Part shown: piece by piece, positions 1-51,813 of the stretch
Position numbering within the stretch: the stretch's first letter is position 1
Layout: each line of letters starts with the position of its first letter
Assembly: GCA_021159885.1 (NCBI GenBank)
Contig: JAGHDO010000087.1
Location: 1-51,813, forward strand
Source of the DNA: Synergistota bacterium
GTDB taxonomy: Bacteria > Synergistota > GBS-1
DNA length: 51,813 nucleotides
Reading direction: 5' to 3'
Made by a program: the position numbers and the translations under genes
Notes under the pieces: model-generated
The model's database searches: none
What the model saw: the letters and a program-made list of their open reading frames with translations, nothing else
Told to the model about the DNA's origin: nothing

Positions 1-158
1 AGTTACCTGAGGGGGTTGAGATGGTTATACCTGGTGATAATACGAATTTTGAGGTGGAGTTGATAACGCCTGTTGCATTGGAGAAGGGTTTACGATTTGC
101 GATAAGAGAGGGAGGCAGGACGGTAGGTGCGGGAGTCGTAACCGAGATCATAGAGTAG
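1..158 (+). CDS. tuf: Elongation factor Tu, C-terminal end (partial)
   Basis: Only the last 51 codons are present, read in the frame starting at base 3 and ending at TAG 156-158; the window edge cuts off the rest. The peptide contains [19 protein letters not shown] and ends TEIIE, the hallmark end of domain 3 of EF-Tu, the GTPase that brings aminoacyl-tRNA to the ribosome. Its place directly before rpsJ is the usual str-to-S10 junction in bacteria. Identity is clear from sequence; nothing can be said about the GTPase domain. Confidence 0.95.
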
Positions 159-190
159 GCTATAAAGGGTTAAAAGGAGGGGATTATCCC

Positions 191-496
191 TTGACTCAAA
201 GGGTAAGAATAAAGTTGAAGGCATACGATCATAAGCTTCTCGATAAATCAGCGGCTCAGATAGTGGAGACCGCTGAAAGAACAGATGCGGAAATCAGTGG
301 GCCCATACCGCTACCGACAGAGATACACAAGATATGCGTTTTAAGATCTCCGCATAAGGATAAGCATTCCAGAGAGCAGTTCGAGATAAGGGTTCACAAA
401 AGACTAATAGACATCATTAGTCCGACTCCTAAAACTATAGAAGCTCTGATGAAGCTGAACCTTCCTTCTGGCGTTGATATAGAGATAAAGACTTAA
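191..496 (+). CDS. rpsJ: 30S ribosomal protein S10
   Basis: S10 is a protein of the 30S head that also doubles as NusE in transcription antitermination. The 101-residue product has normal length, begins [18 protein letters not shown] and contains the [20 protein letters not shown] loop block typical of the family. The start is TTG 191, about 8 nt after a strong SD (AAAAGGAGGGG, 172-182); no in-frame ATG fits. It is the first gene of the S10 cluster, 32 bp after tuf, with no terminator between them, so read-through from tuf is likely. Confidence 0.97.
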
Positions 497-510
497 GGAG
501 GTTGATGAAA

Positions 511-1140
511 TTGCCTTTGGGATTGATTGGGAGAAAGCTTGGAATGACGCAGATATTTAAGCCTAACGGTGAAGCGGTCCCGGTTACGGTTATAGAAGCT
601 GGGCCATGTGTGGTTGTAAGTAAGAGAACGGAAGAGAGGGAGGGCTATACTGCCCTCCAGCTTGGATTTGGATATATCAAACCCCACAAGGTTAATAAAC
701 CGATGAAAGGGGTCTTTAAAAAGGCGGGGGTGGAACCCAAAAGGTATCTAAGGGAGTTCAGGGTAGAAAATGTGGATAAATTCGAGGTTGGTCGGGAGCT
801 GAAGGTAGACATATTTAAAGAGGGAGAAAAGGTCGATATAACTGGTATCACTAAGGGAAAGGGCTTCGCGGGCGGTATGAAAAGACATGGGTTTAGTGGG
901 GGACCTGCGAGTCATGGATCTGCTTTTCATCGCTATGGAAGCTCACTCGGGGCTCACACTGAACCGGGACACGTTTTTAAGGGCAAGAGAATGGCTGGGC
1001 ACATGGGTAGTGTGCGCGTCACTGTGAGAAACCTTGAGGTTGTTAAAATTTACCCGGAGAAAAACCTATTGCTTGTTAGGGGAGGGATTCCGGGAAGTAG
1101 GAACAGCATCGTGTTGATAAAGAAGTCGAAGAAGGGGTGA
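511..1140 (+). CDS. rplC: 50S ribosomal protein L3
   Basis: L3 is an early-assembly 23S rRNA binder reaching towards the peptidyl-transferase centre. The product starts [16 protein letters not shown] and carries the central extension block [20 protein letters not shown] near residues 113-132. Start choice: the SD AAGGAGG ends at base 501, so TTG 502 is impossibly close, ATG 505 is only 3 nt away, and TTG 511 sits at 9 nt, the spacing used by neighbouring TTG-started genes. ATG 505 would add two residues and cannot be excluded. The gene follows rpsJ by a few bases and precedes rplD by 6 bp. Confidence 0.95.
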
Positions 1141-1146
1141 AGTTCG

Positions 1147-1797
1147 ATGCCGAAGCTTTCTGTTTTGGATCCGAACAGTGGAGAGGTTAAAGGAGAAATA
1201 GAGGTAAGTTCCTATCTATTTGAGGCTCCTCTTCATAAGGCAGTCGTTCATCAAGCAGTGGTAGCTCATCTTGCCAATAGAAGGCAAGGGACTGCCTGTA
1301 CAAAGACACGCGGGGAGGTAAGAGGTGGGGGAAGAAAGCCATGGCGTCAGAAAGGTACCGGGAGAGCACGTCATGGTAGCATTAGATCTCCGCTATGGGT
1401 AGGTGGAGGAGTTGTCTTTGGACCTAAGCCAAGAGATTATGATCAAAAGCTTCCTAAGAAGATGAGAAGACTTGCTCTCAGAGCGGCGTTGACCTCGAAG
1501 TATAAAGAGGGTAACTTGCTTATCGTTGAGGATATAAAGTTTGAAGCTCCTCCTAAGACAAAGAAAATGCTGGCTTTCCTTGATAAAGTTGGTGTTAAGA
1601 AGGAGAAAACTCTTGTTGTTATGGATAGGAGCGACGAGGTTGTATATAAAAGCGCGTGCAATCTTCCAAACGTTCATGTGATCCATGTGGATAGCATAAA
1701 CACTTACGATATTCTTGTGCATGAAAAACTTCTTATAACGCGAGCTGCCCTCTCACGAATTGAGGAGGTGTACGGTGGTGAAGAGAGAGCTGCATGA
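1147..1797 (+). CDS. rplD: 50S ribosomal protein L4
   Basis: L4 binds 23S rRNA domain I, and its long loop lines the exit tunnel. The 216-residue product has normal length and contains the basic loop with RGGGRKPWRQKGTGRARHGS near residues 58-77, the family signature. In E. coli L4 also represses its own operon, but no matching leader is visible here. The C-terminus overlaps the start of rplW by about 20 nt, so the two are probably translationally coupled. ATG 1147 follows an SD-like AAGGGG within the end of rplC. Confidence 0.96.
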   Translation: MPKLSVLDPNSGEVKGEIEVSSYLFEAPLHKAVVHQAVVAHLANRRQGTACTKTRGEVRGGGRKPWRQKGTGRARHGSIRSPLWVGGGVVFGPKPRDYDQKLPKKMRRLALRAALTSKYKEGNLLIVEDIKFEAPPKTKKMLAFLDKVGVKKEKTLVVMDRSDEVVYKSACNLPNVHVIHVDSINTYDILVHEKLLITRAALSRIEEVYGGEERAA

Positions 1798-2077
1798 CGT
1801 GATAATAAGACCCATAATTACTGAGAAGGCTTTTAAGGCTATGGAGAAAGATAGGAAGTATACCTTTGAGGTTCCTATAGACGCTAACAAGATCGAGATT
1901 AAGAAAGCGGTTGAGGAGATATTTAAGGTTAGAGTCGTTAAGGTAAATACCATAAGGATGAAAGGGAAGCCAAGGAGATTGGGAGTTTACAGAGGCAGGA
2001 AACCAGCATGGAAGAAGGCGATAGTCACACTTGCGCCTGGCTATAAAATACCGTTCTTCGAAAATCTGGGAGTATGA
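1775..2077 (+). CDS. rplW: 50S ribosomal protein L23
   Basis: L23 sits at the tunnel exit and is the docking site for trigger factor and SRP. The roughly 100-residue product carries HDVIIRPIITEKAF at its N-terminus and KGKPRRLGVYRGRKPAWKKA in its C-terminal half, both family hallmarks. The SD AGGAGG (1763-1768) lies inside rplD; GTG 1775 or the adjacent GTG 1778 are the plausible starts. The upstream in-frame TTG 1760 precedes the SD and is rejected. The gene overlaps rplD by roughly 20 nt. Confidence 0.95.
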   Translation: MVKRELHDVIIRPIITEKAFKAMEKDRKYTFEVPIDANKIEIKKAVEEIFKVRVVKVNTIRMKGKPRRLGVYRGRKPAWKKAIVTLAPGYKIPFFENLGV

Positions 2078-2091
2078 GGGGGTTGCTTTAA

Positions 2092-2916
2092 ATGGGTGTT
2101 AAAGGGTTTAAGCCGATAACTCCTGGTCGGAGATTTATGACCGTTTCAACCTTTGAGGAGATAACTAAGACGGAACCGGAGAAATCGCTTCTCGTGCCCT
2201 TAAAGAAAAAGGCGGGAAGAAACTCTATGGGGCGTGTGACGGTGCGCCATAGAGGCGGTGGACACAAGAGAATGTACCGAATAATAGACTTCAGAAGGGA
2301 CAAGATAGGCATTCCTGCAAAGGTAGCAGCGATAGAGTATGATCCCAACAGATCTGCGAGAATAGCTTTGCTCCACTACGCTGATGGTGAGAAGAGATAT
2401 ATTCTTGCACCTGTGGGACTGGAAGTCGGGCAAACCGTTATGTCTGGTCCAGATGCGGATATAAAGCCAGGTAACGCTTTACCCTTGAGATATATACCGG
2501 ATGGAACTCTGGTTCACAATATAGAGCTTAGAAAGGGTAAGGGAGGACAGCTTGTTAGGGCTGCGGGAGCGGCAGCGCAGATAATGGCTAAGGAAGGGGA
2601 TTATGCTCATATAAGGCTTCCATCTGGGGAGATAAGATTAATTCATCTTGACTGTATGGCTACCATTGGGCAGGTTGGTAACGTAGATCATGAGAACATA
2701 GTGATAGGAAAGGCCGGAAGGTATCGTTGGCTTGGATGGAGACCATATGTAAGGGGTATGACGATGAACCCCGTTGACCACCCGATGGGTGGGGGCGAGG
2801 GAAGATCCAAGAGCAATAAGCAGCCTTGTTCACCTTGGGGGGTTCCCGCTAAGGGGTATAAGACGAGGAGGAAGAACCATCCAACGGACAAATGGATCAT
2901 TAAGAGGCGTAAATGA
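2092..2916 (+). CDS. rplB: 50S ribosomal protein L2
   Basis: L2 is a universally conserved 23S rRNA binder needed for subunit joining and peptidyl transfer. The 274-residue product has the OB-fold/SH3-like core starting with [17 protein letters not shown] (about residues 47-63) and the C-terminal block [11 protein letters not shown]. His230 in that block corresponds to the conserved His229 of E. coli L2. ATG 2092 follows a GAGGGGG SD. Length and all signature blocks are normal. Confidence 0.97.
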
Positions 2917-2931
2917 GGAGGTGTCGTTTTC

Positions 2932-3216
2932 GTGGGAAGATCTCGAAAGAAAGGTCCCTATGTTGATCCGAAACTTCTGAAGAAGATTTTGGAGATGAAT
3001 CAGAAAGGGGAAAAAAGGGTTATAAAAACCTGGTCCAGAAGATCAACAATAGTTCCTGAGATGATAGGACATACCATTGCCGTTCACAATGGAAGGACCC
3101 ATATACCTATATATATAACTGAGCAGATGGTTGGACATAAACTGGGTGAGTTCGCGCCCACCAGGAAATTTGGCGGGCACGGTTCTCCCACTGAGAGATC
3201 AACGGCTCTTAAGTGA
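2932..3216 (+). CDS. rpsS: 30S ribosomal protein S19
   Basis: S19 is a 30S head protein paired with S13 near the A site. The 94-residue product begins [16 protein letters not shown] and contains [20 protein letters not shown] and the C-terminal [13 protein letters not shown], all typical. The start is GTG 2932, about 9 nt after GAGGAGGTG. The next gene starts 11 bp after the stop. Confidence 0.97.
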
Positions 3217-3227
3217 GGTGTTTAAGT

Positions 3228-3566
3228 ATGGAAGCAAGGGCTGTCGCTAGGTATGTGAGAATATCACCCAAAAAGGTTCGGCAGGTCATAAACCTTATAA
3301 GGAATAAGCCCGTCAATGAGGCTCTTTTGATTTTGCGTTTTCTGCCTAAGAAGGCAGCGAGAATAGTAGAAAAGGTCCTTAAATCTGCTATAGCTAACGC
3401 GGAGAATAACTTTGAGATGGATGTAGATAGGTTATACGTTCACAGAATTTTCGTAGATCAGGGTCCAACTTTGAAGAGAATAAGGCCCCGGGCGATGGGA
3501 AGAGCCTTTTTGATAAGGAAGAGAACCAGCCATATAACCGTTGTCGTAAAGGAGAAGGAGGGATAG
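3228..3566 (+). CDS. rplV: 50S ribosomal protein L22
   Basis: L22 spans the 50S subunit, and its beta-hairpin lines the exit tunnel next to L4, where macrolide-resistance changes occur in other bacteria. The 112-residue product begins [20 protein letters not shown] and carries the hairpin and conserved [21 protein letters not shown]-terminal block. ATG 3228 lies 7 nt after a GAGGTG SD. An upstream in-frame GTG at 3213 overlaps rpsS, lacks an SD and would add five non-conserved residues, so it was rejected. It ends 3 bp before rpsC. Confidence 0.96.
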
Positions 3567-3569
3567 TCT

Positions 3570-4250
3570 GTGGGGCAGAAGGTTCATCCTATAGCGTTTA
3601 GATTAGGAGTTATCAAGACTTGGGATTCAAGATGGTTTGCTGAAGGCAGAACCTATACAGAACAGCTTCATGAGGATATCAAGCTCAGAAATTATCTTAA
3701 GAAAAGATGGTATAATGCTGGAATTTCTAAGATAATAATAGAGCGTATAGCTAATATAGTTAGAATAACTGTTTTGACTGCTCGCCCTGGTTTAGTGATA
3801 GGAACTAAAGGAGCTGAAATAGAAGATGCCAGAAGGAAGCTCAGGGAAATGACGGGCGGTAAGCGCATCTTTATAAACGTTCAGGAGGTAAAGAAACCAG
3901 AGATAGATGCTCAGCTTGTTGCAGAGCATATAGCATCTCAGATAGAGAAAAGGGTTTCTCACCGAAGGGCTATGAAGCAGGCTATAATGAGGGCGATGCG
4001 TGCTGGCGCCAAAGGCATAAAGATAATGTGTAGCGGTAGGCTCGGTGGAGCGGAAATCGCCAGGAAGGAATGGTATTTGGAGGGAAGACTACCCCTTCAA
4101 ACCATAAGGGCTGATATAGATTACGGCTTTGCTGAGGCTTATACTATTTATGGAAAGATAGGCGTCAAGGTTTGGATATTCCACGGAGAAGTTTTGCCCG
4201 AGCCAAAGGAGAAAGAGCTTGTATCTGCGGAGGGTGAAACTGAATCATAA
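3570..4250 (+). CDS. rpsC: 30S ribosomal protein S3
   Basis: S3 forms part of the mRNA entry channel. The 226-residue product begins [13 protein letters not shown], has a type II KH domain with the GxxG loop GTKG at residues 78-81, and the C-terminal S3 domain ([20 protein letters not shown] and [19 protein letters not shown]). It starts at GTG 3570 after an SD (GGAGGG) inside the end of rplV. The tail rich in Glu and Lys after residue 210 is variable in the family. Confidence 0.97.
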
Positions 4251-4264
4251 GGGGGTAAGCTAAA

Positions 4265-4693
4265 ATGCTAATGCCAAAGAGGGTAAAATACAGAAAGCAA
4301 CAGAGAGGACGTATGAAAGGTCGCTCTAAGGGAGGAACAACTCTTGCGTTTGGAGACTATGGTTTGCAAGCTTTAGAGCCGGCTTGGATAACGGCTCAGC
4401 AGATAGAGGCTGCCCGTATAGCTATTACTCGTTCCTTGAAGAGAGGCGGAAGAATGTGGATCAGGATCTTCCCGGATAAACCGGTTACAAAGAAACCGGC
4501 TGAGACTCGAATGGGTAAAGGTAAGGGAAACGTTGATCACTGGGTTGCCGTCGTTAAACCGGGGAGAATCATTTTTGAAGTCATAGGCGTTTCTAAGGAA
4601 GAGGCGGAAGAAATGTTTCGTCAGGCGGATGCAAAGCTTCCCATCCGCACCCGTGTTGTCACGAGGGAAGGATCGGGAGGTGGTGCCTCATGA
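4265..4693 (+). CDS. rplP: 50S ribosomal protein L16
   Basis: L16 organises the A-site region of the 50S subunit. The 142-residue product begins [19 protein letters not shown] and contains [20 protein letters not shown] and [19 protein letters not shown], diagnostic of L16. ATG 4265 is preferred over ATG 4271 because homologs commonly begin with the two extra residues and the SD AAGGGGG (4249-4255) is at a suitable distance. The stop overlaps the rpmC start as ATGA. Confidence 0.96.
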
Positions 4694-4908
4694 AGGCGAG
4701 TGAGCTCAGAGAACTCACGATGGAGGAGCTCAGGGAAAAGTATAGAGAGCTTAAGGAGGAGCTCTTCAATCTGAGATTTCAGAAAGCGGTTGGGCAGCTT
4801 GGAAATCCTATGAGAATTAGAGAAGTGAAAAGAACTATAGCTCGCATAAAAACGGTGATGAGAGAAAAGGAGCTTGGAATTAATCTCGTTGGAGAGGGAA
4901 GGGAGTGA
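4690..4908 (+). CDS. rpmC: 50S ribosomal protein L29
   Basis: L29 is a small coiled-coil protein at the tunnel exit beside L23. The 72-residue product begins [17 protein letters not shown] and contains [20 protein letters not shown], the family signature, in two long helices. It overlaps rplP by 4 nt (ATGA), indicating translational coupling; the SD is GGAGGTG within rplP. The C-terminus is a few residues longer than the shortest homologs, which is unremarkable. Confidence 0.96.
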
Positions 4909-4917
4909 TACATCGTC

Positions 4918-5202
4918 ATGGCTAAAGAATTCGTTGGAGTCGTTGTAAGCGACAAGATGGATAAAACCGTAATAGTGCAGGTCGAAAGAATGATACCTCA
5001 TCCACTTTATCGTAAACCGGTTAGAAAAAGATCAAAGTTTGTGGCGCATGACCCTGAAAATAAATGCAGAGTAGGAGATATGGTTAAAATAAAGCCTTGT
5101 AGACCTTTGAGCAAAACGAAGAGGTGGAAGGTTGTAAGCATAGTTAAGAAAGCCCAAACTGCAGATCTCCTTCTCGAGGAGGAGGTGGCAGAGTCAACAT
5201 GA
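4918..5202 (+). CDS. rpsQ: 30S ribosomal protein S17
   Basis: S17 is a primary 16S rRNA-binding OB-fold protein. The 94-residue product contains [17 protein letters not shown] and [20 protein letters not shown], the two conserved segments. It is about ten residues longer than the E. coli form owing to an acidic tail ([13 protein letters not shown]). The tail codons double as the SD region for rplN, whose start overlaps this stop by 4 nt. Confidence 0.96.
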
Positions 5203-5567
5203 TCTATCAAGAGACCGTGCTAAAGGTTGCGGATAACTCCGGTGCGAAGCTTATAAAGTGCATAAGGGTTTTAGGAGGAAGCGAAAGACACTTTGGAAGG
5301 ATAGGGGATGTCATAGTAGCTTCCGTTAAGGAAGCTATTCCCAATTCAGGTATAGAAAAAGGGGATGTTGTAAAAGCGGTTATAGTCAGGACTAAAAAGG
5401 AGATTCGTAGGAAGGATGGATCGTACGTGAGGTTTGATGATAACGCTGCAGTTTTGATAAACGAGTATGGTGAGCCAAGAGGAACAAGGATATTTGGTCC
5501 TGTAGCAAGAGAGCTCAGGGACAAGAACTTTATGAAAATAATATCTTTAGCTCCAGAGGTCGTTTGA
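5199..5567 (+). CDS. rplN: 50S ribosomal protein L14
   Basis: L14 lies at the subunit interface and is the docking site for the silencing factor RsfS. The 122-residue product starts [20 protein letters not shown] and carries the L14 blocks [19 protein letters not shown] and [22 protein letters not shown] 5199 overlaps the rpsQ stop by 4 nt, with the SD GAGGAGGTGG just upstream. Length is standard. Confidence 0.97.
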
Positions 5568-5580
5568 GGGGGTATTCAGG

Positions 5581-5898
5581 ATGCACGTTAAAAAGGGAGA
5601 TAGAGTGAGGGTACTTTCTGGTAAAGATAAGGGAAAGGAAGGAAAGGTCCTTAAGGTTTTTCCAAGGGAAGGAAAGGTTTTGGTTGAGGGCGTTAACATC
5701 GTTAAGAAGCATGTAAGACCTACACAGAAAACGCCTCAGGGCGGTATTATATCGCAGGAGGCTCCCATATATGTATGTAAAGTTATGGTTGTGTGTCCTG
5801 CCTGCGGTAATCCCACAAGGGTAGGTCATGGCTTTTTAGAGGATGGAAGAAAGGTCCGGGTGTGTAAGAAGTGCGGAGAGGTTATAGACAGTGTCTAA
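5581..5898 (+). CDS. rplX: 50S ribosomal protein L24, zinc-ribbon form
   Basis: L24 starts 50S assembly by binding the 5' end of 23S rRNA. The 105-residue product has the KOW motif near its N-terminus ([20 protein letters not shown], residues 3-22) and a C-terminal zinc ribbon with Cys72, Cys75, Cys95 and Cys98 in two CxxC pairs. ATG 5581 follows GAGGGGG by 9 nt. The cysteines imply zinc dependence, shared with S14, S4 and L36 in this cluster. Confidence 0.97.
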
Positions 5899-5913
5899 GG
5901 AGGTAGATTTAGC

Positions 5914-6459
5914 ATGGTTCCACGCATGAAAGAGAAGTATAAAAAGGAAGTCATTCCTAAAATGATGGAGAGATTCGGTTATAAAAACATCATGGAAGTT
6001 CCTAAGATAGAGAAGATAGTTATAAACATTGGCGTTGGAGAGGCAAAAGATGACATAAGGTATCTGGAGTCATCTATGGAGGAGCTTGCCATGATATCGG
6101 GGCAAAGGCCCGTTGTGGCTAAAGCAAAGAGATCTATAGCGGGTTTTAAGCTTCGTGAAGGAGCCCCGATAGGATGCTTTGTGACTCTGCGGGGAGACAG
6201 AGCCTATGATTTTCTTGATAGGTTGATAAACATAGCTCTTCCGAGAATAAAGGATTTCAGGGGGCTTTCTCCTCGCTCCTTTGACGGTAGAGGAAATTAC
6301 ACCTTAGGTATAAGGGAGCAGTTGGTTTTTCCCGAGGTAGATTACGACAAAATAATGAAAGTTCGTGGAATGAGCATAACCATAGTTACCACTGCTGAAA
6401 CGGACGAGGAAGCTAAAGCCCTACTGGAGTATCTTGGAATGCCTTTCAGACGGAGGTGA
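5914..6459 (+). CDS. rplE: 50S ribosomal protein L5
   Basis: L5 binds 5S rRNA in the central protuberance and contacts S13. The 181-residue product contains [19 protein letters not shown], then [20 protein letters not shown] and RDFRG-type [18 protein letters not shown], all conserved. ATG 5914 lies after AAGGAGG at normal spacing; ATG 5926 would also be possible but is shorter than homologs. rpsN follows after 6 bp. Confidence 0.97.
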
Positions 6460-6465
6460 AATGCT

Positions 6466-6651
6466 TTGGCAAGAAAAGCTTTAATGGTAAAGGCACAGAA
6501 AGAGCCTAAGTTCAAGGTAAGAAAATACAATAGGTGTCCTTTATGTGGTCGCCCACGTGCTTTTTTAAGGAAGTTTAATATGTGTCGCATCTGTTTCAGG
6601 AAACTCGCTCGTGAGGGGAAGATTCCTGGAGTTATAAAGTCGAGCTGGTGA
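6466..6651 (+). CDS. rpsN: 30S ribosomal protein S14, type Z (zinc-binding)
   Basis: The short, zinc-dependent form of S14: 61 residues instead of about 100, with Cys24, Cys27, Cys40 and Cys43 in two CxxC pairs. S14 sits in the 30S head near S3 and S10. The start is TTG 6466, placed 8 nt after CGGAGGTG, the recurring pattern in this cluster. Some databases call this gene rpsZ. No zinc-free paralog is visible in the window. Confidence 0.96.
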
Positions 6652-6666
6652 GGAGGGAGTGAGAAG

Positions 6667-7065
6667 ATGTATGTTAATGATCCTATAGGCGATATGCTTA
6701 CGAGAATAAGGAATGCGAATACTGCGTATCATGAGAGCGTGGATATTCCTTTGTCAAAGATCAAGCTTGAGATAGCTAAAATATTGAAGAGAGAGGGATT
6801 CATAAAGGGATTTAAGATAGTAAAAGAAGGCAAGATTCCCATGATAAGGATATTCTTGAAGTATGGCCCTGATAAGGAAAGAGTTATAACTGGATTGAAG
6901 AGAGTCAGTAAGCCAGGTTTGCGAATATATGTTGGGAAAAGCAAGCTTCCTAAGGTTATGGGAGGACTTGGAATAGCCATAATTTCTACATCAAGTGGTA
7001 TTATGACAGATAAGGAAGCGCGAGAAAAGGGAATTGGAGGAGAGGTTTTGTGCTATATATGGTGA
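6667..7065 (+). CDS. rpsH: 30S ribosomal protein S8
   Basis: S8 binds helix 21 of 16S rRNA and, in E. coli, represses the spc operon. The 132-residue product begins [18 protein letters not shown] and ends with [20 protein letters not shown] followed by a short hydrophobic tail, both diagnostic. ATG 6667 follows GAGGAGGGAG. I saw no obvious S8-binding mimic upstream of rplE, although this was not folded computationally. Confidence 0.97.
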
Positions 7066-7080
7066 TGGAGGTGAAAAGCT

Positions 7081-7623
7081 TTGTCGCGTATAGGAAAGAT
7101 GCCTATAGAGTTGCCTAAGGGAGTTAATGTGGAGATTCAAGGAAGAAAAGTCAAGGTATCTGGTCCTCTGGGAAGCCTAGAAATGGAAGTTCATCCTGAT
7201 ATAGAGGTTAAGCTTGAAGGAAATACCTTGAGAGTGTTCCGTCCTTCCGATGCTAAGTTCCATAGGGCTATCCATGGGACTATGCGTGCTCTCTTAGCAA
7301 ATATGGTAGAGGGGGTTCACAAAGGGTTTGTGAAGGAACTTGAGATTGTGGGAGTTGGTTATAGAGCTAAGATGGAGGGTAGAAAACTTGTGCTCTCCTT
7401 AGGATACTCTCATCCGGTAGAGTACGAACCTCCGGATGGGATTACCATAGAGGTTCCTGAACCTCAGCGGATAGTGGTTAAGGGTATAGACAGGCATCTC
7501 GTTGGACAAGTAGCTGCGATTATACGTTCTTTCAGAGAACCCGATTCTTATAAGGGTAAAGGCGTTCGTTATAAGGGTGAGGAGGTAAAGCTTAAGCCTG
7601 GTAAAGCCGCTAAGACAGCTTGA
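7081..7623 (+). CDS. rplF: 50S ribosomal protein L6
   Basis: L6 lies near the sarcin-ricin loop and consists of two repeated alpha/beta domains. The 180-residue product begins [19 protein letters not shown], and the second domain contains [17 protein letters not shown] and ending [20 protein letters not shown]. The start is TTG 7081, 8 to 9 nt after GGAGGTG; the same SD-TTG layout is used for rpsN. Confidence 0.97.
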
Positions 7624-7642
7624 AGAAAGGGGTGATCATGCT

Positions 7643-8011
7643 TTGATCAAGGTTCGACCACGCCAGGAAATGAGGAAGATTAGGCACGAGAGGATTAGAA
7701 AAAAAATAAGAGGAACGGCAGAAAGACCCCGGCTTTCCGTTTTCAAAAGCTTAAACCATATATATACCCAGATAATAGATGATGATGCGGGACATACGTT
7801 GGTATCTGCGTCTACTCTTTCGCCCGAGCTTAAGGGAAAGATAAGGCATGGTGGCAATATAGAAGCTGCTAAGCTTGTGGGGAAGCTTATAGCGCGTAAG
7901 GCTCTTGAAAAGGGCATCAAGAAAGTTGTTTTTGATAGAGGGGGGCATAAATATCATGGCGCTATTAAAGCCCTCGCCGATGCTGCGAGATCCGAAGGTC
8001 TCGAGTTCTAA
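7643..8011 (+). CDS. rplR: 50S ribosomal protein L18
   Basis: L18 brings 5S rRNA into the 50S subunit with L5. The 122-residue product has a basic N-terminal tail ([20 protein letters not shown]) and the conserved C-terminal [20 protein letters not shown]. The start is TTG 7643; ATG 7638 is out of frame and runs into a stop after one codon. An AAAGGGGTG SD precedes it. Confidence 0.96.
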
Positions 8012-8029
8012 AGGGGGAGTGTGAACGGG

Positions 8030-8536
8030 ATGATAAAGAAGAGAAAACGCATAGATGTTTCCGGGATAGAGTTCAAGGAAAGGGTCGTAAGCATAAATAG
8101 AGTTTGTAAGGTAGTTAAGGGAGGAAAGAGGTATAAGTTTAGCGCGCTGGTCGTTGTGGGAGATGGAGAAAAATATGTAGGCGTTGGAATGGGTAAGGCA
8201 AAGGAGGTGCCGGAGGCTATAAGGAAGGGAATAGAAGACGCTAAGAAGAATGTTATAGAGATCAAAAAGGTAGGGAACACCATACCACACGCTGTGATGG
8301 GAGAATACGGAGCAGCTAAGGTGTTCATGAGACCCGCTGCTCCTGGAACTGGGGTTATAGCAGGAGGGGCAGTCAGAGCAGTTCTCGAGCTTGGTGGAAT
8401 AAAAGATATTTTGACCAAGTCCATAGGGGGAACCAACAATCCTATTAACGTGGCCAAGGCTGCTATCGATGCTTTGCTTAAACTCAGAACGGTGGAGGAT
8501 GTAGAAAGGTTAAGAGGAGGAGTGGCTAAATTATGA
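8030..8536 (+). CDS. rpsE: 30S ribosomal protein S5
   Basis: S5 shapes the mRNA channel and affects decoding accuracy. The product of about 168 residues has the double-stranded-RNA-binding fold with [19 protein letters not shown] and [20 protein letters not shown], and the C-terminal [23 protein letters not shown] 8021 is only 1-2 nt from the SD (AAGGGGGAG), so ATG 8030 is preferred; the difference is three residues. The stop overlaps rpmD by 4 nt (ATGA). Confidence 0.96.
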
Positions 8537-8724
8537 GAAAACTTAGGATAAAATGGGTTAAAAGCTTTATAGGCTATTCAAAGGATCAAAGGGACACGAT
8601 TAAGGCGCTTGGCTTTAAAAGGCTTTATCAGACGGTGGAAAAGCCCGACAATCCCCAGATCAGGGGAATGATAAATAAGGTGAAGCACTTAATAGAGATT
8701 GAGGAGGGGATAGAAAGTGCTTAA
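8533..8724 (+). CDS. rpmD: 50S ribosomal protein L30
   Basis: L30 is a small 50S protein. The 63-residue product begins [19 protein letters not shown] and contains [20 protein letters not shown], diagnostic of bacterial L30. It overlaps rpsE by 4 nt and rplO by 8 nt, so all three are tightly coupled. The presence of rpmD is informative because the gene is missing in several lineages. Confidence 0.95.
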
Positions 8725-9163
8725 GCTGCATTTGCTTCGTCCGCCAAAGGGAGCAAAAAGACCTCCTAAAAGGGTTGGGATAGGTATAGGTTCTGGTCAC
8801 GGGAAAACATCTTGCAGAGGTCATAAGGGGCAGAAGGCGAGGTCTGGCGGAGGAGTTAGGCTTGGTTTTGAGGGAGGGCAAACCCCTTTGGCTTTGAGAA
8901 TTCCCAAAAGAGGTTTTAGAAACGGTCCGTTCAGGAAGGAGTTTGCGATCGTGAATGTTAAGGATTTGAACGTTTTCGAGGAGGGGACGGTTATAACCCC
9001 GGAGCTCTTGCTTCAAAGAAGGATAATTTCGGATATATTAGATGGCGTAAAGATTCTTGGAGAGGGAGAGCTTAAAAAGCCTCTCATGGTTAGAGCACAC
9101 GCTTTTAGTAAATCTGCGATAAGGAAAATAGAGTCCGCTGGAGGGAAAGCTGAGGTGATATAA
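8717..9163 (+). CDS. rplO: 50S ribosomal protein L15
   Basis: L15 is a late-assembly 50S protein. The 148-residue product has the basic Gly-rich extension ([20 protein letters not shown], about residues 18-37, then [20 protein letters not shown]) and the globular C-terminal domain ending with KAHAFSKSA-like [23 protein letters not shown] 8717 lies 7 nt after GAGGGGAT inside rpmD. The stop abuts the secY start with no gap. Confidence 0.96.
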
Positions 9164-10453
9164 TTGTTTGAGCCTATAAAAAATCTATTTAGAATACCTG
9201 ATCTAAAGCGGAGAATACTGTTTACTCTCTTCGTTCTATTTATATATAGGCTTGGTGTTCACATTCCAACACCGGGTATAGATACTGCTGCTCTGATGAA
9301 GCTATTTACCAAGGGAGGGATCCTTGGGTTTCTGGATCTATTTGCGGGGGGAGCCCTAAGGAGATTTTCCATATTCGCTCTTGGCGTTGCCCCTTATATA
9401 AACTCTGCTATAGTAATGCAGCTTTTAACGGTCGTTATTCCCTACCTTGAAAAGTTGTCTAAGGAGGGAGAAGAGGGCAGGAAAAAGATAACTCAATACA
9501 CGAGATATGGAACGGTTCTTTTTGCTGCTTTGCAATCGTTTGGTCTAACCTTTTGGCTTGAACACCTTGGAGTGCTTTACGATACGAGTTTGGCATCAAG
9601 GCTTATCATTGTTGCTACTATAACTGCTGGAAGCGTTTTCCTTATGTGGTTAGGAGAGCAGATATCAGACCACGGTGTAGGAAATGGCATATCTATACTT
9701 ATATTCGCCGGTATAGTTGCGAGAATTCCCGCAGGGCTAACCCAGACTCTGTCCCTACTTAGAGTCGGAGAGCTAAGTTTTATAAACGTTTTGCTCTTCG
9801 TGGCTATAGCGATTCTCGTTGTGGCAGGTGTTGTCATGGTCCAGGAAGGACAGAGAAGATTGCCTATTCAGTATGCCAAAAGGATAGTAGGACGTCAGAT
9901 ATATGGAGGACAAACTACCTTTCTCCCTTTAAGGGTAAACATGGGAGGAGTTATCCCTATTATATTTGCATCTTCTATTCTTGTTTTCCCGAGTACTATA
10001 GCTCAATTTCTCCCAGAAGGAGCAAAAGGAGTGCTGTCTATTTTTAGACCTGGCCATCCTATATATATGGTAGCTTATGCGCTTCTTATAATATTCTTTA
10101 CCTACTTCTATACAGCGGTTATATTTAACCCTGCTGATGTAGCTAATAATCTTAAAAAATATGGTGGATTTATTCCTGGGATAAGGCCAGGTAAGCCGAC
10201 AGCAGATTATATAGAGAGAATACTATCGAGGGTAACATTGGGGGGAGCTATATTCTTAGCTGGTATTGCTCTTCTGCCGATAGTTTTGATGAGACTTGTA
10301 AATGTCACCACATTTTACTTTGGGGGTACGGCTCTCCTTATAGTGGTCGGCGTTGCTCTTGAAACGGTTCATCAAATAGAGGCATATCTTATAATGAGAC
10401 ATTATGAGGGATTTATAAAGAGAACTGGTAGTAAAGAGCTTTTTAGATTCTAA
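9164..10453 (+). CDS. secY: Protein translocase subunit SecY
   Basis: The channel subunit of the Sec translocon in the inner membrane. The 429-residue product has ten predicted membrane segments; conserved parts include RLGVHIPTPGID (TM1), the plug region with GGALRRFSIFALGVAPYINS, and the cytosolic C-terminal tail ending GFIKRTGSKELFRF. The start is TTG 9164, directly after the rplO stop, with the SD GAGGTG overlapping rplO. It forms a channel with SecE and SecG, which are not encoded in this window. Confidence 0.97.
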   Translation: MFEPIKNLFRIPDLKRRILFTLFVLFIYRLGVHIPTPGIDTAALMKLFTKGGILGFLDLFAGGALRRFSIFALGVAPYINSAIVMQLLTVVIPYLEKLSKEGEEGRKKITQYTRYGTVLFAALQSFGLTFWLEHLGVLYDTSLASRLIIVATITAGSVFLMWLGEQISDHGVGNGISILIFAGIVARIPAGLTQTLSLLRVGELSFINVLLFVAIAILVVAGVVMVQEGQRRLPIQYAKRIVGRQIYGGQTTFLPLRVNMGGVIPIIFASSILVFPSTIAQFLPEGAKGVLSIFRPGHPIYMVAYALLIIFFTYFYTAVIFNPADVANNLKKYGGFIPGIRPGKPTADYIERILSRVTLGGAIFLAGIALLPIVLMRLVNVTTFYFGGTALLIVVGVALETVHQIEAYLIMRHYEGFIKRTGSKELFRF

Positions 10454-10468
10454 AGGAGGGAGTAGAAA

Positions 10469-11125
10469 TTGGCTTTTAGAATGGTTTTTCTTGGGCCTCC
10501 TGGTGCCGGTAAAGGTACACAGGCTTCTTTATTGAAAAGTAAATATGGAATTGCGCACATTTCCACAGGGGATATACTCAGAGAGGCAGTTAAGAAGGGG
10601 ACGGAACTTGGTAAAAAGGCTAGAGAGTATATGGATAGGGGATTACTCGTACCGGATGAGATAATAATTGGAATAATAGAGGAAAGGCTTGCTGAACCAG
10701 ACGCGCAGAAGGGATTTATACTCGATGGCTTTCCAAGAACCATACCTCAGGCAGAGGCTCTTGACCGTCTTTTGGAAAAAAAGCGAATATCGCTAAATGC
10801 GGTATTTCTCTTTAACGCTAATAAGGAAACAATTCTTGAACGCCTTACCGGTAGAAGGGTTTGCAAAAAGTGTGGTGCTCTTTATCACATTAGGTATTCA
10901 CCTCCGAAGATAGAAGGGGTTTGTGATAAATGCGGTGGGGAGCTTTACCAAAGAGACGATGATAAGGAGGAAACAATTCTAAGAAGGCTTGATGTTTACA
11001 GAAATCAAACTGAGCCTCTTATAGATCACTATAGAAAGAAAGGTATTCTAATTGAGCTTGATGCAAATAAGGATTCAAAAGAGGTTCTTGCTGAAATAGA
11101 GAGGTGGATGAATTCTGGTAATTAG
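10469..11125 (+). CDS. adk: Adenylate kinase, zinc-lid form
   Basis: Interconverts ATP + AMP and 2 ADP in the cytoplasm. The 218-residue product has the P-loop GPPGAGKGT (residues 9-17), the NMP-binding domain with ISTGDILREA (31-40), the DGFPRT segment (86-91), and a long LID carrying Cys132, Cys135, Cys152 and Cys155, so the lid binds zinc as in Gram-positive and thermophilic enzymes. The start is TTG 10469 after AAAGGAGGG; the shorter ATG 10481 lacks an SD at proper spacing. The 3' end overlaps the probable start of map. Confidence 0.96.
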   Translation: MAFRMVFLGPPGAGKGTQASLLKSKYGIAHISTGDILREAVKKGTELGKKAREYMDRGLLVPDEIIIGIIEERLAEPDAQKGFILDGFPRTIPQAEALDRLLEKKRISLNAVFLFNANKETILERLTGRRVCKKCGALYHIRYSPPKIEGVCDKCGGELYQRDDDKEETILRRLDVYRNQTEPLIDHYRKKGILIELDANKDSKEVLAEIERWMNSGN

Positions 11126-11861
11126 CTCTGTAAAGGAGTTGGCTTTCGTTAAAGAGGCGTGCAGAATTGTGGCGGAGGTTCTAAGGAGAATAGAGGAGTC
11201 AATCAAGCCAGGCGTAAGCACTTTATATCTTGACAGAATAGCTGAAAGGTATATAAGGAGCAGGGGAGGAATACCAGCGTTTAAAGGCTATAGGGGATAT
11301 CCAGCTACCATTTGTGCTTCGGTTAATGAGGAGGTAGTTCATGGAATACCATCCCAAGATAAGATTCTGAGGGAGGGTGACATTATAAGTATAGATGTTG
11401 GCGTTAAATATAAAGGATATTATGGGGATGCAGCAAGGACGTTTATGGTCGGAAACGTGAGTGATGAAGCAAGGGAGCTTATTAGAGTAACGCGTGAGTC
11501 CTTGAGTGTTGGTATAGGAGTAGCTAAGAAGGGAGCGAGAATCGGGGATATAGGTGAGGCAATACAAAACTACGTTGAATTACATGGTTTTTCTGTTGTT
11601 CGGGATTATGCGGGACACGGCGTGGGAAGAGAGCTTCATGAGCCTCCACAGATTCCTAACTTTGGAAAACGAGGAACCGGTCCTGTTCTTGAGGAGGGGA
11701 TGCTGTTAGCGATAGAGCCAATGGTTAACGCTGGTGGATATGAGGTGGAGGTTCTGTCGGATGGCTGGACCGTAGTTACCAAGGACAGATCCCTTTCAGC
11801 TCACTTTGAACATACGATTCTTGTGAGAAAGGAGGACGCCTTAGTATTAACGGAGGTTTAA
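11112..11861 (+). CDS. map: Methionine aminopeptidase type I, non-canonical start
   Basis: Removes N-terminal Met from nascent proteins. The five metal ligands are all present: with a start at 11112 they are Asp95, Asp106, His169, Glu202 and Glu233, a constant offset of two from E. coli (97, 108, 171, 204, 235). Start problem: the first usual start codon, TTG 11139, touches its SD-like AAAGGAG with no spacer and would cut nine conserved residues. The open frame extends upstream through ILVISSVKELAF, which aligns with the family N-terminus (M-I-x-I-K-S-x-E-E-I), so translation probably begins at ATT 11112 or CTG 11115, 5-8 nt after GAGGTGG and inside adk. The gene itself is certain, the start is not. 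Confidence 0.9.
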   Translation: MLVISSVKELAFVKEACRIVAEVLRRIEESIKPGVSTLYLDRIAERYIRSRGGIPAFKGYRGYPATICASVNEEVVHGIPSQDKILREGDIISIDVGVKYKGYYGDAARTFMVGNVSDEARELIRVTRESLSVGIGVAKKGARIGDIGEAIQNYVELHGFSVVRDYAGHGVGRELHEPPQIPNFGKRGTGPVLEEGMLLAIEPMVNAGGYEVEVLSDGWTVVTKDRSLSAHFEHTILVRKEDALVLTEV

Positions 11862-11878
11862 AGGACCTAATTGGAAAA

Positions 11879-12142
11879 GTGGTGATTTCCAAAGCGGGAA
11901 AGGATAAGGGCAAATGGTACGTTGTAATTGGCTACGATGTGGAGAATGAGAGGGTTTTGGTATGCGATGGGGAAAAGAGAAAAATAGAAAAGCCAAAACG
12001 CAAGAATTTAATCCATCTTCAGTTCACGAATTACTATTTATGGGATATCAGAGATAAGCTCCTAAAAGGACAAAGGGTTCTTAATGAGGAGGTAAGAAAT
12101 GGTATAAGAAGGTTTGTTGGGGAAGAGGAGGTGTGCAAATAA
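11879..12142 (+). CDS. KOW-domain putative RNA-binding protein (L14e-like)
   Basis: A small basic protein of about 87 residues with a KOW-type beta-barrel start (GKVVISKAGKDKGKWYVVIG) resembling eukaryotic/archaeal L14e; such genes occur between map and infA in Firmicutes and related phyla, with an unproven role in translation. The assigned start, GTG 11879, has no properly spaced SD; the conserved frame begins earlier (KDLIGKVV, from about 11861), and ATT 11870, 4-5 nt after AAAGGA, is an alternative. The gene follows map by under 20 nt and precedes infA by 3 bp. The KOW fold is well supported; the function is not known. Confidence 0.82.
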   Translation: MVISKAGKDKGKWYVVIGYDVENERVLVCDGEKRKIEKPKRKNLIHLQFTNYYLWDIRDKLLKGQRVLNEEVRNGIRRFVGEEEVCK

Positions 12143-12145
12143 TTT

Positions 12146-12364
12146 ATGTCTAAGGGAGATGTAATCGAGGTTGTGGGAAGGGTGGTGGAGCCTCTCCCTA
12201 ATGCCATGTTTAAGGTCCAGCTTGAAAACGGGCATACGGTTTTGGCTCACGTTTCCGGGAAAATGAGAATGAACTTTATAAGAATCCTGCCAGGTGATAG
12301 AGTTCTGGTTCAAATATCTCCATATGATATAAGCCGGGGCAGGATCGTCTATCGCTATAAATGA
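12146..12364 (+). CDS. infA: Translation initiation factor IF-1
   Basis: IF-1 occupies the 30S A site during initiation. The 72-residue S1/OB-fold protein has normal length and contains [40 protein letters not shown] and the ending [16 protein letters not shown] 12146 follows a GGAGGTG SD that lies inside the preceding KOW gene. Confidence 0.97.
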
Positions 12365-12380
12365 GGAGGTGTTTACAACT

Positions 12381-12494
12381 TTGAAGGTAAGAGCGTCTGT
12401 GAAACCACGTTGTGAGAAGTGTAAAATCGTGAGACGTAGGGGAAAGGTGAGGGTTATCTGTTCTAATCCTCGTCATAAGCAAAGACAGGGATAA
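12381..12494 (+). CDS. rpmJ: 50S ribosomal protein L36, zinc-binding
   Basis: A 37-residue protein: the sequence runs [17 protein letters not shown] at the N-terminus and ends NPRHKQRQG, textbook L36. Zinc ligands are Cys11, Cys14, Cys27 and His32. The start is TTG 12381, about 11 nt after GAGGAGGTG (12363-12371). L36 completes the large-subunit structure near the L6/L16 region. It is the normal gene between infA and rpsM. Confidence 0.95.
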
Positions 12495-12517
12495 ACATAT
12501 AAGGGGGGAATAACATA

Positions 12518-12889
12518 ATGGCGAGAATAGCGGGTGTAGACCTTCCTCGCAATAAGAGGGTGGAAATAGCGTTAACCTATATCTATGGCATAGGGCTATC
12601 CCGCTCTAAGGAGATCCTTCGGAATACGGGAGTTAACCCGGATAAGAGAGTGAAGGATTTAACTGAGGAGGAAATAGCTAAGATAAGGGAATACATAGAG
12701 AAAAACTTTAAGGTTGAGGGAGAGCTGAGAAGAGAAGTAGTCATGAATATAAAGAGATTGATAGAGATAGGGTGTTATAGAGGTTTGAGACATAAGCTTG
12801 GTCTGCCCGTTAGAGGGCAGAGGACGAGAAGCAACGCGAGAACCAGAAAAGGTCCAAGGCGCACCGTTGGTGCTAAGAGGAAAAAATGA
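12518..12889 (+). CDS. rpsM: 30S ribosomal protein S13
   Basis: S13 forms bridge B1 contacts with L5 and touches the P-site tRNA through its tail. The 123-residue product begins [20 protein letters not shown] and contains [20 protein letters not shown] and the basic tail ending in GAKRKK. ATG 12518 lies after AAGGGGGG. It opens the alpha-operon part of the cluster. Confidence 0.97.
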
Positions 12890-12912
12890 AAAACTATAAA
12901 GGAGGGTGAAAA

Positions 12913-13311
12913 ATGGCGCGTAAGAGATCACGTGGGAAGAGAAAGAGAAAAGAAAAAAAGAACGTTCCCAGTGGTGTAGCGCATATAAAGGCTACATTTA
13001 ATAACACGATAGTTACTATAACGGATAAGGAGGGAAACGTTCTGTGCTGGGCGAGTGGAGGAACGGTTGGATATAAGGGAACCCGAAAGTCTACTCCGTA
13101 TGCTGCTCAGCTTGCGGCTGAGCAGGTAGCTAAAAAGGCTATGGACCAGTTTGGAATGAGGGAAATAGATGTCTATGTTAAGGGTCCAGGAGCGGGAAGA
13201 GAGGCGGCTATAAGGTCTTTGCAAGCAGCCGGGTTGGAGATCAGAACTATAAAGGACGTTACCCCAATTCCCCATGATGGTTGTCGTCCCCCTAAGAGGC
13301 GCAGGGTTTGA
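12913..13311 (+). CDS. rpsK: 30S ribosomal protein S11
   Basis: S11 forms the platform near the E site. The 132-residue product has a basic N-terminus ([15 protein letters not shown]), the central [20 protein letters not shown] and the conserved end [19 protein letters not shown] 12913 follows AAAGGAGGGTG. Length is normal. Confidence 0.97.
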
Positions 13312-13334
13312 TATCGAAAGGAGGTTGCTGATAG

Positions 13335-13970
13335 ATGGGAAGATATATCGGACCGGTATGTAGATTATGCAGGGCCGAGGGAATGAAGCTGTTTTTGAAG
13401 GGGGAAAAGTGCTATACCGATAAGTGTCCTTTTTCAAGGAGGCCCTTCCCTCCAGGAATGCATGGAAGGGATAGGAGAAGAAAGCTCACGGAATATGGTA
13501 TGAGATTAAGGGAGAAACAAAAGCTTAAGAGGATTTATGGAATGAGAGAAGAACAGTTTAAGAGGTTTTTTGAAATAGCGGCTAAACAAAAGGGTATGAC
13601 GGGTGATAACTTGCTTAGGCTTCTTGAAAGAAGATTGGATAACGTTGTTTATAGACTCGGTTTCGCTCCGAGTAGACGCGCTGCTCGGCAGGCGGTTAGC
13701 CATGGACATATATTAGTTAATGGAAGGAAGGTAACTGTTCCTTCATACTTAGTGGACCAGGGAGATGTAATAGAGATTAAGCCCAAAAGCAGGGAGTCTG
13801 AGCTCTTTAAACACATACCCGAGGACTCTAACTCGTCTTCCGTTCCAGCATGGCTTGAGCTTGAAGCTCAGAACTTCAGAGGCAGGGTATTAACCCTACC
13901 TGAGGTTGATCAGATAGATACCGCGAGAATGGTGAATATGCAGCTTGTTGTTGAGTTCTACTCCCGTTAG
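13335..13970 (+). CDS. rpsD: 30S ribosomal protein S4, zinc-binding form
   Basis: S4 nucleates 30S assembly and, in E. coli, represses the alpha operon. The 211-residue product has an N-terminal zinc site (Cys9, Cys12, Cys26, Cys31), the conserved [20 protein letters not shown], and an S4 RNA-binding domain ([20 protein letters not shown] to about residue 160). Many bacteria have lost these cysteines, so this is the ancestral C+ form. ATG 13335 follows AAAGGAGG. Confidence 0.97.
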
Positions 13971-13983
13971 GAGGTTATGGAAA

Positions 13984-14943
13984 ATGAAATTGCTGACTCC
14001 TAACATCGAGACTAAGCAGCTTGATTCCAAATATGGTTTATTTTACATAGAGCCGTTGAATAGAGGTTTTGGAGTTACCCTTGGAAACGCATTAAGAAGG
14101 GTATTGCTGTCATCTTTGCCAGGAGCTGCGATTACTGCTGTTAGAATAGAGGGGGTTTTACACGAGTTCTCCTCTATACCGGGGGTTCGAGAAGACGTCA
14201 TAGAGATTCTCCTTAACGTTAAGAATATAAAATTGAAGCTTTTCTCCAACGAGCCCAAGATATTAAGAATCGATGTTCAAGGGGAACGTGAAGTGAAGGC
14301 GGGGGATATAGAACCCGATAGCGATGTTGAGATAGTTAATCCAGATCATCATATAGCTACGCTTGATGAAGATGCGAAATTCCGAATGGAGCTTTATGTG
14401 GAGAGGGGCATGGGCTATCTTCCGTTGGATCGGGAAAGAAACCCTGATCAACCTCTTGACTTTATGCTTATAGATGCCGTTTTTAGCCCAGTTTCTAAGG
14501 TGGCTTATAGGGTGGAGGAAACACGGTATGAGCAGTTTATGCAATGTGAGAAACTAATTATGGAGATATGGACGGATGGGAGGGTATCACCAGATGAAGC
14601 TCTATCAAGAGCTGCTAATATTTTGGTAGGATACTTTTCTCAGTTCTCTAAGCTGGTCTCAATCCCTGAAATGGAGAAGGAAGGCAAGGGGTCGGAATCT
14701 ATGGAAAGTGATTTACTTTCCCTTCCCATAAAGGAGCTTGAGTTATCTGTGAGGTCTGAAAATTGTCTCTTAAGGGCTGGTATAAAAACGGTGGGAGATC
14801 TTATTCAAAAGACCCCCGAGGAGCTCTTAAAGATAAGAAACCTTGGTAAAAAATCGTTGAAGGAGATAGAAGCGAGATTGCAGAAGCTTGGTTTGGAACT
14901 TCAAAAGGGAGAGAAGAAAGCCATCTCTAAGGAGGGAGAATAG
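13984..14943 (+). CDS. rpoA: RNA polymerase alpha subunit
   Basis: Dimerises to seed assembly of RNA polymerase; its C-terminal domain contacts UP elements and activators. The product of 319 residues has the alpha-NTD with [20 protein letters not shown] near residues 30-49 and the alpha-CTD with two HhH-like motifs ([15 protein letters not shown] and [20 protein letters not shown]). ATG 13984 is about 9 nt after TTAGGAGG; the open frame extends upstream into rpsD, but those 13 codons are not conserved. Confidence 0.97.
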
Positions 14944-14945
14944 GA

Positions 14946-15296
14946 ATGCGTCATCGTAAAAGAGGTAGAAAGTTAAGTAGATCTATGAGCCATAGGAGGC
15001 TCTTGCTAAGAAATCTCGCTATATCATTGATACTGAACAAAAGAATAATAACGACTGAGCCTAAAGCTAAGGAGCTGCGTAAGGTGGTTGAGAGATTGAT
15101 TACTAAAGCTAAAGAGGGAACCCTTCACGCAAGGAGGCAAGTCATAGCTTTTATTCCCCATAAGGAAGCAGTGAAGGTTCTCTTTAACGAGCTTGCTCCT
15201 CGTTATAGCGATAGGAATGGCGGTTATACGAGAATTCTTAAAATAGGGGAGCGTCGTGGGGATTCAGCTTTTATGGCAATGATCGAGCTCGTTTAA
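14946..15296 (+). CDS. rplQ: 50S ribosomal protein L17
   Basis: L17 lies at the tunnel exit. The 116-residue product begins [20 protein letters not shown] and contains [20 protein letters not shown] and the ending [17 protein letters not shown] 14946 lies 2 bp after the rpoA stop with an SD inside rpoA (AAGGAGGGAG). It is the last ribosomal-protein gene of the cluster; the transporter genes follow after 8 bp with no terminator. Confidence 0.97.
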
Positions 15297-15304
15297 GGTT
15301 TTAG

Positions 15305-16129
15305 ATGATCAAGCTTTTAAACGTAAAGTTTTCATATGGAGATAAGGTTGTTTTTGATGGAATTAATCTTGAGATACAGGATGGTGAGTGGATCGCATTA
15401 GTTGGAGCCAACGGCTCTGGTAAGAGTACGCTGGCAAAGCTCCTTAATGGAATCCTGATACCTACAGATGGAGATGTGATAGTAGATGGTCTTAATACAC
15501 GAGACGAGAGTTCCCTGTGGGAAATTAGAAAGCGTGTGGGAGTAGTTTTCCAAAACCCAGACACTCAAATAGTCGCTTCTGTAGTTGAGGAAGATATAGC
15601 TTTTGGTCCGGAGAATCTTGGGGTTCCTCCTGATGAGATAAGAAAGCGAGTGGATGAGGCGTTAGAGATGCTTCGTCTCACTCGCTTTCGTTCCTCTCCT
15701 ACCTATGCTCTTTCGGGAGGCCAAAAGCAAAAGCTTGCCATAGCTGGTATATTAGCTATGAAACCACGATATCTTGTGGTGGATGAGCCTACATCTATGC
15801 TTGATCCTCCCTCAAGAGAGGAAATTAACTCGATATTGCTTGATCTTCACAATAAGGAAAATCTAACGATAGTCTATTCAACGCATAATCCAGATGAGGT
15901 TCTTCTCGCTAATAGGGTTATATTGCTTAAAGATGGCAGGATAATATTTGATGGAAAGCCATTTGATTTCTTTTCTGATCCTGAGCTTCCTTGGAATGCG
16001 GGGGTTAAAATACCTGTAATGACTTATATAGCCTATCGTATAAGGAAGAGGGGAATAAAGGTAAATTTTCCGGTATTTAGTGCGGAAAGGTTGGCTGATG
16101 AGCTATGGCAATTAAAGTTAAGGAAGTAG
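15305..16129 (+). CDS. ecfA1: Energy-coupling factor transporter ATPase EcfA1
   Basis: One of two ATPases of an ECF-type vitamin/metal importer. The 274-residue product has Walker A GANGSGKS (residues 34-41), signature LSGGQKQKLAIAG, and Walker B YLVVDEPTS, plus the C-terminal extension typical of EcfA. It overlaps ecfA2 by 25 nt. The order rplQ-ecfA1-ecfA2-ecfT-truA is shared by many Firmicutes and related phyla. No substrate-binding S component lies nearby, so the module probably serves several S proteins encoded elsewhere. Confidence 0.94.
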   Translation: MIKLLNVKFSYGDKVVFDGINLEIQDGEWIALVGANGSGKSTLAKLLNGILIPTDGDVIVDGLNTRDESSLWEIRKRVGVVFQNPDTQIVASVVEEDIAFGPENLGVPPDEIRKRVDEALEMLRLTRFRSSPTYALSGGQKQKLAIAGILAMKPRYLVVDEPTSMLDPPSREEINSILLDLHNKENLTIVYSTHNPDEVLLANRVILLKDGRIIFDGKPFDFFSDPELPWNAGVKIPVMTYIAYRIRKRGIKVNFPVFSAERLADELWQLKLRK

Positions 16130-16932
16130 GATTTTGCTATGGACTTGGCTCTCCTCTTGAGGTAAGAGCTTTAAGTGGGGTTTCTTTCGAACTGGAACAT
16201 GGAGAAAATCTTGGCATTCTTGGCCCCACAGGCTCAGGAAAATCCACTTTGGTTCAGCTCCTTAATGCTTTGCTTCTTCCGACAGAGGGTGATGTTCTCG
16301 TAGATGGGTTAAATACCAAGGAAAGGAAAAATGGAAAAAGGATAAGAAAGCTTGTGGGAATGGTTTTCCAATACCCAGAAAATCAGTTTTTTGAAGATAC
16401 TGTGTATGACGAAGTGGCTTTTGGAGCGAGGAACTTGGGATTATCAGTGGATGAAGTAGATAGGCGAGTTCGCGAATCCATTAATCTGCTTGGTTTACCG
16501 GAGGATATTTTGAATAAATCCCCTTTTGAGATAAGCGGTGGGGAGAAGAGGAAAGTAGCTATAGCAAGCGCTCTTGTTAGAAAGCCCAAGTATCTTATAT
16601 TTGATGAACCGCTTGCAGGATTGGACTATCCGGGATCAAAGGCTCTCTTAAGGTTATTTAAGAGCTTGAGGAAACGTTGTTCCTTAATAATAGTTACTCA
16701 TACCCTCGATGAGCTTATTGGCTTTATAGATAAAGTACTTTTTCTCGAAAATGGCAGAGTTAAGGCTTTTGGTAAAATTATGGACTTATTGGATATCGAT
16801 GAGCTGAAAAGATATATACCAGTCGTGGATCTCCTAAGTAGACTTAAAAAGAGGGGCTTCGTCTTTAAGGGAAAATCGATAGATTTAAGCGGTTTAGAGG
16901 AGGAAATAGTAAAGAATGTCACATTTAGCTAA
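16105..16932 (+). CDS. ecfA2: Energy-coupling factor transporter ATPase EcfA2
   Basis: The partner ATPase of the ECF module. The 275-residue product has Walker A GPTGSGKS (residues 40-47), signature ISGGEKRKVAIASAL and Walker B YLIFDEPLAGLD. ATG 16105 lies inside ecfA1, and its own stop lies inside ecfT, so the three ecf genes are translationally coupled. The pair works as a heterodimer docked on EcfT. Confidence 0.94.
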   Translation: MAIKVKEVGFCYGLGSPLEVRALSGVSFELEHGENLGILGPTGSGKSTLVQLLNALLLPTEGDVLVDGLNTKERKNGKRIRKLVGMVFQYPENQFFEDTVYDEVAFGARNLGLSVDEVDRRVRESINLLGLPEDILNKSPFEISGGEKRKVAIASALVRKPKYLIFDEPLAGLDYPGSKALLRLFKSLRKRCSLIIVTHTLDELIGFIDKVLFLENGRVKAFGKIMDLLDIDELKRYIPVVDLLSRLKKRGFVFKGKSIDLSGLEEEIVKNVTFS

Positions 16933-17719
16933 CTTGAGAATAGGTGCTTTTATTCCCGTAGATTCTCCAATCCACCGCCTTGATCCTCGCTTAAAAATAG
17001 TGTCTACGCTGGTTTTGCTAACTTTTCTCTTTCTTGTAAGCTCGCCCTATAAGCTTATTCCCTATCTCATTTTCACGATAATGCTTTTCTATCTATCTAA
17101 GATATCCTTCTATACCATTCTTAGAGGTATAAAACCTGTCTTCTTTCTTCTCGCCTTTGCATTTATCTTTCAAATCTTTTTTACACCTGGTGAGGTTTTG
17201 GTCAGGCTGGGATTCCTTTCTATTACAAAGGAAGGCTTAAATTCAGGAATTCTAATCAGCTTTAGATTGCTCCTCCTCGTGTTTCTAACCAATCTTCTAA
17301 CTTTTACTACTTCTCCAGTTGAGATAACTGACGGTATAGAAGATCTGCTAAAATTTTTAAGGTTTGCTAAGGTTCCGTCTCATGAAATAGCTATGACCAT
17401 GAGTATCGCTTTAAGATTTATTCCTACATTGTTCGAGGAAGCGGATAGAATAATGAAAGCCCAGATGGCAAGAGGAGCGGAGTTTGGAGTGGGAGGATTT
17501 ACTAAAAGGATAAAAAGCTATATTCCGCTCGTTATACCCCTTTTTGTTGGTGTTTTCAGGAAAGCAGAAGAGCTGGCAATTGCTATGGAGACACGGTGCT
17601 ATAGAGGGGATGTCGGCAGGACGAAAATGAAGAAGCTAAAGCTAAAGCGCTTAGACTATGCAGGGATTTTGATTTTACTTTTGTTTTTGCTCATTAGCTC
17701 TCTCTGGGGATGGCGTTAG
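16916..17719 (+). CDS. ecfT: Energy-coupling factor transmembrane protein EcfT
   Basis: The scaffold membrane subunit linking the ATPases to S components. The 267-residue product begins with IPVDSPIHRLDPRLKIV, typical of EcfT, has about five to six hydrophobic segments, and carries the two Ala-Arg-Gly-type coupling motifs: MARGAEFG (Ala185-Arg186-Gly187) and METRCYRGD near residues 223-231. It overlaps ecfA2 by 17 nt and truA by 10 nt. Confidence 0.93.
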   Translation: MSHLANLRIGAFIPVDSPIHRLDPRLKIVSTLVLLTFLFLVSSPYKLIPYLIFTIMLFYLSKISFYTILRGIKPVFFLLAFAFIFQIFFTPGEVLVRLGFLSITKEGLNSGILISFRLLLLVFLTNLLTFTTSPVEITDGIEDLLKFLRFAKVPSHEIAMTMSIALRFIPTLFEEADRIMKAQMARGAEFGVGGFTKRIKSYIPLVIPLFVGVFRKAEELAIAMETRCYRGDVGRTKMKKLKLKRLDYAGILILLLFLLISSLWGWR

Positions 17720-18492
17720 TTAATACCCTTCTCGTGCTTTCCTATGATGGAACCCCATTTTATGGGTGGCAAAGACAGCCGAAGCTACCTACTGTCCAGG
17801 GAGAGCTTGAAAGAGCACTTTCAAAAGTGCTAAATGAAAGTATTAGTCTTAAAGGTGCTGGAAGAACGGATAGAGGAGTTCATGCCTTGCGTCAATATGC
17901 GAATTTTCTTTCCTCGAAGGATTTCTCCCCCTCCTCCTTGAAAAAATCACTCAACGCTATTTTATCCCCCGAAATAAGAGTTCTTCAGGTGATCAAAAAT
18001 ATTCCCCAAGAGTTTGACGCGCGAAGAAACGCGGTTTGGAGGGAATACAGGTATATCACCTATAGAGGTGAGTTTCTACCTCCCTTTTTAAATAGATATT
18101 GCTATCTATTGAAAAAGGATCTTGACATTGAGGCGGTTAGGAGGGCTGCTTCTCTTTTCGTTGGAACTCATGATTTTTCAGCGTTTTGTGATGGTGAGCC
18201 TCCGGATAAAAGCAAAATCAGAGAAATTCTGGAGTTCAGGATAGAAGATAAACCTCCGTTTTTAATTTTTGTGGTGAAAGCAAATGCGTTTTTAAGACAT
18301 ATGGTTCGAATAACAGTATCAACCATGATTGATATTGGAACAGGTAAGAAAAGCGAAGATGACTTAAAAATGGCGTTAAACCTTGGAGATAGGAGTCTTT
18401 CCTCTTCCGCTTTGAGTCCCAAAGGGCTATGGCTGTGGGATGTAAAATTTGTATGGAAAGCACAAAGAAAGACAACTGAAAAAGTGCTATAA
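17710..18492 (+). CDS. truA: tRNA pseudouridine(38-40) synthase TruA
   Basis: Converts U38-U40 of the tRNA anticodon arm to pseudouridine. The 260-residue product has the catalytic motif AGRTDRGVHA with Asp54 as nucleophile, preceded by LSYDGTPFYGWQRQP, and C-terminal VKANAFLRHMVRITV, all typical of TruA. ATG 17710 overlaps ecfT. A promoter for the next operon overlaps its final codons. Confidence 0.95.
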   Translation: MALVNTLLVLSYDGTPFYGWQRQPKLPTVQGELERALSKVLNESISLKGAGRTDRGVHALRQYANFLSSKDFSPSSLKKSLNAILSPEIRVLQVIKNIPQEFDARRNAVWREYRYITYRGEFLPPFLNRYCYLLKKDLDIEAVRRAASLFVGTHDFSAFCDGEPPDKSKIREILEFRIEDKPPFLIFVVKANAFLRHMVRITVSTMIDIGTGKKSEDDLKMALNLGDRSLSSSALSPKGLWLWDVKFVWKAQRKTTEKVL

Positions 18493-18493
18493 T
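18485..18493 (+). promoter_or_regulatory. Extended -10 promoter for the molybdo-hydroxylase operon
   Basis: TGCTATAAT at 18485-18493 matches the extended -10 consensus TGnTATAAT exactly and overlaps the last codons of truA. No good TTGACA-like -35 element is found 16-18 bp upstream, which extended -10 promoters can do without. Transcription would begin near 18500, leaving a very short leader before TTG 18521. This is a sequence match only. Confidence 0.55.
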
Positions 18494-18520
18494 AGCGATT
18501 TAAAAAGGGGGTGAAATATC

Positions 18521-19360
18521 TTGTTAAGGTTAAAACCTTTTGACTACTATGCTCCCCGCGACTTAAATTCCTTATTTGACCTTCTTGCAGAGAAGGAAGC
18601 CAAGGTATTTGCAGGGGGGACCGATCTTTTCATCAAGATAAAGGATGGTGTAATATCTCCAAAGGTTTTAGTGGATCTAAAGAGGATAGATGAGTTAAGT
18701 TTACTATCTTATGAAAGTACAAAAGGTCTGACCATAGGGGCGATTAACACGCTTAACGAAATAGCCGAATCCCCTATAGTGAGGGAAAAGTTTCCACTGC
18801 TTGCTGAATGCTGTTCCAAGGTCGGTTCATATCAAATAAGAAACAAGGCTACTTTGGTAGGGAACGTTTGCAATGCATCTCCCGCAGCGGATACTGCACC
18901 AGCGCTTTTAATCTATGATGCTGTGGTTAATATTAAGAGCAGGTTTGGGGGAAGAAGCGTGCCCATTACCGAGTTTTTCAGAGGACCTGGCTCTACCGCT
19001 CTTAAAGATGGAGAGATAGTAACATCAATTTTTATACCATATATAGAGAATTGTAAAGGTAGATATTATAAGCTTTCGCGAATAAGATCGGTAGATCTTG
19101 CTACCGTGGGCATAGCGGTCGCTAAGCTTGGTGAAGAGTACAGAATCGCTTTAGGAGCTGTAGCTCCTACACCACTAAGAGTTTTAGATGCAGAAGAGGC
19201 CTTAAAGGGGAGAAAGATCACACTCGCTTTGCTTGATGAGGTCGGGAAAATAATAGAAAAGGCGGTTAGCCCTATAACCGATCTTAGAGGGAGTGCCGAA
19301 TATAGGAGAGAAATGAGTGTCGTTTTGGTGAAGAGGCTTCTTAGGGAGCTTTCTGAGTGA
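18521..19360 (+). CDS. xdhB: Molybdenum hydroxylase FAD-binding subunit (XdhB/CoxM type)
   Basis: The medium subunit of a three-part molybdenum hydroxylase, passing electrons from the 2Fe-2S clusters to FAD. The 279-residue product has the two FAD-pyrophosphate motifs AGGTDL (residues 31-36) and QIRNKATLVGNVCNASPAAD (about 107-126), then the CO-dehydrogenase flavoprotein C-terminal domain. The start is TTG 18521 after AAGGGGGTG. It is the first gene of the operon, followed by the iron-sulfur and molybdopterin subunits. The xdh name is an inference from the adjacent nucleobase permease; other aromatic N-heterocycles are possible substrates. Confidence 0.9.
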   Translation: MLRLKPFDYYAPRDLNSLFDLLAEKEAKVFAGGTDLFIKIKDGVISPKVLVDLKRIDELSLLSYESTKGLTIGAINTLNEIAESPIVREKFPLLAECCSKVGSYQIRNKATLVGNVCNASPAADTAPALLIYDAVVNIKSRFGGRSVPITEFFRGPGSTALKDGEIVTSIFIPYIENCKGRYYKLSRIRSVDLATVGIAVAKLGEEYRIALGAVAPTPLRVLDAEEALKGRKITLALLDEVGKIIEKAVSPITDLRGSAEYRREMSVVLVKRLLRELSE

Positions 19361-19380
19361 GATGTGGGGGTGGGTAAGTT

Positions 19381-19860
19381 TTGAAACATAAGATAAGGGT
19401 GAAGGTTAACGGTAGGCTTTACGAGAGGGAGGTTTCTTCCCATAAAACGTTATTGGAGTTTTTACGTGACGATCTTGATATCACAAGTCCTAAATATGCT
19501 TGTGGTAAGGGGGAATGTGGAGCTTGCACGGTACTCGTGGATGGAAAGCCCATAAACTCATGTTTAATGCTCGCTGTAGAAGTGGATGGCAAGGAGGTCC
19601 AAACGGTAGAGTCTCTTATGGAGGGAGAAAAACTTCATCCTCTTCAGCGAGCCTTCATAGATCATGATGCACTGCAATGTGGATTTTGTACACCTGGTAT
19701 GCTTATGTCCGCTTACGCTTTATTAAAGAGAAATCCTAATCCTACGGTGGAGGAAGTGAAAGAAGCTATTTCGGGTAACCTGTGTAGGTGCACGGGGTAT
19801 AAGCAAATAATCGAAGCCATACTTGACGCTGCTTCCAAGTTGAGGGGAGGAGGAGAGTAA
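19381..19860 (+). CDS. xdhC: Molybdenum hydroxylase 2Fe-2S subunit (XdhC/CoxS type)
   Basis: The small subunit carrying two 2Fe-2S clusters between the molybdenum site and FAD. The 159-residue product has the plant-ferredoxin-like cluster ligands Cys41, Cys46, Cys49 and Cys61, and the second cluster Cys100, Cys103, Cys135 and Cys137 in the contexts QCGFCTPGM and GNLCRCTGY. The start is TTG 19381 after a GGGGGTGGG SD. The C-terminal GGGE codons supply the SD for the next gene 2 bp downstream. Named after E. coli usage, not after the XdhC maturation factor. Confidence 0.93.
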   Translation: MKHKIRVKVNGRLYEREVSSHKTLLEFLRDDLDITSPKYACGKGECGACTVLVDGKPINSCLMLAVEVDGKEVQTVESLMEGEKLHPLQRAFIDHDALQCGFCTPGMLMSAYALLKRNPNPTVEEVKEAISGNLCRCTGYKQIIEAILDAASKLRGGGE

Positions 19861-19862
19861 TC

Positions 19863-22199
19863 ATGGAATTTATAGCTATAGGTAAAGGTGTCGAAAGATA
19901 CGATGCGGTAGACAAAGTTACTGGTCAGGCTAAATTTGCTCATGATCTTGTTTTCCCTGGTATGCTGCATGTTAAGGTCTTAGGTAGCCCCTATGCTCAC
20001 GCTAAGATTAAGAGCATAGATACGTCTGAAGCATGGAAAGTACCTGGTGTGCATGCTGTTATAACCGGGGAGGATTTTCCGTATAGAATCGGTATATATT
20101 TCGCAGATAGGCCTGTGCTTGCCCTTGGAAAAGTAAGGATGGAAGGGGAACCCGTAGTTGCTGTGGCTGCTGAGAGTGAAGAGATAGCTGAGGAGGCCCT
20201 TTCCAAAATAAAAGTGGAGTATGAGGAACTCCCACCAGTTCTTGACGTCAAGGAGGCGGTGAAACCCAATGCTCCGCTGGTACATGAGGAACTCCATACC
20301 TATAAGAGAGCCCCCGTTTTCTATCCTAAAAAAGGAACTAATATAGCGAATCACTTTAAGCTTAGAAAGGGAAATATAAACGAGGCGTTTAAAAAAGCTG
20401 ATCTTATAGTCGAGGGGGAATATTTCCTCCCCCAGGTTCATCACATACAGATGGAAACGCATGCTGCTATAGCACTTTATGGATGCGATGGAAGGCTAAC
20501 TGTGTGGACGAGTGCTCAGTCTCCCTTTACGGTGAGATATCTGCTCTCCCAAACGTTTAGTATTCCTATTCATAAAATAAGAGTGATAATTCCTTATGTA
20601 GGAGGAGGCTTTGGAGGAAAAGCTGGCTTGAATCATGAGGTAGTTCCCGTTGCTTTGGCTCTTAAGTGTCCTGGCAGGCCAATAAAGTGGGTGTTAACAA
20701 GGGAAGAAGTGATGGAAACTACCGTCGTTAGAACGGGACTTTACGCTAAGCTGAAAACGGCTGTTTCAAAGGAAGGAAAGATCCTGGGTGAGAAGATCGA
20801 ATACTACTGGGATTGTGGAGCGTATGCCCAGTATGGCGTTAATATAGTGAGAGCTACAGGTTATTCCGCTGTTGGTCCTTATTATGTTCCAAATGTTTGG
20901 GTGGATTCCTATGGAGTTTACACTAATCATCCCTCTTCGGGGGCGTTTAGAGGATTTGGACATGTTGAGTTCCACTGGGCAATAGAGAGACACAGGGATA
21001 TTATAGCGGAGAAGCTTGGCATGGATCCAGTAGAGTTTAGGTTGAAAAATGTCCTTAAGCCCGGTGATGAGACGATAACCGGTGAGAGGGTTACGGAATA
21101 TCATGGAAGAGTTGATAAGTGTATAGAAGCTGTAGCCAAGGAAATTCAATGGTTTGACGAGCCAAAGGTAGTAGATATGGGTGCTAAAGTAAGAGCTAAG
21201 GGAATAGCAGCTCTGCATAAGGCTCCTGCAATGCCAACAAATGCTGCTTCAAGTGCTATAGTGAAATTTAATGAGGACGCTACCGTGACTCTTCTTGTAA
21301 GCAACACGGATATAGGACAGGGTACCCCAACGGCTCTCGCGCAGATAGCCGCAGAGGTTCTCAAAATGCCTGTTGAGAAGGTAATGATTAGCAAAGAGAA
21401 GGATACTGAGTTTGCCCCCTACGACTGGCAGACTGTTGCCTCAAGGGGGCTTTATTCCAATGGTAGGGCAGTGATAAGAGCCTGTGAAGATGCTATAAGG
21501 CAGATTAAAGAAATAGCTTCTCAAGTTCTTGGGCTACCACCTGAGGAACTTGAAGTGGGCTATGGTCGAGTTTATGAGAGGAATAATCCAGGCTATGGTT
21601 TACCGCTTGAGAGCGTTGTTATGGGATATACATATCCTGACGGGCATACGATAGGAGGTCCTGTCATAGGAAGAGGATCATTCATACCCGAGGGACTCAC
21701 TAATCTCGATCCGGAGACAGGGCAGGGATTCCCTGCTGCTGATTGGACTTACGGTTGCTATGGCGTTGAGATAGAAATAGATAAAGAAACGGGAGAGATT
21801 AGGGTTCTTAGGGTCGTAGGAGCTTTCGATATAGGGAAAGTTGTTAATCCGCGCTTGGCAGTGGGGCAGGTTTATGGAGGGGCTGTGCAAGGTTTATCTG
21901 CCGGCATGGTAGAAGCTTTAGTTCATGATGAAAGTGGACGCTTGCTTAATAAATCCTTTGTGGATTATAAGATCTTTACGGCTTCAGACATACCCGATGA
22001 TATGAAAGTTATATTTATAGAAACCCCTCAGAAGGATGGTCCATTTGGTGTCAGAGGCGTTGCTGAACATCCGATGATTTCCATAGCATCTGCTGTTGGA
22101 AATGCTGTAAAACTGGCGACGGGAGTCGATATCTGCAATATGCCTCTTACGCCCGAGAGGGTGTGGAAGGCAATAAACCGAAAGAAAGAAGGGAGGTAA
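19863..22199 (+). CDS. xdhA: Molybdenum hydroxylase large subunit, molybdopterin-binding (XdhA/CoxL type)
   Basis: The catalytic subunit, hydroxylating a heterocyclic substrate with water-derived oxygen. The 778-residue product has the N-terminal a/b hammerhead domain (VTGQAKFAHDLVFPGMLHVK) and cofactor-binding GGGFGGK (residues 247-253) and AFRGFG (361-366, where Arg363 matches the substrate-positioning Arg region of xanthine oxidases). GVRGVAEHP supplies Glu735, the conserved active-site base position. The active-site loop lacks the Cys/SeCys pattern of CO dehydrogenase, so a purine or similar N-heterocycle is more likely than CO. Downstream genes for molybdenum-cofactor finishing and a nucleobase permease support this. 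Confidence 0.92.
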   Translation: MEFIAIGKGVERYDAVDKVTGQAKFAHDLVFPGMLHVKVLGSPYAHAKIKSIDTSEAWKVPGVHAVITGEDFPYRIGIYFADRPVLALGKVRMEGEPVVAVAAESEEIAEEALSKIKVEYEELPPVLDVKEAVKPNAPLVHEELHTYKRAPVFYPKKGTNIANHFKLRKGNINEAFKKADLIVEGEYFLPQVHHIQMETHAAIALYGCDGRLTVWTSAQSPFTVRYLLSQTFSIPIHKIRVIIPYVGGGFGGKAGLNHEVVPVALALKCPGRPIKWVLTREEVMETTVVRTGLYAKLKTAVSKEGKILGEKIEYYWDCGAYAQYGVNIVRATGYSAVGPYYVPNVWVDSYGVYTNHPSSGAFRGFGHVEFHWAIERHRDIIAEKLGMDPVEFRLKNVLKPGDETITGERVTEYHGRVDKCIEAVAKEIQWFDEPKVVDMGAKVRAKGIAALHKAPAMPTNAASSAIVKFNEDATVTLLVSNTDIGQGTPTALAQIAAEVLKMPVEKVMISKEKDTEFAPYDWQTVASRGLYSNGRAVIRACEDAIRQIKEIASQVLGLPPEELEVGYGRVYERNNPGYGLPLESVVMGYTYPDGHTIGGPVIGRGSFIPEGLTNLDPETGQGFPAADWTYGCYGVEIEIDKETGEIRVLRVVGAFDIGKVVNPRLAVGQVYGGAVQGLSAGMVEALVHDESGRLLNKSFVDYKIFTASDIPDDMKVIFIETPQKDGPFGVRGVAEHPMISIASAVGNAVKLATGVDICNMPLTPERVWKAINRKKEGR

Positions 22200-22206
22200 A
22201 GATCGC

Positions 22207-23640
22207 ATGGCGAAAGAGGAGAGGAATAGCAACGTAGGGCAGAGGGATCTTAAACGTGAGATGCTTTATTATGTTGATGAGGTTCCTCCTTTTGGAGAGG
22301 CAATCCTTTTAGGTATTCAGCATGTTCTCACTCTCTTTGGAGCCACGGTTGCAGTTCCTTTGATACTTGGTGGTGCTATGAAATTTACAGGGCCGCAAAT
22401 GGCTATCCTCGTTGGGGCAGTTATGGTAACAGCGGGGGTAGCTACGCTCTTGCAGATAAGCATAGGAACGAGATTGCCGATCGTTCAAAGTATGTCTTTT
22501 TCTTTCATAGGTCCTATTCTTTCCATAGTTAAGCAGACTGGTGGCGGCTTAACCGGCATGCAATATGTTGCCGGGGCCATAATGAGTGGAAGCCTTGTTG
22601 AGATGGCAATCGGCTGGGGTGGGCTTATAGGCAAACTGAGGAGATGGGTCACCCCTGTAGTTATAGGTCCCGTCATAATAATGATAGGGCTTTCGTTATT
22701 TGGAGTGGGAGCTCCTAAGGCTGGAACCCACTGGCCCACGGCTCTAATAGTTATAGTTTGCATATTCCTCTTTTCTCAATTCCTAAGGACCAAGCACAGG
22801 GTATTTGAGTTATTCCCTGTACTTTTGGCCATACTTGTGGGATATCTCTTCGCCGCTATAGGAAGTATAACCGGAATATTCCCGCCAGGGCATCCTGCCC
22901 ATATAAACTTTTCACTCATAGCTCATGCTCCCTGGATTAGACCTTTCGGTAAGCTGATCTTTCCCTGGGGAGCACCGAAATTTAGTCTTGCTTTCTTCCT
23001 TACGATACTTGCTGGTTACCTTGCTTCTATGATTGAGTCATTTGGAGATTACTTCTCATGTGCTTATATGGCGAGAGCTCCGGAGCCAACTGCCAAGGTT
23101 ATAAATAAGGGAATTGGAACTGAAGGACTTGGTTGCTTTCTCGCTGGAATATGGGGAGGTTTTGCTACCACAAGCTATTCTGAGAATATAGGTCTTATAG
23201 GCTTAACGAGAGTTGCTTCAAGATATGTTATAGGTATTGGGGCGATCGTTCTGATATTGCTGGGCGTTTTCAACAAGTTTGGCGCATGTGTCGCGAGTAT
23301 TCCCGAGCCAGTCGTTGGAGCGATGTACTGTACTGTTTTTGGAATGATATCAGCCATAGGAGTTCAGCAGCTCACCAAAGTTGATATGCAGTCCGGCAGG
23401 AATCTGCTTATAGTTGGATTCACCCTTTTTATGGCTCTTAGCGTTCCCGCTTATATAAAAGGGGTTCCTGGACTTTATCCTCCAAAGCCTATAGTAATAA
23501 GCTGGGCTCCCTGGTTAGCAAATGCTTTGAATGCTATACTTTCTACTGAAATGGCAGTCGCAGCTATAATAGGGTTGATACTTGATAACCTCATTCCCGG
23601 GACGGATGAGGAAAGAGGGTTAACTGGCTGGAAGAAATAA
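22207..23640 (+). CDS. NCS2-family xanthine/uracil permease
   Basis: An inner-membrane nucleobase:cation symporter of the NCS2/NAT family. The 477-residue product has roughly 12-14 hydrophobic segments, QHVLTLFGATVAVPLILGGA near its N-terminus, the TM3-type QSMSFSFIGP, and the NAT signature ENIGLIGLTRV starting at Glu326 (E-N-x-G-x4-T-R). Located 7 bp after the molybdo-hydroxylase, it most likely imports that enzyme's substrate (xanthine, hypoxanthine, urate or a relative). Specificity cannot be read with confidence. A hairpin with T-run follows its stop. Confidence 0.93.
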   Translation: MAKEERNSNVGQRDLKREMLYYVDEVPPFGEAILLGIQHVLTLFGATVAVPLILGGAMKFTGPQMAILVGAVMVTAGVATLLQISIGTRLPIVQSMSFSFIGPILSIVKQTGGGLTGMQYVAGAIMSGSLVEMAIGWGGLIGKLRRWVTPVVIGPVIIMIGLSLFGVGAPKAGTHWPTALIVIVCIFLFSQFLRTKHRVFELFPVLLAILVGYLFAAIGSITGIFPPGHPAHINFSLIAHAPWIRPFGKLIFPWGAPKFSLAFFLTILAGYLASMIESFGDYFSCAYMARAPEPTAKVINKGIGTEGLGCFLAGIWGGFATTSYSENIGLIGLTRVASRYVIGIGAIVLILLGVFNKFGACVASIPEPVVGAMYCTVFGMISAIGVQQLTKVDMQSGRNLLIVGFTLFMALSVPAYIKGVPGLYPPKPIVISWAPWLANALNAILSTEMAVAAIIGLILDNLIPGTDEERGLTGWKK

Positions 23641-23650
23641 GCGCGAATTT

Positions 23651-23696
23651 TTAAGGGAGGGCAGGGGTTTTTCCCTCTGTCCTCTCTTAAATTTTT
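23651..23696 (+). terminator. Intra-operon terminator or attenuator hairpin
   Basis: The arms 23651-23667 and 23674-23690 form a long hairpin: TTAAGGGAGGGCAGGGG against CCTCTGTCCTCTCTTAA, 17 pairs of which three are G-U, with a short T-rich loop and followed by ATTTTTT. This looks like an intrinsic terminator lying between the permease gene and allH. Since the next gene starts within 40 nt and belongs to the same theme, it probably acts as a partial terminator that lowers downstream expression. Not folded computationally. Confidence 0.75.
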
Positions 23697-23712
23697 TAAG
23701 GGAGTTGGGATA

Positions 23713-23754
23713 ATGAAAGCGGAGGTATTTGATCCTGATTCATTCCTCCGATGA
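23713..23754 (+). CDS. Possible 13-codon leader ORF overlapping allH start
   Basis: ATG 23713, about 9 nt after AAGGGAG (23698-23704), opens the reading frame MKAEVFDPDSFLR and stops at TGA 23752-23754, overlapping the first codons of allH in another frame. It also contains the SD GGAGGT that would serve allH. It might be a leader peptide coupling translation to allH, or the true N-terminus of allH separated by a frameshift. I cannot decide between these; it may also be chance. Confidence 0.3.
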   Translation: MKAEVFDPDSFLR

Positions 23755-24580
23755 GATAAACCTGGATAAGGTGAAAGGTTTTGGAGAAAACCTCTACGAA
23801 GGACTTCTTAAGATATCACCGGAGCTAATGTCCAATCTTAAGTTATATGCGGTTTCCCGTGTGCTTTTAAGGTTTTCTGGTAGAGGATATGTTATAGGTA
23901 ATTTTAAAAGAGGTATACTGCTTAAGCTTGGCTCCGCTTTCGTTTCTATTCTATTTGTGCCTGAGCTTTCTCATCCTTTAAGCGTTGTGGCTAAGAGAGG
24001 AGGATTGGCCTTTCCAGTATTTCTCGGCATGAGGGCAAGACTAGAAAATAGAATTCTTTATCTTGGGGATAACCTAATACCATTGGATTCAGGTTTTATA
24101 TGGAATCCCCGTGTGCCCTTTTTATCGAAAACCCATCTTTTGCAGGTTAGAGATGTTCTTTCCGATCTTCCTCCTCTTCATGAATCCTTGGAGATATGGT
24201 GTCGTGCGTGCGAAGAAAGCTTAAGGAAAGGAAGGGAAATTTCTTTCGTGGAGGAAGCGATCTCAATGCTGGGCTTTGGTGAAGGATCTACACCTTTGGC
24301 AGATGACATTATAGGAGGTATGGCACTGGGACTACTTTTAACAAGGGAAAGTAACACGTTATCTTTCTTGCGCAGAGAAATGCTAAGATTTCGAGATAAA
24401 ACCGCTGAGTATTCCTTTAAAATGATACTCCTTCTTTCAACAGGCTTGGTACCATGGAGCTTAAGGACCTTTTTAATAGCTCCGTGTGAAAGAAAGCTAA
24501 GAAAAGTGCTTTCACTGGGTAGTAGCTCTGGCTTAGGAATGCTCCGCGGAATTAAAACGATTCTGTACGCCATAGAGTGA
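23729..24580 (+). CDS. allH: DUF2877 protein, oxamate carbamoyltransferase subunit AllH-like
   Basis: A 283-residue protein of the DUF2877 family (YlbF/AllH in E. coli), a component of the three-gene oxamate carbamoyltransferase. The family hallmark GFGEGSTPLADDIIGGMALG aligns with the E. coli block around [20 protein letters not shown]. Start is uncertain: TTG 23729 is only 2 nt from the SD GGAGGT (23721-23726), CTG 23735 has better spacing, and an overlapping upstream mini-ORF complicates the picture. The gene sits immediately before allF and allG, as subunit genes of one complex would. Carbamoyltransfer here is inferred from the E. coli assignment. Confidence 0.82.
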   Translation: MILIHSSDEINLDKVKGFGENLYEGLLKISPELMSNLKLYAVSRVLLRFSGRGYVIGNFKRGILLKLGSAFVSILFVPELSHPLSVVAKRGGLAFPVFLGMRARLENRILYLGDNLIPLDSGFIWNPRVPFLSKTHLLQVRDVLSDLPPLHESLEIWCRACEESLRKGREISFVEEAISMLGFGEGSTPLADDIIGGMALGLLLTRESNTLSFLRREMLRFRDKTAEYSFKMILLLSTGLVPWSLRTFLIAPCERKLRKVLSLGSSSGLGMLRGIKTILYAIE

Positions 24581-24599
24581 TTAAAGGAGGTGGATGTGT

Positions 24600-26132
24600 T
24601 TGATTAGCAAAGTATGGGTGGAGAAAAACGCTTACTATGATTCAGTTACCCTTATGCAGGTTTCCTCAAAGCTTAGGGAAATAAAAGGCGTTGAGGAAGC
24701 CATGGTTGCTATGGGGACGCAGGCTAACGTTGAACAGCTTCAGAGAATAGGTTTTAACGTTAAAGAAGCGCCGAACGATCTGATTATCGCCATAAGAGCT
24801 CGGGATGAGAATATCTTTAAAATCGCAAGAAAAGCTGTAGATGAACTTCTTTTGAAAAAGGAAGAGAAAGAGGGAAAGGAAGCCCTGAAACCCGCGTCTA
24901 TAGAAGCTGCCGATAGAATTCTGGGAGGAGAAGCAAATCTGATTCTTATATCCTTACCAGGCAAGTATGCCCATAGAGAAGCTCGCAAGGCACTGAGAAT
25001 GGGAAAACACGTGTTTCTTTTCAGTGATAACGTTCCAATCGAAGAGGAAATTTCCTTGAAAAAGGAAGCTCTCAAGCGGGGTTTGTTGATGATGGGTCCA
25101 GATTGTGGAACGGCTATAATAAACGGGATTGCTCTTGCTTTCGCCAATAAAGTTCCTCGTGGGGGGATAGGGCTGGTAGCTGCATCGGGAACGGGTTTAC
25201 AAGAAGTAACTACAATAATTGCTAAGCTTGGAGAAGGCATAACTCAGGCTATAGGAACTGGGGGAAGAGACCTTTCTTCAAAAGTCGGTGGTCTCATGAT
25301 GATAGCTGGGCTAAGAGCTCTACAGAAAGATGAAGAGACAAAAGTAATCGTTCTAATATCTAAACCACCTGCTAAAGAAGTTGCCGAGAAAGTGCTATCC
25401 GAGGTTAGGAACTCTACGAAACCAACCGTAGTATGTTTCCTCGGGGGAGATTCTGAAATTGTTGAGAAGTACGGAGCTATACCCGCCACAACGCTTGAAG
25501 AAACCGCTCTTAAAGCAGTAGCACTCCTTAGGGGGAAAAGCTATGCTGGGCAAGCGCTTTCAGAAGAGGAAGAGAGGTTGGCTATTAAGGTAAGGGAGAC
25601 GATTCCCGAGGCTCGAAAATACGTTCGTGGGCTTTATTCTGGAGGAACCCTATGTGATGAGACGATGCTTATACTCAGCAAAGCTATAAAGAAGCCTATA
25701 TATTCTAACACTCCCCTTAAAGAGGAGTGGGCTCTTGAGGATCCATGGAAGAGTTTCGAGAACACGGTTCTTGACCTTGGAGACGATGTTTTTACGCAAG
25801 GTAGACCTCACCCAATGATAGATCCCAGGCTAAGACAGGAGAGGATTCTTGAAGAGGCATCTGATCCAGGAGTCGCGATTATATGCTTTGATGTAGTTTT
25901 AGGATATGGAGCGCATCCAGACATGGCTGGTGAGCTCGCTCCTTACATTAGGAGGGCGAGGGAGATTTCCAATAATGAGATGGTTTTCGTTGCCTCCGTC
26001 TGTGGCACAGAAGAAGATCCTCAAGTCTTAAGTGATCAGGTTAAGAAGCTTGAAGATGCAGGGGTCATTGTGCTTTCGTCTAATGCGAGATCTGCGAGAT
26101 TCATAGCTAAGCTAATGGAGGGGAGGTGCTAA
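24600..26132 (+). CDS. allF: FdrA/AllF, oxamate carbamoyltransferase subunit
   Basis: A protein of about 510 residues with two acyl-CoA-synthetase-like (succinyl-CoA synthetase alpha-type) domains. It is collinear with E. coli FdrA: SDNVPIEEEISLKKEALKRG, GLLMMGPDCGTAIINGIALA, VAASGTGLQEV, GRPHPMIDPRLRQ and ICFDVVLGYGAHPDMA all match conserved blocks. TTG 24600 at 9 nt from AAAGGAGG aligns with the E. coli N-terminus (MI...DSV); ATG 24594 is only 3 nt from the SD. With AllG and AllH it would split oxalurate-type substrates into oxamate and carbamoyl phosphate. The Cys in GPDCGT is conserved; its role is unknown to me. Confidence 0.88.
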   Translation: MISKVWVEKNAYYDSVTLMQVSSKLREIKGVEEAMVAMGTQANVEQLQRIGFNVKEAPNDLIIAIRARDENIFKIARKAVDELLLKKEEKEGKEALKPASIEAADRILGGEANLILISLPGKYAHREARKALRMGKHVFLFSDNVPIEEEISLKKEALKRGLLMMGPDCGTAIINGIALAFANKVPRGGIGLVAASGTGLQEVTTIIAKLGEGITQAIGTGGRDLSSKVGGLMMIAGLRALQKDEETKVIVLISKPPAKEVAEKVLSEVRNSTKPTVVCFLGGDSEIVEKYGAIPATTLEETALKAVALLRGKSYAGQALSEEEERLAIKVRETIPEARKYVRGLYSGGTLCDETMLILSKAIKKPIYSNTPLKEEWALEDPWKSFENTVLDLGDDVFTQGRPHPMIDPRLRQERILEEASDPGVAIICFDVVLGYGAHPDMAGELAPYIRRAREISNNEMVFVASVCGTEEDPQVLSDQVKKLEDAGVIVLSSNARSARFIAKLMEGRC

Positions 26133-26136
26133 TTTT

Positions 26137-27561
26137 ATGGCTATAGAGGACATCTTTGGAAGGGAATTAAAAATTATAAACCTTGGTCTTGAGGGATTTG
26201 CAAAAGACCTGGAGAAGCAGGGAGTAAGCGTCATTCACGTTGATTGGAAGCCACCAGCACTTGGAAATGAGGATCTTATAGAGCTTTTAGACAGACTTGA
26301 GCCTTATAAGGACAAGATAAACGAGGCGAATGATAAAGCTATCAGGGCTTTGCTTGATGCTCAGCCCACCATTGTTGGTTTGAGGAAGGCGATCGAGGTA
26401 ATTCCGGACATGGATGGGAGGACTTTTCTGCATGCAGGTCCTCCAGTTGAGTGGGATAGAATGTGTGGTCCTATGAAGGGGGCGATAATAGGGGGGCTTA
26501 TATATGAGGGATTAGCCAAGGATAAGGATGAAGCGGAAAGAATAGCGTCTTCAGGGAAAATAAAGTTTTCTCCTTGCCATCACCACGATGCTGTTGGTCC
26601 CATGGCAGGTGTTATAACTCCCTCTATGCCTGTCTGGATAATAGAGGAAGAAAGTAGTGGGAAAAGAGCTTATTGTACCCTGAATGAAGGGTTGGGAAAG
26701 GTTTTAAGATATGGAGCTTTTTCGCCTGAAGTAATAGATAGATTGAAGTGGATGGAGAAAACATTGGCACCAGCACTCAATGAAGCTCTCAAGATTAGGG
26801 GAAGAATAAATCTTAAGACTTTAATAGCTCAGGCTCTTCAAATGGGAGATGAATGTCATAACAGGAATAAGGCTGGAACTTCGCTTTTTATAAGAGAGAT
26901 AGCTCCTGCTCTTGTGAAGGCTGGGCTTGCTTCAGAAGTAGTTTCGAGCGTTTTAGATTTCATAAATTCTAATGATCATTTCTTCCTCAACCTTTCAATG
27001 CCTGCTTGTAAGTGTTCCTTAGAAGCGGCTTCGGGGATCAGATGGAGCACGCTCGTTATAGCAATGGCGCGCAATGGAACCGATTTTGGAATAAGGATTA
27101 GTTCTATGCCGGATAGGTGGTTTACCGCTCCAGCTCCAAAGGTAAAAGGACTGTATTTCCCTGGATACACGGATGAGGATGCCAATCCAGATATAGGAGA
27201 TAGCGCTATTACGGAAACAGCTGGAATTGGTGGATTCGCGATGGCAGCCGCTCCGGCTATTGTCAGATTCGTGGGAGGAACCGTTAAGGATGCTTTTAAC
27301 TTTACGCTTAGAATGTATGAGATAACCCTTGCTGAAAACACCTCCTATTTGATACCCAATCTGGATTTCAGAGGTACGCCCACGGGAATAGATCTTCTTA
27401 AGGTTGTGGAAAGGGGAATAACACCTAACATTAATACAGGAATAGCCCATAAGAATCCCGGAGTTGGGCAGGTAGGAGCCGGGTTAGTTGAGGCTCCAAT
27501 GAAATGCTTTGAAGACGCCTTAAAGGCGTTTATAGAGGAACATATATCGAAGGAGGGATGA
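26137..27561 (+). CDS. allG: DUF1116 protein, oxamate carbamoyltransferase subunit AllG-like
   Basis: A 474-residue DUF1116 (YlbE/AllG) protein. Recognisable blocks are the N-terminal INLGLEGFAKDLEKQGV and VDWKPPALG, the central HAGPPVEWDRMCGPMKGAI, FSPCHHHDAVGPMAGVITPS with three consecutive His, and the C-terminal KNPGVGQVGAGLVEAPMKCF. The His-rich and Cys-Gly motifs could bind a metal or carbamoyl group, but this is inference. It starts 4 bp after allF and ends 4 bp before the cyclase gene. No carbamate kinase is present in the window, so ATP recovery would need an enzyme encoded elsewhere. Confidence 0.88.
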   Translation: MAIEDIFGRELKIINLGLEGFAKDLEKQGVSVIHVDWKPPALGNEDLIELLDRLEPYKDKINEANDKAIRALLDAQPTIVGLRKAIEVIPDMDGRTFLHAGPPVEWDRMCGPMKGAIIGGLIYEGLAKDKDEAERIASSGKIKFSPCHHHDAVGPMAGVITPSMPVWIIEEESSGKRAYCTLNEGLGKVLRYGAFSPEVIDRLKWMEKTLAPALNEALKIRGRINLKTLIAQALQMGDECHNRNKAGTSLFIREIAPALVKAGLASEVVSSVLDFINSNDHFFLNLSMPACKCSLEAASGIRWSTLVIAMARNGTDFGIRISSMPDRWFTAPAPKVKGLYFPGYTDEDANPDIGDSAITETAGIGGFAMAAAPAIVRFVGGTVKDAFNFTLRMYEITLAENTSYLIPNLDFRGTPTGIDLLKVVERGITPNINTGIAHKNPGVGQVGAGLVEAPMKCFEDALKAFIEEHISKEG

Positions 27562-27565
27562 GATT

Positions 27566-28327
27566 ATGAAAGTAAAGTTGTATGATCTAACCCAAACCAC
27601 TGGTATACATACTCCACCTTGGCCCTCTTATGAGCCTCTTCAGGTGAAATATTTTAAGAGGTTGAGCTTTCATGGGGCTAATGGTCAGCTTATCACGACA
27701 AGCAATCACCTTGGAACTCACTTAGATGGACAGCTTCATTTCGTTCCGAATGGAAGAGATATTGCGAGTCTTACTCTCGATGAGCTTTTCGGGCCAGCGG
27801 TTATCGTTGATATAAGTGATGAGGTAGGAGAGTATGAGATCTATAGGCCTGAGCACTTTACTAAAAAGGTGGAAATAAGGGAAGGAGATATGCTCGTTAT
27901 TCATACCGGTTTTCATCACTATGCGTGGGATCAGCCTGAAGCTGACGAGATAAAGTATTTCTATAAACATCCTGGACCTCATAAGGAGTTCGCTGACTGG
28001 GTGCTCGATATGAAGATAAAGATGATACTTGTGGATTGTGGTTCTGCGGATCATCCAATGAATACCATACTAAGAAAGTTTAAACCCGAGATAGCAGCCG
28101 AGGCGGAGAAAAAGTTAGGGCGTCCCTTAGATGAGATCTTTCCTCCAAGCATGTATCAGATGATGCATCTTTACCTCTTTCCCAAGGGGGTTCTTCACGT
28201 TGAAAATGTGGGAGGAGAGATAGATAAACTCCTTAATAAAAGAGTGATGCTTGGCGTTTTCCCGTGGAAGTTTGAGGGTGGAGAATCTGCTTTCTGCAGA
28301 GTTGTAGCCTTTGAGTTTGAGGAGTAA
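27566..28327 (+). CDS. Cyclase-family metal-dependent hydrolase
   Basis: A 253-residue protein of the cyclase family (which includes kynurenine formamidase and isatin hydrolase). It carries the metal-binding motif NHLGTHLDGQLHF with His48, His52, Asp54 and His58 (pattern HxGTHxDxxxH), and a later GDMLVIHTGFHHYAWD segment. Such enzymes open cyclic amides or cleave formamides using Zn or Mn. Placed 4 bp after allG, it probably hydrolyses a ring or amide intermediate of the same catabolic route. It overlaps the next gene's open frame by 17 nt. Confidence 0.88.
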   Translation: MKVKLYDLTQTTGIHTPPWPSYEPLQVKYFKRLSFHGANGQLITTSNHLGTHLDGQLHFVPNGRDIASLTLDELFGPAVIVDISDEVGEYEIYRPEHFTKKVEIREGDMLVIHTGFHHYAWDQPEADEIKYFYKHPGPHKEFADWVLDMKIKMILVDCGSADHPMNTILRKFKPEIAAEAEKKLGRPLDEIFPPSMYQMMHLYLFPKGVLHVENVGGEIDKLLNKRVMLGVFPWKFEGGESAFCRVVAFEFEE

Positions 28328-28958
28328 ATTTAAATCGTCAGAGCTGAGAAAGAGGGCATCTTTCCCAACCTTTAAATATGCTGCTGTTATACTTGCTGCA
28401 GGGGAGTCAAAAAGGTTTGGTTCCCCGAAACAGTTATTAAAGCTTGGTGGAAAAAGCCTCCTTGAAATAGCCTTGGATCTTGTGGGGGGAGCTGATTTCT
28501 TCTCAAAAAGGATAGTTGTGCTTGGTGCTTATCTAATAGAGATACTAAAAAGTGTTCGCTTTCCTTTAGAGGTTCTGAAGGTATACAATCCTCACTATAA
28601 AAGGGGAATAGGTTCATCAGTCTCGCTTGCGGTTAGGTGTCTAAGAGGGTGTGATGCGGTTTTCTTTCTTCCCATTGATCAACCTCTTTTAACACAAAGG
28701 ACGCTCTTTTTGATAAAAGAAGCCTTTGAAAGCGGGAGGTGGAGCATAGTGGCTCCTCAAAAAGGGGGGCTTCCTACCCTCTTCTCGATGAAGTGGAGGC
28801 GGGAGCTTATTCGCCTTGGAGGAGATGAAGGGGGACGAAGCATAATAAAAAAATATCCTCAAGAGGTTGGTAGAGTTGAAATTCCCTCGGGGGAGCTTTT
28901 CGATATAGATCGGCCCGAGGACTTGATCCTCCTTAGTAAGGGGAGATTTCAGCGATGA
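28311..28958 (+). CDS. MocA-like molybdenum cofactor cytidylyltransferase
   Basis: A nucleotidyltransferase of about 215 residues with the signature YAAVILAAGESKRFGSPKQL, then FLPIDQPLLT in the place of the usual GDQP and DIDRPEDL at the C-terminus. MocA enzymes attach CMP to molybdopterin to make the dinucleotide cofactor used by xanthine dehydrogenase family enzymes, fitting the operon. The true start is uncertain: TTG 28311 or 28317 lie inside the cyclase gene, and about 20 non-conserved residues precede the conserved core. A MobA-type GTP role cannot be excluded by sequence alone. Confidence 0.85.
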   Translation: MSLRSKFKSSELRKRASFPTFKYAAVILAAGESKRFGSPKQLLKLGGKSLLEIALDLVGGADFFSKRIVVLGAYLIEILKSVRFPLEVLKVYNPHYKRGIGSSVSLAVRCLRGCDAVFFLPIDQPLLTQRTLFLIKEAFESGRWSIVAPQKGGLPTLFSMKWRRELIRLGGDEGGRSIIKKYPQEVGRVEIPSGELFDIDRPEDLILLSKGRFQR

Positions 28959-29977
28959 TAAAAAAGGTGAAGATTGAGGACGCTATAGGACTGCCTTTAG
29001 CGCATGATTTAACGCAGATAATACCGGGTAAGTTTAAGGGACCGCGTTTTAGGGTAGGTCATGTTATATCTCCTGAAGATATAGACATCTTAAGAAGCAT
29101 GGGAAGGGAATACATATATGTTATTGAATTATCGGACAATGAAGTTCATGAAAACGATGCTTCTCTTGCCTTAGCGCAGGCTATTATAGGTGATAACTTG
29201 AGAATAAGTGAGCCTGTGGAGGGAAAGGTTTCGATTTTCTCAGAGTGCTCTGGTCTGATAAAGATAAATAGAGAAGCCGTTAAAGAGATAAATATGCTTG
29301 GAGATTATGTTTTAAGCACAGTTCACGGAAATATTCCTGTTTGGAGCGGACAACTTATAGCCTCGGTAAAACTTATACCTCTTATAGGCAAACGAAAAGA
29401 TCTTCATGAAGCTATTGAGATAGCACAAAGATTTAAACCTCTGATTCATTTAAAGCCCTATCTTTTAAAAAGAGCTTCGCTGATAATAACCGGTAAGGAA
29501 GTATACGAGGGGAGAATAAAAGACGCCTTTGAACCAACTCTGAGAAAAAAGCTTTTGAATTACGGCGTTGATGTAATAAATGTAGGGATATTCCCGGATG
29601 ATCCCTCAAGAATAGCTGAAGCCATAGTTAGTTTCGCTCGCGATTCTGACATTCTGATATGTACAGGTGGTATGTCGGTTGATCCAGAGGATATGACTCC
29701 CACGGCTATCAAGCGTGCGGGGGTAAACGTGGAAAGATATGGTTTTCCTCTTCTACCAGGTGCTATGACTCTCTTAGGGTACCTTGATAAAAAACCTGTT
29801 ATAGGAATTCCTGCGGCAGCTATATACTATGAGACAACCGCTTTTGATATAATTCTTCCTCGACTTCTCGCCGGAGAAAGGGTAACATTTGAAGATATAG
29901 CTGAGCTTGGTTATGGAGGCTTGTGCTGGCTCTGTGATATTTGTCATTTTCCTTGCTGTCCTTTTGGCAAAGCTTGA
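28955..29977 (+). CDS. Molybdopterin-binding (MoaB/Mog-domain) protein
   Basis: A 340-residue protein. The N-terminal half starts VKIEDAIGLPLAHDLTQIIP as in MoeA-like molybdopterin-binding proteins; the second half holds the molybdopterin-binding fold with LIITGKEVYEGRIKD, ICTGGMSVDPEDMTPTAIKR, and GIPAAAIYYETTAFDIILPR. A Cys-rich tail (four Cys in LCWLCDICHFPCCPFG) may bind a metal. Such proteins accompany molybdenum hydroxylases and probably act in metal insertion or cofactor handling. It overlaps the preceding gene by 4 nt. The stop codon overlaps the -35 element of the next promoter. Confidence 0.85.
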   Translation: MIKKVKIEDAIGLPLAHDLTQIIPGKFKGPRFRVGHVISPEDIDILRSMGREYIYVIELSDNEVHENDASLALAQAIIGDNLRISEPVEGKVSIFSECSGLIKINREAVKEINMLGDYVLSTVHGNIPVWSGQLIASVKLIPLIGKRKDLHEAIEIAQRFKPLIHLKPYLLKRASLIITGKEVYEGRIKDAFEPTLRKKLLNYGVDVINVGIFPDDPSRIAEAIVSFARDSDILICTGGMSVDPEDMTPTAIKRAGVNVERYGFPLLPGAMTLLGYLDKKPVIGIPAAAIYYETTAFDIILPRLLAGERVTFEDIAELGYGGLCWLCDICHFPCCPFGKA

Positions 29978-30002
29978 CACCCCCTCGCTTTTGTGCTATT
30001 TT
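29974..30002 (+). promoter_or_regulatory. Sigma-70-type promoter of the fmdE-ABC operon
   Basis: TTGACA at 29974-29979, a 17-bp spacer, then TATTTT at 29997-30002. The -35 is perfect and overlaps the stop codon of the upstream gene; the -10 matches four of six. Transcription should begin near 30009, giving a leader of about 30 nt. Both the spacer and the -10 are covered by the left arm of the 16-bp inverted repeat described next. Confidence 0.7.
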
Positions 30003-30030
30003 TAGCTTAGTGAGTAGCACAAAAGCGAGG
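29983..30030 (+). repeat. Perfect 16-bp inverted repeat over promoter and RBS (putative operator/hairpin)
   Basis: Left arm CCTCGCTTTTGTGCTA at 29983-29998, right arm TAGCACAAAAGCGAGG at 30015-30030, separated by 16 nt. The left arm covers the promoter spacer and the first -10 bases; the right arm lies within the transcribed leader and ends in the SD (GCGAGGTG) of fmdE. As DNA it is a good candidate operator for a dimeric or tetrameric repressor. As RNA, only read-through transcripts from the upstream operon contain both arms and would hide the SD. Confidence 0.8.
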
Positions 30031-30038
30031 TGAATCGC

Positions 30039-30476
30039 TTGAAATGGCTTAAAAAGAGTGGAATTTCATTTGATGAGCTATGGCATAAGGCAGTCGATTT
30101 TCATGGGCATGAGGGACCCTACCTGGTAGCGGGCTTAAGAATGGGTATGTATATACTTCGAGCTCTGTCTGCAAGAGGATACTCTGATTTAAAGCTCATT
30201 GTTGAGTCTCCAGCCTTTACTCCCTATACTTGTCTTTTAGATGGATTGCAGGTTTCAACTGGCTGCACGCTTGGCAAGGGGAACATCGTTCTTGTTCCAT
30301 CTTCCTCGAAAGACATTAGAGTGCTGGCTATATGTGATAAGAAAAGGATTTTTCTGTCCCTTCCCTTCAAAATTCAGGAGAGGTTTAGGAAGTGGACCGA
30401 TGAAACCTCCGTTGAGGAAGCTGCTAAAAGGGCGATGGAACTTGGGGAGGAGATTTTCAGCGTTGAAGCATGTTGA
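30039..30476 (+). CDS. FmdE-family protein
   Basis: A 145-residue protein of the FmdE family (formylmethanofuran dehydrogenase subunit E-like), found in many bacteria that lack methanogenesis. It contains FHGHEGPYLVAGLRMG (His22, His24) and GLQVSTGCTLGKGNI (Cys76), matching the family core; the usual Cys after the second His is Gly, and the C-terminal zinc-finger domain of longer members is absent. TTG 30039 lies 8 nt after GCGAGGTG; GTG 30030 overlaps that SD. It heads an operon with an ABC transporter, so a metal-handling or ligand-sensing role is plausible, but no function is established. Confidence 0.85.
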   Translation: MKWLKKSGISFDELWHKAVDFHGHEGPYLVAGLRMGMYILRALSARGYSDLKLIVESPAFTPYTCLLDGLQVSTGCTLGKGNIVLVPSSSKDIRVLAICDKKRIFLSLPFKIQERFRKWTDETSVEEAAKRAMELGEEIFSVEAC

Positions 30477-31134
30477 GCTTATTGATGTATCCGTTGCCTA
30501 TGAGGGAGAGGGACGCCCTGCCATTTACGATATAAATCTCCTTATAGAAGAGGGAGATTTTGTTCTTGTTCATGGCCCTAATGGCGCTGGAAAAACAACT
30601 TTGCTTGAAACTATTAATGGTCTCCTTAAGCCTTTTAAGGGAAAGGTTATATATAAGGGATACGAGGTTAATGGAAACGCTCATGCCTTGCGGAGAAGAA
30701 TGGGTTACGTTGTTCAGGATTTTCAATTCGATCCGCTAACCCCCTTTACTGTGGAAGATTTGATAATGATGGGATTAAACGCGAAATATGGTCCGCTGAG
30801 ATATCCCTCTTACTCTGAAAGAATGAAAGTCTATGATGTTATGGACATGCTTGGTATCTTAGATCTTGCTCACAGGCCTGTGGGAAAGCTTTCCGGAGGA
30901 CAGCAGCAAAAAGCTTTGCTGGCATACTCTCTTGTAAAAGATCCAGAGATTCTCCTTCTGGATGAGCCTTTGTCTCATCTTGATAAGAATGCGAGGAGAG
31001 AGACTATTAGGCTTATAGAAAGGTTAAATAGGGAGGGGAAGACTATAGTAATCGTTTCTCACATATATGGTGAAATCGATCTGAGTAAGATAAAGCCTGT
31101 AAAAATGGATTCTGGAAGGATTGTAGGAGATTAA
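30463..31134 (+). CDS. ABC transporter ATP-binding protein, Znu/Mnt-like
   Basis: A nucleotide-binding subunit of about 223 residues: Walker A GPNGAGKT (residues 38-45), Q-loop in YVVQDFQFD, signature LSGGQQQKALLAYSL, Walker B ILLLDEPLSHLD. The start is TTG 30463, 14 nt inside fmdE after GGGGAGG; the open frame runs further upstream through fmdE but without any conserved sequence, so that extension was dropped. It pairs with the ABC-3 permease directly downstream. Confidence 0.9.
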   Translation: MKHVELIDVSVAYEGEGRPAIYDINLLIEEGDFVLVHGPNGAGKTTLLETINGLLKPFKGKVIYKGYEVNGNAHALRRRMGYVVQDFQFDPLTPFTVEDLIMMGLNAKYGPLRYPSYSERMKVYDVMDMLGILDLAHRPVGKLSGGQQQKALLAYSLVKDPEILLLDEPLSHLDKNARRETIRLIERLNREGKTIVIVSHIYGEIDLSKIKPVKMDSGRIVGD

Positions 31135-31138
31135 GGAA

Positions 31139-31960
31139 GTGTCTGATATACTAAGGTTTGCTATAGTTGCATCCCTGCTTGCTGGAATTTCATGCTCTAT
31201 ATTGGGGGTTTTCGTTGTTAGGATGAAGCTTACCTCAGTTGGTTTTGCTACATCGCACGCTGCTTTTGCTGGTGCGGCAATTTCTCTGTTTTTCCAATCT
31301 AATCCTCTTACAGGGGCTCTTATCGCTTCTTTATTTATGGCACTTACGCTTGGCCCCCTGAGTGAGAAAGCTAAGTTGCATGCAGAAATTATTCTGGGAG
31401 TTTTATTTAATCTTTCGCTTGCTCTTGGTTTTATCTTTTTAAGCTTATCGCCCTCTTCTGCTTTCGATAGATCAATTCTTTCTCTCCTCTGGGGCAGTGT
31501 CCTGGGTATAACTCACGATGAGATTATAATTCTCGTGTGGATTTTAGGTATAATAGTGGGAGTGATTCTTCTCTTCTTTAAGGAATTTGAAGCACTGCTT
31601 ATTTCACGAAGACTTGCGGAAGCGGCTGGAATCGATACCAAGCCTTTCTTTTATACGATTCTTTTTATGATAGCTATAGTGGTTGCTGTTTCTTTAAGAC
31701 TTGTTGGTGGTTTTTTAATATACACGTTATTGGTGGTTCCTCCAGCGTCTGCTCTTCAATTCTGTAACAGAATTAGAACCCTTTTCTGGATGGCTCCTCT
31801 CTTTTCGATATTTGCCGTATTGGGAGGAGTTTTTCTCTCCTTTAAATTTGATTTCCCCCTTGGCTCTTCTATAGCTCTTTTATCAGCTGCTCTCTTTTTC
31901 GGATCGGTTTTGCTTTCTCCCAAGAGGTATAGGGTAATCCTAAGGAGGTGTATTAAATGA
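31139..31960 (+). CDS. ABC-3 family metal-type permease
   Basis: A membrane subunit of 273 residues with about eight hydrophobic segments. It has the ABC-3 features GVFVVRMKLTSVGFATSHAA, LLISRRLAEAAGIDTKPFFY (the cytosolic coupling helix) and RLVGGFLIYTLLVVPPASAL. ABC-3 permeases import zinc, manganese or iron. The start is GTG 31139 after AAGGAA, 4 bp after the ATPase gene; the stop overlaps the binding protein by 4 nt. Confidence 0.9.
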   Translation: MSDILRFAIVASLLAGISCSILGVFVVRMKLTSVGFATSHAAFAGAAISLFFQSNPLTGALIASLFMALTLGPLSEKAKLHAEIILGVLFNLSLALGFIFLSLSPSSAFDRSILSLLWGSVLGITHDEIIILVWILGIIVGVILLFFKEFEALLISRRLAEAAGIDTKPFFYTILFMIAIVVAVSLRLVGGFLIYTLLVVPPASALQFCNRIRTLFWMAPLFSIFAVLGGVFLSFKFDFPLGSSIALLSAALFFGSVLLSPKRYRVILRRCIK

Positions 31961-32901
31961 GGGGGAGAGTTTCATTAGCGGTTTTACTAATGCTCTTTTT
32001 GATCGTTTCAATAAGTGGTGTTTCTTATTCACAGGAGCGTGGAGAAAAGGCAATAGTTGCTACAACTACTACCGTGCTTGGTAGTGTGGTTAAGGATCTC
32101 CTTGGAGCGAAGGTTAAGGTTATAACGCTGGTTCCGCCAGGTTCCTGTCCTGCTCATTTCGATCTTAAGCCCAGTGACGTAGAGGCAATAAAAAAGGCGA
32201 GGGTAGTATTAGCTCATGGGTTTGAGCCATGGATAGAAAAGATATCTGCTAAGGTTATTAAGATCGGTGGTGGATGGAATACCGCAGAGCTTGCAAGGGA
32301 GCTTTATAGAAGGATTGCTGATGCTCTGAAACCTATACTGCCAGAGTATGCGGGAGAGATAGAAAGTAATTTATCTAAGGTGCTGAAAAAGCTTGATTCA
32401 CTTGAAGAGTTGGTAAGTAAAGAGAGGAAAAGCTTGAGAGATATAAAAGCGATTGTTATGAAATGGCAAGCTCCTTTTGTCAAGTGGCTTGGAGTTTCCA
32501 TACTTGCAACCTATCCTCCTCCAGAGAGAATGAGTGCTTCTCAGGTGGAAAGAATTATAGCTGTTGGAAGGGTCAAAAAGGTGATGTTAGTTATAGATAA
32601 TTTGCAAAGCGGGATATCAATGGGAAGAAGAATCTCGGCGGAAGTAGGAGCGGTTCATGTGGTTTTGACCAACTTTCCGGAATCTCTCCCAGGCGTTAAA
32701 AACATAGTGGAGATGATAAAACACAATCTGAAACAGGTGCTAAATGGAGTGAAAGCATACAGACGCCAAGTTAGAAAAATAGCGAGGCTCAAGGCTGAGA
32801 TAAGTGACCTTAGTGGCAGATTAAAGTTTTGGAAAGCGGTTTCAGCCGTGGCTCTCGGAATAGTTATAATAGAGAGCTTTATGCTTCTTAGAAGGCGCTG
32901 A
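31957..32901 (+). CDS. Divergent ZnuA/TroA-like binding protein with C-terminal membrane anchor
   Basis: A 314-residue substrate-binding protein. Residues 1-26 form a signal peptide; the TroA-like fold follows with VVKDLLGAKVKVITLVPPGS, then SCPAHFDLKPSDVEAIKKAR (one ligand-position His, His67, beside Cys64). The second and third His of ZnuA/TroA are missing: the usual THDAFGYF region reads MKWQAPFVKW. After a charged coiled-coil segment (about 262-292) comes a hydrophobic helix (294-311) ending LLRRR, a tail anchor facing the cytosol. The protein therefore probably stays tethered and binds something other than Zn or Mn. Confidence 0.85.
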   Translation: MRGRVSLAVLLMLFLIVSISGVSYSQERGEKAIVATTTTVLGSVVKDLLGAKVKVITLVPPGSCPAHFDLKPSDVEAIKKARVVLAHGFEPWIEKISAKVIKIGGGWNTAELARELYRRIADALKPILPEYAGEIESNLSKVLKKLDSLEELVSKERKSLRDIKAIVMKWQAPFVKWLGVSILATYPPPERMSASQVERIIAVGRVKKVMLVIDNLQSGISMGRRISAEVGAVHVVLTNFPESLPGVKNIVEMIKHNLKQVLNGVKAYRRQVRKIARLKAEISDLSGRLKFWKAVSAVALGIVIIESFMLLRRR

Positions 32902-32959
32902 GCTTGAGGTATAGATTGTCAGGGCACTCTTTCAGAGGGTTCTCGAAATTGATTATAGG

Positions 32960-32968
32960 TGATATAAT
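32960..32968 (+). promoter_or_regulatory. Extended -10 promoter of the cobalamin uptake operon
   Basis: TGATATAAT at 32960-32968 is an exact TGnTATAAT extended -10 element; no clear -35 is present 16-18 bp upstream. It lies about 25 nt before the riboswitch P1 stem, so nearly the whole transcript leader would be aptamer. From 32902 to this site I see no other structure. Confidence 0.6.
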
Positions 32969-32989
32969 AAGCATGTCTAAAAGCATACA

Positions 32990-33183
32990 TATTGTCCTTG
33001 TCGGGTGAACGGGAAGACCGGTGAGAATCCGGCGCGGTTCCCGCCCACGGTAAGGGGGGACGAAAGGCCCGTTGTGCCACTGGAAGCGTGAGTGCTTCTG
33101 GGAAGGCGGGTTAAGTAGGTAGATCCCTGAGCCCGGAGACCGGCTCGGCGAGGTAAAGGGGCTCCTGCGGGAGGTGAAGGAGC
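32990..33183 (+). ncRNA. Cobalamin riboswitch aptamer
   Basis: Recognised by the core GGTGAGAATCCGGCGCGG (33020-33037), the L5 segment TTCCCGCCCACGGTAA, and the B12 box AGCCCGGAGACCGGCTC (33130-33146). Stem P1 pairs 32996-33003 with 33146-33153 (eight pairs, two of them G-U). P13 is the hairpin 33161-33183, whose loop GCGGGA (33167-33172) is fully complementary to TCCCGC in L5 (33039-33044), the known kissing-loop interaction. It senses adenosyl- or methylcobalamin and represses the downstream uptake operon. Boundaries were judged by eye. Confidence 0.95.
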
Positions 33184-33191
33184 AAAAGGTA

Positions 33192-33238
33192 AGGGGTCCG
33201 GCTCTCGTTCTTTTACAGGAGCCGGACCCCTATTCTTT
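33192..33238 (+). terminator. Riboswitch expression-platform terminator hairpin
   Basis: AGGGGTCCGGCTC (33192-33204) pairs perfectly with GAGCCGGACCCCT (33219-33231), 13 bp with a 14-nt loop, followed by TATTCTTT, a broken T-tract. The left arm can alternatively pair, with bulges, with GAGCCCGGAGACC at 33129-33141 in the B12 box region. That suggests a switch in which ligand-free RNA uses the B12-box strand as anti-terminator. The pairing alternatives are inference from complementarity. Confidence 0.75.
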
Positions 33239-33263
33239 GGGATCTTAAGGAGGATGGTACATC

Positions 33264-35219
33264 GTGCTTTTGAGAAAAATGGCTATGATGTGTGTCTTCT
33301 TTATTCTTCTTGCAGGGGCTCAAACTACGGAGGCGCAGGTCTTTGAGCTTGGCACGATGGAAGTTTATGGTTCCTATCTTGAAGATGAGCCTTCCTCATG
33401 TTCTGTGATATTTCCGGACCAGTATAAGGGTGAATTTAAGGATCTTGGTGATCTGCTTTCTGATATACCAGGCGTCAGAGTGACGAGGCTTGGTGGGCGA
33501 GGCGCTTATACCGTAATTTCTATAAGGGGAAGCACAGCAGGACAAGTAGCAGTTTATCTTAACGGAGTTTTGATGAATATGGGGGGAGAATATGCGGTGG
33601 ATTTATCAACGATTCCATTAAACGCTGTTGAAAGAATAGAGGTCTATAGGGGAAGCGTTCCCGTCCGTTTTGGCATTGCTGGGATAGGAGGAGTGATAAA
33701 CATCATAACGAAGAAGGATGCCAGATTTAATACTGCTAAAGCTGCGATTGGTTCTTTTAGAACATACCGACTTGAGATCTTAAGAAAACTAAGAAAAGGA
33801 TTGCTTTCTCTTGATCTGGAAAGCAGCAAGGGAGACTATCCTTACCATAACGATAACGGTACCCCCTATACTTCGGATGACGATTATAACACGAGAAGGA
33901 AAAACAACGCTTATAGAATTTCAGATATAAGAATTTCTAAAGATGTAAATGGAAACAAGCTGTTTTTTGCCTATTTTGCTAAGCGCAGAGAGCTCCCTAA
34001 TCCTGCTCCCGGGGATGATAGGGAAGATTGTATGTCTCACTCGAATCTTTCATTAAGCCGGTTTATAGGGGAAGTTTCGAGAGATTTCAGTTTTTCAGAG
34101 GAAACGGTTGGAGAAGCTTCGTTTTACTTTCTCCTTTCCCGTAAAGAGTTCTGGAACCCGAGAGGTGATCTTGGGTGGCCCAATCAAAAGCATAACTGGT
34201 ACAATTCGGGAAAAATTGGCTTAAATTTTTCTCTAAATCGCGTTTTAGGAGAGAACTCGATGCTTGAGTTTCACTTTGAGACTTTTTTAGAGGAGCTGAA
34301 GCCAGGTGGAGATATAACCTCATCCGTATGGTCTCCCCTTAATAAGATCCATAGCTATTACAAGAAAGCGTCGATCTTATCTCTTGAGTATACGCTTTCA
34401 TCTGGCAATTTACTATTGATACCTTGGATTAGATGGCTTAGCTCGAGTGAGAGCGGTGGGAAGCTTTCATCAAGCAGCGATCACCTTGGTTATGGCATGA
34501 GGCTGAAATACTCCTTAAGCGACAGATGGAGTTTGAAATCAACGTGGGGAAAATATGTGAGAGTCCCTGATTTTTACGAGAAATTTGGGGATGGAGCTTT
34601 TATCCTGCCTAATCCTTCTCTTGAAAATGAGAAAGGGAAAAATTTTGATTTTGGAGTAGAGTATAGAACTCCTCTCTTTTCTGGGTATCTAACCTATTTT
34701 AGAAGCGATGTGGATGACCTTATTGAGCTCGTGATGGCTAACCCCAGATACGCTTATTACAAAAATATAGGAAGAGCGGAAATAGAGGGGATTGAGCTTA
34801 GTTTTTCCAAGGCTTTTAAAAACGGGTGGATGTTCAGCGTGTCTTATACCTACATGAACGCGGTTAATAAGTCATCCGGGTATAGGGAAAATAAACCCTT
34901 GCCTAATAGACCCAAACATAGTTTAAGCGTGAGATTAAGTCGTGTTTCGGGAAGGTGGAACGCTTTTGTAGAAGGAAGATATGTGGGGGAGAATTACTTC
35001 GATACCGGAGGGTTGGTTAAATTTAGCGATTGGTGGAGCTTAGATTTGGGGTTCTCATATTTTATCTCTAAGGGAGAAAAAATAAGTTTCATTATAAAGA
35101 ATATTACAGATAATCAGGTCCTCAAAGTTATACCAGCTTCTTCCTTCGGGCCAGAGAGAATGGCGGATTATCCGCCTGTCGGAAGGAGCTTTTACTTAAG
35201 CTATATAAAAAGCTTCTAA
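33264..35219 (+). CDS. btuB: TonB-dependent cobalamin receptor, BtuB-like
   Basis: An outer-membrane receptor of 651 residues, consistent in length with BtuB. Residues 1-24 form a signal peptide, followed by a TonB-box-like ELGTMEVYGS, a plug domain (DLGDLLSDIPGVRVT, SIRGSTAGQVAVYLNGV, GSVPVRFGIAGIGGVINIIT) and a 22-strand-type barrel ending in a C-terminal Phe, the barrel-assembly signal. GTG 33264 follows AAGGAGG (33247-33253) by 10 nt. Cobalamin specificity is inferred from the riboswitch and the downstream btuF/btuC/btuD genes. Confidence 0.93.
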   Translation: MLLRKMAMMCVFFILLAGAQTTEAQVFELGTMEVYGSYLEDEPSSCSVIFPDQYKGEFKDLGDLLSDIPGVRVTRLGGRGAYTVISIRGSTAGQVAVYLNGVLMNMGGEYAVDLSTIPLNAVERIEVYRGSVPVRFGIAGIGGVINIITKKDARFNTAKAAIGSFRTYRLEILRKLRKGLLSLDLESSKGDYPYHNDNGTPYTSDDDYNTRRKNNAYRISDIRISKDVNGNKLFFAYFAKRRELPNPAPGDDREDCMSHSNLSLSRFIGEVSRDFSFSEETVGEASFYFLLSRKEFWNPRGDLGWPNQKHNWYNSGKIGLNFSLNRVLGENSMLEFHFETFLEELKPGGDITSSVWSPLNKIHSYYKKASILSLEYTLSSGNLLLIPWIRWLSSSESGGKLSSSSDHLGYGMRLKYSLSDRWSLKSTWGKYVRVPDFYEKFGDGAFILPNPSLENEKGKNFDFGVEYRTPLFSGYLTYFRSDVDDLIELVMANPRYAYYKNIGRAEIEGIELSFSKAFKNGWMFSVSYTYMNAVNKSSGYRENKPLPNRPKHSLSVRLSRVSGRWNAFVEGRYVGENYFDTGGLVKFSDWWSLDLGFSYFISKGEKISFIIKNITDNQVLKVIPASSFGPERMADYPPVGRSFYLSYIKSF

Positions 35220-35237
35220 AGGAGGTGTTCCTTTAGC

Positions 35238-36359
35238 ATGAAGAAGCAATTAGCGTCATTGGTGGTTTTAGTTCTGTTAGCGTTCACAGCATTATGGGGT
35301 TGCGGTACAGGAGGCGGTTCATGGATTCCGAGCAATCTTTTTGCTGTCGTTGTTGGCGTTGATGCAGGGTATACCTCGGCAAACGTTTCTACGGTGGATC
35401 TGAAAAGCGGGGATTTTACGGTTTCTTCAAGCATTCTTTCTGGTTTCTGTGGGGACACAATAGCAAAAACTCGCGGGAATTATGTTCTGCTTATAGAAAG
35501 ACCCTCTTGGGGAACGGTTCCATCTCCCGTGCATCTTTATGAGGCTGGGTCGTGGGAAACTCCTCTTAAGGAGTATAACCTTGGCAAGAACGTTCACGAT
35601 GTGGTTTTCTTGAACGATGAAGTTGCCTATGCGATACAATGGGGCGAATCATATGTTGAGAAGTTTAACCCCCTTACTGGTGATGATCTGGGTGAGATAG
35701 ATTTGTCATCCTATGATACAGATGGTATCCCTGACATGGATAAGGGAGCTTATGTTAATGGAAAACTTTTCGTTACGCTTCAGAGGATGGATTCGGAAAC
35801 CTACTCGTACGATATGGGTATGGTAGTTGCCATAGATACCAATAGCGATCAGGTATCGTGCTCAATAGAGCTTAGTGGGAAGAATCCTCAGGATATAGAT
35901 TACTATGCTGGTAAGCTCTATGTTACAGAGCTTGGAAACTACTTTGACGCTTCTGATGATGTCATAGATGTGATAGATGTGAACTCCGCTGAGGTCAATG
36001 AGTTAATCAGCGCTCCTTTGGAAAATGAGGGTATGGATATATATGCCATTGAGATAATTTCTGATGGAAAAGGATACTTGCTGGGAGGCAAATGGGAAAC
36101 GTCAGCCGTTTTTAAGGTTTATAAGCTGAATCTCGAAACCGGTGAAGTTGATCCTGATCCCATTTATAGTGGAGGATATATAACTTCGATAAAATATGAT
36201 CCTGTATCTGGATATCTTCTCATACTTGATAGAGGAACAGGAGCGGGGGATGGAGGGCTTGTTATATACGATCCTGCCTCGGAGAGTATCGTCGATCAGA
36301 TTCCGGAGGAAAATCTGGGCTATCCACCGTATTCTGCTGATATATCAGCCTTTGATTAA
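35238..36359 (+). CDS. YncE/BtuG-like beta-propeller lipoprotein
   Basis: A 373-residue lipoprotein: a hydrophobic signal ends in ALWGC with Cys22 as the lipidation site, followed by GTGGG. The mature part holds repeated beta-propeller blades of the YncE/DUF5074 kind, with repeats such as VVGVDAGYTSANVSTVDLKS, LFVTLQRMDSETY, KLYVTELGNYFDASDDVIDV and YDPVSGYLLILDRGTG. In Bacteroidetes, BtuG is a propeller lipoprotein that captures B12 on the cell surface next to BtuB. Here the gene lies 18 bp after btuB under the same riboswitch, so the same job is likely; sequence homology to BtuG itself was not tested. Confidence 0.82.
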   Translation: MKKQLASLVVLVLLAFTALWGCGTGGGSWIPSNLFAVVVGVDAGYTSANVSTVDLKSGDFTVSSSILSGFCGDTIAKTRGNYVLLIERPSWGTVPSPVHLYEAGSWETPLKEYNLGKNVHDVVFLNDEVAYAIQWGESYVEKFNPLTGDDLGEIDLSSYDTDGIPDMDKGAYVNGKLFVTLQRMDSETYSYDMGMVVAIDTNSDQVSCSIELSGKNPQDIDYYAGKLYVTELGNYFDASDDVIDVIDVNSAEVNELISAPLENEGMDIYAIEIISDGKGYLLGGKWETSAVFKVYKLNLETGEVDPDPIYSGGYITSIKYDPVSGYLLILDRGTGAGDGGLVIYDPASESIVDQIPEENLGYPPYSADISAFD

Positions 36360-36409
36360 TCTCCGAACGACCACTTCCTCACCGTTTTAAAATAGATTAC
36401 CCTTTGGGT

Positions 36410-36440
36410 GGGGAGGAAAGCTCCTTGACCTTTCCTCCCC
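36410..36440 (+). other. Intercistronic stem-loop before exbB
   Basis: GGGGAGGAAAG (36410-36420) pairs perfectly with CTTTCCTCCCC (36430-36440) around a 9-nt loop. No T-run follows, so it is not a convincing intrinsic terminator. It lies in the 116-nt gap between the lipoprotein and exbB and could protect upstream mRNA from 3' decay, giving more receptor and lipoprotein than inner-membrane proteins. Confidence 0.6.
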
Positions 36441-36475
36441 CCTGCCTTAAACTGTTTTGGGAGGACGTGAGAAGA

Positions 36476-36988
36476 TTGGAGTGGTTTGAAAAGGGCGGTC
36501 CGTTAATGTATCCAATTTTTATTTGCTCTATACTTTCTTTAGCGATTTTCTTAGAACGCTTGTTTTATCTACTTAAAAGGCGTCAAATAATAGAGCGTTT
36601 TAGAAGAAAAATAGAGGGACTTTCCGGAGATATTAAGGAATTAAGGGAAATATTAATGGTTCTTGTTGAAGGGGAAGCAATGAGGCTTTCGAAAGGCCTT
36701 GGAGCGCTTTCTTTAATAGCGAGAGTAAGCACTCTCCTTGGACTTCTTGGTACCGTTTTGGGAATGGTGGAGGTTTTTAAAGAGGTTTCTGAAGGAAAGC
36801 TTGGTGATCCAGAGGCTCTCGCGGGAGGAATCTGGGTTGCTCTTATAACGACGGTATTTGGGCTATCAGTTGCCATTCCAGCTGTTTTCATGCATGGCTT
36901 TCTTTCTTCCTTAGTCTCTCGCAGAGAGGAAGAGCTTCTTAAAATAGGAGAGGAGGTCTTAATTGAAAAGGCAAAATCTGATAGGTAG
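36476..36988 (+). CDS. exbB: ExbB/TolQ-family proton channel protein
   Basis: The proton-channel subunit energising TonB. The product of about 170 residues has TM1 (GGPLMYPIFICSILSLAIFL), TM2 (LSLIARVSTLLGLLGTVLGM) and TM3 (GIWVALITTVFGLSVAIPAV) in the MotA/TolQ/ExbB arrangement. TTG 36476 at 11 nt from GGGAGG is preferred; GTG 36467 is too close to that SD and longer open-frame extensions are not conserved. It overlaps btuF by 26 nt. Confidence 0.9.
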   Translation: MEWFEKGGPLMYPIFICSILSLAIFLERLFYLLKRRQIIERFRRKIEGLSGDIKELREILMVLVEGEAMRLSKGLGALSLIARVSTLLGLLGTVLGMVEVFKEVSEGKLGDPEALAGGIWVALITTVFGLSVAIPAVFMHGFLSSLVSRREEELLKIGEEVLIEKAKSDR

Positions 36989-37874
36989 AATTGCTATTCT
37001 ACTTTTCGCTTTTTTGCTCTTTACAAAAATCGCCTTCACGTTTCCAATTGCTTTAAAAGACTCTCTTGGCAATGTGGTTAAATTAGAATCTCCTCCAAGA
37101 AGGATAATTTCCTTGGCTCCTTCTATTACGGAAACCTTATTTGCAATAGGTGCCGGTGATAGGGTTGTGGGTGTAACAACCTTCGATGATTACCCTCCAG
37201 AGGTGAAAAGGATCTTTAAAGTTGGGGGGTTCTCAAACCCTAATCTGGAAAGGATACTTTATCTTAAGCCAGATTTAGTTTTAGGAATTTCTAATATTCA
37301 CGCGGAGATAGTAAAGCGCCTAAGAAAACTAAAGGTGCCTTGCTTTACTTTCAGGCTCTTCGATAAGCTTTCAAGACTCTATTATGAGATAAAGGTGCTT
37401 GGAAAGCTCGCTGGGAGGAAAAAAAGCGCGGAAAATCTTGTTGGAAGGATCAAGGAAAAGATATATCGATTGAGGGAAAAGGGAAGGCATCTTAGAAAGC
37501 ACCCCAGGGTTTTCATGGCTATATGGGATAATCCTCTTGTTACAGTTGGTAGGGGAAGCTACATTCATGAGCTTATAGGAATAGCGGGAGGAAAGAGCAT
37601 AACATCCTCCTTGCCGGCTCCCTTTCCTCTATATAGCATAGAAAATCTCGCTAAAGAATCACCAGATATAATAATTGTCGCTGGGGGTAAAGGTGGCATG
37701 AGCTTAAGTAAAGAAAGGCTTTTAAAGATGCTTAAGGGGAGAGGGATAAAAGCGGTTGAAAAAGACGATGTGTATGAAGTCGAGGCAAATTTGCTTTTCA
37801 GGTTATCACCGAGGATAGTGTATGGAATAAAGAATCTTTATAATATCTTTAAAAGATGGGCAGAAAGAGATTGA
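36963..37874 (+). CDS. btuF: Cobalamin ABC transporter substrate-binding protein BtuF
   Basis: A periplasmic cobalamin-binding protein of the helical-backbone type, 303 residues. A signal peptide covers residues 1-26; the mature protein starts with PIALKDSLGNVVKLESPPRR and IISLAPSITETLFAIGAGDR, then GVTTFDDYPPEVKRI, and has the long interlobe helix (residues 120-160), all matching BtuF/FhuD-type proteins. TTG 36963 lies inside exbB after GGAGGTC. The gene's insertion between exbB and exbD couples binding-protein synthesis to the energising complex. Confidence 0.9.
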   Translation: MKRQNLIGRIAILLFAFLLFTKIAFTFPIALKDSLGNVVKLESPPRRIISLAPSITETLFAIGAGDRVVGVTTFDDYPPEVKRIFKVGGFSNPNLERILYLKPDLVLGISNIHAEIVKRLRKLKVPCFTFRLFDKLSRLYYEIKVLGKLAGRKKSAENLVGRIKEKIYRLREKGRHLRKHPRVFMAIWDNPLVTVGRGSYIHELIGIAGGKSITSSLPAPFPLYSIENLAKESPDIIIVAGGKGGMSLSKERLLKMLKGRGIKAVEKDDVYEVEANLLFRLSPRIVYGIKNLYNIFKRWAERD

Positions 37875-38245
37875 GTGGAAGAGAAAACGGCTTTCTGGAT
37901 CTAACTCCACTAATAGATATAATCTTTCAACTCGTCATATTTCTCGTTCTGACAACTGCTTTTATTCCTTTTGCAATCAGGGTTGAGCTCCCCAAAGCAA
38001 TTTCCTCCCCAATGAGGGAGAAAAAGCCAATCATAATTACGATAACGCGTGAGGGTAGTATTTTTCTTGGAAAAGAAAGAGTGTCTCTCCCAGATCTCAT
38101 TCATAAGGTGAGGGTGAGGCGAGGAAAGATATACCTCATAAAGGGAGATAAGGGAGCTCAATACGGGCTGATCATATCTGTTCTTAATGCTCTAAAAAAG
38201 AACGGCGTGGGGAAGGTGGGCTTACTCGTTGAACCAGAGCGTTAA
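37856..38245 (+). CDS. exbD: ExbD-family biopolymer transport protein
   Basis: A partner of ExbB with one membrane helix. The 129-residue product has the conserved sequence FLDLTPLIDIIFQLVIFLVL with the proton-carrying Asp21, followed by a periplasmic domain with AIRVELPKAISSP and KGDKGAQYGLIISVLNALKK. ATG 37856 overlaps btuF by 19 nt; its stop overlaps tonB by 17 nt. Confidence 0.92.
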   Translation: MGRKRLSGRENGFLDLTPLIDIIFQLVIFLVLTTAFIPFAIRVELPKAISSPMREKKPIIITITREGSIFLGKERVSLPDLIHKVRVRRGKIYLIKGDKGAQYGLIISVLNALKKNGVGKVGLLVEPER

Positions 38246-38975
38246 ATTTTGCTTCTTTCTTGGTTTGTCTCTTCTATGTCATCTCATTATCCTGGGCTTT
38301 TTGCCACGCTTTGAGTTAGCACGATCTCCATCGGCGATATGGGTTAATGTAGTAGAGCTTCCAAGGCCTAAGAGCTTAAAAATCAATGGAGAGTTTAAGA
38401 TGAAGGGAGAGGTGAGTAGAGGAAGCAATGCAGGAGAAAAGGTTCATTTGCCGCAGGTTCGAAGCTTGCATTTAGAGGGGAATATTCTAAAAAGTACTGT
38501 GGTAAGTTTAAAGCTCAAGATTAAGGTCAGGCAAAAGCGTCGTCATTTGTCGAAAGTAAGGAGAGCAAGCGCTGTGGAAAAGAAGAAGAAAAAAGGAGCT
38601 GACGCGAAAGCTGCTTCAAAGGGTGCGTCTTTGCTGGGCTCCGAAAAGAGAAAGGAGGAGGGTGGCAGCTTTGGTAAGCGTGAGGCAAGCTCGGCAGTAT
38701 CGAGGTTGACTCCTCCAAAACCGCTTAAAATCACCAAGCCGAGATATCCCATAATTGCGAGAAAGATGAGATACGAGGGGGCAGTTGTACTCGATATCGA
38801 GGTTTTACCAGATGGGAGCGTAGGAAAGGTCAAGATTGTTGAGTCGTCGGGATATGAGGTTCTTGATAAGGCAGCGGTTAGAGAGGTTAAAAAGTGGAAG
38901 TTTATCCCTGCCGTTAGAAACGGAAAACCTGTAAGAAGCGTGGTGAGAGAGAGAATAGTCTTTAGGATAAGATGA
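38229..38975 (+). CDS. tonB: TonB energy-transducing protein
   Basis: A 248-residue TonB: an N-terminal membrane helix (residues 6-24), a long Lys/Ala/Ser-rich spacer (about 35-160, unusually poor in the Pro-Glu/Pro-Lys repeats of E. coli TonB) and a C-terminal TonB domain with PRYPIIARKMRYEGAVVLDI, VESSGYEVLDKAAVREVKKW and FIPAVRNGKPVRSVV. It connects the ExbB-ExbD motor to BtuB across the periplasm. TTG 38229 overlaps exbD; the stop overlaps btuC by 4 nt. Confidence 0.92.
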   Translation: MNQSVKFCFFLGLSLLCHLIILGFLPRFELARSPSAIWVNVVELPRPKSLKINGEFKMKGEVSRGSNAGEKVHLPQVRSLHLEGNILKSTVVSLKLKIKVRQKRRHLSKVRRASAVEKKKKKGADAKAASKGASLLGSEKRKEEGGSFGKREASSAVSRLTPPKPLKITKPRYPIIARKMRYEGAVVLDIEVLPDGSVGKVKIVESSGYEVLDKAAVREVKKWKFIPAVRNGKPVRSVVRERIVFRIR

Positions 38976-39928
38976 TAAAGAGGTGGAGCACTTATATTAT
39001 CGGAGGAATCCTCCTGAGCTCGATACTCGCTTCGCTCTTTATGGGTGCAGTGAATCTAAAGCTTAAGGATATCGTTAACGGTTCCCCGATTTTCTGGGAA
39101 ATCAGAGTGCCGCGAGTTATCAATGCTTTTTCAGTTGGTGCTGGACTCTCCATATCTGGAGCGGTTTTACAAGCTATATTTAGAAATCCTCTTGCTGATC
39201 CTTATCTTTTAGGTATATCATCGGGAGCGGCTGTTGGAGCTTCCGTAGGGATCCTGCTTGGACTGAGCTGGGGAGTCGGAGGTTGCTCATTTGTCGGGGC
39301 GCTACTTTCTCTCTTTTTTGTTTACAGGATAGCATTAAGGGAAGGATTCTTATCAACAGAGGGGCTTCTCCTTGCAGGGGTGGCGGTCAATGCCCTTTTA
39401 TCTGCCGTTTTAGGATTCCTTTTATATCTCGTTGGAAGGAGTATTCATGGAGTTCTCTTCTGGTTGTGGGGGAACTTAAGTCTCTCTTCATGGGAAACTC
39501 TGCTTAAGGTTCTTCCGCTTATTATTCTTTCAACCCTGGTTATATTAAGATATTCTGATGAGCTAAATGTAATGCTCTGGGGAGATGAGCATGCGGTGCA
39601 GATGGGGGTTGATATCAGTAAAGTTAAAAAGATCGTTATAGTGTTTGCCTCACTTGCGACGGCCTCTTCCGTAGCATCAAGCGGAATAATAGGATTCGTT
39701 GGTTTAGTTATTCCTCACATGGTTAGGATATCTCTCGGTCCAGATCACAAGACTCTTCTTCCTGCCTCTGCTATCTTGGGAGGAGCTGTCTTGGTTCTCG
39801 CGGATCTCCTTGCACGGGAGCTAATATCTCCCGCAGAAATTCCAGTAGGTATAATAACGGCGCTTGGGGGAGCTCCCTTTTTCATTTTCCTTTTAAAAAA
39901 GCACTATGGAAGAGATACTCAGGGTTGA
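38972..39928 (+). CDS. btuC: Cobalamin ABC transporter permease BtuC (FecCD family)
   Basis: An inner-membrane permease of 318 residues with about ten hydrophobic segments. Family marks: VPRVINAFSVGAGLSISGAV, FRNPLADPYLLGISSGAAVG, and GIIGFVGLVIPHMVRISLGP, the FecCD coupling region. It forms the channel with BtuD and receives cobalamin from BtuF. It overlaps btuD by 23 nt. Confidence 0.92.
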   Translation: MIKRWSTYIIGGILLSSILASLFMGAVNLKLKDIVNGSPIFWEIRVPRVINAFSVGAGLSISGAVLQAIFRNPLADPYLLGISSGAAVGASVGILLGLSWGVGGCSFVGALLSLFFVYRIALREGFLSTEGLLLAGVAVNALLSAVLGFLLYLVGRSIHGVLFWLWGNLSLSSWETLLKVLPLIILSTLVILRYSDELNVMLWGDEHAVQMGVDISKVKKIVIVFASLATASSVASSGIIGFVGLVIPHMVRISLGPDHKTLLPASAILGGAVLVLADLLARELISPAEIPVGIITALGGAPFFIFLLKKHYGRDTQG

Positions 39929-40649
39929 GGGAGTATTTGCAGGTTATGCTAAGAGAATAGTTTTAAAAGATATAAGCTTTACTCTAAGGAAAGGAGAGTT
40001 TTTGGCTCTGTTAGGACCCAATGGTGCTGGGAAGAGCACTGTCTTAAGGGTTCTATCTGGGGTGCTGCGTCCCATGGGTGGAAAAGTTTCTCTGGAGGGA
40101 AGAGATCTAATATCTATGGCGCCGAGGGAAAGAGCGAGATTAGTTGCCGTGGTTCCTCAGCGGATTGATTTTAACTTTCCCTTTTCGGTAGAAGAAGCAG
40201 TTGCGATGGGACGGTACCCCCATGGTGGAGAGGATATAGGAGAGATAGAGTGGGCAATTAAAAAGCTCGGTCTTGAGGAATTGCGGAAGAGAAAGCTACT
40301 TTCGCTCAGTGGAGGGGAATTTAAGAGGGTTATAATAGCTAAAGCTCTCGCTCAGAAGCCAAGGTTGCTTCTCCTTGATGAGCCACTTAGTCATCTTGAT
40401 CTAAAGTATCAGCTCAAGCTTCTTGAGCTTTTAAAAGAGCTTCTTAAGGATGGAATGAGTATAATATCCGTTTTTCACGATATCAATATGGCTTTTAGGG
40501 GCCCCTCTATCGTTATGCTCCTTAAAAATGGGGAGATAAAGGCTTTGGGGCCTCCTCTTGAGGTTATGACTCCTGAGCTCGTGGAAGATATATATGAGGT
40601 TAAAGTAAAGAAATGCAACGCCTATGGAATTCCACACTTAGTATATTAA
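39906..40649 (+). CDS. btuD: Cobalamin ABC transporter ATPase BtuD
   Basis: The ATPase for BtuC, 247 residues: Walker A GPNGAGKS (37-44), signature LSGGEFKRVIIAKAL, Walker B LLLLDEPLSHLD, and a switch His in SVFHDINMAF. FepC/BtuD-type features include VVPQRIDFNFPFSVEEAVAM. ATG 39906 lies inside btuC. It is the last gene of the operon, followed within 10 nt by a strong terminator. Confidence 0.92.
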   Translation: MEEILRVEGVFAGYAKRIVLKDISFTLRKGEFLALLGPNGAGKSTVLRVLSGVLRPMGGKVSLEGRDLISMAPRERARLVAVVPQRIDFNFPFSVEEAVAMGRYPHGGEDIGEIEWAIKKLGLEELRKRKLLSLSGGEFKRVIIAKALAQKPRLLLLDEPLSHLDLKYQLKLLELLKELLKDGMSIISVFHDINMAFRGPSIVMLLKNGEIKALGPPLEVMTPELVEDIYEVKVKKCNAYGIPHLVY

Positions 40650-40656
40650 AAATAGA

Positions 40657-40692
40657 GGGGACTTCTCGCCTTTGCTGAGAAGTCCCCTTTTT
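40657..40692 (+). terminator. Intrinsic terminator of the cobalamin operon, likely bidirectional
   Basis: GGGGACTTCTC (40657-40667) pairs perfectly with GAGAAGTCCCC (40677-40687), followed by TTTTT. On the other strand the same stem is followed by TCTATTTTTAA, so it can also stop the convergent TRAP operon, whose last stop codon lies at 40701. Confidence 0.9.
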
Positions 40693-40700
40693 GGGGTGCC

Positions 40701-43022
40701 TTATACGGTTGCTTTCGCTTTCCTTCTGAAGAACCATAAGCCTCCCACTAAGGCAAGGCTGAATAGCACTATACTTATGTTTAATGATGCTGCTGCGAAG
40801 GCGAGAGCCCCTATGACTAAGCGTAACCATAGTTTTATCTTTCCTCTCAGGTATCCCGTGATCGCTATTGCGAACATGTACATGACAAGTATGGTGGCCA
40901 AGAGGTAATATATTATTTCCAGGGCTATAGAGAAACTCCAAGAGTTCACCGTTATCAGAAACATCTTAGGATGCATGAAATATATATATGGGCCTATGTA
41001 TCCGGCTAACGCGTATTTTACCGAGTTCCGCGCGGTTTGCCAGAAATCTCCGCCTGCGAGGGCTGATCCCGCGTATGATGCCAAGGCTACCGGTGGCGTG
41101 AGATCGGCGAGAATTCCGAAGTAGAATACGAAAAAGTGAGCTGCAAGCAGTGCTACTGGGGGTCCATATCCTAACACTTTCTGAACATATATTCCGCTCG
41201 TATTAGCTACGGCATTGTAAATAGCTGGGGCTGCAACAAGAGATGTTATAACGTAATTTGCTGTAGTAGGCACTCCCATGCCGAGAATAAGGCTAAAGAC
41301 CATTGCCATAATGAGCAGGAGAATAAGTATTCCACCGGTAAGGTCTATAAGCTTATAGCCAAGGCTGGTAACCAGTCCTGTCATGGTTAGAACTCCCTGT
41401 ATTAGGCCAGCACTCGCCGCGGCAAGCATAACCGAGGTGCTTGTTTTACCTGCATCTATCATGGATTCAAATGTGGCTTTATACATCTTTTTGCCTTCTT
41501 CACTCTTTGAGAAATATCCGACGAGAAGGGAGAATATGATACCGAAAGTTCCGCTCATGAATAAGATGGATTCTTTTCTTATGCCAGTGAGCTTAGTTAA
41601 GGCGATAAAGGCTAAGAAAAGGATGCTTATAAAGAACTTTTCGTTAAACTGGACATGTTTTGATCTTAATCCCAGAGCGAGGAGAAGTACAGCAAGCACT
41701 CCCAACACGATTGAGGTGACTTTAGCCAAGGTTGCTCCCGTAAACATGAGTAAAACGGTAATTAGGACGATGGTGGTGTAAAGCTGCTCATGCCCAGGAA
41801 TCTCATCTTTGGAGATCCAGGCAACCCATATGGCTATGCCAAGTGAAGAAACTGCTGCTATGTGTGGAGCTATTCCCCAAACGAGGGCTACGGTTATAAC
41901 TATGATTGGAAGAAGTATATAAAGCTTTCTTATGAAATAGGATACTGGAGTTAAATTTTCTCTTGGAAGCCCTTTAAGCCCTAACCTTTTAGTCTCGAGA
42001 TCTATGAAGATGTAAACACCGGCATAATATATTAGAGCTGGTAAAACCGCAGCGATTATTATCCTGTTATAAGGAATTCCCAAAAACTGAGACATTATGA
42101 ACGCTGCAGCTCCCATAATAGGTGGCATAAGCTGTCCACCTGTGGAAGCAACTGGTTCAACGGCACCGGCTGTTTCCGGAGGATAGCCAGCTTTTTTCAT
42201 AAGAGGTATCGTGAAAGTCCCTGTGGTTAAGACGTTTGCTACAGAGCTTCCGCTTACTGTTCCCATTAAACCACTTGACACTACCGCTGCCTTTGCAGGT
42301 CCTCCGGATCTGGCCCCAAAGAGTGAGATCATAAGCTGGGTTATATAGTCGCTGACTCCTATCTTAAGCAAAAAGGCACCAAAGAAGATAAAGGCGAAGA
42401 CGTAAATCGTCATAACAAAAAATGGAATTCCGAAAATTCCCTGATCAAGATAAAGGTATTGAACGAATCTTGACCAGTTGTAGTTTGTGTCATCTATTCC
42501 TATCGCTAAGAAGACGAGAACTATTGTCGGAAGTATCCAACCTAAGCTTCTTCTTGTTGCTTCAAGAACCAGAGCTATAGCTATTAGACCGAATACTATA
42601 TCCCACTTGTGGACGAAGTAGTAGACCATATAAGTCGGATATCTGCCAAACATGTAGAACATACTTGCTAAACCCAATATTATGAAGAGATAGTCATAGA
42701 AATAAACTTTTTTAAGATACTTTTCCTTTCGTCTGAACGGATATAGTAAAAAGGCTATAACTAAGATCATTCCGAGAACGAAAGCTTCTCCTTGCTTATT
42801 CTGAAAACCATGTTGGAGAATCTGAATTTTTAATCCTAAACGTGATAAAAGGTCGTAAAGGGAGAAGTTAAATCTAAAAATGAAAAGGATTTCGTAAACT
42901 CCCATTGCTACTGCAGCGAGCTTAACGATGAAGTCAAGCTTAGGCGGTAAGGTCCTTGTTCTTTCAAGGATGACCTTTACTTTCTCTTCTGCTTTCTCTA
43001 TTTTCTCCAGTTCTTTTTCCAC
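40701..43022 (-). CDS. TRAP transporter fused permease (TAXI type, DctQM fusion)
   Basis: A large membrane protein of about 773 residues in which the small (DctQ-like) and large (DctM-like) TRAP subunits are fused, as is usual for TAXI systems. It has some 18 or more hydrophobic segments; DctM marks include GGPAKAAVVSSGLMGTVSGS, TGTFTIPLMKKAGYPPETAG and EPVASTGGQLMPPIMGAAAF, repeated in the second half as SLILGMGVPTTANYVITSLV. A charged N-terminal coiled coil (residues 1-24) precedes TM1. GTG 43022 sits 7 nt after GGGGGG; the longer frame overlaps the upstream gene. The substrate, probably a carboxylate or amino acid, is unknown. Confidence 0.92.
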   Translation of the reverse strand: MEKELEKIEKAEEKVKVILERTRTLPPKLDFIVKLAAVAMGVYEILFIFRFNFSLYDLLSRLGLKIQILQHGFQNKQGEAFVLGMILVIAFLLYPFRRKEKYLKKVYFYDYLFIILGLASMFYMFGRYPTYMVYYFVHKWDIVFGLIAIALVLEATRRSLGWILPTIVLVFLAIGIDDTNYNWSRFVQYLYLDQGIFGIPFFVMTIYVFAFIFFGAFLLKIGVSDYITQLMISLFGARSGGPAKAAVVSSGLMGTVSGSSVANVLTTGTFTIPLMKKAGYPPETAGAVEPVASTGGQLMPPIMGAAAFIMSQFLGIPYNRIIIAAVLPALIYYAGVYIFIDLETKRLGLKGLPRENLTPVSYFIRKLYILLPIIVITVALVWGIAPHIAAVSSLGIAIWVAWISKDEIPGHEQLYTTIVLITVLLMFTGATLAKVTSIVLGVLAVLLLALGLRSKHVQFNEKFFISILFLAFIALTKLTGIRKESILFMSGTFGIIFSLLVGYFSKSEEGKKMYKATFESMIDAGKTSTSVMLAAASAGLIQGVLTMTGLVTSLGYKLIDLTGGILILLLIMAMVFSLILGMGVPTTANYVITSLVAAPAIYNAVANTSGIYVQKVLGYGPPVALLAAHFFVFYFGILADLTPPVALASYAGSALAGGDFWQTARNSVKYALAGYIGPYIYFMHPKMFLITVNSWSFSIALEIIYYLLATILVMYMFAIAITGYLRGKIKLWLRLVIGALAFAAASLNISIVLFSLALVGGLWFFRRKAKATV

Positions 43023-43023
43023 T

Positions 43024-43512
43024 TCAATCCCCCCCAGCAAGTATGGAAATAAGAGGGACTTTGACTACCGCAAAGTCTACGATTCCCTCTCTTTTCATAT
43101 CATGCACAATAAAATCGGAATTCATTCTTATAGATACATTATTGAGAGGAATAAACCAGTATTTCCATTCCTTTCCCATGAACATGTTGAGCTTTTTGAT
43201 AAAAAAACCGTTTTCCGCTTTTTGAAAATCGAGAGGCTGTCCTGCATCAAACTGCTGCCATCTTTCTTCTACCGCCCAGATTCCCTTGCTATTAACTTTG
43301 TAGATATCCACCACCTTCGTAAGGGATACGCTGTGGGTGTAAGATATTATCATCGTTATAGTAGAACTAAAGAGGGGACAGTAAAACGTCCCCTCTTTAG
43401 TTTCGATTCTTAAAGCGCTTATTGGCAGTAGCGCTATTATGACGAGCGATAGAATTAAGATTACTATAAACTTTTGCTTACGGCTTGAGGTTAGCGGGTA
43501 CCTTAAGGCCAT
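43024..43512 (-). CDS. DUF1850 protein of the TAXI-TRAP operon
   Basis: A protein of about 162 residues with an N-terminal membrane helix or signal anchor (residues 14-32, IVILILSLVIIALLPIS) and the DUF1850 domain, with IISYTHSVSLTKVVDIYKV and VEERWQQFDAGQP as recognisable blocks. DUF1850 genes often accompany TAXI-type TRAP transporters, and the role is unknown, perhaps in transporter assembly. ATG 43512 follows TGAGGA; the start overlaps the end of the TAXI gene by about 35 nt. It ends 1 nt before the permease start. Confidence 0.82.
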   Translation of the reverse strand: MALRYPLTSSRKQKFIVILILSLVIIALLPISALRIETKEGTFYCPLFSSTITMIISYTHSVSLTKVVDIYKVNSKGIWAVEERWQQFDAGQPLDFQKAENGFFIKKLNMFMGKEWKYWFIPLNNVSIRMNSDFIVHDMKREGIVDFAVVKVPLISILAGGD

Positions 43513-44467
43513 GTTCCTCATAGAACTTTATGGCACCGGGGTGAAGCGGAATCATAAGTCCTTCAAAAGCTTTGCTCATCTTTATCTGTTTGGCGACCTG
43601 GTGTGCTTTTGCAAGGTCATCTATGCTGGTAAAGAATACTTTGGTCAGCTCATAAACGATATTATCGGGAACGTCCTTATCCACAACAAGTGTGGACTTG
43701 ACCGCTATCGTTGGAGTATCTTCCTCCATGCCGTTGTAGGTTCCCTTCGGTATAACTACCTTTACGTAGAAGGGATAGCCCTGCTTATGGAGCTTGTTGA
43801 TGACGCTATCGGGAACGGGTATAAGACGCACGGGAACTTTCACCGCTATCATGCTTATAGCAGGAGCTGGGAAGGCTATAACGGTAAATTCAGCATCCAC
43901 CTGGCCAAGCACAAGGCTCTGAGCGGCTTCCTCAAAGGTCTGGTAAATCTTGTTGATCTTGTCCCATATTCCAGCGGCTTTGAGAACTCTCTCGGCGGTC
44001 TGCGCACATCCGCTACCGGCAGCTCCTACGACAACTCTCTTACCAACGAGATCCTGAAGCGTCTTAATGTTGCTGTCCGCTCTAACGACTATCTGGACTG
44101 GCTCGGGATAAAGCGTTCCAATACCTCTAAGGTCCTTAACTGGATGTCCTTTGAACTGTGCAATTCCTTTCCTCGCATAGTAAGTAACATCGTTCTGGAT
44201 GATGGCAACCTGAGCTTCACCTTTTCCGATAGCTCTTGCATTCGCGACGCTTGCTCCACTCGTGACACCCTTTGCGGAGATTATCTTACTCTTCTTATTA
44301 AGGACTTTGGCGAACATGGAACCTATTGCGAAGTAGACGCTACCCGGTCCAGATCCGGTGTAGATGGTGACCTCATACTTAGAAGCTGCAATTGCAGTGG
44401 AACTAAATGGAATCAATGCACCCAGGAGCAAAGCAACTGCTACCGCTATACCTACTATCTTCCTCAT
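43478..44467 (-). CDS. TAXI-family TRAP transporter solute receptor
   Basis: The periplasmic binding protein of the TRAP system, 329 residues: signal peptide 1-27, then YEVTIYTGSGPGSVYFAIGS, QVAIIQNDVTYYARKG, KRVVVGAAGSGCAQTAERVL and the C-terminal IPLHPGAIKFYEEHGLKVP, the TAXI signature end. ATG 44467 is 11 nt from GGAGGT; upstream GTG 44479 overlaps that SD. TAXI proteins have been tied to glutamate and other amino or organic acids; specificity cannot be read here. Confidence 0.93.
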   Translation of the reverse strand: MRKIVGIAVAVALLLGALIPFSSTAIAASKYEVTIYTGSGPGSVYFAIGSMFAKVLNKKSKIISAKGVTSGASVANARAIGKGEAQVAIIQNDVTYYARKGIAQFKGHPVKDLRGIGTLYPEPVQIVVRADSNIKTLQDLVGKRVVVGAAGSGCAQTAERVLKAAGIWDKINKIYQTFEEAAQSLVLGQVDAEFTVIAFPAPAISMIAVKVPVRLIPVPDSVINKLHKQGYPFYVKVVIPKGTYNGMEEDTPTIAVKSTLVVDKDVPDNIVYELTKVFFTSIDDLAKAHQVAKQIKMSKAFEGLMIPLHPGAIKFYEEHGLKVPANLKP

Positions 44468-44556
44468 GCTACAACCCACCTCCCGTTTCAGGTTTTACAT
44501 GATATACATATTGATTTTAGTAAAAACGCCCGTGCTCGGCTCAGCTCATCACCTCC

Positions 44557-45429
44557 TTATTCCTCTTTTTCAACCCAATAGACCCTGTTTTCTTGCCAAA
44601 TGTGCTCAAGCTCTTCGAGTTTTCCTTTGATCTTTTCTCTGCACTCCACTGCTATAAGAGCAATTATAGCGTTTAACGCACTAAAGGGAACAACGAAGGA
44701 ATCAACAACGCTTATTTGAGCAAATGGGACTATAAGAGAAATATCGGCGTATTGAGTGAGAGGGGAATGTTCATCTGTTATGACTACCGTTTTAGCCCCT
44801 TTTTTCTTTCCCAGTGCTAATAGTTCTAATGTTCTTCGGGTATACCTCGGAAAGCCAAAGGCTATTATCAAATCGCCTTTTTCAACTGATGCCATTACCT
44901 CAAAAGTTCCCTCAATGTTGCTCCCTACAACGTGTATATTCTTAAAAAACCAGCTTAGGTAGAATCCTAAGAAATGTGCTAATGAATAGGAGCTTCGTAG
45001 TCCAACAATATATATAGAATTAGCACTGAGGATAAGCTTCACAACCTGAAGGAAATCTTCCTCCGAGATTTCAGTAAAGGCTCTCTTCAGCGTGTCGAAA
45101 TCTGTTTGCAAAACATCCCATAGTACATTTTCCTCACTGCTTTCAACGGGGGAGTATATTCTATCCAAGGTTGTTAATCTTTCCTTTACAAGGTCCTGCA
45201 TCGCGGCACGCATTTCCGGATACCCTGGATATCCTAAGGACACGGCTAATCTTACTACTGTGGATTCACTTGTTCCCGTGGCTCTTCCTAAGGCTGACGT
45301 TGATAAAAAGGCAGCTTTGGTATAGTTTTGAAGAATATACTCTGCAACAACTCGCTGGCGGGGACTCAGCTTTGGAAGCTTCTCTCTTATTCTTGTGAGT
45401 AAGTCCTTTTCTTTTTCCTTATGTTGCAA
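44557..45429 (-). CDS. RpiR-family transcriptional regulator
   Basis: A 290-residue regulator: an N-terminal RpiR HTH domain (residues 8-80, with LSPRQRVVAEYILQNY and TSESTVVRLAVSLGYPGYPE) and a C-terminal SIS sugar-phosphate-binding domain (about 120-250, with IYIVGLRSSYSLAHFLG and KGDLIIAFGFPRYTRRTLEL). It lies upstream of, and co-directional with, the TAXI-TRAP genes, so it likely controls them and itself. The SIS domain would suggest a phosphosugar ligand, at odds with the usual TAXI substrates. The start is TTG 45429 after AAGGAG. Confidence 0.9.
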   Translation of the reverse strand: MQHKEKEKDLLTRIREKLPKLSPRQRVVAEYILQNYTKAAFLSTSALGRATGTSESTVVRLAVSLGYPGYPEMRAAMQDLVKERLTTLDRIYSPVESSEENVLWDVLQTDFDTLKRAFTEISEEDFLQVVKLILSANSIYIVGLRSSYSLAHFLGFYLSWFFKNIHVVGSNIEGTFEVMASVEKGDLIIAFGFPRYTRRTLELLALGKKKGAKTVVITDEHSPLTQYADISLIVPFAQISVVDSFVVPFSALNAIIALIAVECREKIKGKLEELEHIWQENRVYWVEKEE

Positions 45430-45467
45430 CTGATCCAGCTCCTTAGAGGTTGTAAAGTGGTTTTACT

Positions 45468-45478
45468 GAAAAATTTTC
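45468..45478 (-). promoter_or_regulatory. Putative RpiR operator
   Basis: GAAAA-n-TTTTC (plus-strand 45468-45478) is a near-perfect palindrome placed right at the predicted transcription start. Several RpiR-family regulators bind short A/T-rich palindromes of the GAAA...TTTC type, so autoregulation is plausible. The element is short and A/T-rich, so chance occurrence is possible. Confidence 0.35.
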
Positions 45479-45485
45479 TACAAAC

Positions 45486-45514
45486 AAAATACCATAAAGG
45501 GAAATTTTTGTCAA
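45486..45514 (-). promoter_or_regulatory. Promoter of the rpiR-TRAP operon
   Basis: On the minus strand TTGACA (45514-45509), a 17-bp spacer, then TATTTT (45491-45486). This is the same layout as the fmdE promoter. Transcription would begin near 45479, leaving a 50-nt leader to TTG 45429. It lies just after the stop of the preceding tRNA-thiolation-type gene, with no terminator between them. Confidence 0.65.
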
Positions 45515-45520
45515 GAATGC

Positions 45521-46510
45521 TTATATCATCCATCTTTTGACTTCTTCAGGGGATAGCTTGCGTGTTATAACGGTGGCTTCTTTGCCATTACTGGTTACCT
45601 TGACTTCCTGTACCGTGTCTTCAGGAGCATCGCTATATCTTAAAGTTATTCCAGAGGCTAACTCAAGAACGGAAGGAGAAATCTTCTTGCCTCTTAGGAT
45701 AGCTATCGGTCCTGGAAATCCCTCTACTTTGAGAAGAAAATCCCCTGGTAAAAGGAGCTCCATCAACTTCTCATTCTCTTCCCTGTTTCTTCCAACAACA
45801 AGCTTTACATCTCCAATCAATCTGAAATGTCTTCCGAACTTGAGTAATATTGCTTCACTGAGATTAGCTTCAGGATCGTGTCTTAAAAGGTCCCTAACCC
45901 TTTTTGAGAAAACAGGGTCAGTTAAAATACAACCTCCCGCTGGTGAAGGGAAGAAATCGATACCCCATAGTTTTATTAGCTCCAGCTGTTTTTTACGAGA
46001 TCTTCCACTGATGTCTAATAAATTTTCCCTTTTGATCCAGCCTCTCTCCTCAGGGATAGTAGGTGGCAGTAGTTTTGCTGAAAGTGGTCTCAATAGCAGG
46101 TTGTTAAGTCCGCTTTCTCGAGATATAATTTTCATTGCTTCTATTCTTTGAGACATAGGCCTTTCTCCCAAAACCTCTCCCGTTGCGACGAAGTGAGCTT
46201 CAATTTCTTTCATGTATTGCTTAGCTTTCTTAAGCATCATAATTTTACAATCTATGCATGGGTTTACGCCTTTACCCCTGCCGTATTTGGGATTTTTAAC
46301 CCTATCCCAGATATCCTCACCAACATCAATTATCCTTAAATTAAGATTTAGTTCCTTTGCTGCCTTTTTAGCATTCTCGCTTTTCCAAAAGGGTGAGGAA
46401 CAAAAGACGGGAAAGACCTGTATTCCCTCACTTCTAAGAAGCTGAGCTGCTATTATGCTATCTAAACCGCCTGAGAACAGTAAAACAGCCTTTATCTCAC
46501 AAGAAGACAT
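45521..46510 (-). CDS. PP-loop tRNA-thiolation-type protein with NFACT-R-like C-terminus
   Basis: A 329-residue ATP-pyrophosphatase related to tRNA thiouridylases: PP-loop SGGLDS at residues 13-18, NPCIDCK with Cys85 and Cys88, and Cys194 in SPAGGCILTDP, which could be the sulfur-carrying partner Cys. The C-terminal 120 residues (FRLIGDVKLVVGRNREENEK, then FPGPIAILRG) resemble the NFACT-R type RNA-binding domain joined to this family. It is likely a tRNA sulfuration enzyme distinct from MnmA and ThiI; the tRNA position is unknown. ATG 46510 follows AAAAGG. Confidence 0.75.
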   Translation of the reverse strand: MSSCEIKAVLLFSGGLDSIIAAQLLRSEGIQVFPVFCSSPFWKSENAKKAAKELNLNLRIIDVGEDIWDRVKNPKYGRGKGVNPCIDCKIMMLKKAKQYMKEIEAHFVATGEVLGERPMSQRIEAMKIISRESGLNNLLLRPLSAKLLPPTIPEERGWIKRENLLDISGRSRKKQLELIKLWGIDFFPSPAGGCILTDPVFSKRVRDLLRHDPEANLSEAILLKFGRHFRLIGDVKLVVGRNREENEKLMELLLPGDFLLKVEGFPGPIAILRGKKISPSVLELASGITLRYSDAPEDTVQEVKVTSNGKEATVITRKLSPEEVKRWMI

Positions 46511-46531
46511 TTTCTTTTCCTTTTATCTGAG

Positions 46532-46563
46532 GGGGATCGATGCATTTTTTCACATCGATCCCC
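46532..46563. other. Perfect stem-loop between the KamA-like and thiolation-type genes
   Basis: GGGGATCGATG (46532-46542) and CATCGATCCCC (46553-46563) form an 11-bp perfect hairpin with a 10-nt loop. On the transcribed (minus) strand it is followed by CTCAGATAAAA, not a T-run, so it is a poor intrinsic terminator. It may be an mRNA-processing or stabilising element, or a factor-binding site in the 64-bp gap. Confidence 0.6.
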
Positions 46564-46574
46564 AAGTATCTTAT

Positions 46575-48437
46575 TTAATAATAGTACCAAATCGTTTCGT
46601 ATTCCTTGATATCCTCGCCTCTTTTTTCCATTTCTTTAAGATATCTGTCTATAGATGTATCCCAGTAAATGAACGGCTCAACTTCCGCAACGCCTTTTTC
46701 CCAAGGATGCCACATATAGATGCGTCTGCCATTAGGATATATAGCAAGAAGCTCTCTATCTTGCCATGCTCTTATATGATTCTTTCCAAGACGAGGCACG
46801 TTAAAGACTGGTTCATCAGTTCTAAACTGTCCTGGCAGGAGACGAGCTTCTTCCTTTCTCTCTTGCCATATTCTTGCTACTGGAACAAGATAGTCCTTGG
46901 TTTCTTCCTTGCCTTTAGGATAGAAGGTATAGTATGGATCTATGCCAACGAGCTTCATAGCTATTCTGGCTGCTACATTTTGAAATCTTCTACTGGTTTC
47001 AAGCGTATATACAAGCTGATTATAAACGTATATCCCTCTCTTTCTGAGTTTCATCACCGCTTCGGCTGTTTCTGGGGTGATCTCGTATGCGCTTTCAACA
47101 TGGGTGACGACACAAATATTTCTTCTTCCAGGCTCTATGTAGCTACCGATAAGATCTGCAAGCTCATCAGTGATCCGCATAGGTAGGGTAACTGGAGTTC
47201 TGGTTCCCCATCTTATTTCAATTATATGGTTCATTTTGGCTAATCTATCTAATAAATATTTTATCAGAGAATTCCCAAGAACGAAAGGATCTCCTCCCGT
47301 TATTAACACTTCTTTTATATGGGGGTGATTTTCATACCAGTCGAGGACTTTGTTTAAATCCTCCTTAGGAGGAAGGGCTCCCGGCATCATTGGTCCAGTT
47401 ATTTCCCAGTTCCTTTGACAATATACGCATATTTGAGGACATGTATCATAAGGTTTCAGTATAGCTATCATAGGATATCTTCTTGTGACAAGCTCGATGG
47501 GAGATGTATCGTGCTCTCCCATAAAATCGAAGTAATATTCTCTATCTTCTTTGTGCATTGACATCAGTTTTACATAGTGGAGTGGAGGAATAACCTGTGA
47601 GCGGACCTGGTGGTCATATTTTCTATCGCTTCTTTCGAAGTCAAAAAGGGAAAGATAATATGGAGTTATGCCGAAAGGAATATCGTTTTCAACAGCTATT
47701 CTTATCGCTTCTTCATCCTCCTTGGTTAGAGGAACGAGCGCTTTAAGGTGTTTTAAGCTATCCTTGCCTCTTATTATGTGCTTTATGTGCCACCTGTAGT
47801 CGTACCAGTCTTCCTCACTGCCGCCAAAGTAGCTTAATATTTTCTCTCTGTTTTTCTTTCTTTTTTCTATTACTTCTTCGTCAAGACCTGATGGGTGTCT
47901 TTTTATGAACTCCCAAACTGCTTCTGAAAGCTTATCAAGATAGTTTGAGCGAGCTATTCCTGCTGCTCTCCCCTTGATTTTACTGAAATCTACGAGCTTG
48001 GCTCCCTTTTCCTCAAGCTTTTCCCATATCCATCCCTTGCTGAAGTTAGCCCTTCCTTTTGCTCCTCTAAAAGCGTATATAAATTCCTTGACAAAGCCGG
48101 GTTCCAGATCATCTACAAGCTCTCCCTTACCTAACTTGCGGAGTATCTCCAGTGTGCTAAATCCAGCCAACCTCTCGTTTCTCGGCGATATGATGTTGGT
48201 TAAAGCTTTTATGCTCTCGAGGGCTTGTGCGTAGTCCAGCTTATGAAGTTCTATTTCTCCGCTTCTATACTTCCATTCCAGATCTTTAAGATACCTTAGG
48301 AGCTTTCCTCGTGCTTCTTCCAGAGTTTTGCTTTCTGAGAGCATCTCCTTAATTTCGGGGTTTTCCTTCCAGAGAGTATCTAAAGCTTCCCTAATTTCCT
48401 CAACATCCTGAGGGGGCTTTTTCAGAGCCACTTCCAT
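46575..48437 (-). CDS. KamA-family radical SAM protein, long form (aminomutase-like)
   Basis: A 620-residue protein. The radical SAM motif is CPQICVYC with Cys333, Cys337 and Cys340; LITGGDP (378-384) and DPYYTFY (500-506) are lysine-2,3-aminomutase-like, and Lys552 in NVPRLGKNH takes the place of the PLP lysine. WYDYRWHIKHII (211-222) matches the W-x-D-W-x-W-Q block at the N-terminus of normal KamA proteins. About 190 extra residues of helical sequence precede it, so the protein is some 200 residues longer than standard lysine 2,3-aminomutase. The substrate is unknown; beta-lysine or beta-glutamate synthesis is only a guess. ATG 48437 follows GGAGGTG. Confidence 0.85.
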   Translation of the reverse strand: MEVALKKPPQDVEEIREALDTLWKENPEIKEMLSESKTLEEARGKLLRYLKDLEWKYRSGEIELHKLDYAQALESIKALTNIISPRNERLAGFSTLEILRKLGKGELVDDLEPGFVKEFIYAFRGAKGRANFSKGWIWEKLEEKGAKLVDFSKIKGRAAGIARSNYLDKLSEAVWEFIKRHPSGLDEEVIEKRKKNREKILSYFGGSEEDWYDYRWHIKHIIRGKDSLKHLKALVPLTKEDEEAIRIAVENDIPFGITPYYLSLFDFERSDRKYDHQVRSQVIPPLHYVKLMSMHKEDREYYFDFMGEHDTSPIELVTRRYPMIAILKPYDTCPQICVYCQRNWEITGPMMPGALPPKEDLNKVLDWYENHPHIKEVLITGGDPFVLGNSLIKYLLDRLAKMNHIIEIRWGTRTPVTLPMRITDELADLIGSYIEPGRRNICVVTHVESAYEITPETAEAVMKLRKRGIYVYNQLVYTLETSRRFQNVAARIAMKLVGIDPYYTFYPKGKEETKDYLVPVARIWQERKEEARLLPGQFRTDEPVFNVPRLGKNHIRAWQDRELLAIYPNGRRIYMWHPWEKGVAEVEPFIYWDTSIDRYLKEMEKRGEDIKEYETIWYYY

Positions 48438-48478
48438 AACGCTTCACCTCCACATATGTTGCAAAAATTTCTGCACAG

Positions 48479-48507
48479 AAGATAACATAGAGAAGTTTTT
48501 TTGTCAA
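48479..48507 (-). promoter_or_regulatory. Promoter of the KamA-like gene
   Basis: Minus-strand TTGACA (48507-48502), 17-bp spacer, TATCTT (48484-48479). The element lies in the gap after the ggt-like gene, 42 bp before ATG 48437. It implies separate transcription of the KamA-like gene from the pst operon. No terminator is visible after the ggt-like stop. Confidence 0.65.
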
Positions 48508-48531
48508 TAGAGGATAGAGGCTGAAATAAAA

Positions 48532-50136
48532 TTAAATTACCGCTATGTGTCCATCAGCGCGGGGTTCAGTGGCGCCCAATAAGGCTCCATTTTGGAGCTT
48601 CCAGATCATCTGTCCTCTTCCGAAGGAGGAGGCATCATCGCTGAAATAGACCTCATGCCCCATACTTAAAAGAGCTTCTGCTATGTGTTCTTTAAAGCCC
48701 CTCTCTATGTAAATTTTTCTTTCTCCCTTCCACTGCCATCTTGGGGCATCTAAAGCCTCTTGAGGATTCATTTTCCAATCAATAACTCTACATAGAATTT
48801 GGAGATGTCCCTGAGGCTGCATAAAGGCTCCCATTACTCCAAAGGGACCAATAGGTTTCTCATCCTTCATCAGAAAACCGGGGATTATAGTGTGGTAAGG
48901 TCTTTTACCTGGCTCTAAGAAATTAGGGTCTTTGGGGTTTAGACTAAAACTATACCCCCTGTTGTGAAGGGCTATTCCGGTTTCTGGAACTACAAGTCCT
49001 GAGCCAAATCCCGTAAAATTGCTTTGTATGAATGAAACCATATTTCCTTCAGAATCAGCAGTAGCAAGGTAAACCGTTCCGAACTCCTTGACCCTATCTG
49101 CTTTTGGAATATAAGCTTTTTCTCCTATAAGGGCTCTTCTGGCCTTCAGCCTCTCTTCACTGAGGAGTTCTTCTATAGGAATCTCTTTAAAGCGAGGGTC
49201 TGATATAAAAGTGAAGGCATCTTCAAAAGCGAGCTTTATAGCTTCTATCTGGAGGTGAATAGCTTCCGGGGTATCTGCTGGCGGAAGATCAAAACCAGAA
49301 AGTATTCCCAGAGCTATCAGGACTACTATTCCCTGAGAATTAGGGGGAAGTTCAAGAACCTCATAGCCTCTGTAATTGATACTTATGGGATTAACTTCCT
49401 CAGGTTTGAAAGAGGCCAAGTCTTCCTTTCTTATATAACCACCATATCTTTCGGAGAATGAGACTATCTTTTCAGCGAGCTCTCCCTCATAAAAATCTCT
49501 GGAGTTACTCTCGGCAATTTTTCTAAGCGTTTTGGCATGATCTTTTAATTTAATTATCATTCCTGGTTCCGGTGGTTTACCTTCTGGACAAAAGGTCTTA
49601 AACCAGAAGGTAAACTCCTCACCAGAGAGCTTTGAGTAGTTATCGAAGGCTTTTTTCCATCCCTTTCCTACTTCTGGGGATACGGGAAAGCCCTCTTCAG
49701 CGTATTCTATGGCAGGTTCAAATAGGTCTTTAAAAGGAAGCTTGCCGAACTTTTTGGATATGTAGAACCAGCCTGCAGGTGCTCCAGGAACAGTGACCGG
49801 TGTAAAACCATACTTAGGCATTTTCCTCAGTCCCAGATCGAGAAGTCTCTGAGCGCTAAGAAGCATGGGGGCTGGACCGCTTGAGTTTATCCCAAGGATT
49901 TTTCCATCTTGGTAAATTATAGCGAAGGCATCTCCTCCTATACCGTTGCTTGTTGGCTCAACCACGGTTAGGCATATTGCGGTAGCTAACGCTGCATCTA
50001 TAGCATTGCCTCCACGTTCTAAAATCTTTATTCCTGCTTGTGCTGCCAAAGGGACAGATGTTGCTACTATTCCCTTTTTAGCATATACGACGTTTCTTCT
50101 TGAGGGATATCTATATGAAAGAGCAGAGAATTCCAT
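48532..50136 (-). CDS. Gamma-glutamyltransferase-family protein, no signal peptide
   Basis: A 534-residue Ntn-hydrolase of the gamma-glutamyltransferase family. Conserved blocks: ILERGGNAIDAALATAICL, EPTSNGIGGDAFAII, and FGTVYLATADSEGNMVSF, where Thr354 is the predicted autoprocessing nucleophile. The start ATG 50136 gives no signal peptide, so the enzyme should be cytosolic, as for YwrD-type relatives; the periplasmic glutathione role of E. coli Ggt is unlikely. It lies 2 bp after pstB, where phoU often sits. Substrate unknown. Confidence 0.9.
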   Translation of the reverse strand: MEFSALSYRYPSRRNVVYAKKGIVATSVPLAAQAGIKILERGGNAIDAALATAICLTVVEPTSNGIGGDAFAIIYQDGKILGINSSGPAPMLLSAQRLLDLGLRKMPKYGFTPVTVPGAPAGWFYISKKFGKLPFKDLFEPAIEYAEEGFPVSPEVGKGWKKAFDNYSKLSGEEFTFWFKTFCPEGKPPEPGMIIKLKDHAKTLRKIAESNSRDFYEGELAEKIVSFSERYGGYIRKEDLASFKPEEVNPISINYRGYEVLELPPNSQGIVVLIALGILSGFDLPPADTPEAIHLQIEAIKLAFEDAFTFISDPRFKEIPIEELLSEERLKARRALIGEKAYIPKADRVKEFGTVYLATADSEGNMVSFIQSNFTGFGSGLVVPETGIALHNRGYSFSLNPKDPNFLEPGKRPYHTIIPGFLMKDEKPIGPFGVMGAFMQPQGHLQILCRVIDWKMNPQEALDAPRWQWKGERKIYIERGFKEHIAEALLSMGHEVYFSDDASSFGRGQMIWKLQNGALLGATEPRADGHIAVI

Positions 50137-50138
50137 CT

Positions 50139-50897
50139 TTATCCAAATTTCCCCGTTAGGAATTCTTCCGTTCTTTTGTCTTTTGGTGCGGTAAACATGC
50201 CTTTCGTAGGGCCAAACTCCACGAGTTCCCCCAAGTAAAGGAAAGCAGTTAGATCGGATACCCTGCCAGCTTGGGCTATATTATGCGTTACCAAAATTAC
50301 AGTTACAGTATTCTTAAGCTCTATAATAAGCTCCTCTATTCTCGAAGTGGCTATAGGATCCAAAGCGGAAGTAGGTTCATCCAAGAGAAGAACGTCTGGA
50401 TTCATGGCCAGCGCTCTCGCGATGCATAGCCTCTGCTGTTGTCCTCCTGAGAGGAAAGTGCCAACTTTATGCAGATGATCCTTTACTTCATCCCAAAGAG
50501 CTGCCTTTTTGAGAGACTCTTCTACTATTTTATCAAGCTCGCTTTTGGGAAGCTTTATACCGTTTAACTTATATCCTGCGATAACATTATCGTATATACT
50601 CATGGTAGGAAAGGGATTTGGACGTTGGAATACCATGCCTATTTTCCTCCTTACAAGCATAGGGTCCATGGTATATATGTCCTTGCCTTGAAGGAGAACT
50701 CTTCCCTCGATCTTAGCGTCAGGAGAGAGCTCATGCATACGGTTTAGACATCTTATAAAAGTTGTCTTGCCGCATCCTGACGGTCCCATAACTGCGGTAA
50801 CCTTATTTTGGGGAAAGGATAGGCTAATGCCCTTCAAAACCAGCTGTTCCCCATAATATGCTTTTAAATTTTCCGTCCTTAAAATCTCGTTTTCCAT
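50139..50897 (-). CDS. pstB: Phosphate ABC transporter ATPase PstB
   Basis: The ATPase of the high-affinity phosphate importer, 252 residues: Walker A GPSGCGKT (38-45), [20 protein letters not shown], signature [15 protein letters not shown], Walker [13 protein letters not shown]. The [19 protein letters not shown] context is diagnostic of PstB. It overlaps pstA by 19 nt. Confidence 0.96.
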
Positions 50898-51730
50898 CTT
50901 TTAGCCATCACCCTCGCTATTATATTAAGTATAAGTATCATCATTACAAGTACGAAGGAAGCTCCCCATGCTATTTTATGCCATTCTTCATATGGACTTG
51001 TGGCGTAGTTAAATATCAGCAGAGGAAGTGAACTCATGGGCTTAAATATATTGATGTTCAAATATGGACTGCCAAAGGCGGTAAAAAGTAGGGGAGCAGT
51101 TTCTCCCGCTATTCTTGCTATTCCAACCAAGATTCCCGTTAGTATCCCACTTAATCCTGCGGGGAGAATAACTCTTAATATGGCTCTATAATATGGTACT
51201 CCAAGCGCTAAAGCTGCTTCCTTTAAGGATTCTGGTATAAGTTTTATGGTTTCCTCCGTTGAGCGTACTACGAGTGGAAACATCATTATTCCTAATGCTA
51301 CTCCTCCTGCAAGGGCTGAGAAACCTCGCATAGGCATTACAACCCACACATAAGCTATAATACCTATCACTATTGATGGAACGCTTTGCAACACCTCTAT
51401 ACATAGCTTAGCTATGCTTGAAATTCTGCTTTTTTCCTGCTCCGCCATATATATTCCAGCTGCTATGCCTGGTGGTATGGATAAGAGGCTTGCTATACCG
51501 ACTATTATTACCGTTCCAACCAAGGCGTTAAGTATTCCTCCTCCCTTTTCTCCCACAGGCTTTGGTAGACTGGTTATGAACTCCCAGTTTATAACGCTTA
51601 GACCTCTCTGCGCTATGTAAAGCAGAATGAGAACCAAAGGAGCTACAGATATAAGAGCAAGCGCTATTATCGATATCTTAAAGAGCTTATCTTTAAGCAA
51701 TCTTAGCTTAAGATTACCATTCCTATCCAA
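50879..51730 (-). CDS. pstA: Phosphate ABC transporter permease PstA
   Basis: A permease of 283 residues with about six hydrophobic segments and [37 protein letters not shown] and [20 protein letters not shown] (the EAA coupling loop), typical of PstA. The start is TTG 51730, overlapping the pstC stop by 8 nt, with GAGGAAGG as SD. It forms the channel with PstC. Confidence 0.95.
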
Positions 51731-51813
51731 GGCTTCTTCCTTCCTCCACGCTTAACCTCTTAATGATGTATCTTCCAATTATTCCCACAACGGTTGTAAT
51801 AATAAGCAGGAAA
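51723..51813 (-). CDS. pstC: Phosphate ABC transporter permease PstC, C-terminal end (partial)
   Basis: The last 29 codons on the minus strand, read from 51812 to TAG 51725-51723: FLLIITTVVGIIGRYIIKRL followed by a short charged tail. A final membrane helix with an Arg/Lys-rich end directly before pstA fits PstC, though the fragment is too short for identification by sequence alone; the call rests on gene order. Confidence 0.75.
   Translation of the reverse strand, partial: FLLIITTVVGIIGRYIIKRLSVEEGRSLG

Follow-up and report, generated by a model that had tools for sequence, protein, structure and literature searches.

Hydrogenases, CO dehydrogenases and methanogenesis all depend on a supply of nickel. 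Its uptake systems have been surveyed as the Nik/CbiMNQO, NikABCDE, NiCoT, UreH and HupE/UreJ types (PMC2667541), to which H. pylori adds NiuBDE (PMC7840056). All of these belong to classes other than ABC-3/TroA. Among the papers searched for NikR together with FmdE, ZnuA or TroA, none describes an importer of that class for nickel, and the nearest gives a zinc reading (PMC3087415).

We describe a four-gene cassette in a bacterial genome that, judged from its sequence, is quite probably an ABC-3/TroA-class nickel importer under NikR control, in which FmdE would accept nickel in the cytosol. Like ZnuABC, TroABC and PsaABC (ABC-3, cluster A-I), it encodes an ABC-3 permease, an ATPase and a TroA-fold protein with a long backbone helix. 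Unlike them, it lacks the metal tetrad and has invariant Cys64, His67, Trp107 and Asn239; it also has FmdE in the operon, a NikR-type operator and a C-terminal membrane anchor, the last found here and in most archaeal members. With NikKMLQO and NikMNQO it shares the NikR-type operator and the presumed substrate, and NikKMLQO and the cassette occur together in the host; those systems, however, are of the ECF type, have no TroA binding protein and use unrelated machinery. NikABCDE and NiuBDE, which NikR regulates in E. coli and H. pylori, are likewise ABC importers with a binding protein, and nickel is the presumed substrate of the cassette as well. NikABCDE is of the Opp type and NiuBDE of the Fec type, whereas the cassette is ABC-3/TroA.

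Cassette anatomy and relatives

The cassette occupies positions 30039-32901 of the window (the whole 51.8-kb stretch of DNA analysed). As the initial annotation proposed, it comprises FmdE, an ATPase, an ABC-3 permease and a tail-anchored TroA-fold binding protein, all in frame on the + strand and overlapping or near-abutting. The FmdE-family gene runs from TTG 30039 (or GTG 30030) to 30476 (PF02663, 4.1e-19), the ABC ATPase from TTG 30463 to 31134 (PF00005), the ABC-3 family permease from 31139 to 31960 (PF00950, 4.4e-53) and the ZnuA-family binding protein from 31957 to 32901 (PF01297, 1.1e-24). These four families place the cassette outside the known nickel importers (NikABCDE, NikMNQO/KMLQO, NiCoT and NiuBDE). 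The NCBIfam names it attracts are those of zinc and manganese systems (AztA/AztB/AztC, MntA/MntC), all sub-threshold; for the ATPase, the best models are AztA and MntA, both under cut-off. The permease is at most 52% identical to its relatives.

The arrangement recurs in distant organisms. Among more distant kin of the host, one homologous cassette was found, in another phylum (L061), and a genome-collection scan returned 32 loci, mainly from thermophilic archaea. Most belong to Bathyarchaeota, Thermoproteota, Thermoplasmatota and other archaea, together with the bacterial Bipolaricaulota/Acetothermia and Aerophobetes. Retrieval by two peptide patterns makes this a narrow sampling, and several loci are closely related. 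FmdE adjoins the binding-protein gene in 26 of the 32 loci. Chance assembly can be ruled out, since the arrangement is conserved in the 32 loci. FmdE was not found in three genomes of the host's own family (G001-G003), which suggests horizontal gain; a permease tree left the origin of the cassette without resolution.

Other FmdE genes were seen in different company. In three loci from other bacteria (L062, L063 and L067), an HGHxGP-type FmdE gene adjoins a prepilin-like gene, with no ABC cassette, and nikR or NikR-type sites lie near it; this set is perhaps another nickel-linked FmdE system. At L069 (4021-9357), an HGHxCPG-type FmdE gene stands directly 3' of an Opp/Nik-type ABC transporter operon.

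NikR-type operators in the window and elsewhere

The cassette begins behind a promoter-like site, TTGACA-N17-TATTTT (29974-30002, + strand), with 10/12 consensus positions and a TG before the -10 element. Such a site is not significant alone (6 found vs 5.2 expected), and nikK of the host has a promoter laid out likewise (TTGACA...TATGAT). Overlapping it is a perfect inverted repeat at 29983-30030, with 16-bp arms around a 16-bp centre and a folding z of -6.2 as a single strand. Within this repeat lies a NikR-type operator-like dyad, GTGCTAT-N14-GTAGCAC (29993-30020), the best-scoring NikR-type dyad in the window. The locus thus shows a feature of NikR regulons, a dyad of ~28 bp with NikR half-sites at a promoter. 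We considered whether the 16-bp repeat acts as a terminator or forms a hairpin in RNA, and rejected both: neither arm is followed by a run of T, and the 5' arm precedes the point where the transcript should start. As this arm falls within the -35/-10 spacer, we favour an operator acting as DNA over an RNA structure.

Outer inverted repeats were also seen at both NikR-type host promoters, CCTCGCTTTT/AAAAGCGAGG at 29983-30030 of the window and CCTCCTTTCG/CGAAAGGAGG at the nikK promoter (about 6890-6965 of L130). In both, the right arm contains the ribosome-binding site.

Described NikR sites include the delta-proteobacterial consensus GTGTTAC-N13/14-GTAACAC (PMC545781) and the E. coli site GTATGA-N16-TCATAC (PMC7055735). 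The half-site class GTRNYAC covers the delta-proteobacterial form, and the window dyad has one mismatch to it. Using a pattern refined after some sites had been seen, we found exact GTRNYAC-N13/14/15-GTRNYAC dyads before 20/32 cassettes, against 1/170 control gene starts taken from the same loci (p = 2.2e-18). Counted by clusters of the substrate-binding protein, dyads occur in 12 of 19 (p = 2.1e-13). The single control dyad adjoins the L101 cassette, where the binding-protein gene is in pieces. Over 408,815 bases (loci plus window), exact pairs with a gap of 13-14 number 16; the count in 39 promoter windows, each 205 bases long, is 15. Further loci have dyads with a gap of 15; no exact dyads were found at gaps 8-12 or 16-20.

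In the host genome, GTGCTA-N16-TAGCAC has its only exact match at the cassette. RTRNYAY-N14-GTAGCAC has three matches in 1.77 Mb, against none for the reversed control; two of the three defined the pattern, and the third was not used in making it. The matches are the nikK-nikM-nikL-nikQ-nikO promoter on contig C38, 13 nt before nikK; the window cassette, which has the half-site GTAGCAC in common with that promoter; and a site on contig C64, ~48 nt before an operon of a PF01497 binding protein, FecCD and an ATPase. A loose dyad (2 mismatches) gave 38 matches across the whole host genome vs 56 in the backward control; as it is no richer than the control, only the tighter motif is informative.

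The C64 operon (515-3433 of L138), which follows a NikR-type dyad and encodes a Fec-type binding protein, a FecCD permease and an ATPase, is possibly a third nickel importer of the host. A similar operon adjoins nikM in the sister genome G002 (L133).

The NikR of the host scores 167.9 against an equivalog cut-off of 105 bits and keeps the Q-H...H-L-H...C nickel ligands. Besides NikKMLQO, the genome encodes a homologue of a hydrogenase large subunit, of [NiFe] type, in which the motifs RICGIC and DPCLSC are present. Among the relatives, nikR lies within 2 kb of the cassette in 10 of the 32 loci, and 27 of the 29 cassette genomes encode NikR. Co-occurrence at genome level is weak alone because NikR is common in such genomes: among methanogens, 98% have it (PMC10617489). 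A class-wide test of co-occurrence yielded just 7 genomes and was set aside. In one Thermoplasmatota clade HypA stands beside the cassette: at L094 and, judging from the predicted proteins, also at L095, L098 and L100. The gene after HypA in this clade encodes a MinD/Mrp-type ATPase. Archaeal HypB is an ATPase of this type, so HypA and its neighbour may be a HypA-HypB pair. An archaeal HypB is cited in PMC7055735.

The proposed import of an unrecognised metal can therefore be narrowed: the reading as a dedicated import cassette is supported, and the NikR-type operators, nikR genes and, in one clade, adjacent hypA make nickel the most likely metal. A standard zinc/manganese label is most likely wrong, since the cassette lies behind a NikR-type switch here and in many thermophilic archaea. 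One point against nickel is that the host already has NikKMLQO and would not strictly need a second nickel importer; another is the presence of AOR genes beside two relatives.

Binding protein and FmdE

The binding protein has the fold of a metal binder. An AlphaFold2 model built from 27 aligned relatives has a pLDDT of 93.3, and its Foldseek matches are the TroA-fold metal binders YfeA, ZnuA, MntC, AztC and PsaA, at TM-scores (normalised by target) of ~0.71-0.79. The protein has an N-terminal signal, a long C-terminal helix and a hydrophobic tail segment at 291-309. The motifs first noticed, SCPAHF (with Cys64 and His67) and MKWQAPF, and the C-terminal helix with its hydrophobic segment, are all present.

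The Zn/Mn site usual for the fold is missing family-wide. The initial annotation took one His to be a retained canonical ligand, but a profile alignment to PsaA sets the canonical His67 column (PsaA ligand numbering) on Ala66, and the family's own His67 stands one residue further. The second PsaA ligand, the DPHAW His, has no counterpart because its column is deleted ahead of Trp107, and the Asp280 column holds Asn239. The His-His-His/Glu-Asp tetrad is absent from the window protein and likewise from the 27 aligned members. Across these members, Cys64, Pro65, His67, Asp69, Pro72, Ala81, Gly88, Glu90, Trp92, Gly105, Trp107, Gly179, Glu190, Asn215, Gly223, Gly231, Asn239, Phe240, Pro241 and Asn257 are invariant. 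As the ligand columns are replaced and these others held constant, the family has lost the Zn/Mn site and kept a different residue set, which bears out the suspicion that the binding site is not a Zn/Mn site.

This bears directly on the reading of the cassette as an ordinary zinc/manganese importer of the ZnuABC kind with a drifted pocket, which we regard as very unlikely. The family and fold of the proteins are those of such importers, and apart from the cassette protein the host lacks a good ZnuA, the sole further PF01297 match being a lone, partial one on C74. Kaster et al. also read a ZnuABC cluster beside nikR in Methanothermobacter as a zinc system (PMC3087415). Against it, the canonical ligand columns stand as Ala66, a deletion and Asn239 throughout the family, and the operators are of the NikR type, in the host common to nikKMLQO. 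Importers of the ZnuABC and TroABC kind are controlled by Zur, MntR or a similar regulator; the dyad seen at this cassette is of the NikR type.

The ZnuA-like C74 gene (1300-2112 of L003) has no ABC partners and is flanked by glutamine synthetase and a penicillin-binding protein gene.

A C-terminal tether had been noted as unusual. The tether is present, but the oddity does not stand: by hydropathy, 23/31 other members carry a C-terminal anchor, every one archaeal, and it is absent from the Bipolaricaulota and Aerophobetes members. Since the carriers are all archaeal, the anchor is a usual archaeal feature and is odd only for a bacterial host.

FmdE is a core domain only, with no signal peptide seen, and scores 69.4 against a curated PF02663 cut-off of 22.9 bits. 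Among its relatives are 2GLZ and 2GVI. In the Desulfitobacterium FmdE 2GLZ, mixed Zn/Ni is bound at His15, His17, Cys19 and Cys55, and its authors point out that genes for FmdE are mostly found next to those for metal transporters (PMC2954224). The window protein resembles this core-only kind in its place beside a metal transporter, and it keeps the His-x-His and second-motif Cys of the Zn/Ni site. It differs in that the third ligand, Cys19, corresponds to Gly26, and in an extra invariant Cys76. In the relatives, His22, His24, Gly26, Cys65, Asp68, Gln71 and Cys76 (numbered from TTG 30039) are invariant. The altered pocket reported earlier (HGHEGPY) is indeed there, HGHEGP standing in place of the FHGHxC metal motif, but it is no local oddity, as Gly-for-Cys is invariant in 21 aligned members. 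Short family members have in common HGHxGP, the second-motif Cys and one added invariant Cys. Cys76 may take the place of the lost Cys19 in the metal site.

Together, these features suggest how the system might work. The membrane-tethered TroA-fold protein would capture nickel, as an ion or small complex, in a remodelled pocket whose invariant residues include Cys64 and His67, and the ABC-3 permease and ATPase would move it into the cell. There, cytosolic FmdE would take the nickel on His22, His24 and Cys65, perhaps with Cys76, and hand it on towards nickel enzymes. At plentiful nickel, host NikR would occupy the dyad (29993-30020) and so switch the promoter off. On balance, we lean towards a wider family of nickel importers on an ABC-3/TroA chassis in uncultured thermophilic archaea and some bacteria, with a Cys/His pocket in place of the Zn/Mn tetrad and FmdE as a dedicated nickel acceptor. 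If true, zinc/manganese-labelled importer genes in many deep-branching archaea are nickel importers, the FmdE family, so far without a biochemical role, gains a testable one, and the zinc reading of NikR-adjacent "ZnuABC" in methanogens (PMC3087415) is reopened.

Neighbouring units and rival substrates

Upstream of the cassette lies what is apparently an anaerobic purine-degradation operon (18521-29977), with xanthine dehydrogenase at 18521-22199, an NCS2 purine permease, DUF2877/FdrA/DUF1116-type genes (a first-pass reading), and MocA-like and molybdopterin-binding proteins up to 29977. The cassette follows the molybdenum-cofactor genes of this operon (28311-29977), and could be read as a molybdate/tungstate importer serving xanthine dehydrogenase in the host and tungsten AOR enzymes in archaea. 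The host has no recognisable ModA, WtpA or TupA, searches with PF13531 and PF12849 returning phosphate and TRAP-type proteins; thermophilic anaerobes are frequent among the relatives, which include a "Wolframiiraptor"; and AOR genes adjoin L074 and L078. We nonetheless consider this reading highly unlikely. AOR enzymes stand beside just 2/32 relatives, of which L078 also has nikR, and a separate promoter-like site with a NikR-type operator precedes the cassette. Its binding protein, which matches PF01297 only, has a cation-binder fold outside the ModABC/TupABC/WtpABC-type families. An oxyanion substrate is unlikely. The suggested link to the neighbouring molybdo-enzyme is not supported: promoter-like site and operator (29974-30030) are the cassette's own, and the neighbours of the relatives included no XdhA match. 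We therefore rejected a molybdenum link through the upstream operon as the main reading, the relatives lacking that neighbourhood, and tungsten was set aside after the "Wolframiiraptor" locus and AOR neighbours had been weighed.

A short distance downstream stand a cobalamin riboswitch (32986-33162) and a BtuB-like receptor (together 32986-35219), and the cassette could be a cobalt importer tied to these adjacent vitamin B12 genes. NikR proteins can bind cobalt in vitro. The riboswitch, however, opens a separate BtuB-like unit after the cassette, the NikR-type operators point to nickel, and a look at the predicted proteins around the 32 relatives showed no recognisable B12 genes. We consider cobalt very unlikely. 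Zinc/manganese, molybdate/tungstate and cobalt each leave the recurrence of NikR-type dyads across phyla unexplained, and nickel remains our preferred substrate.

Several neighbouring features are observations in their own right. The purine and molybdenum-cofactor operon stands in a genome without recognised ModA, WtpA or TupA. The B12 uptake unit at 32986-40649 comprises the riboswitch, the BtuB-like receptor, a lipoprotein-like gene (35238-36359), ExbB, and BtuF-like and ExbD-like genes. Beyond it, the - strand carries a TAXI-type TRAP transporter (40701-44479) and a 620-aa KamA-family radical SAM protein (46575-48437).
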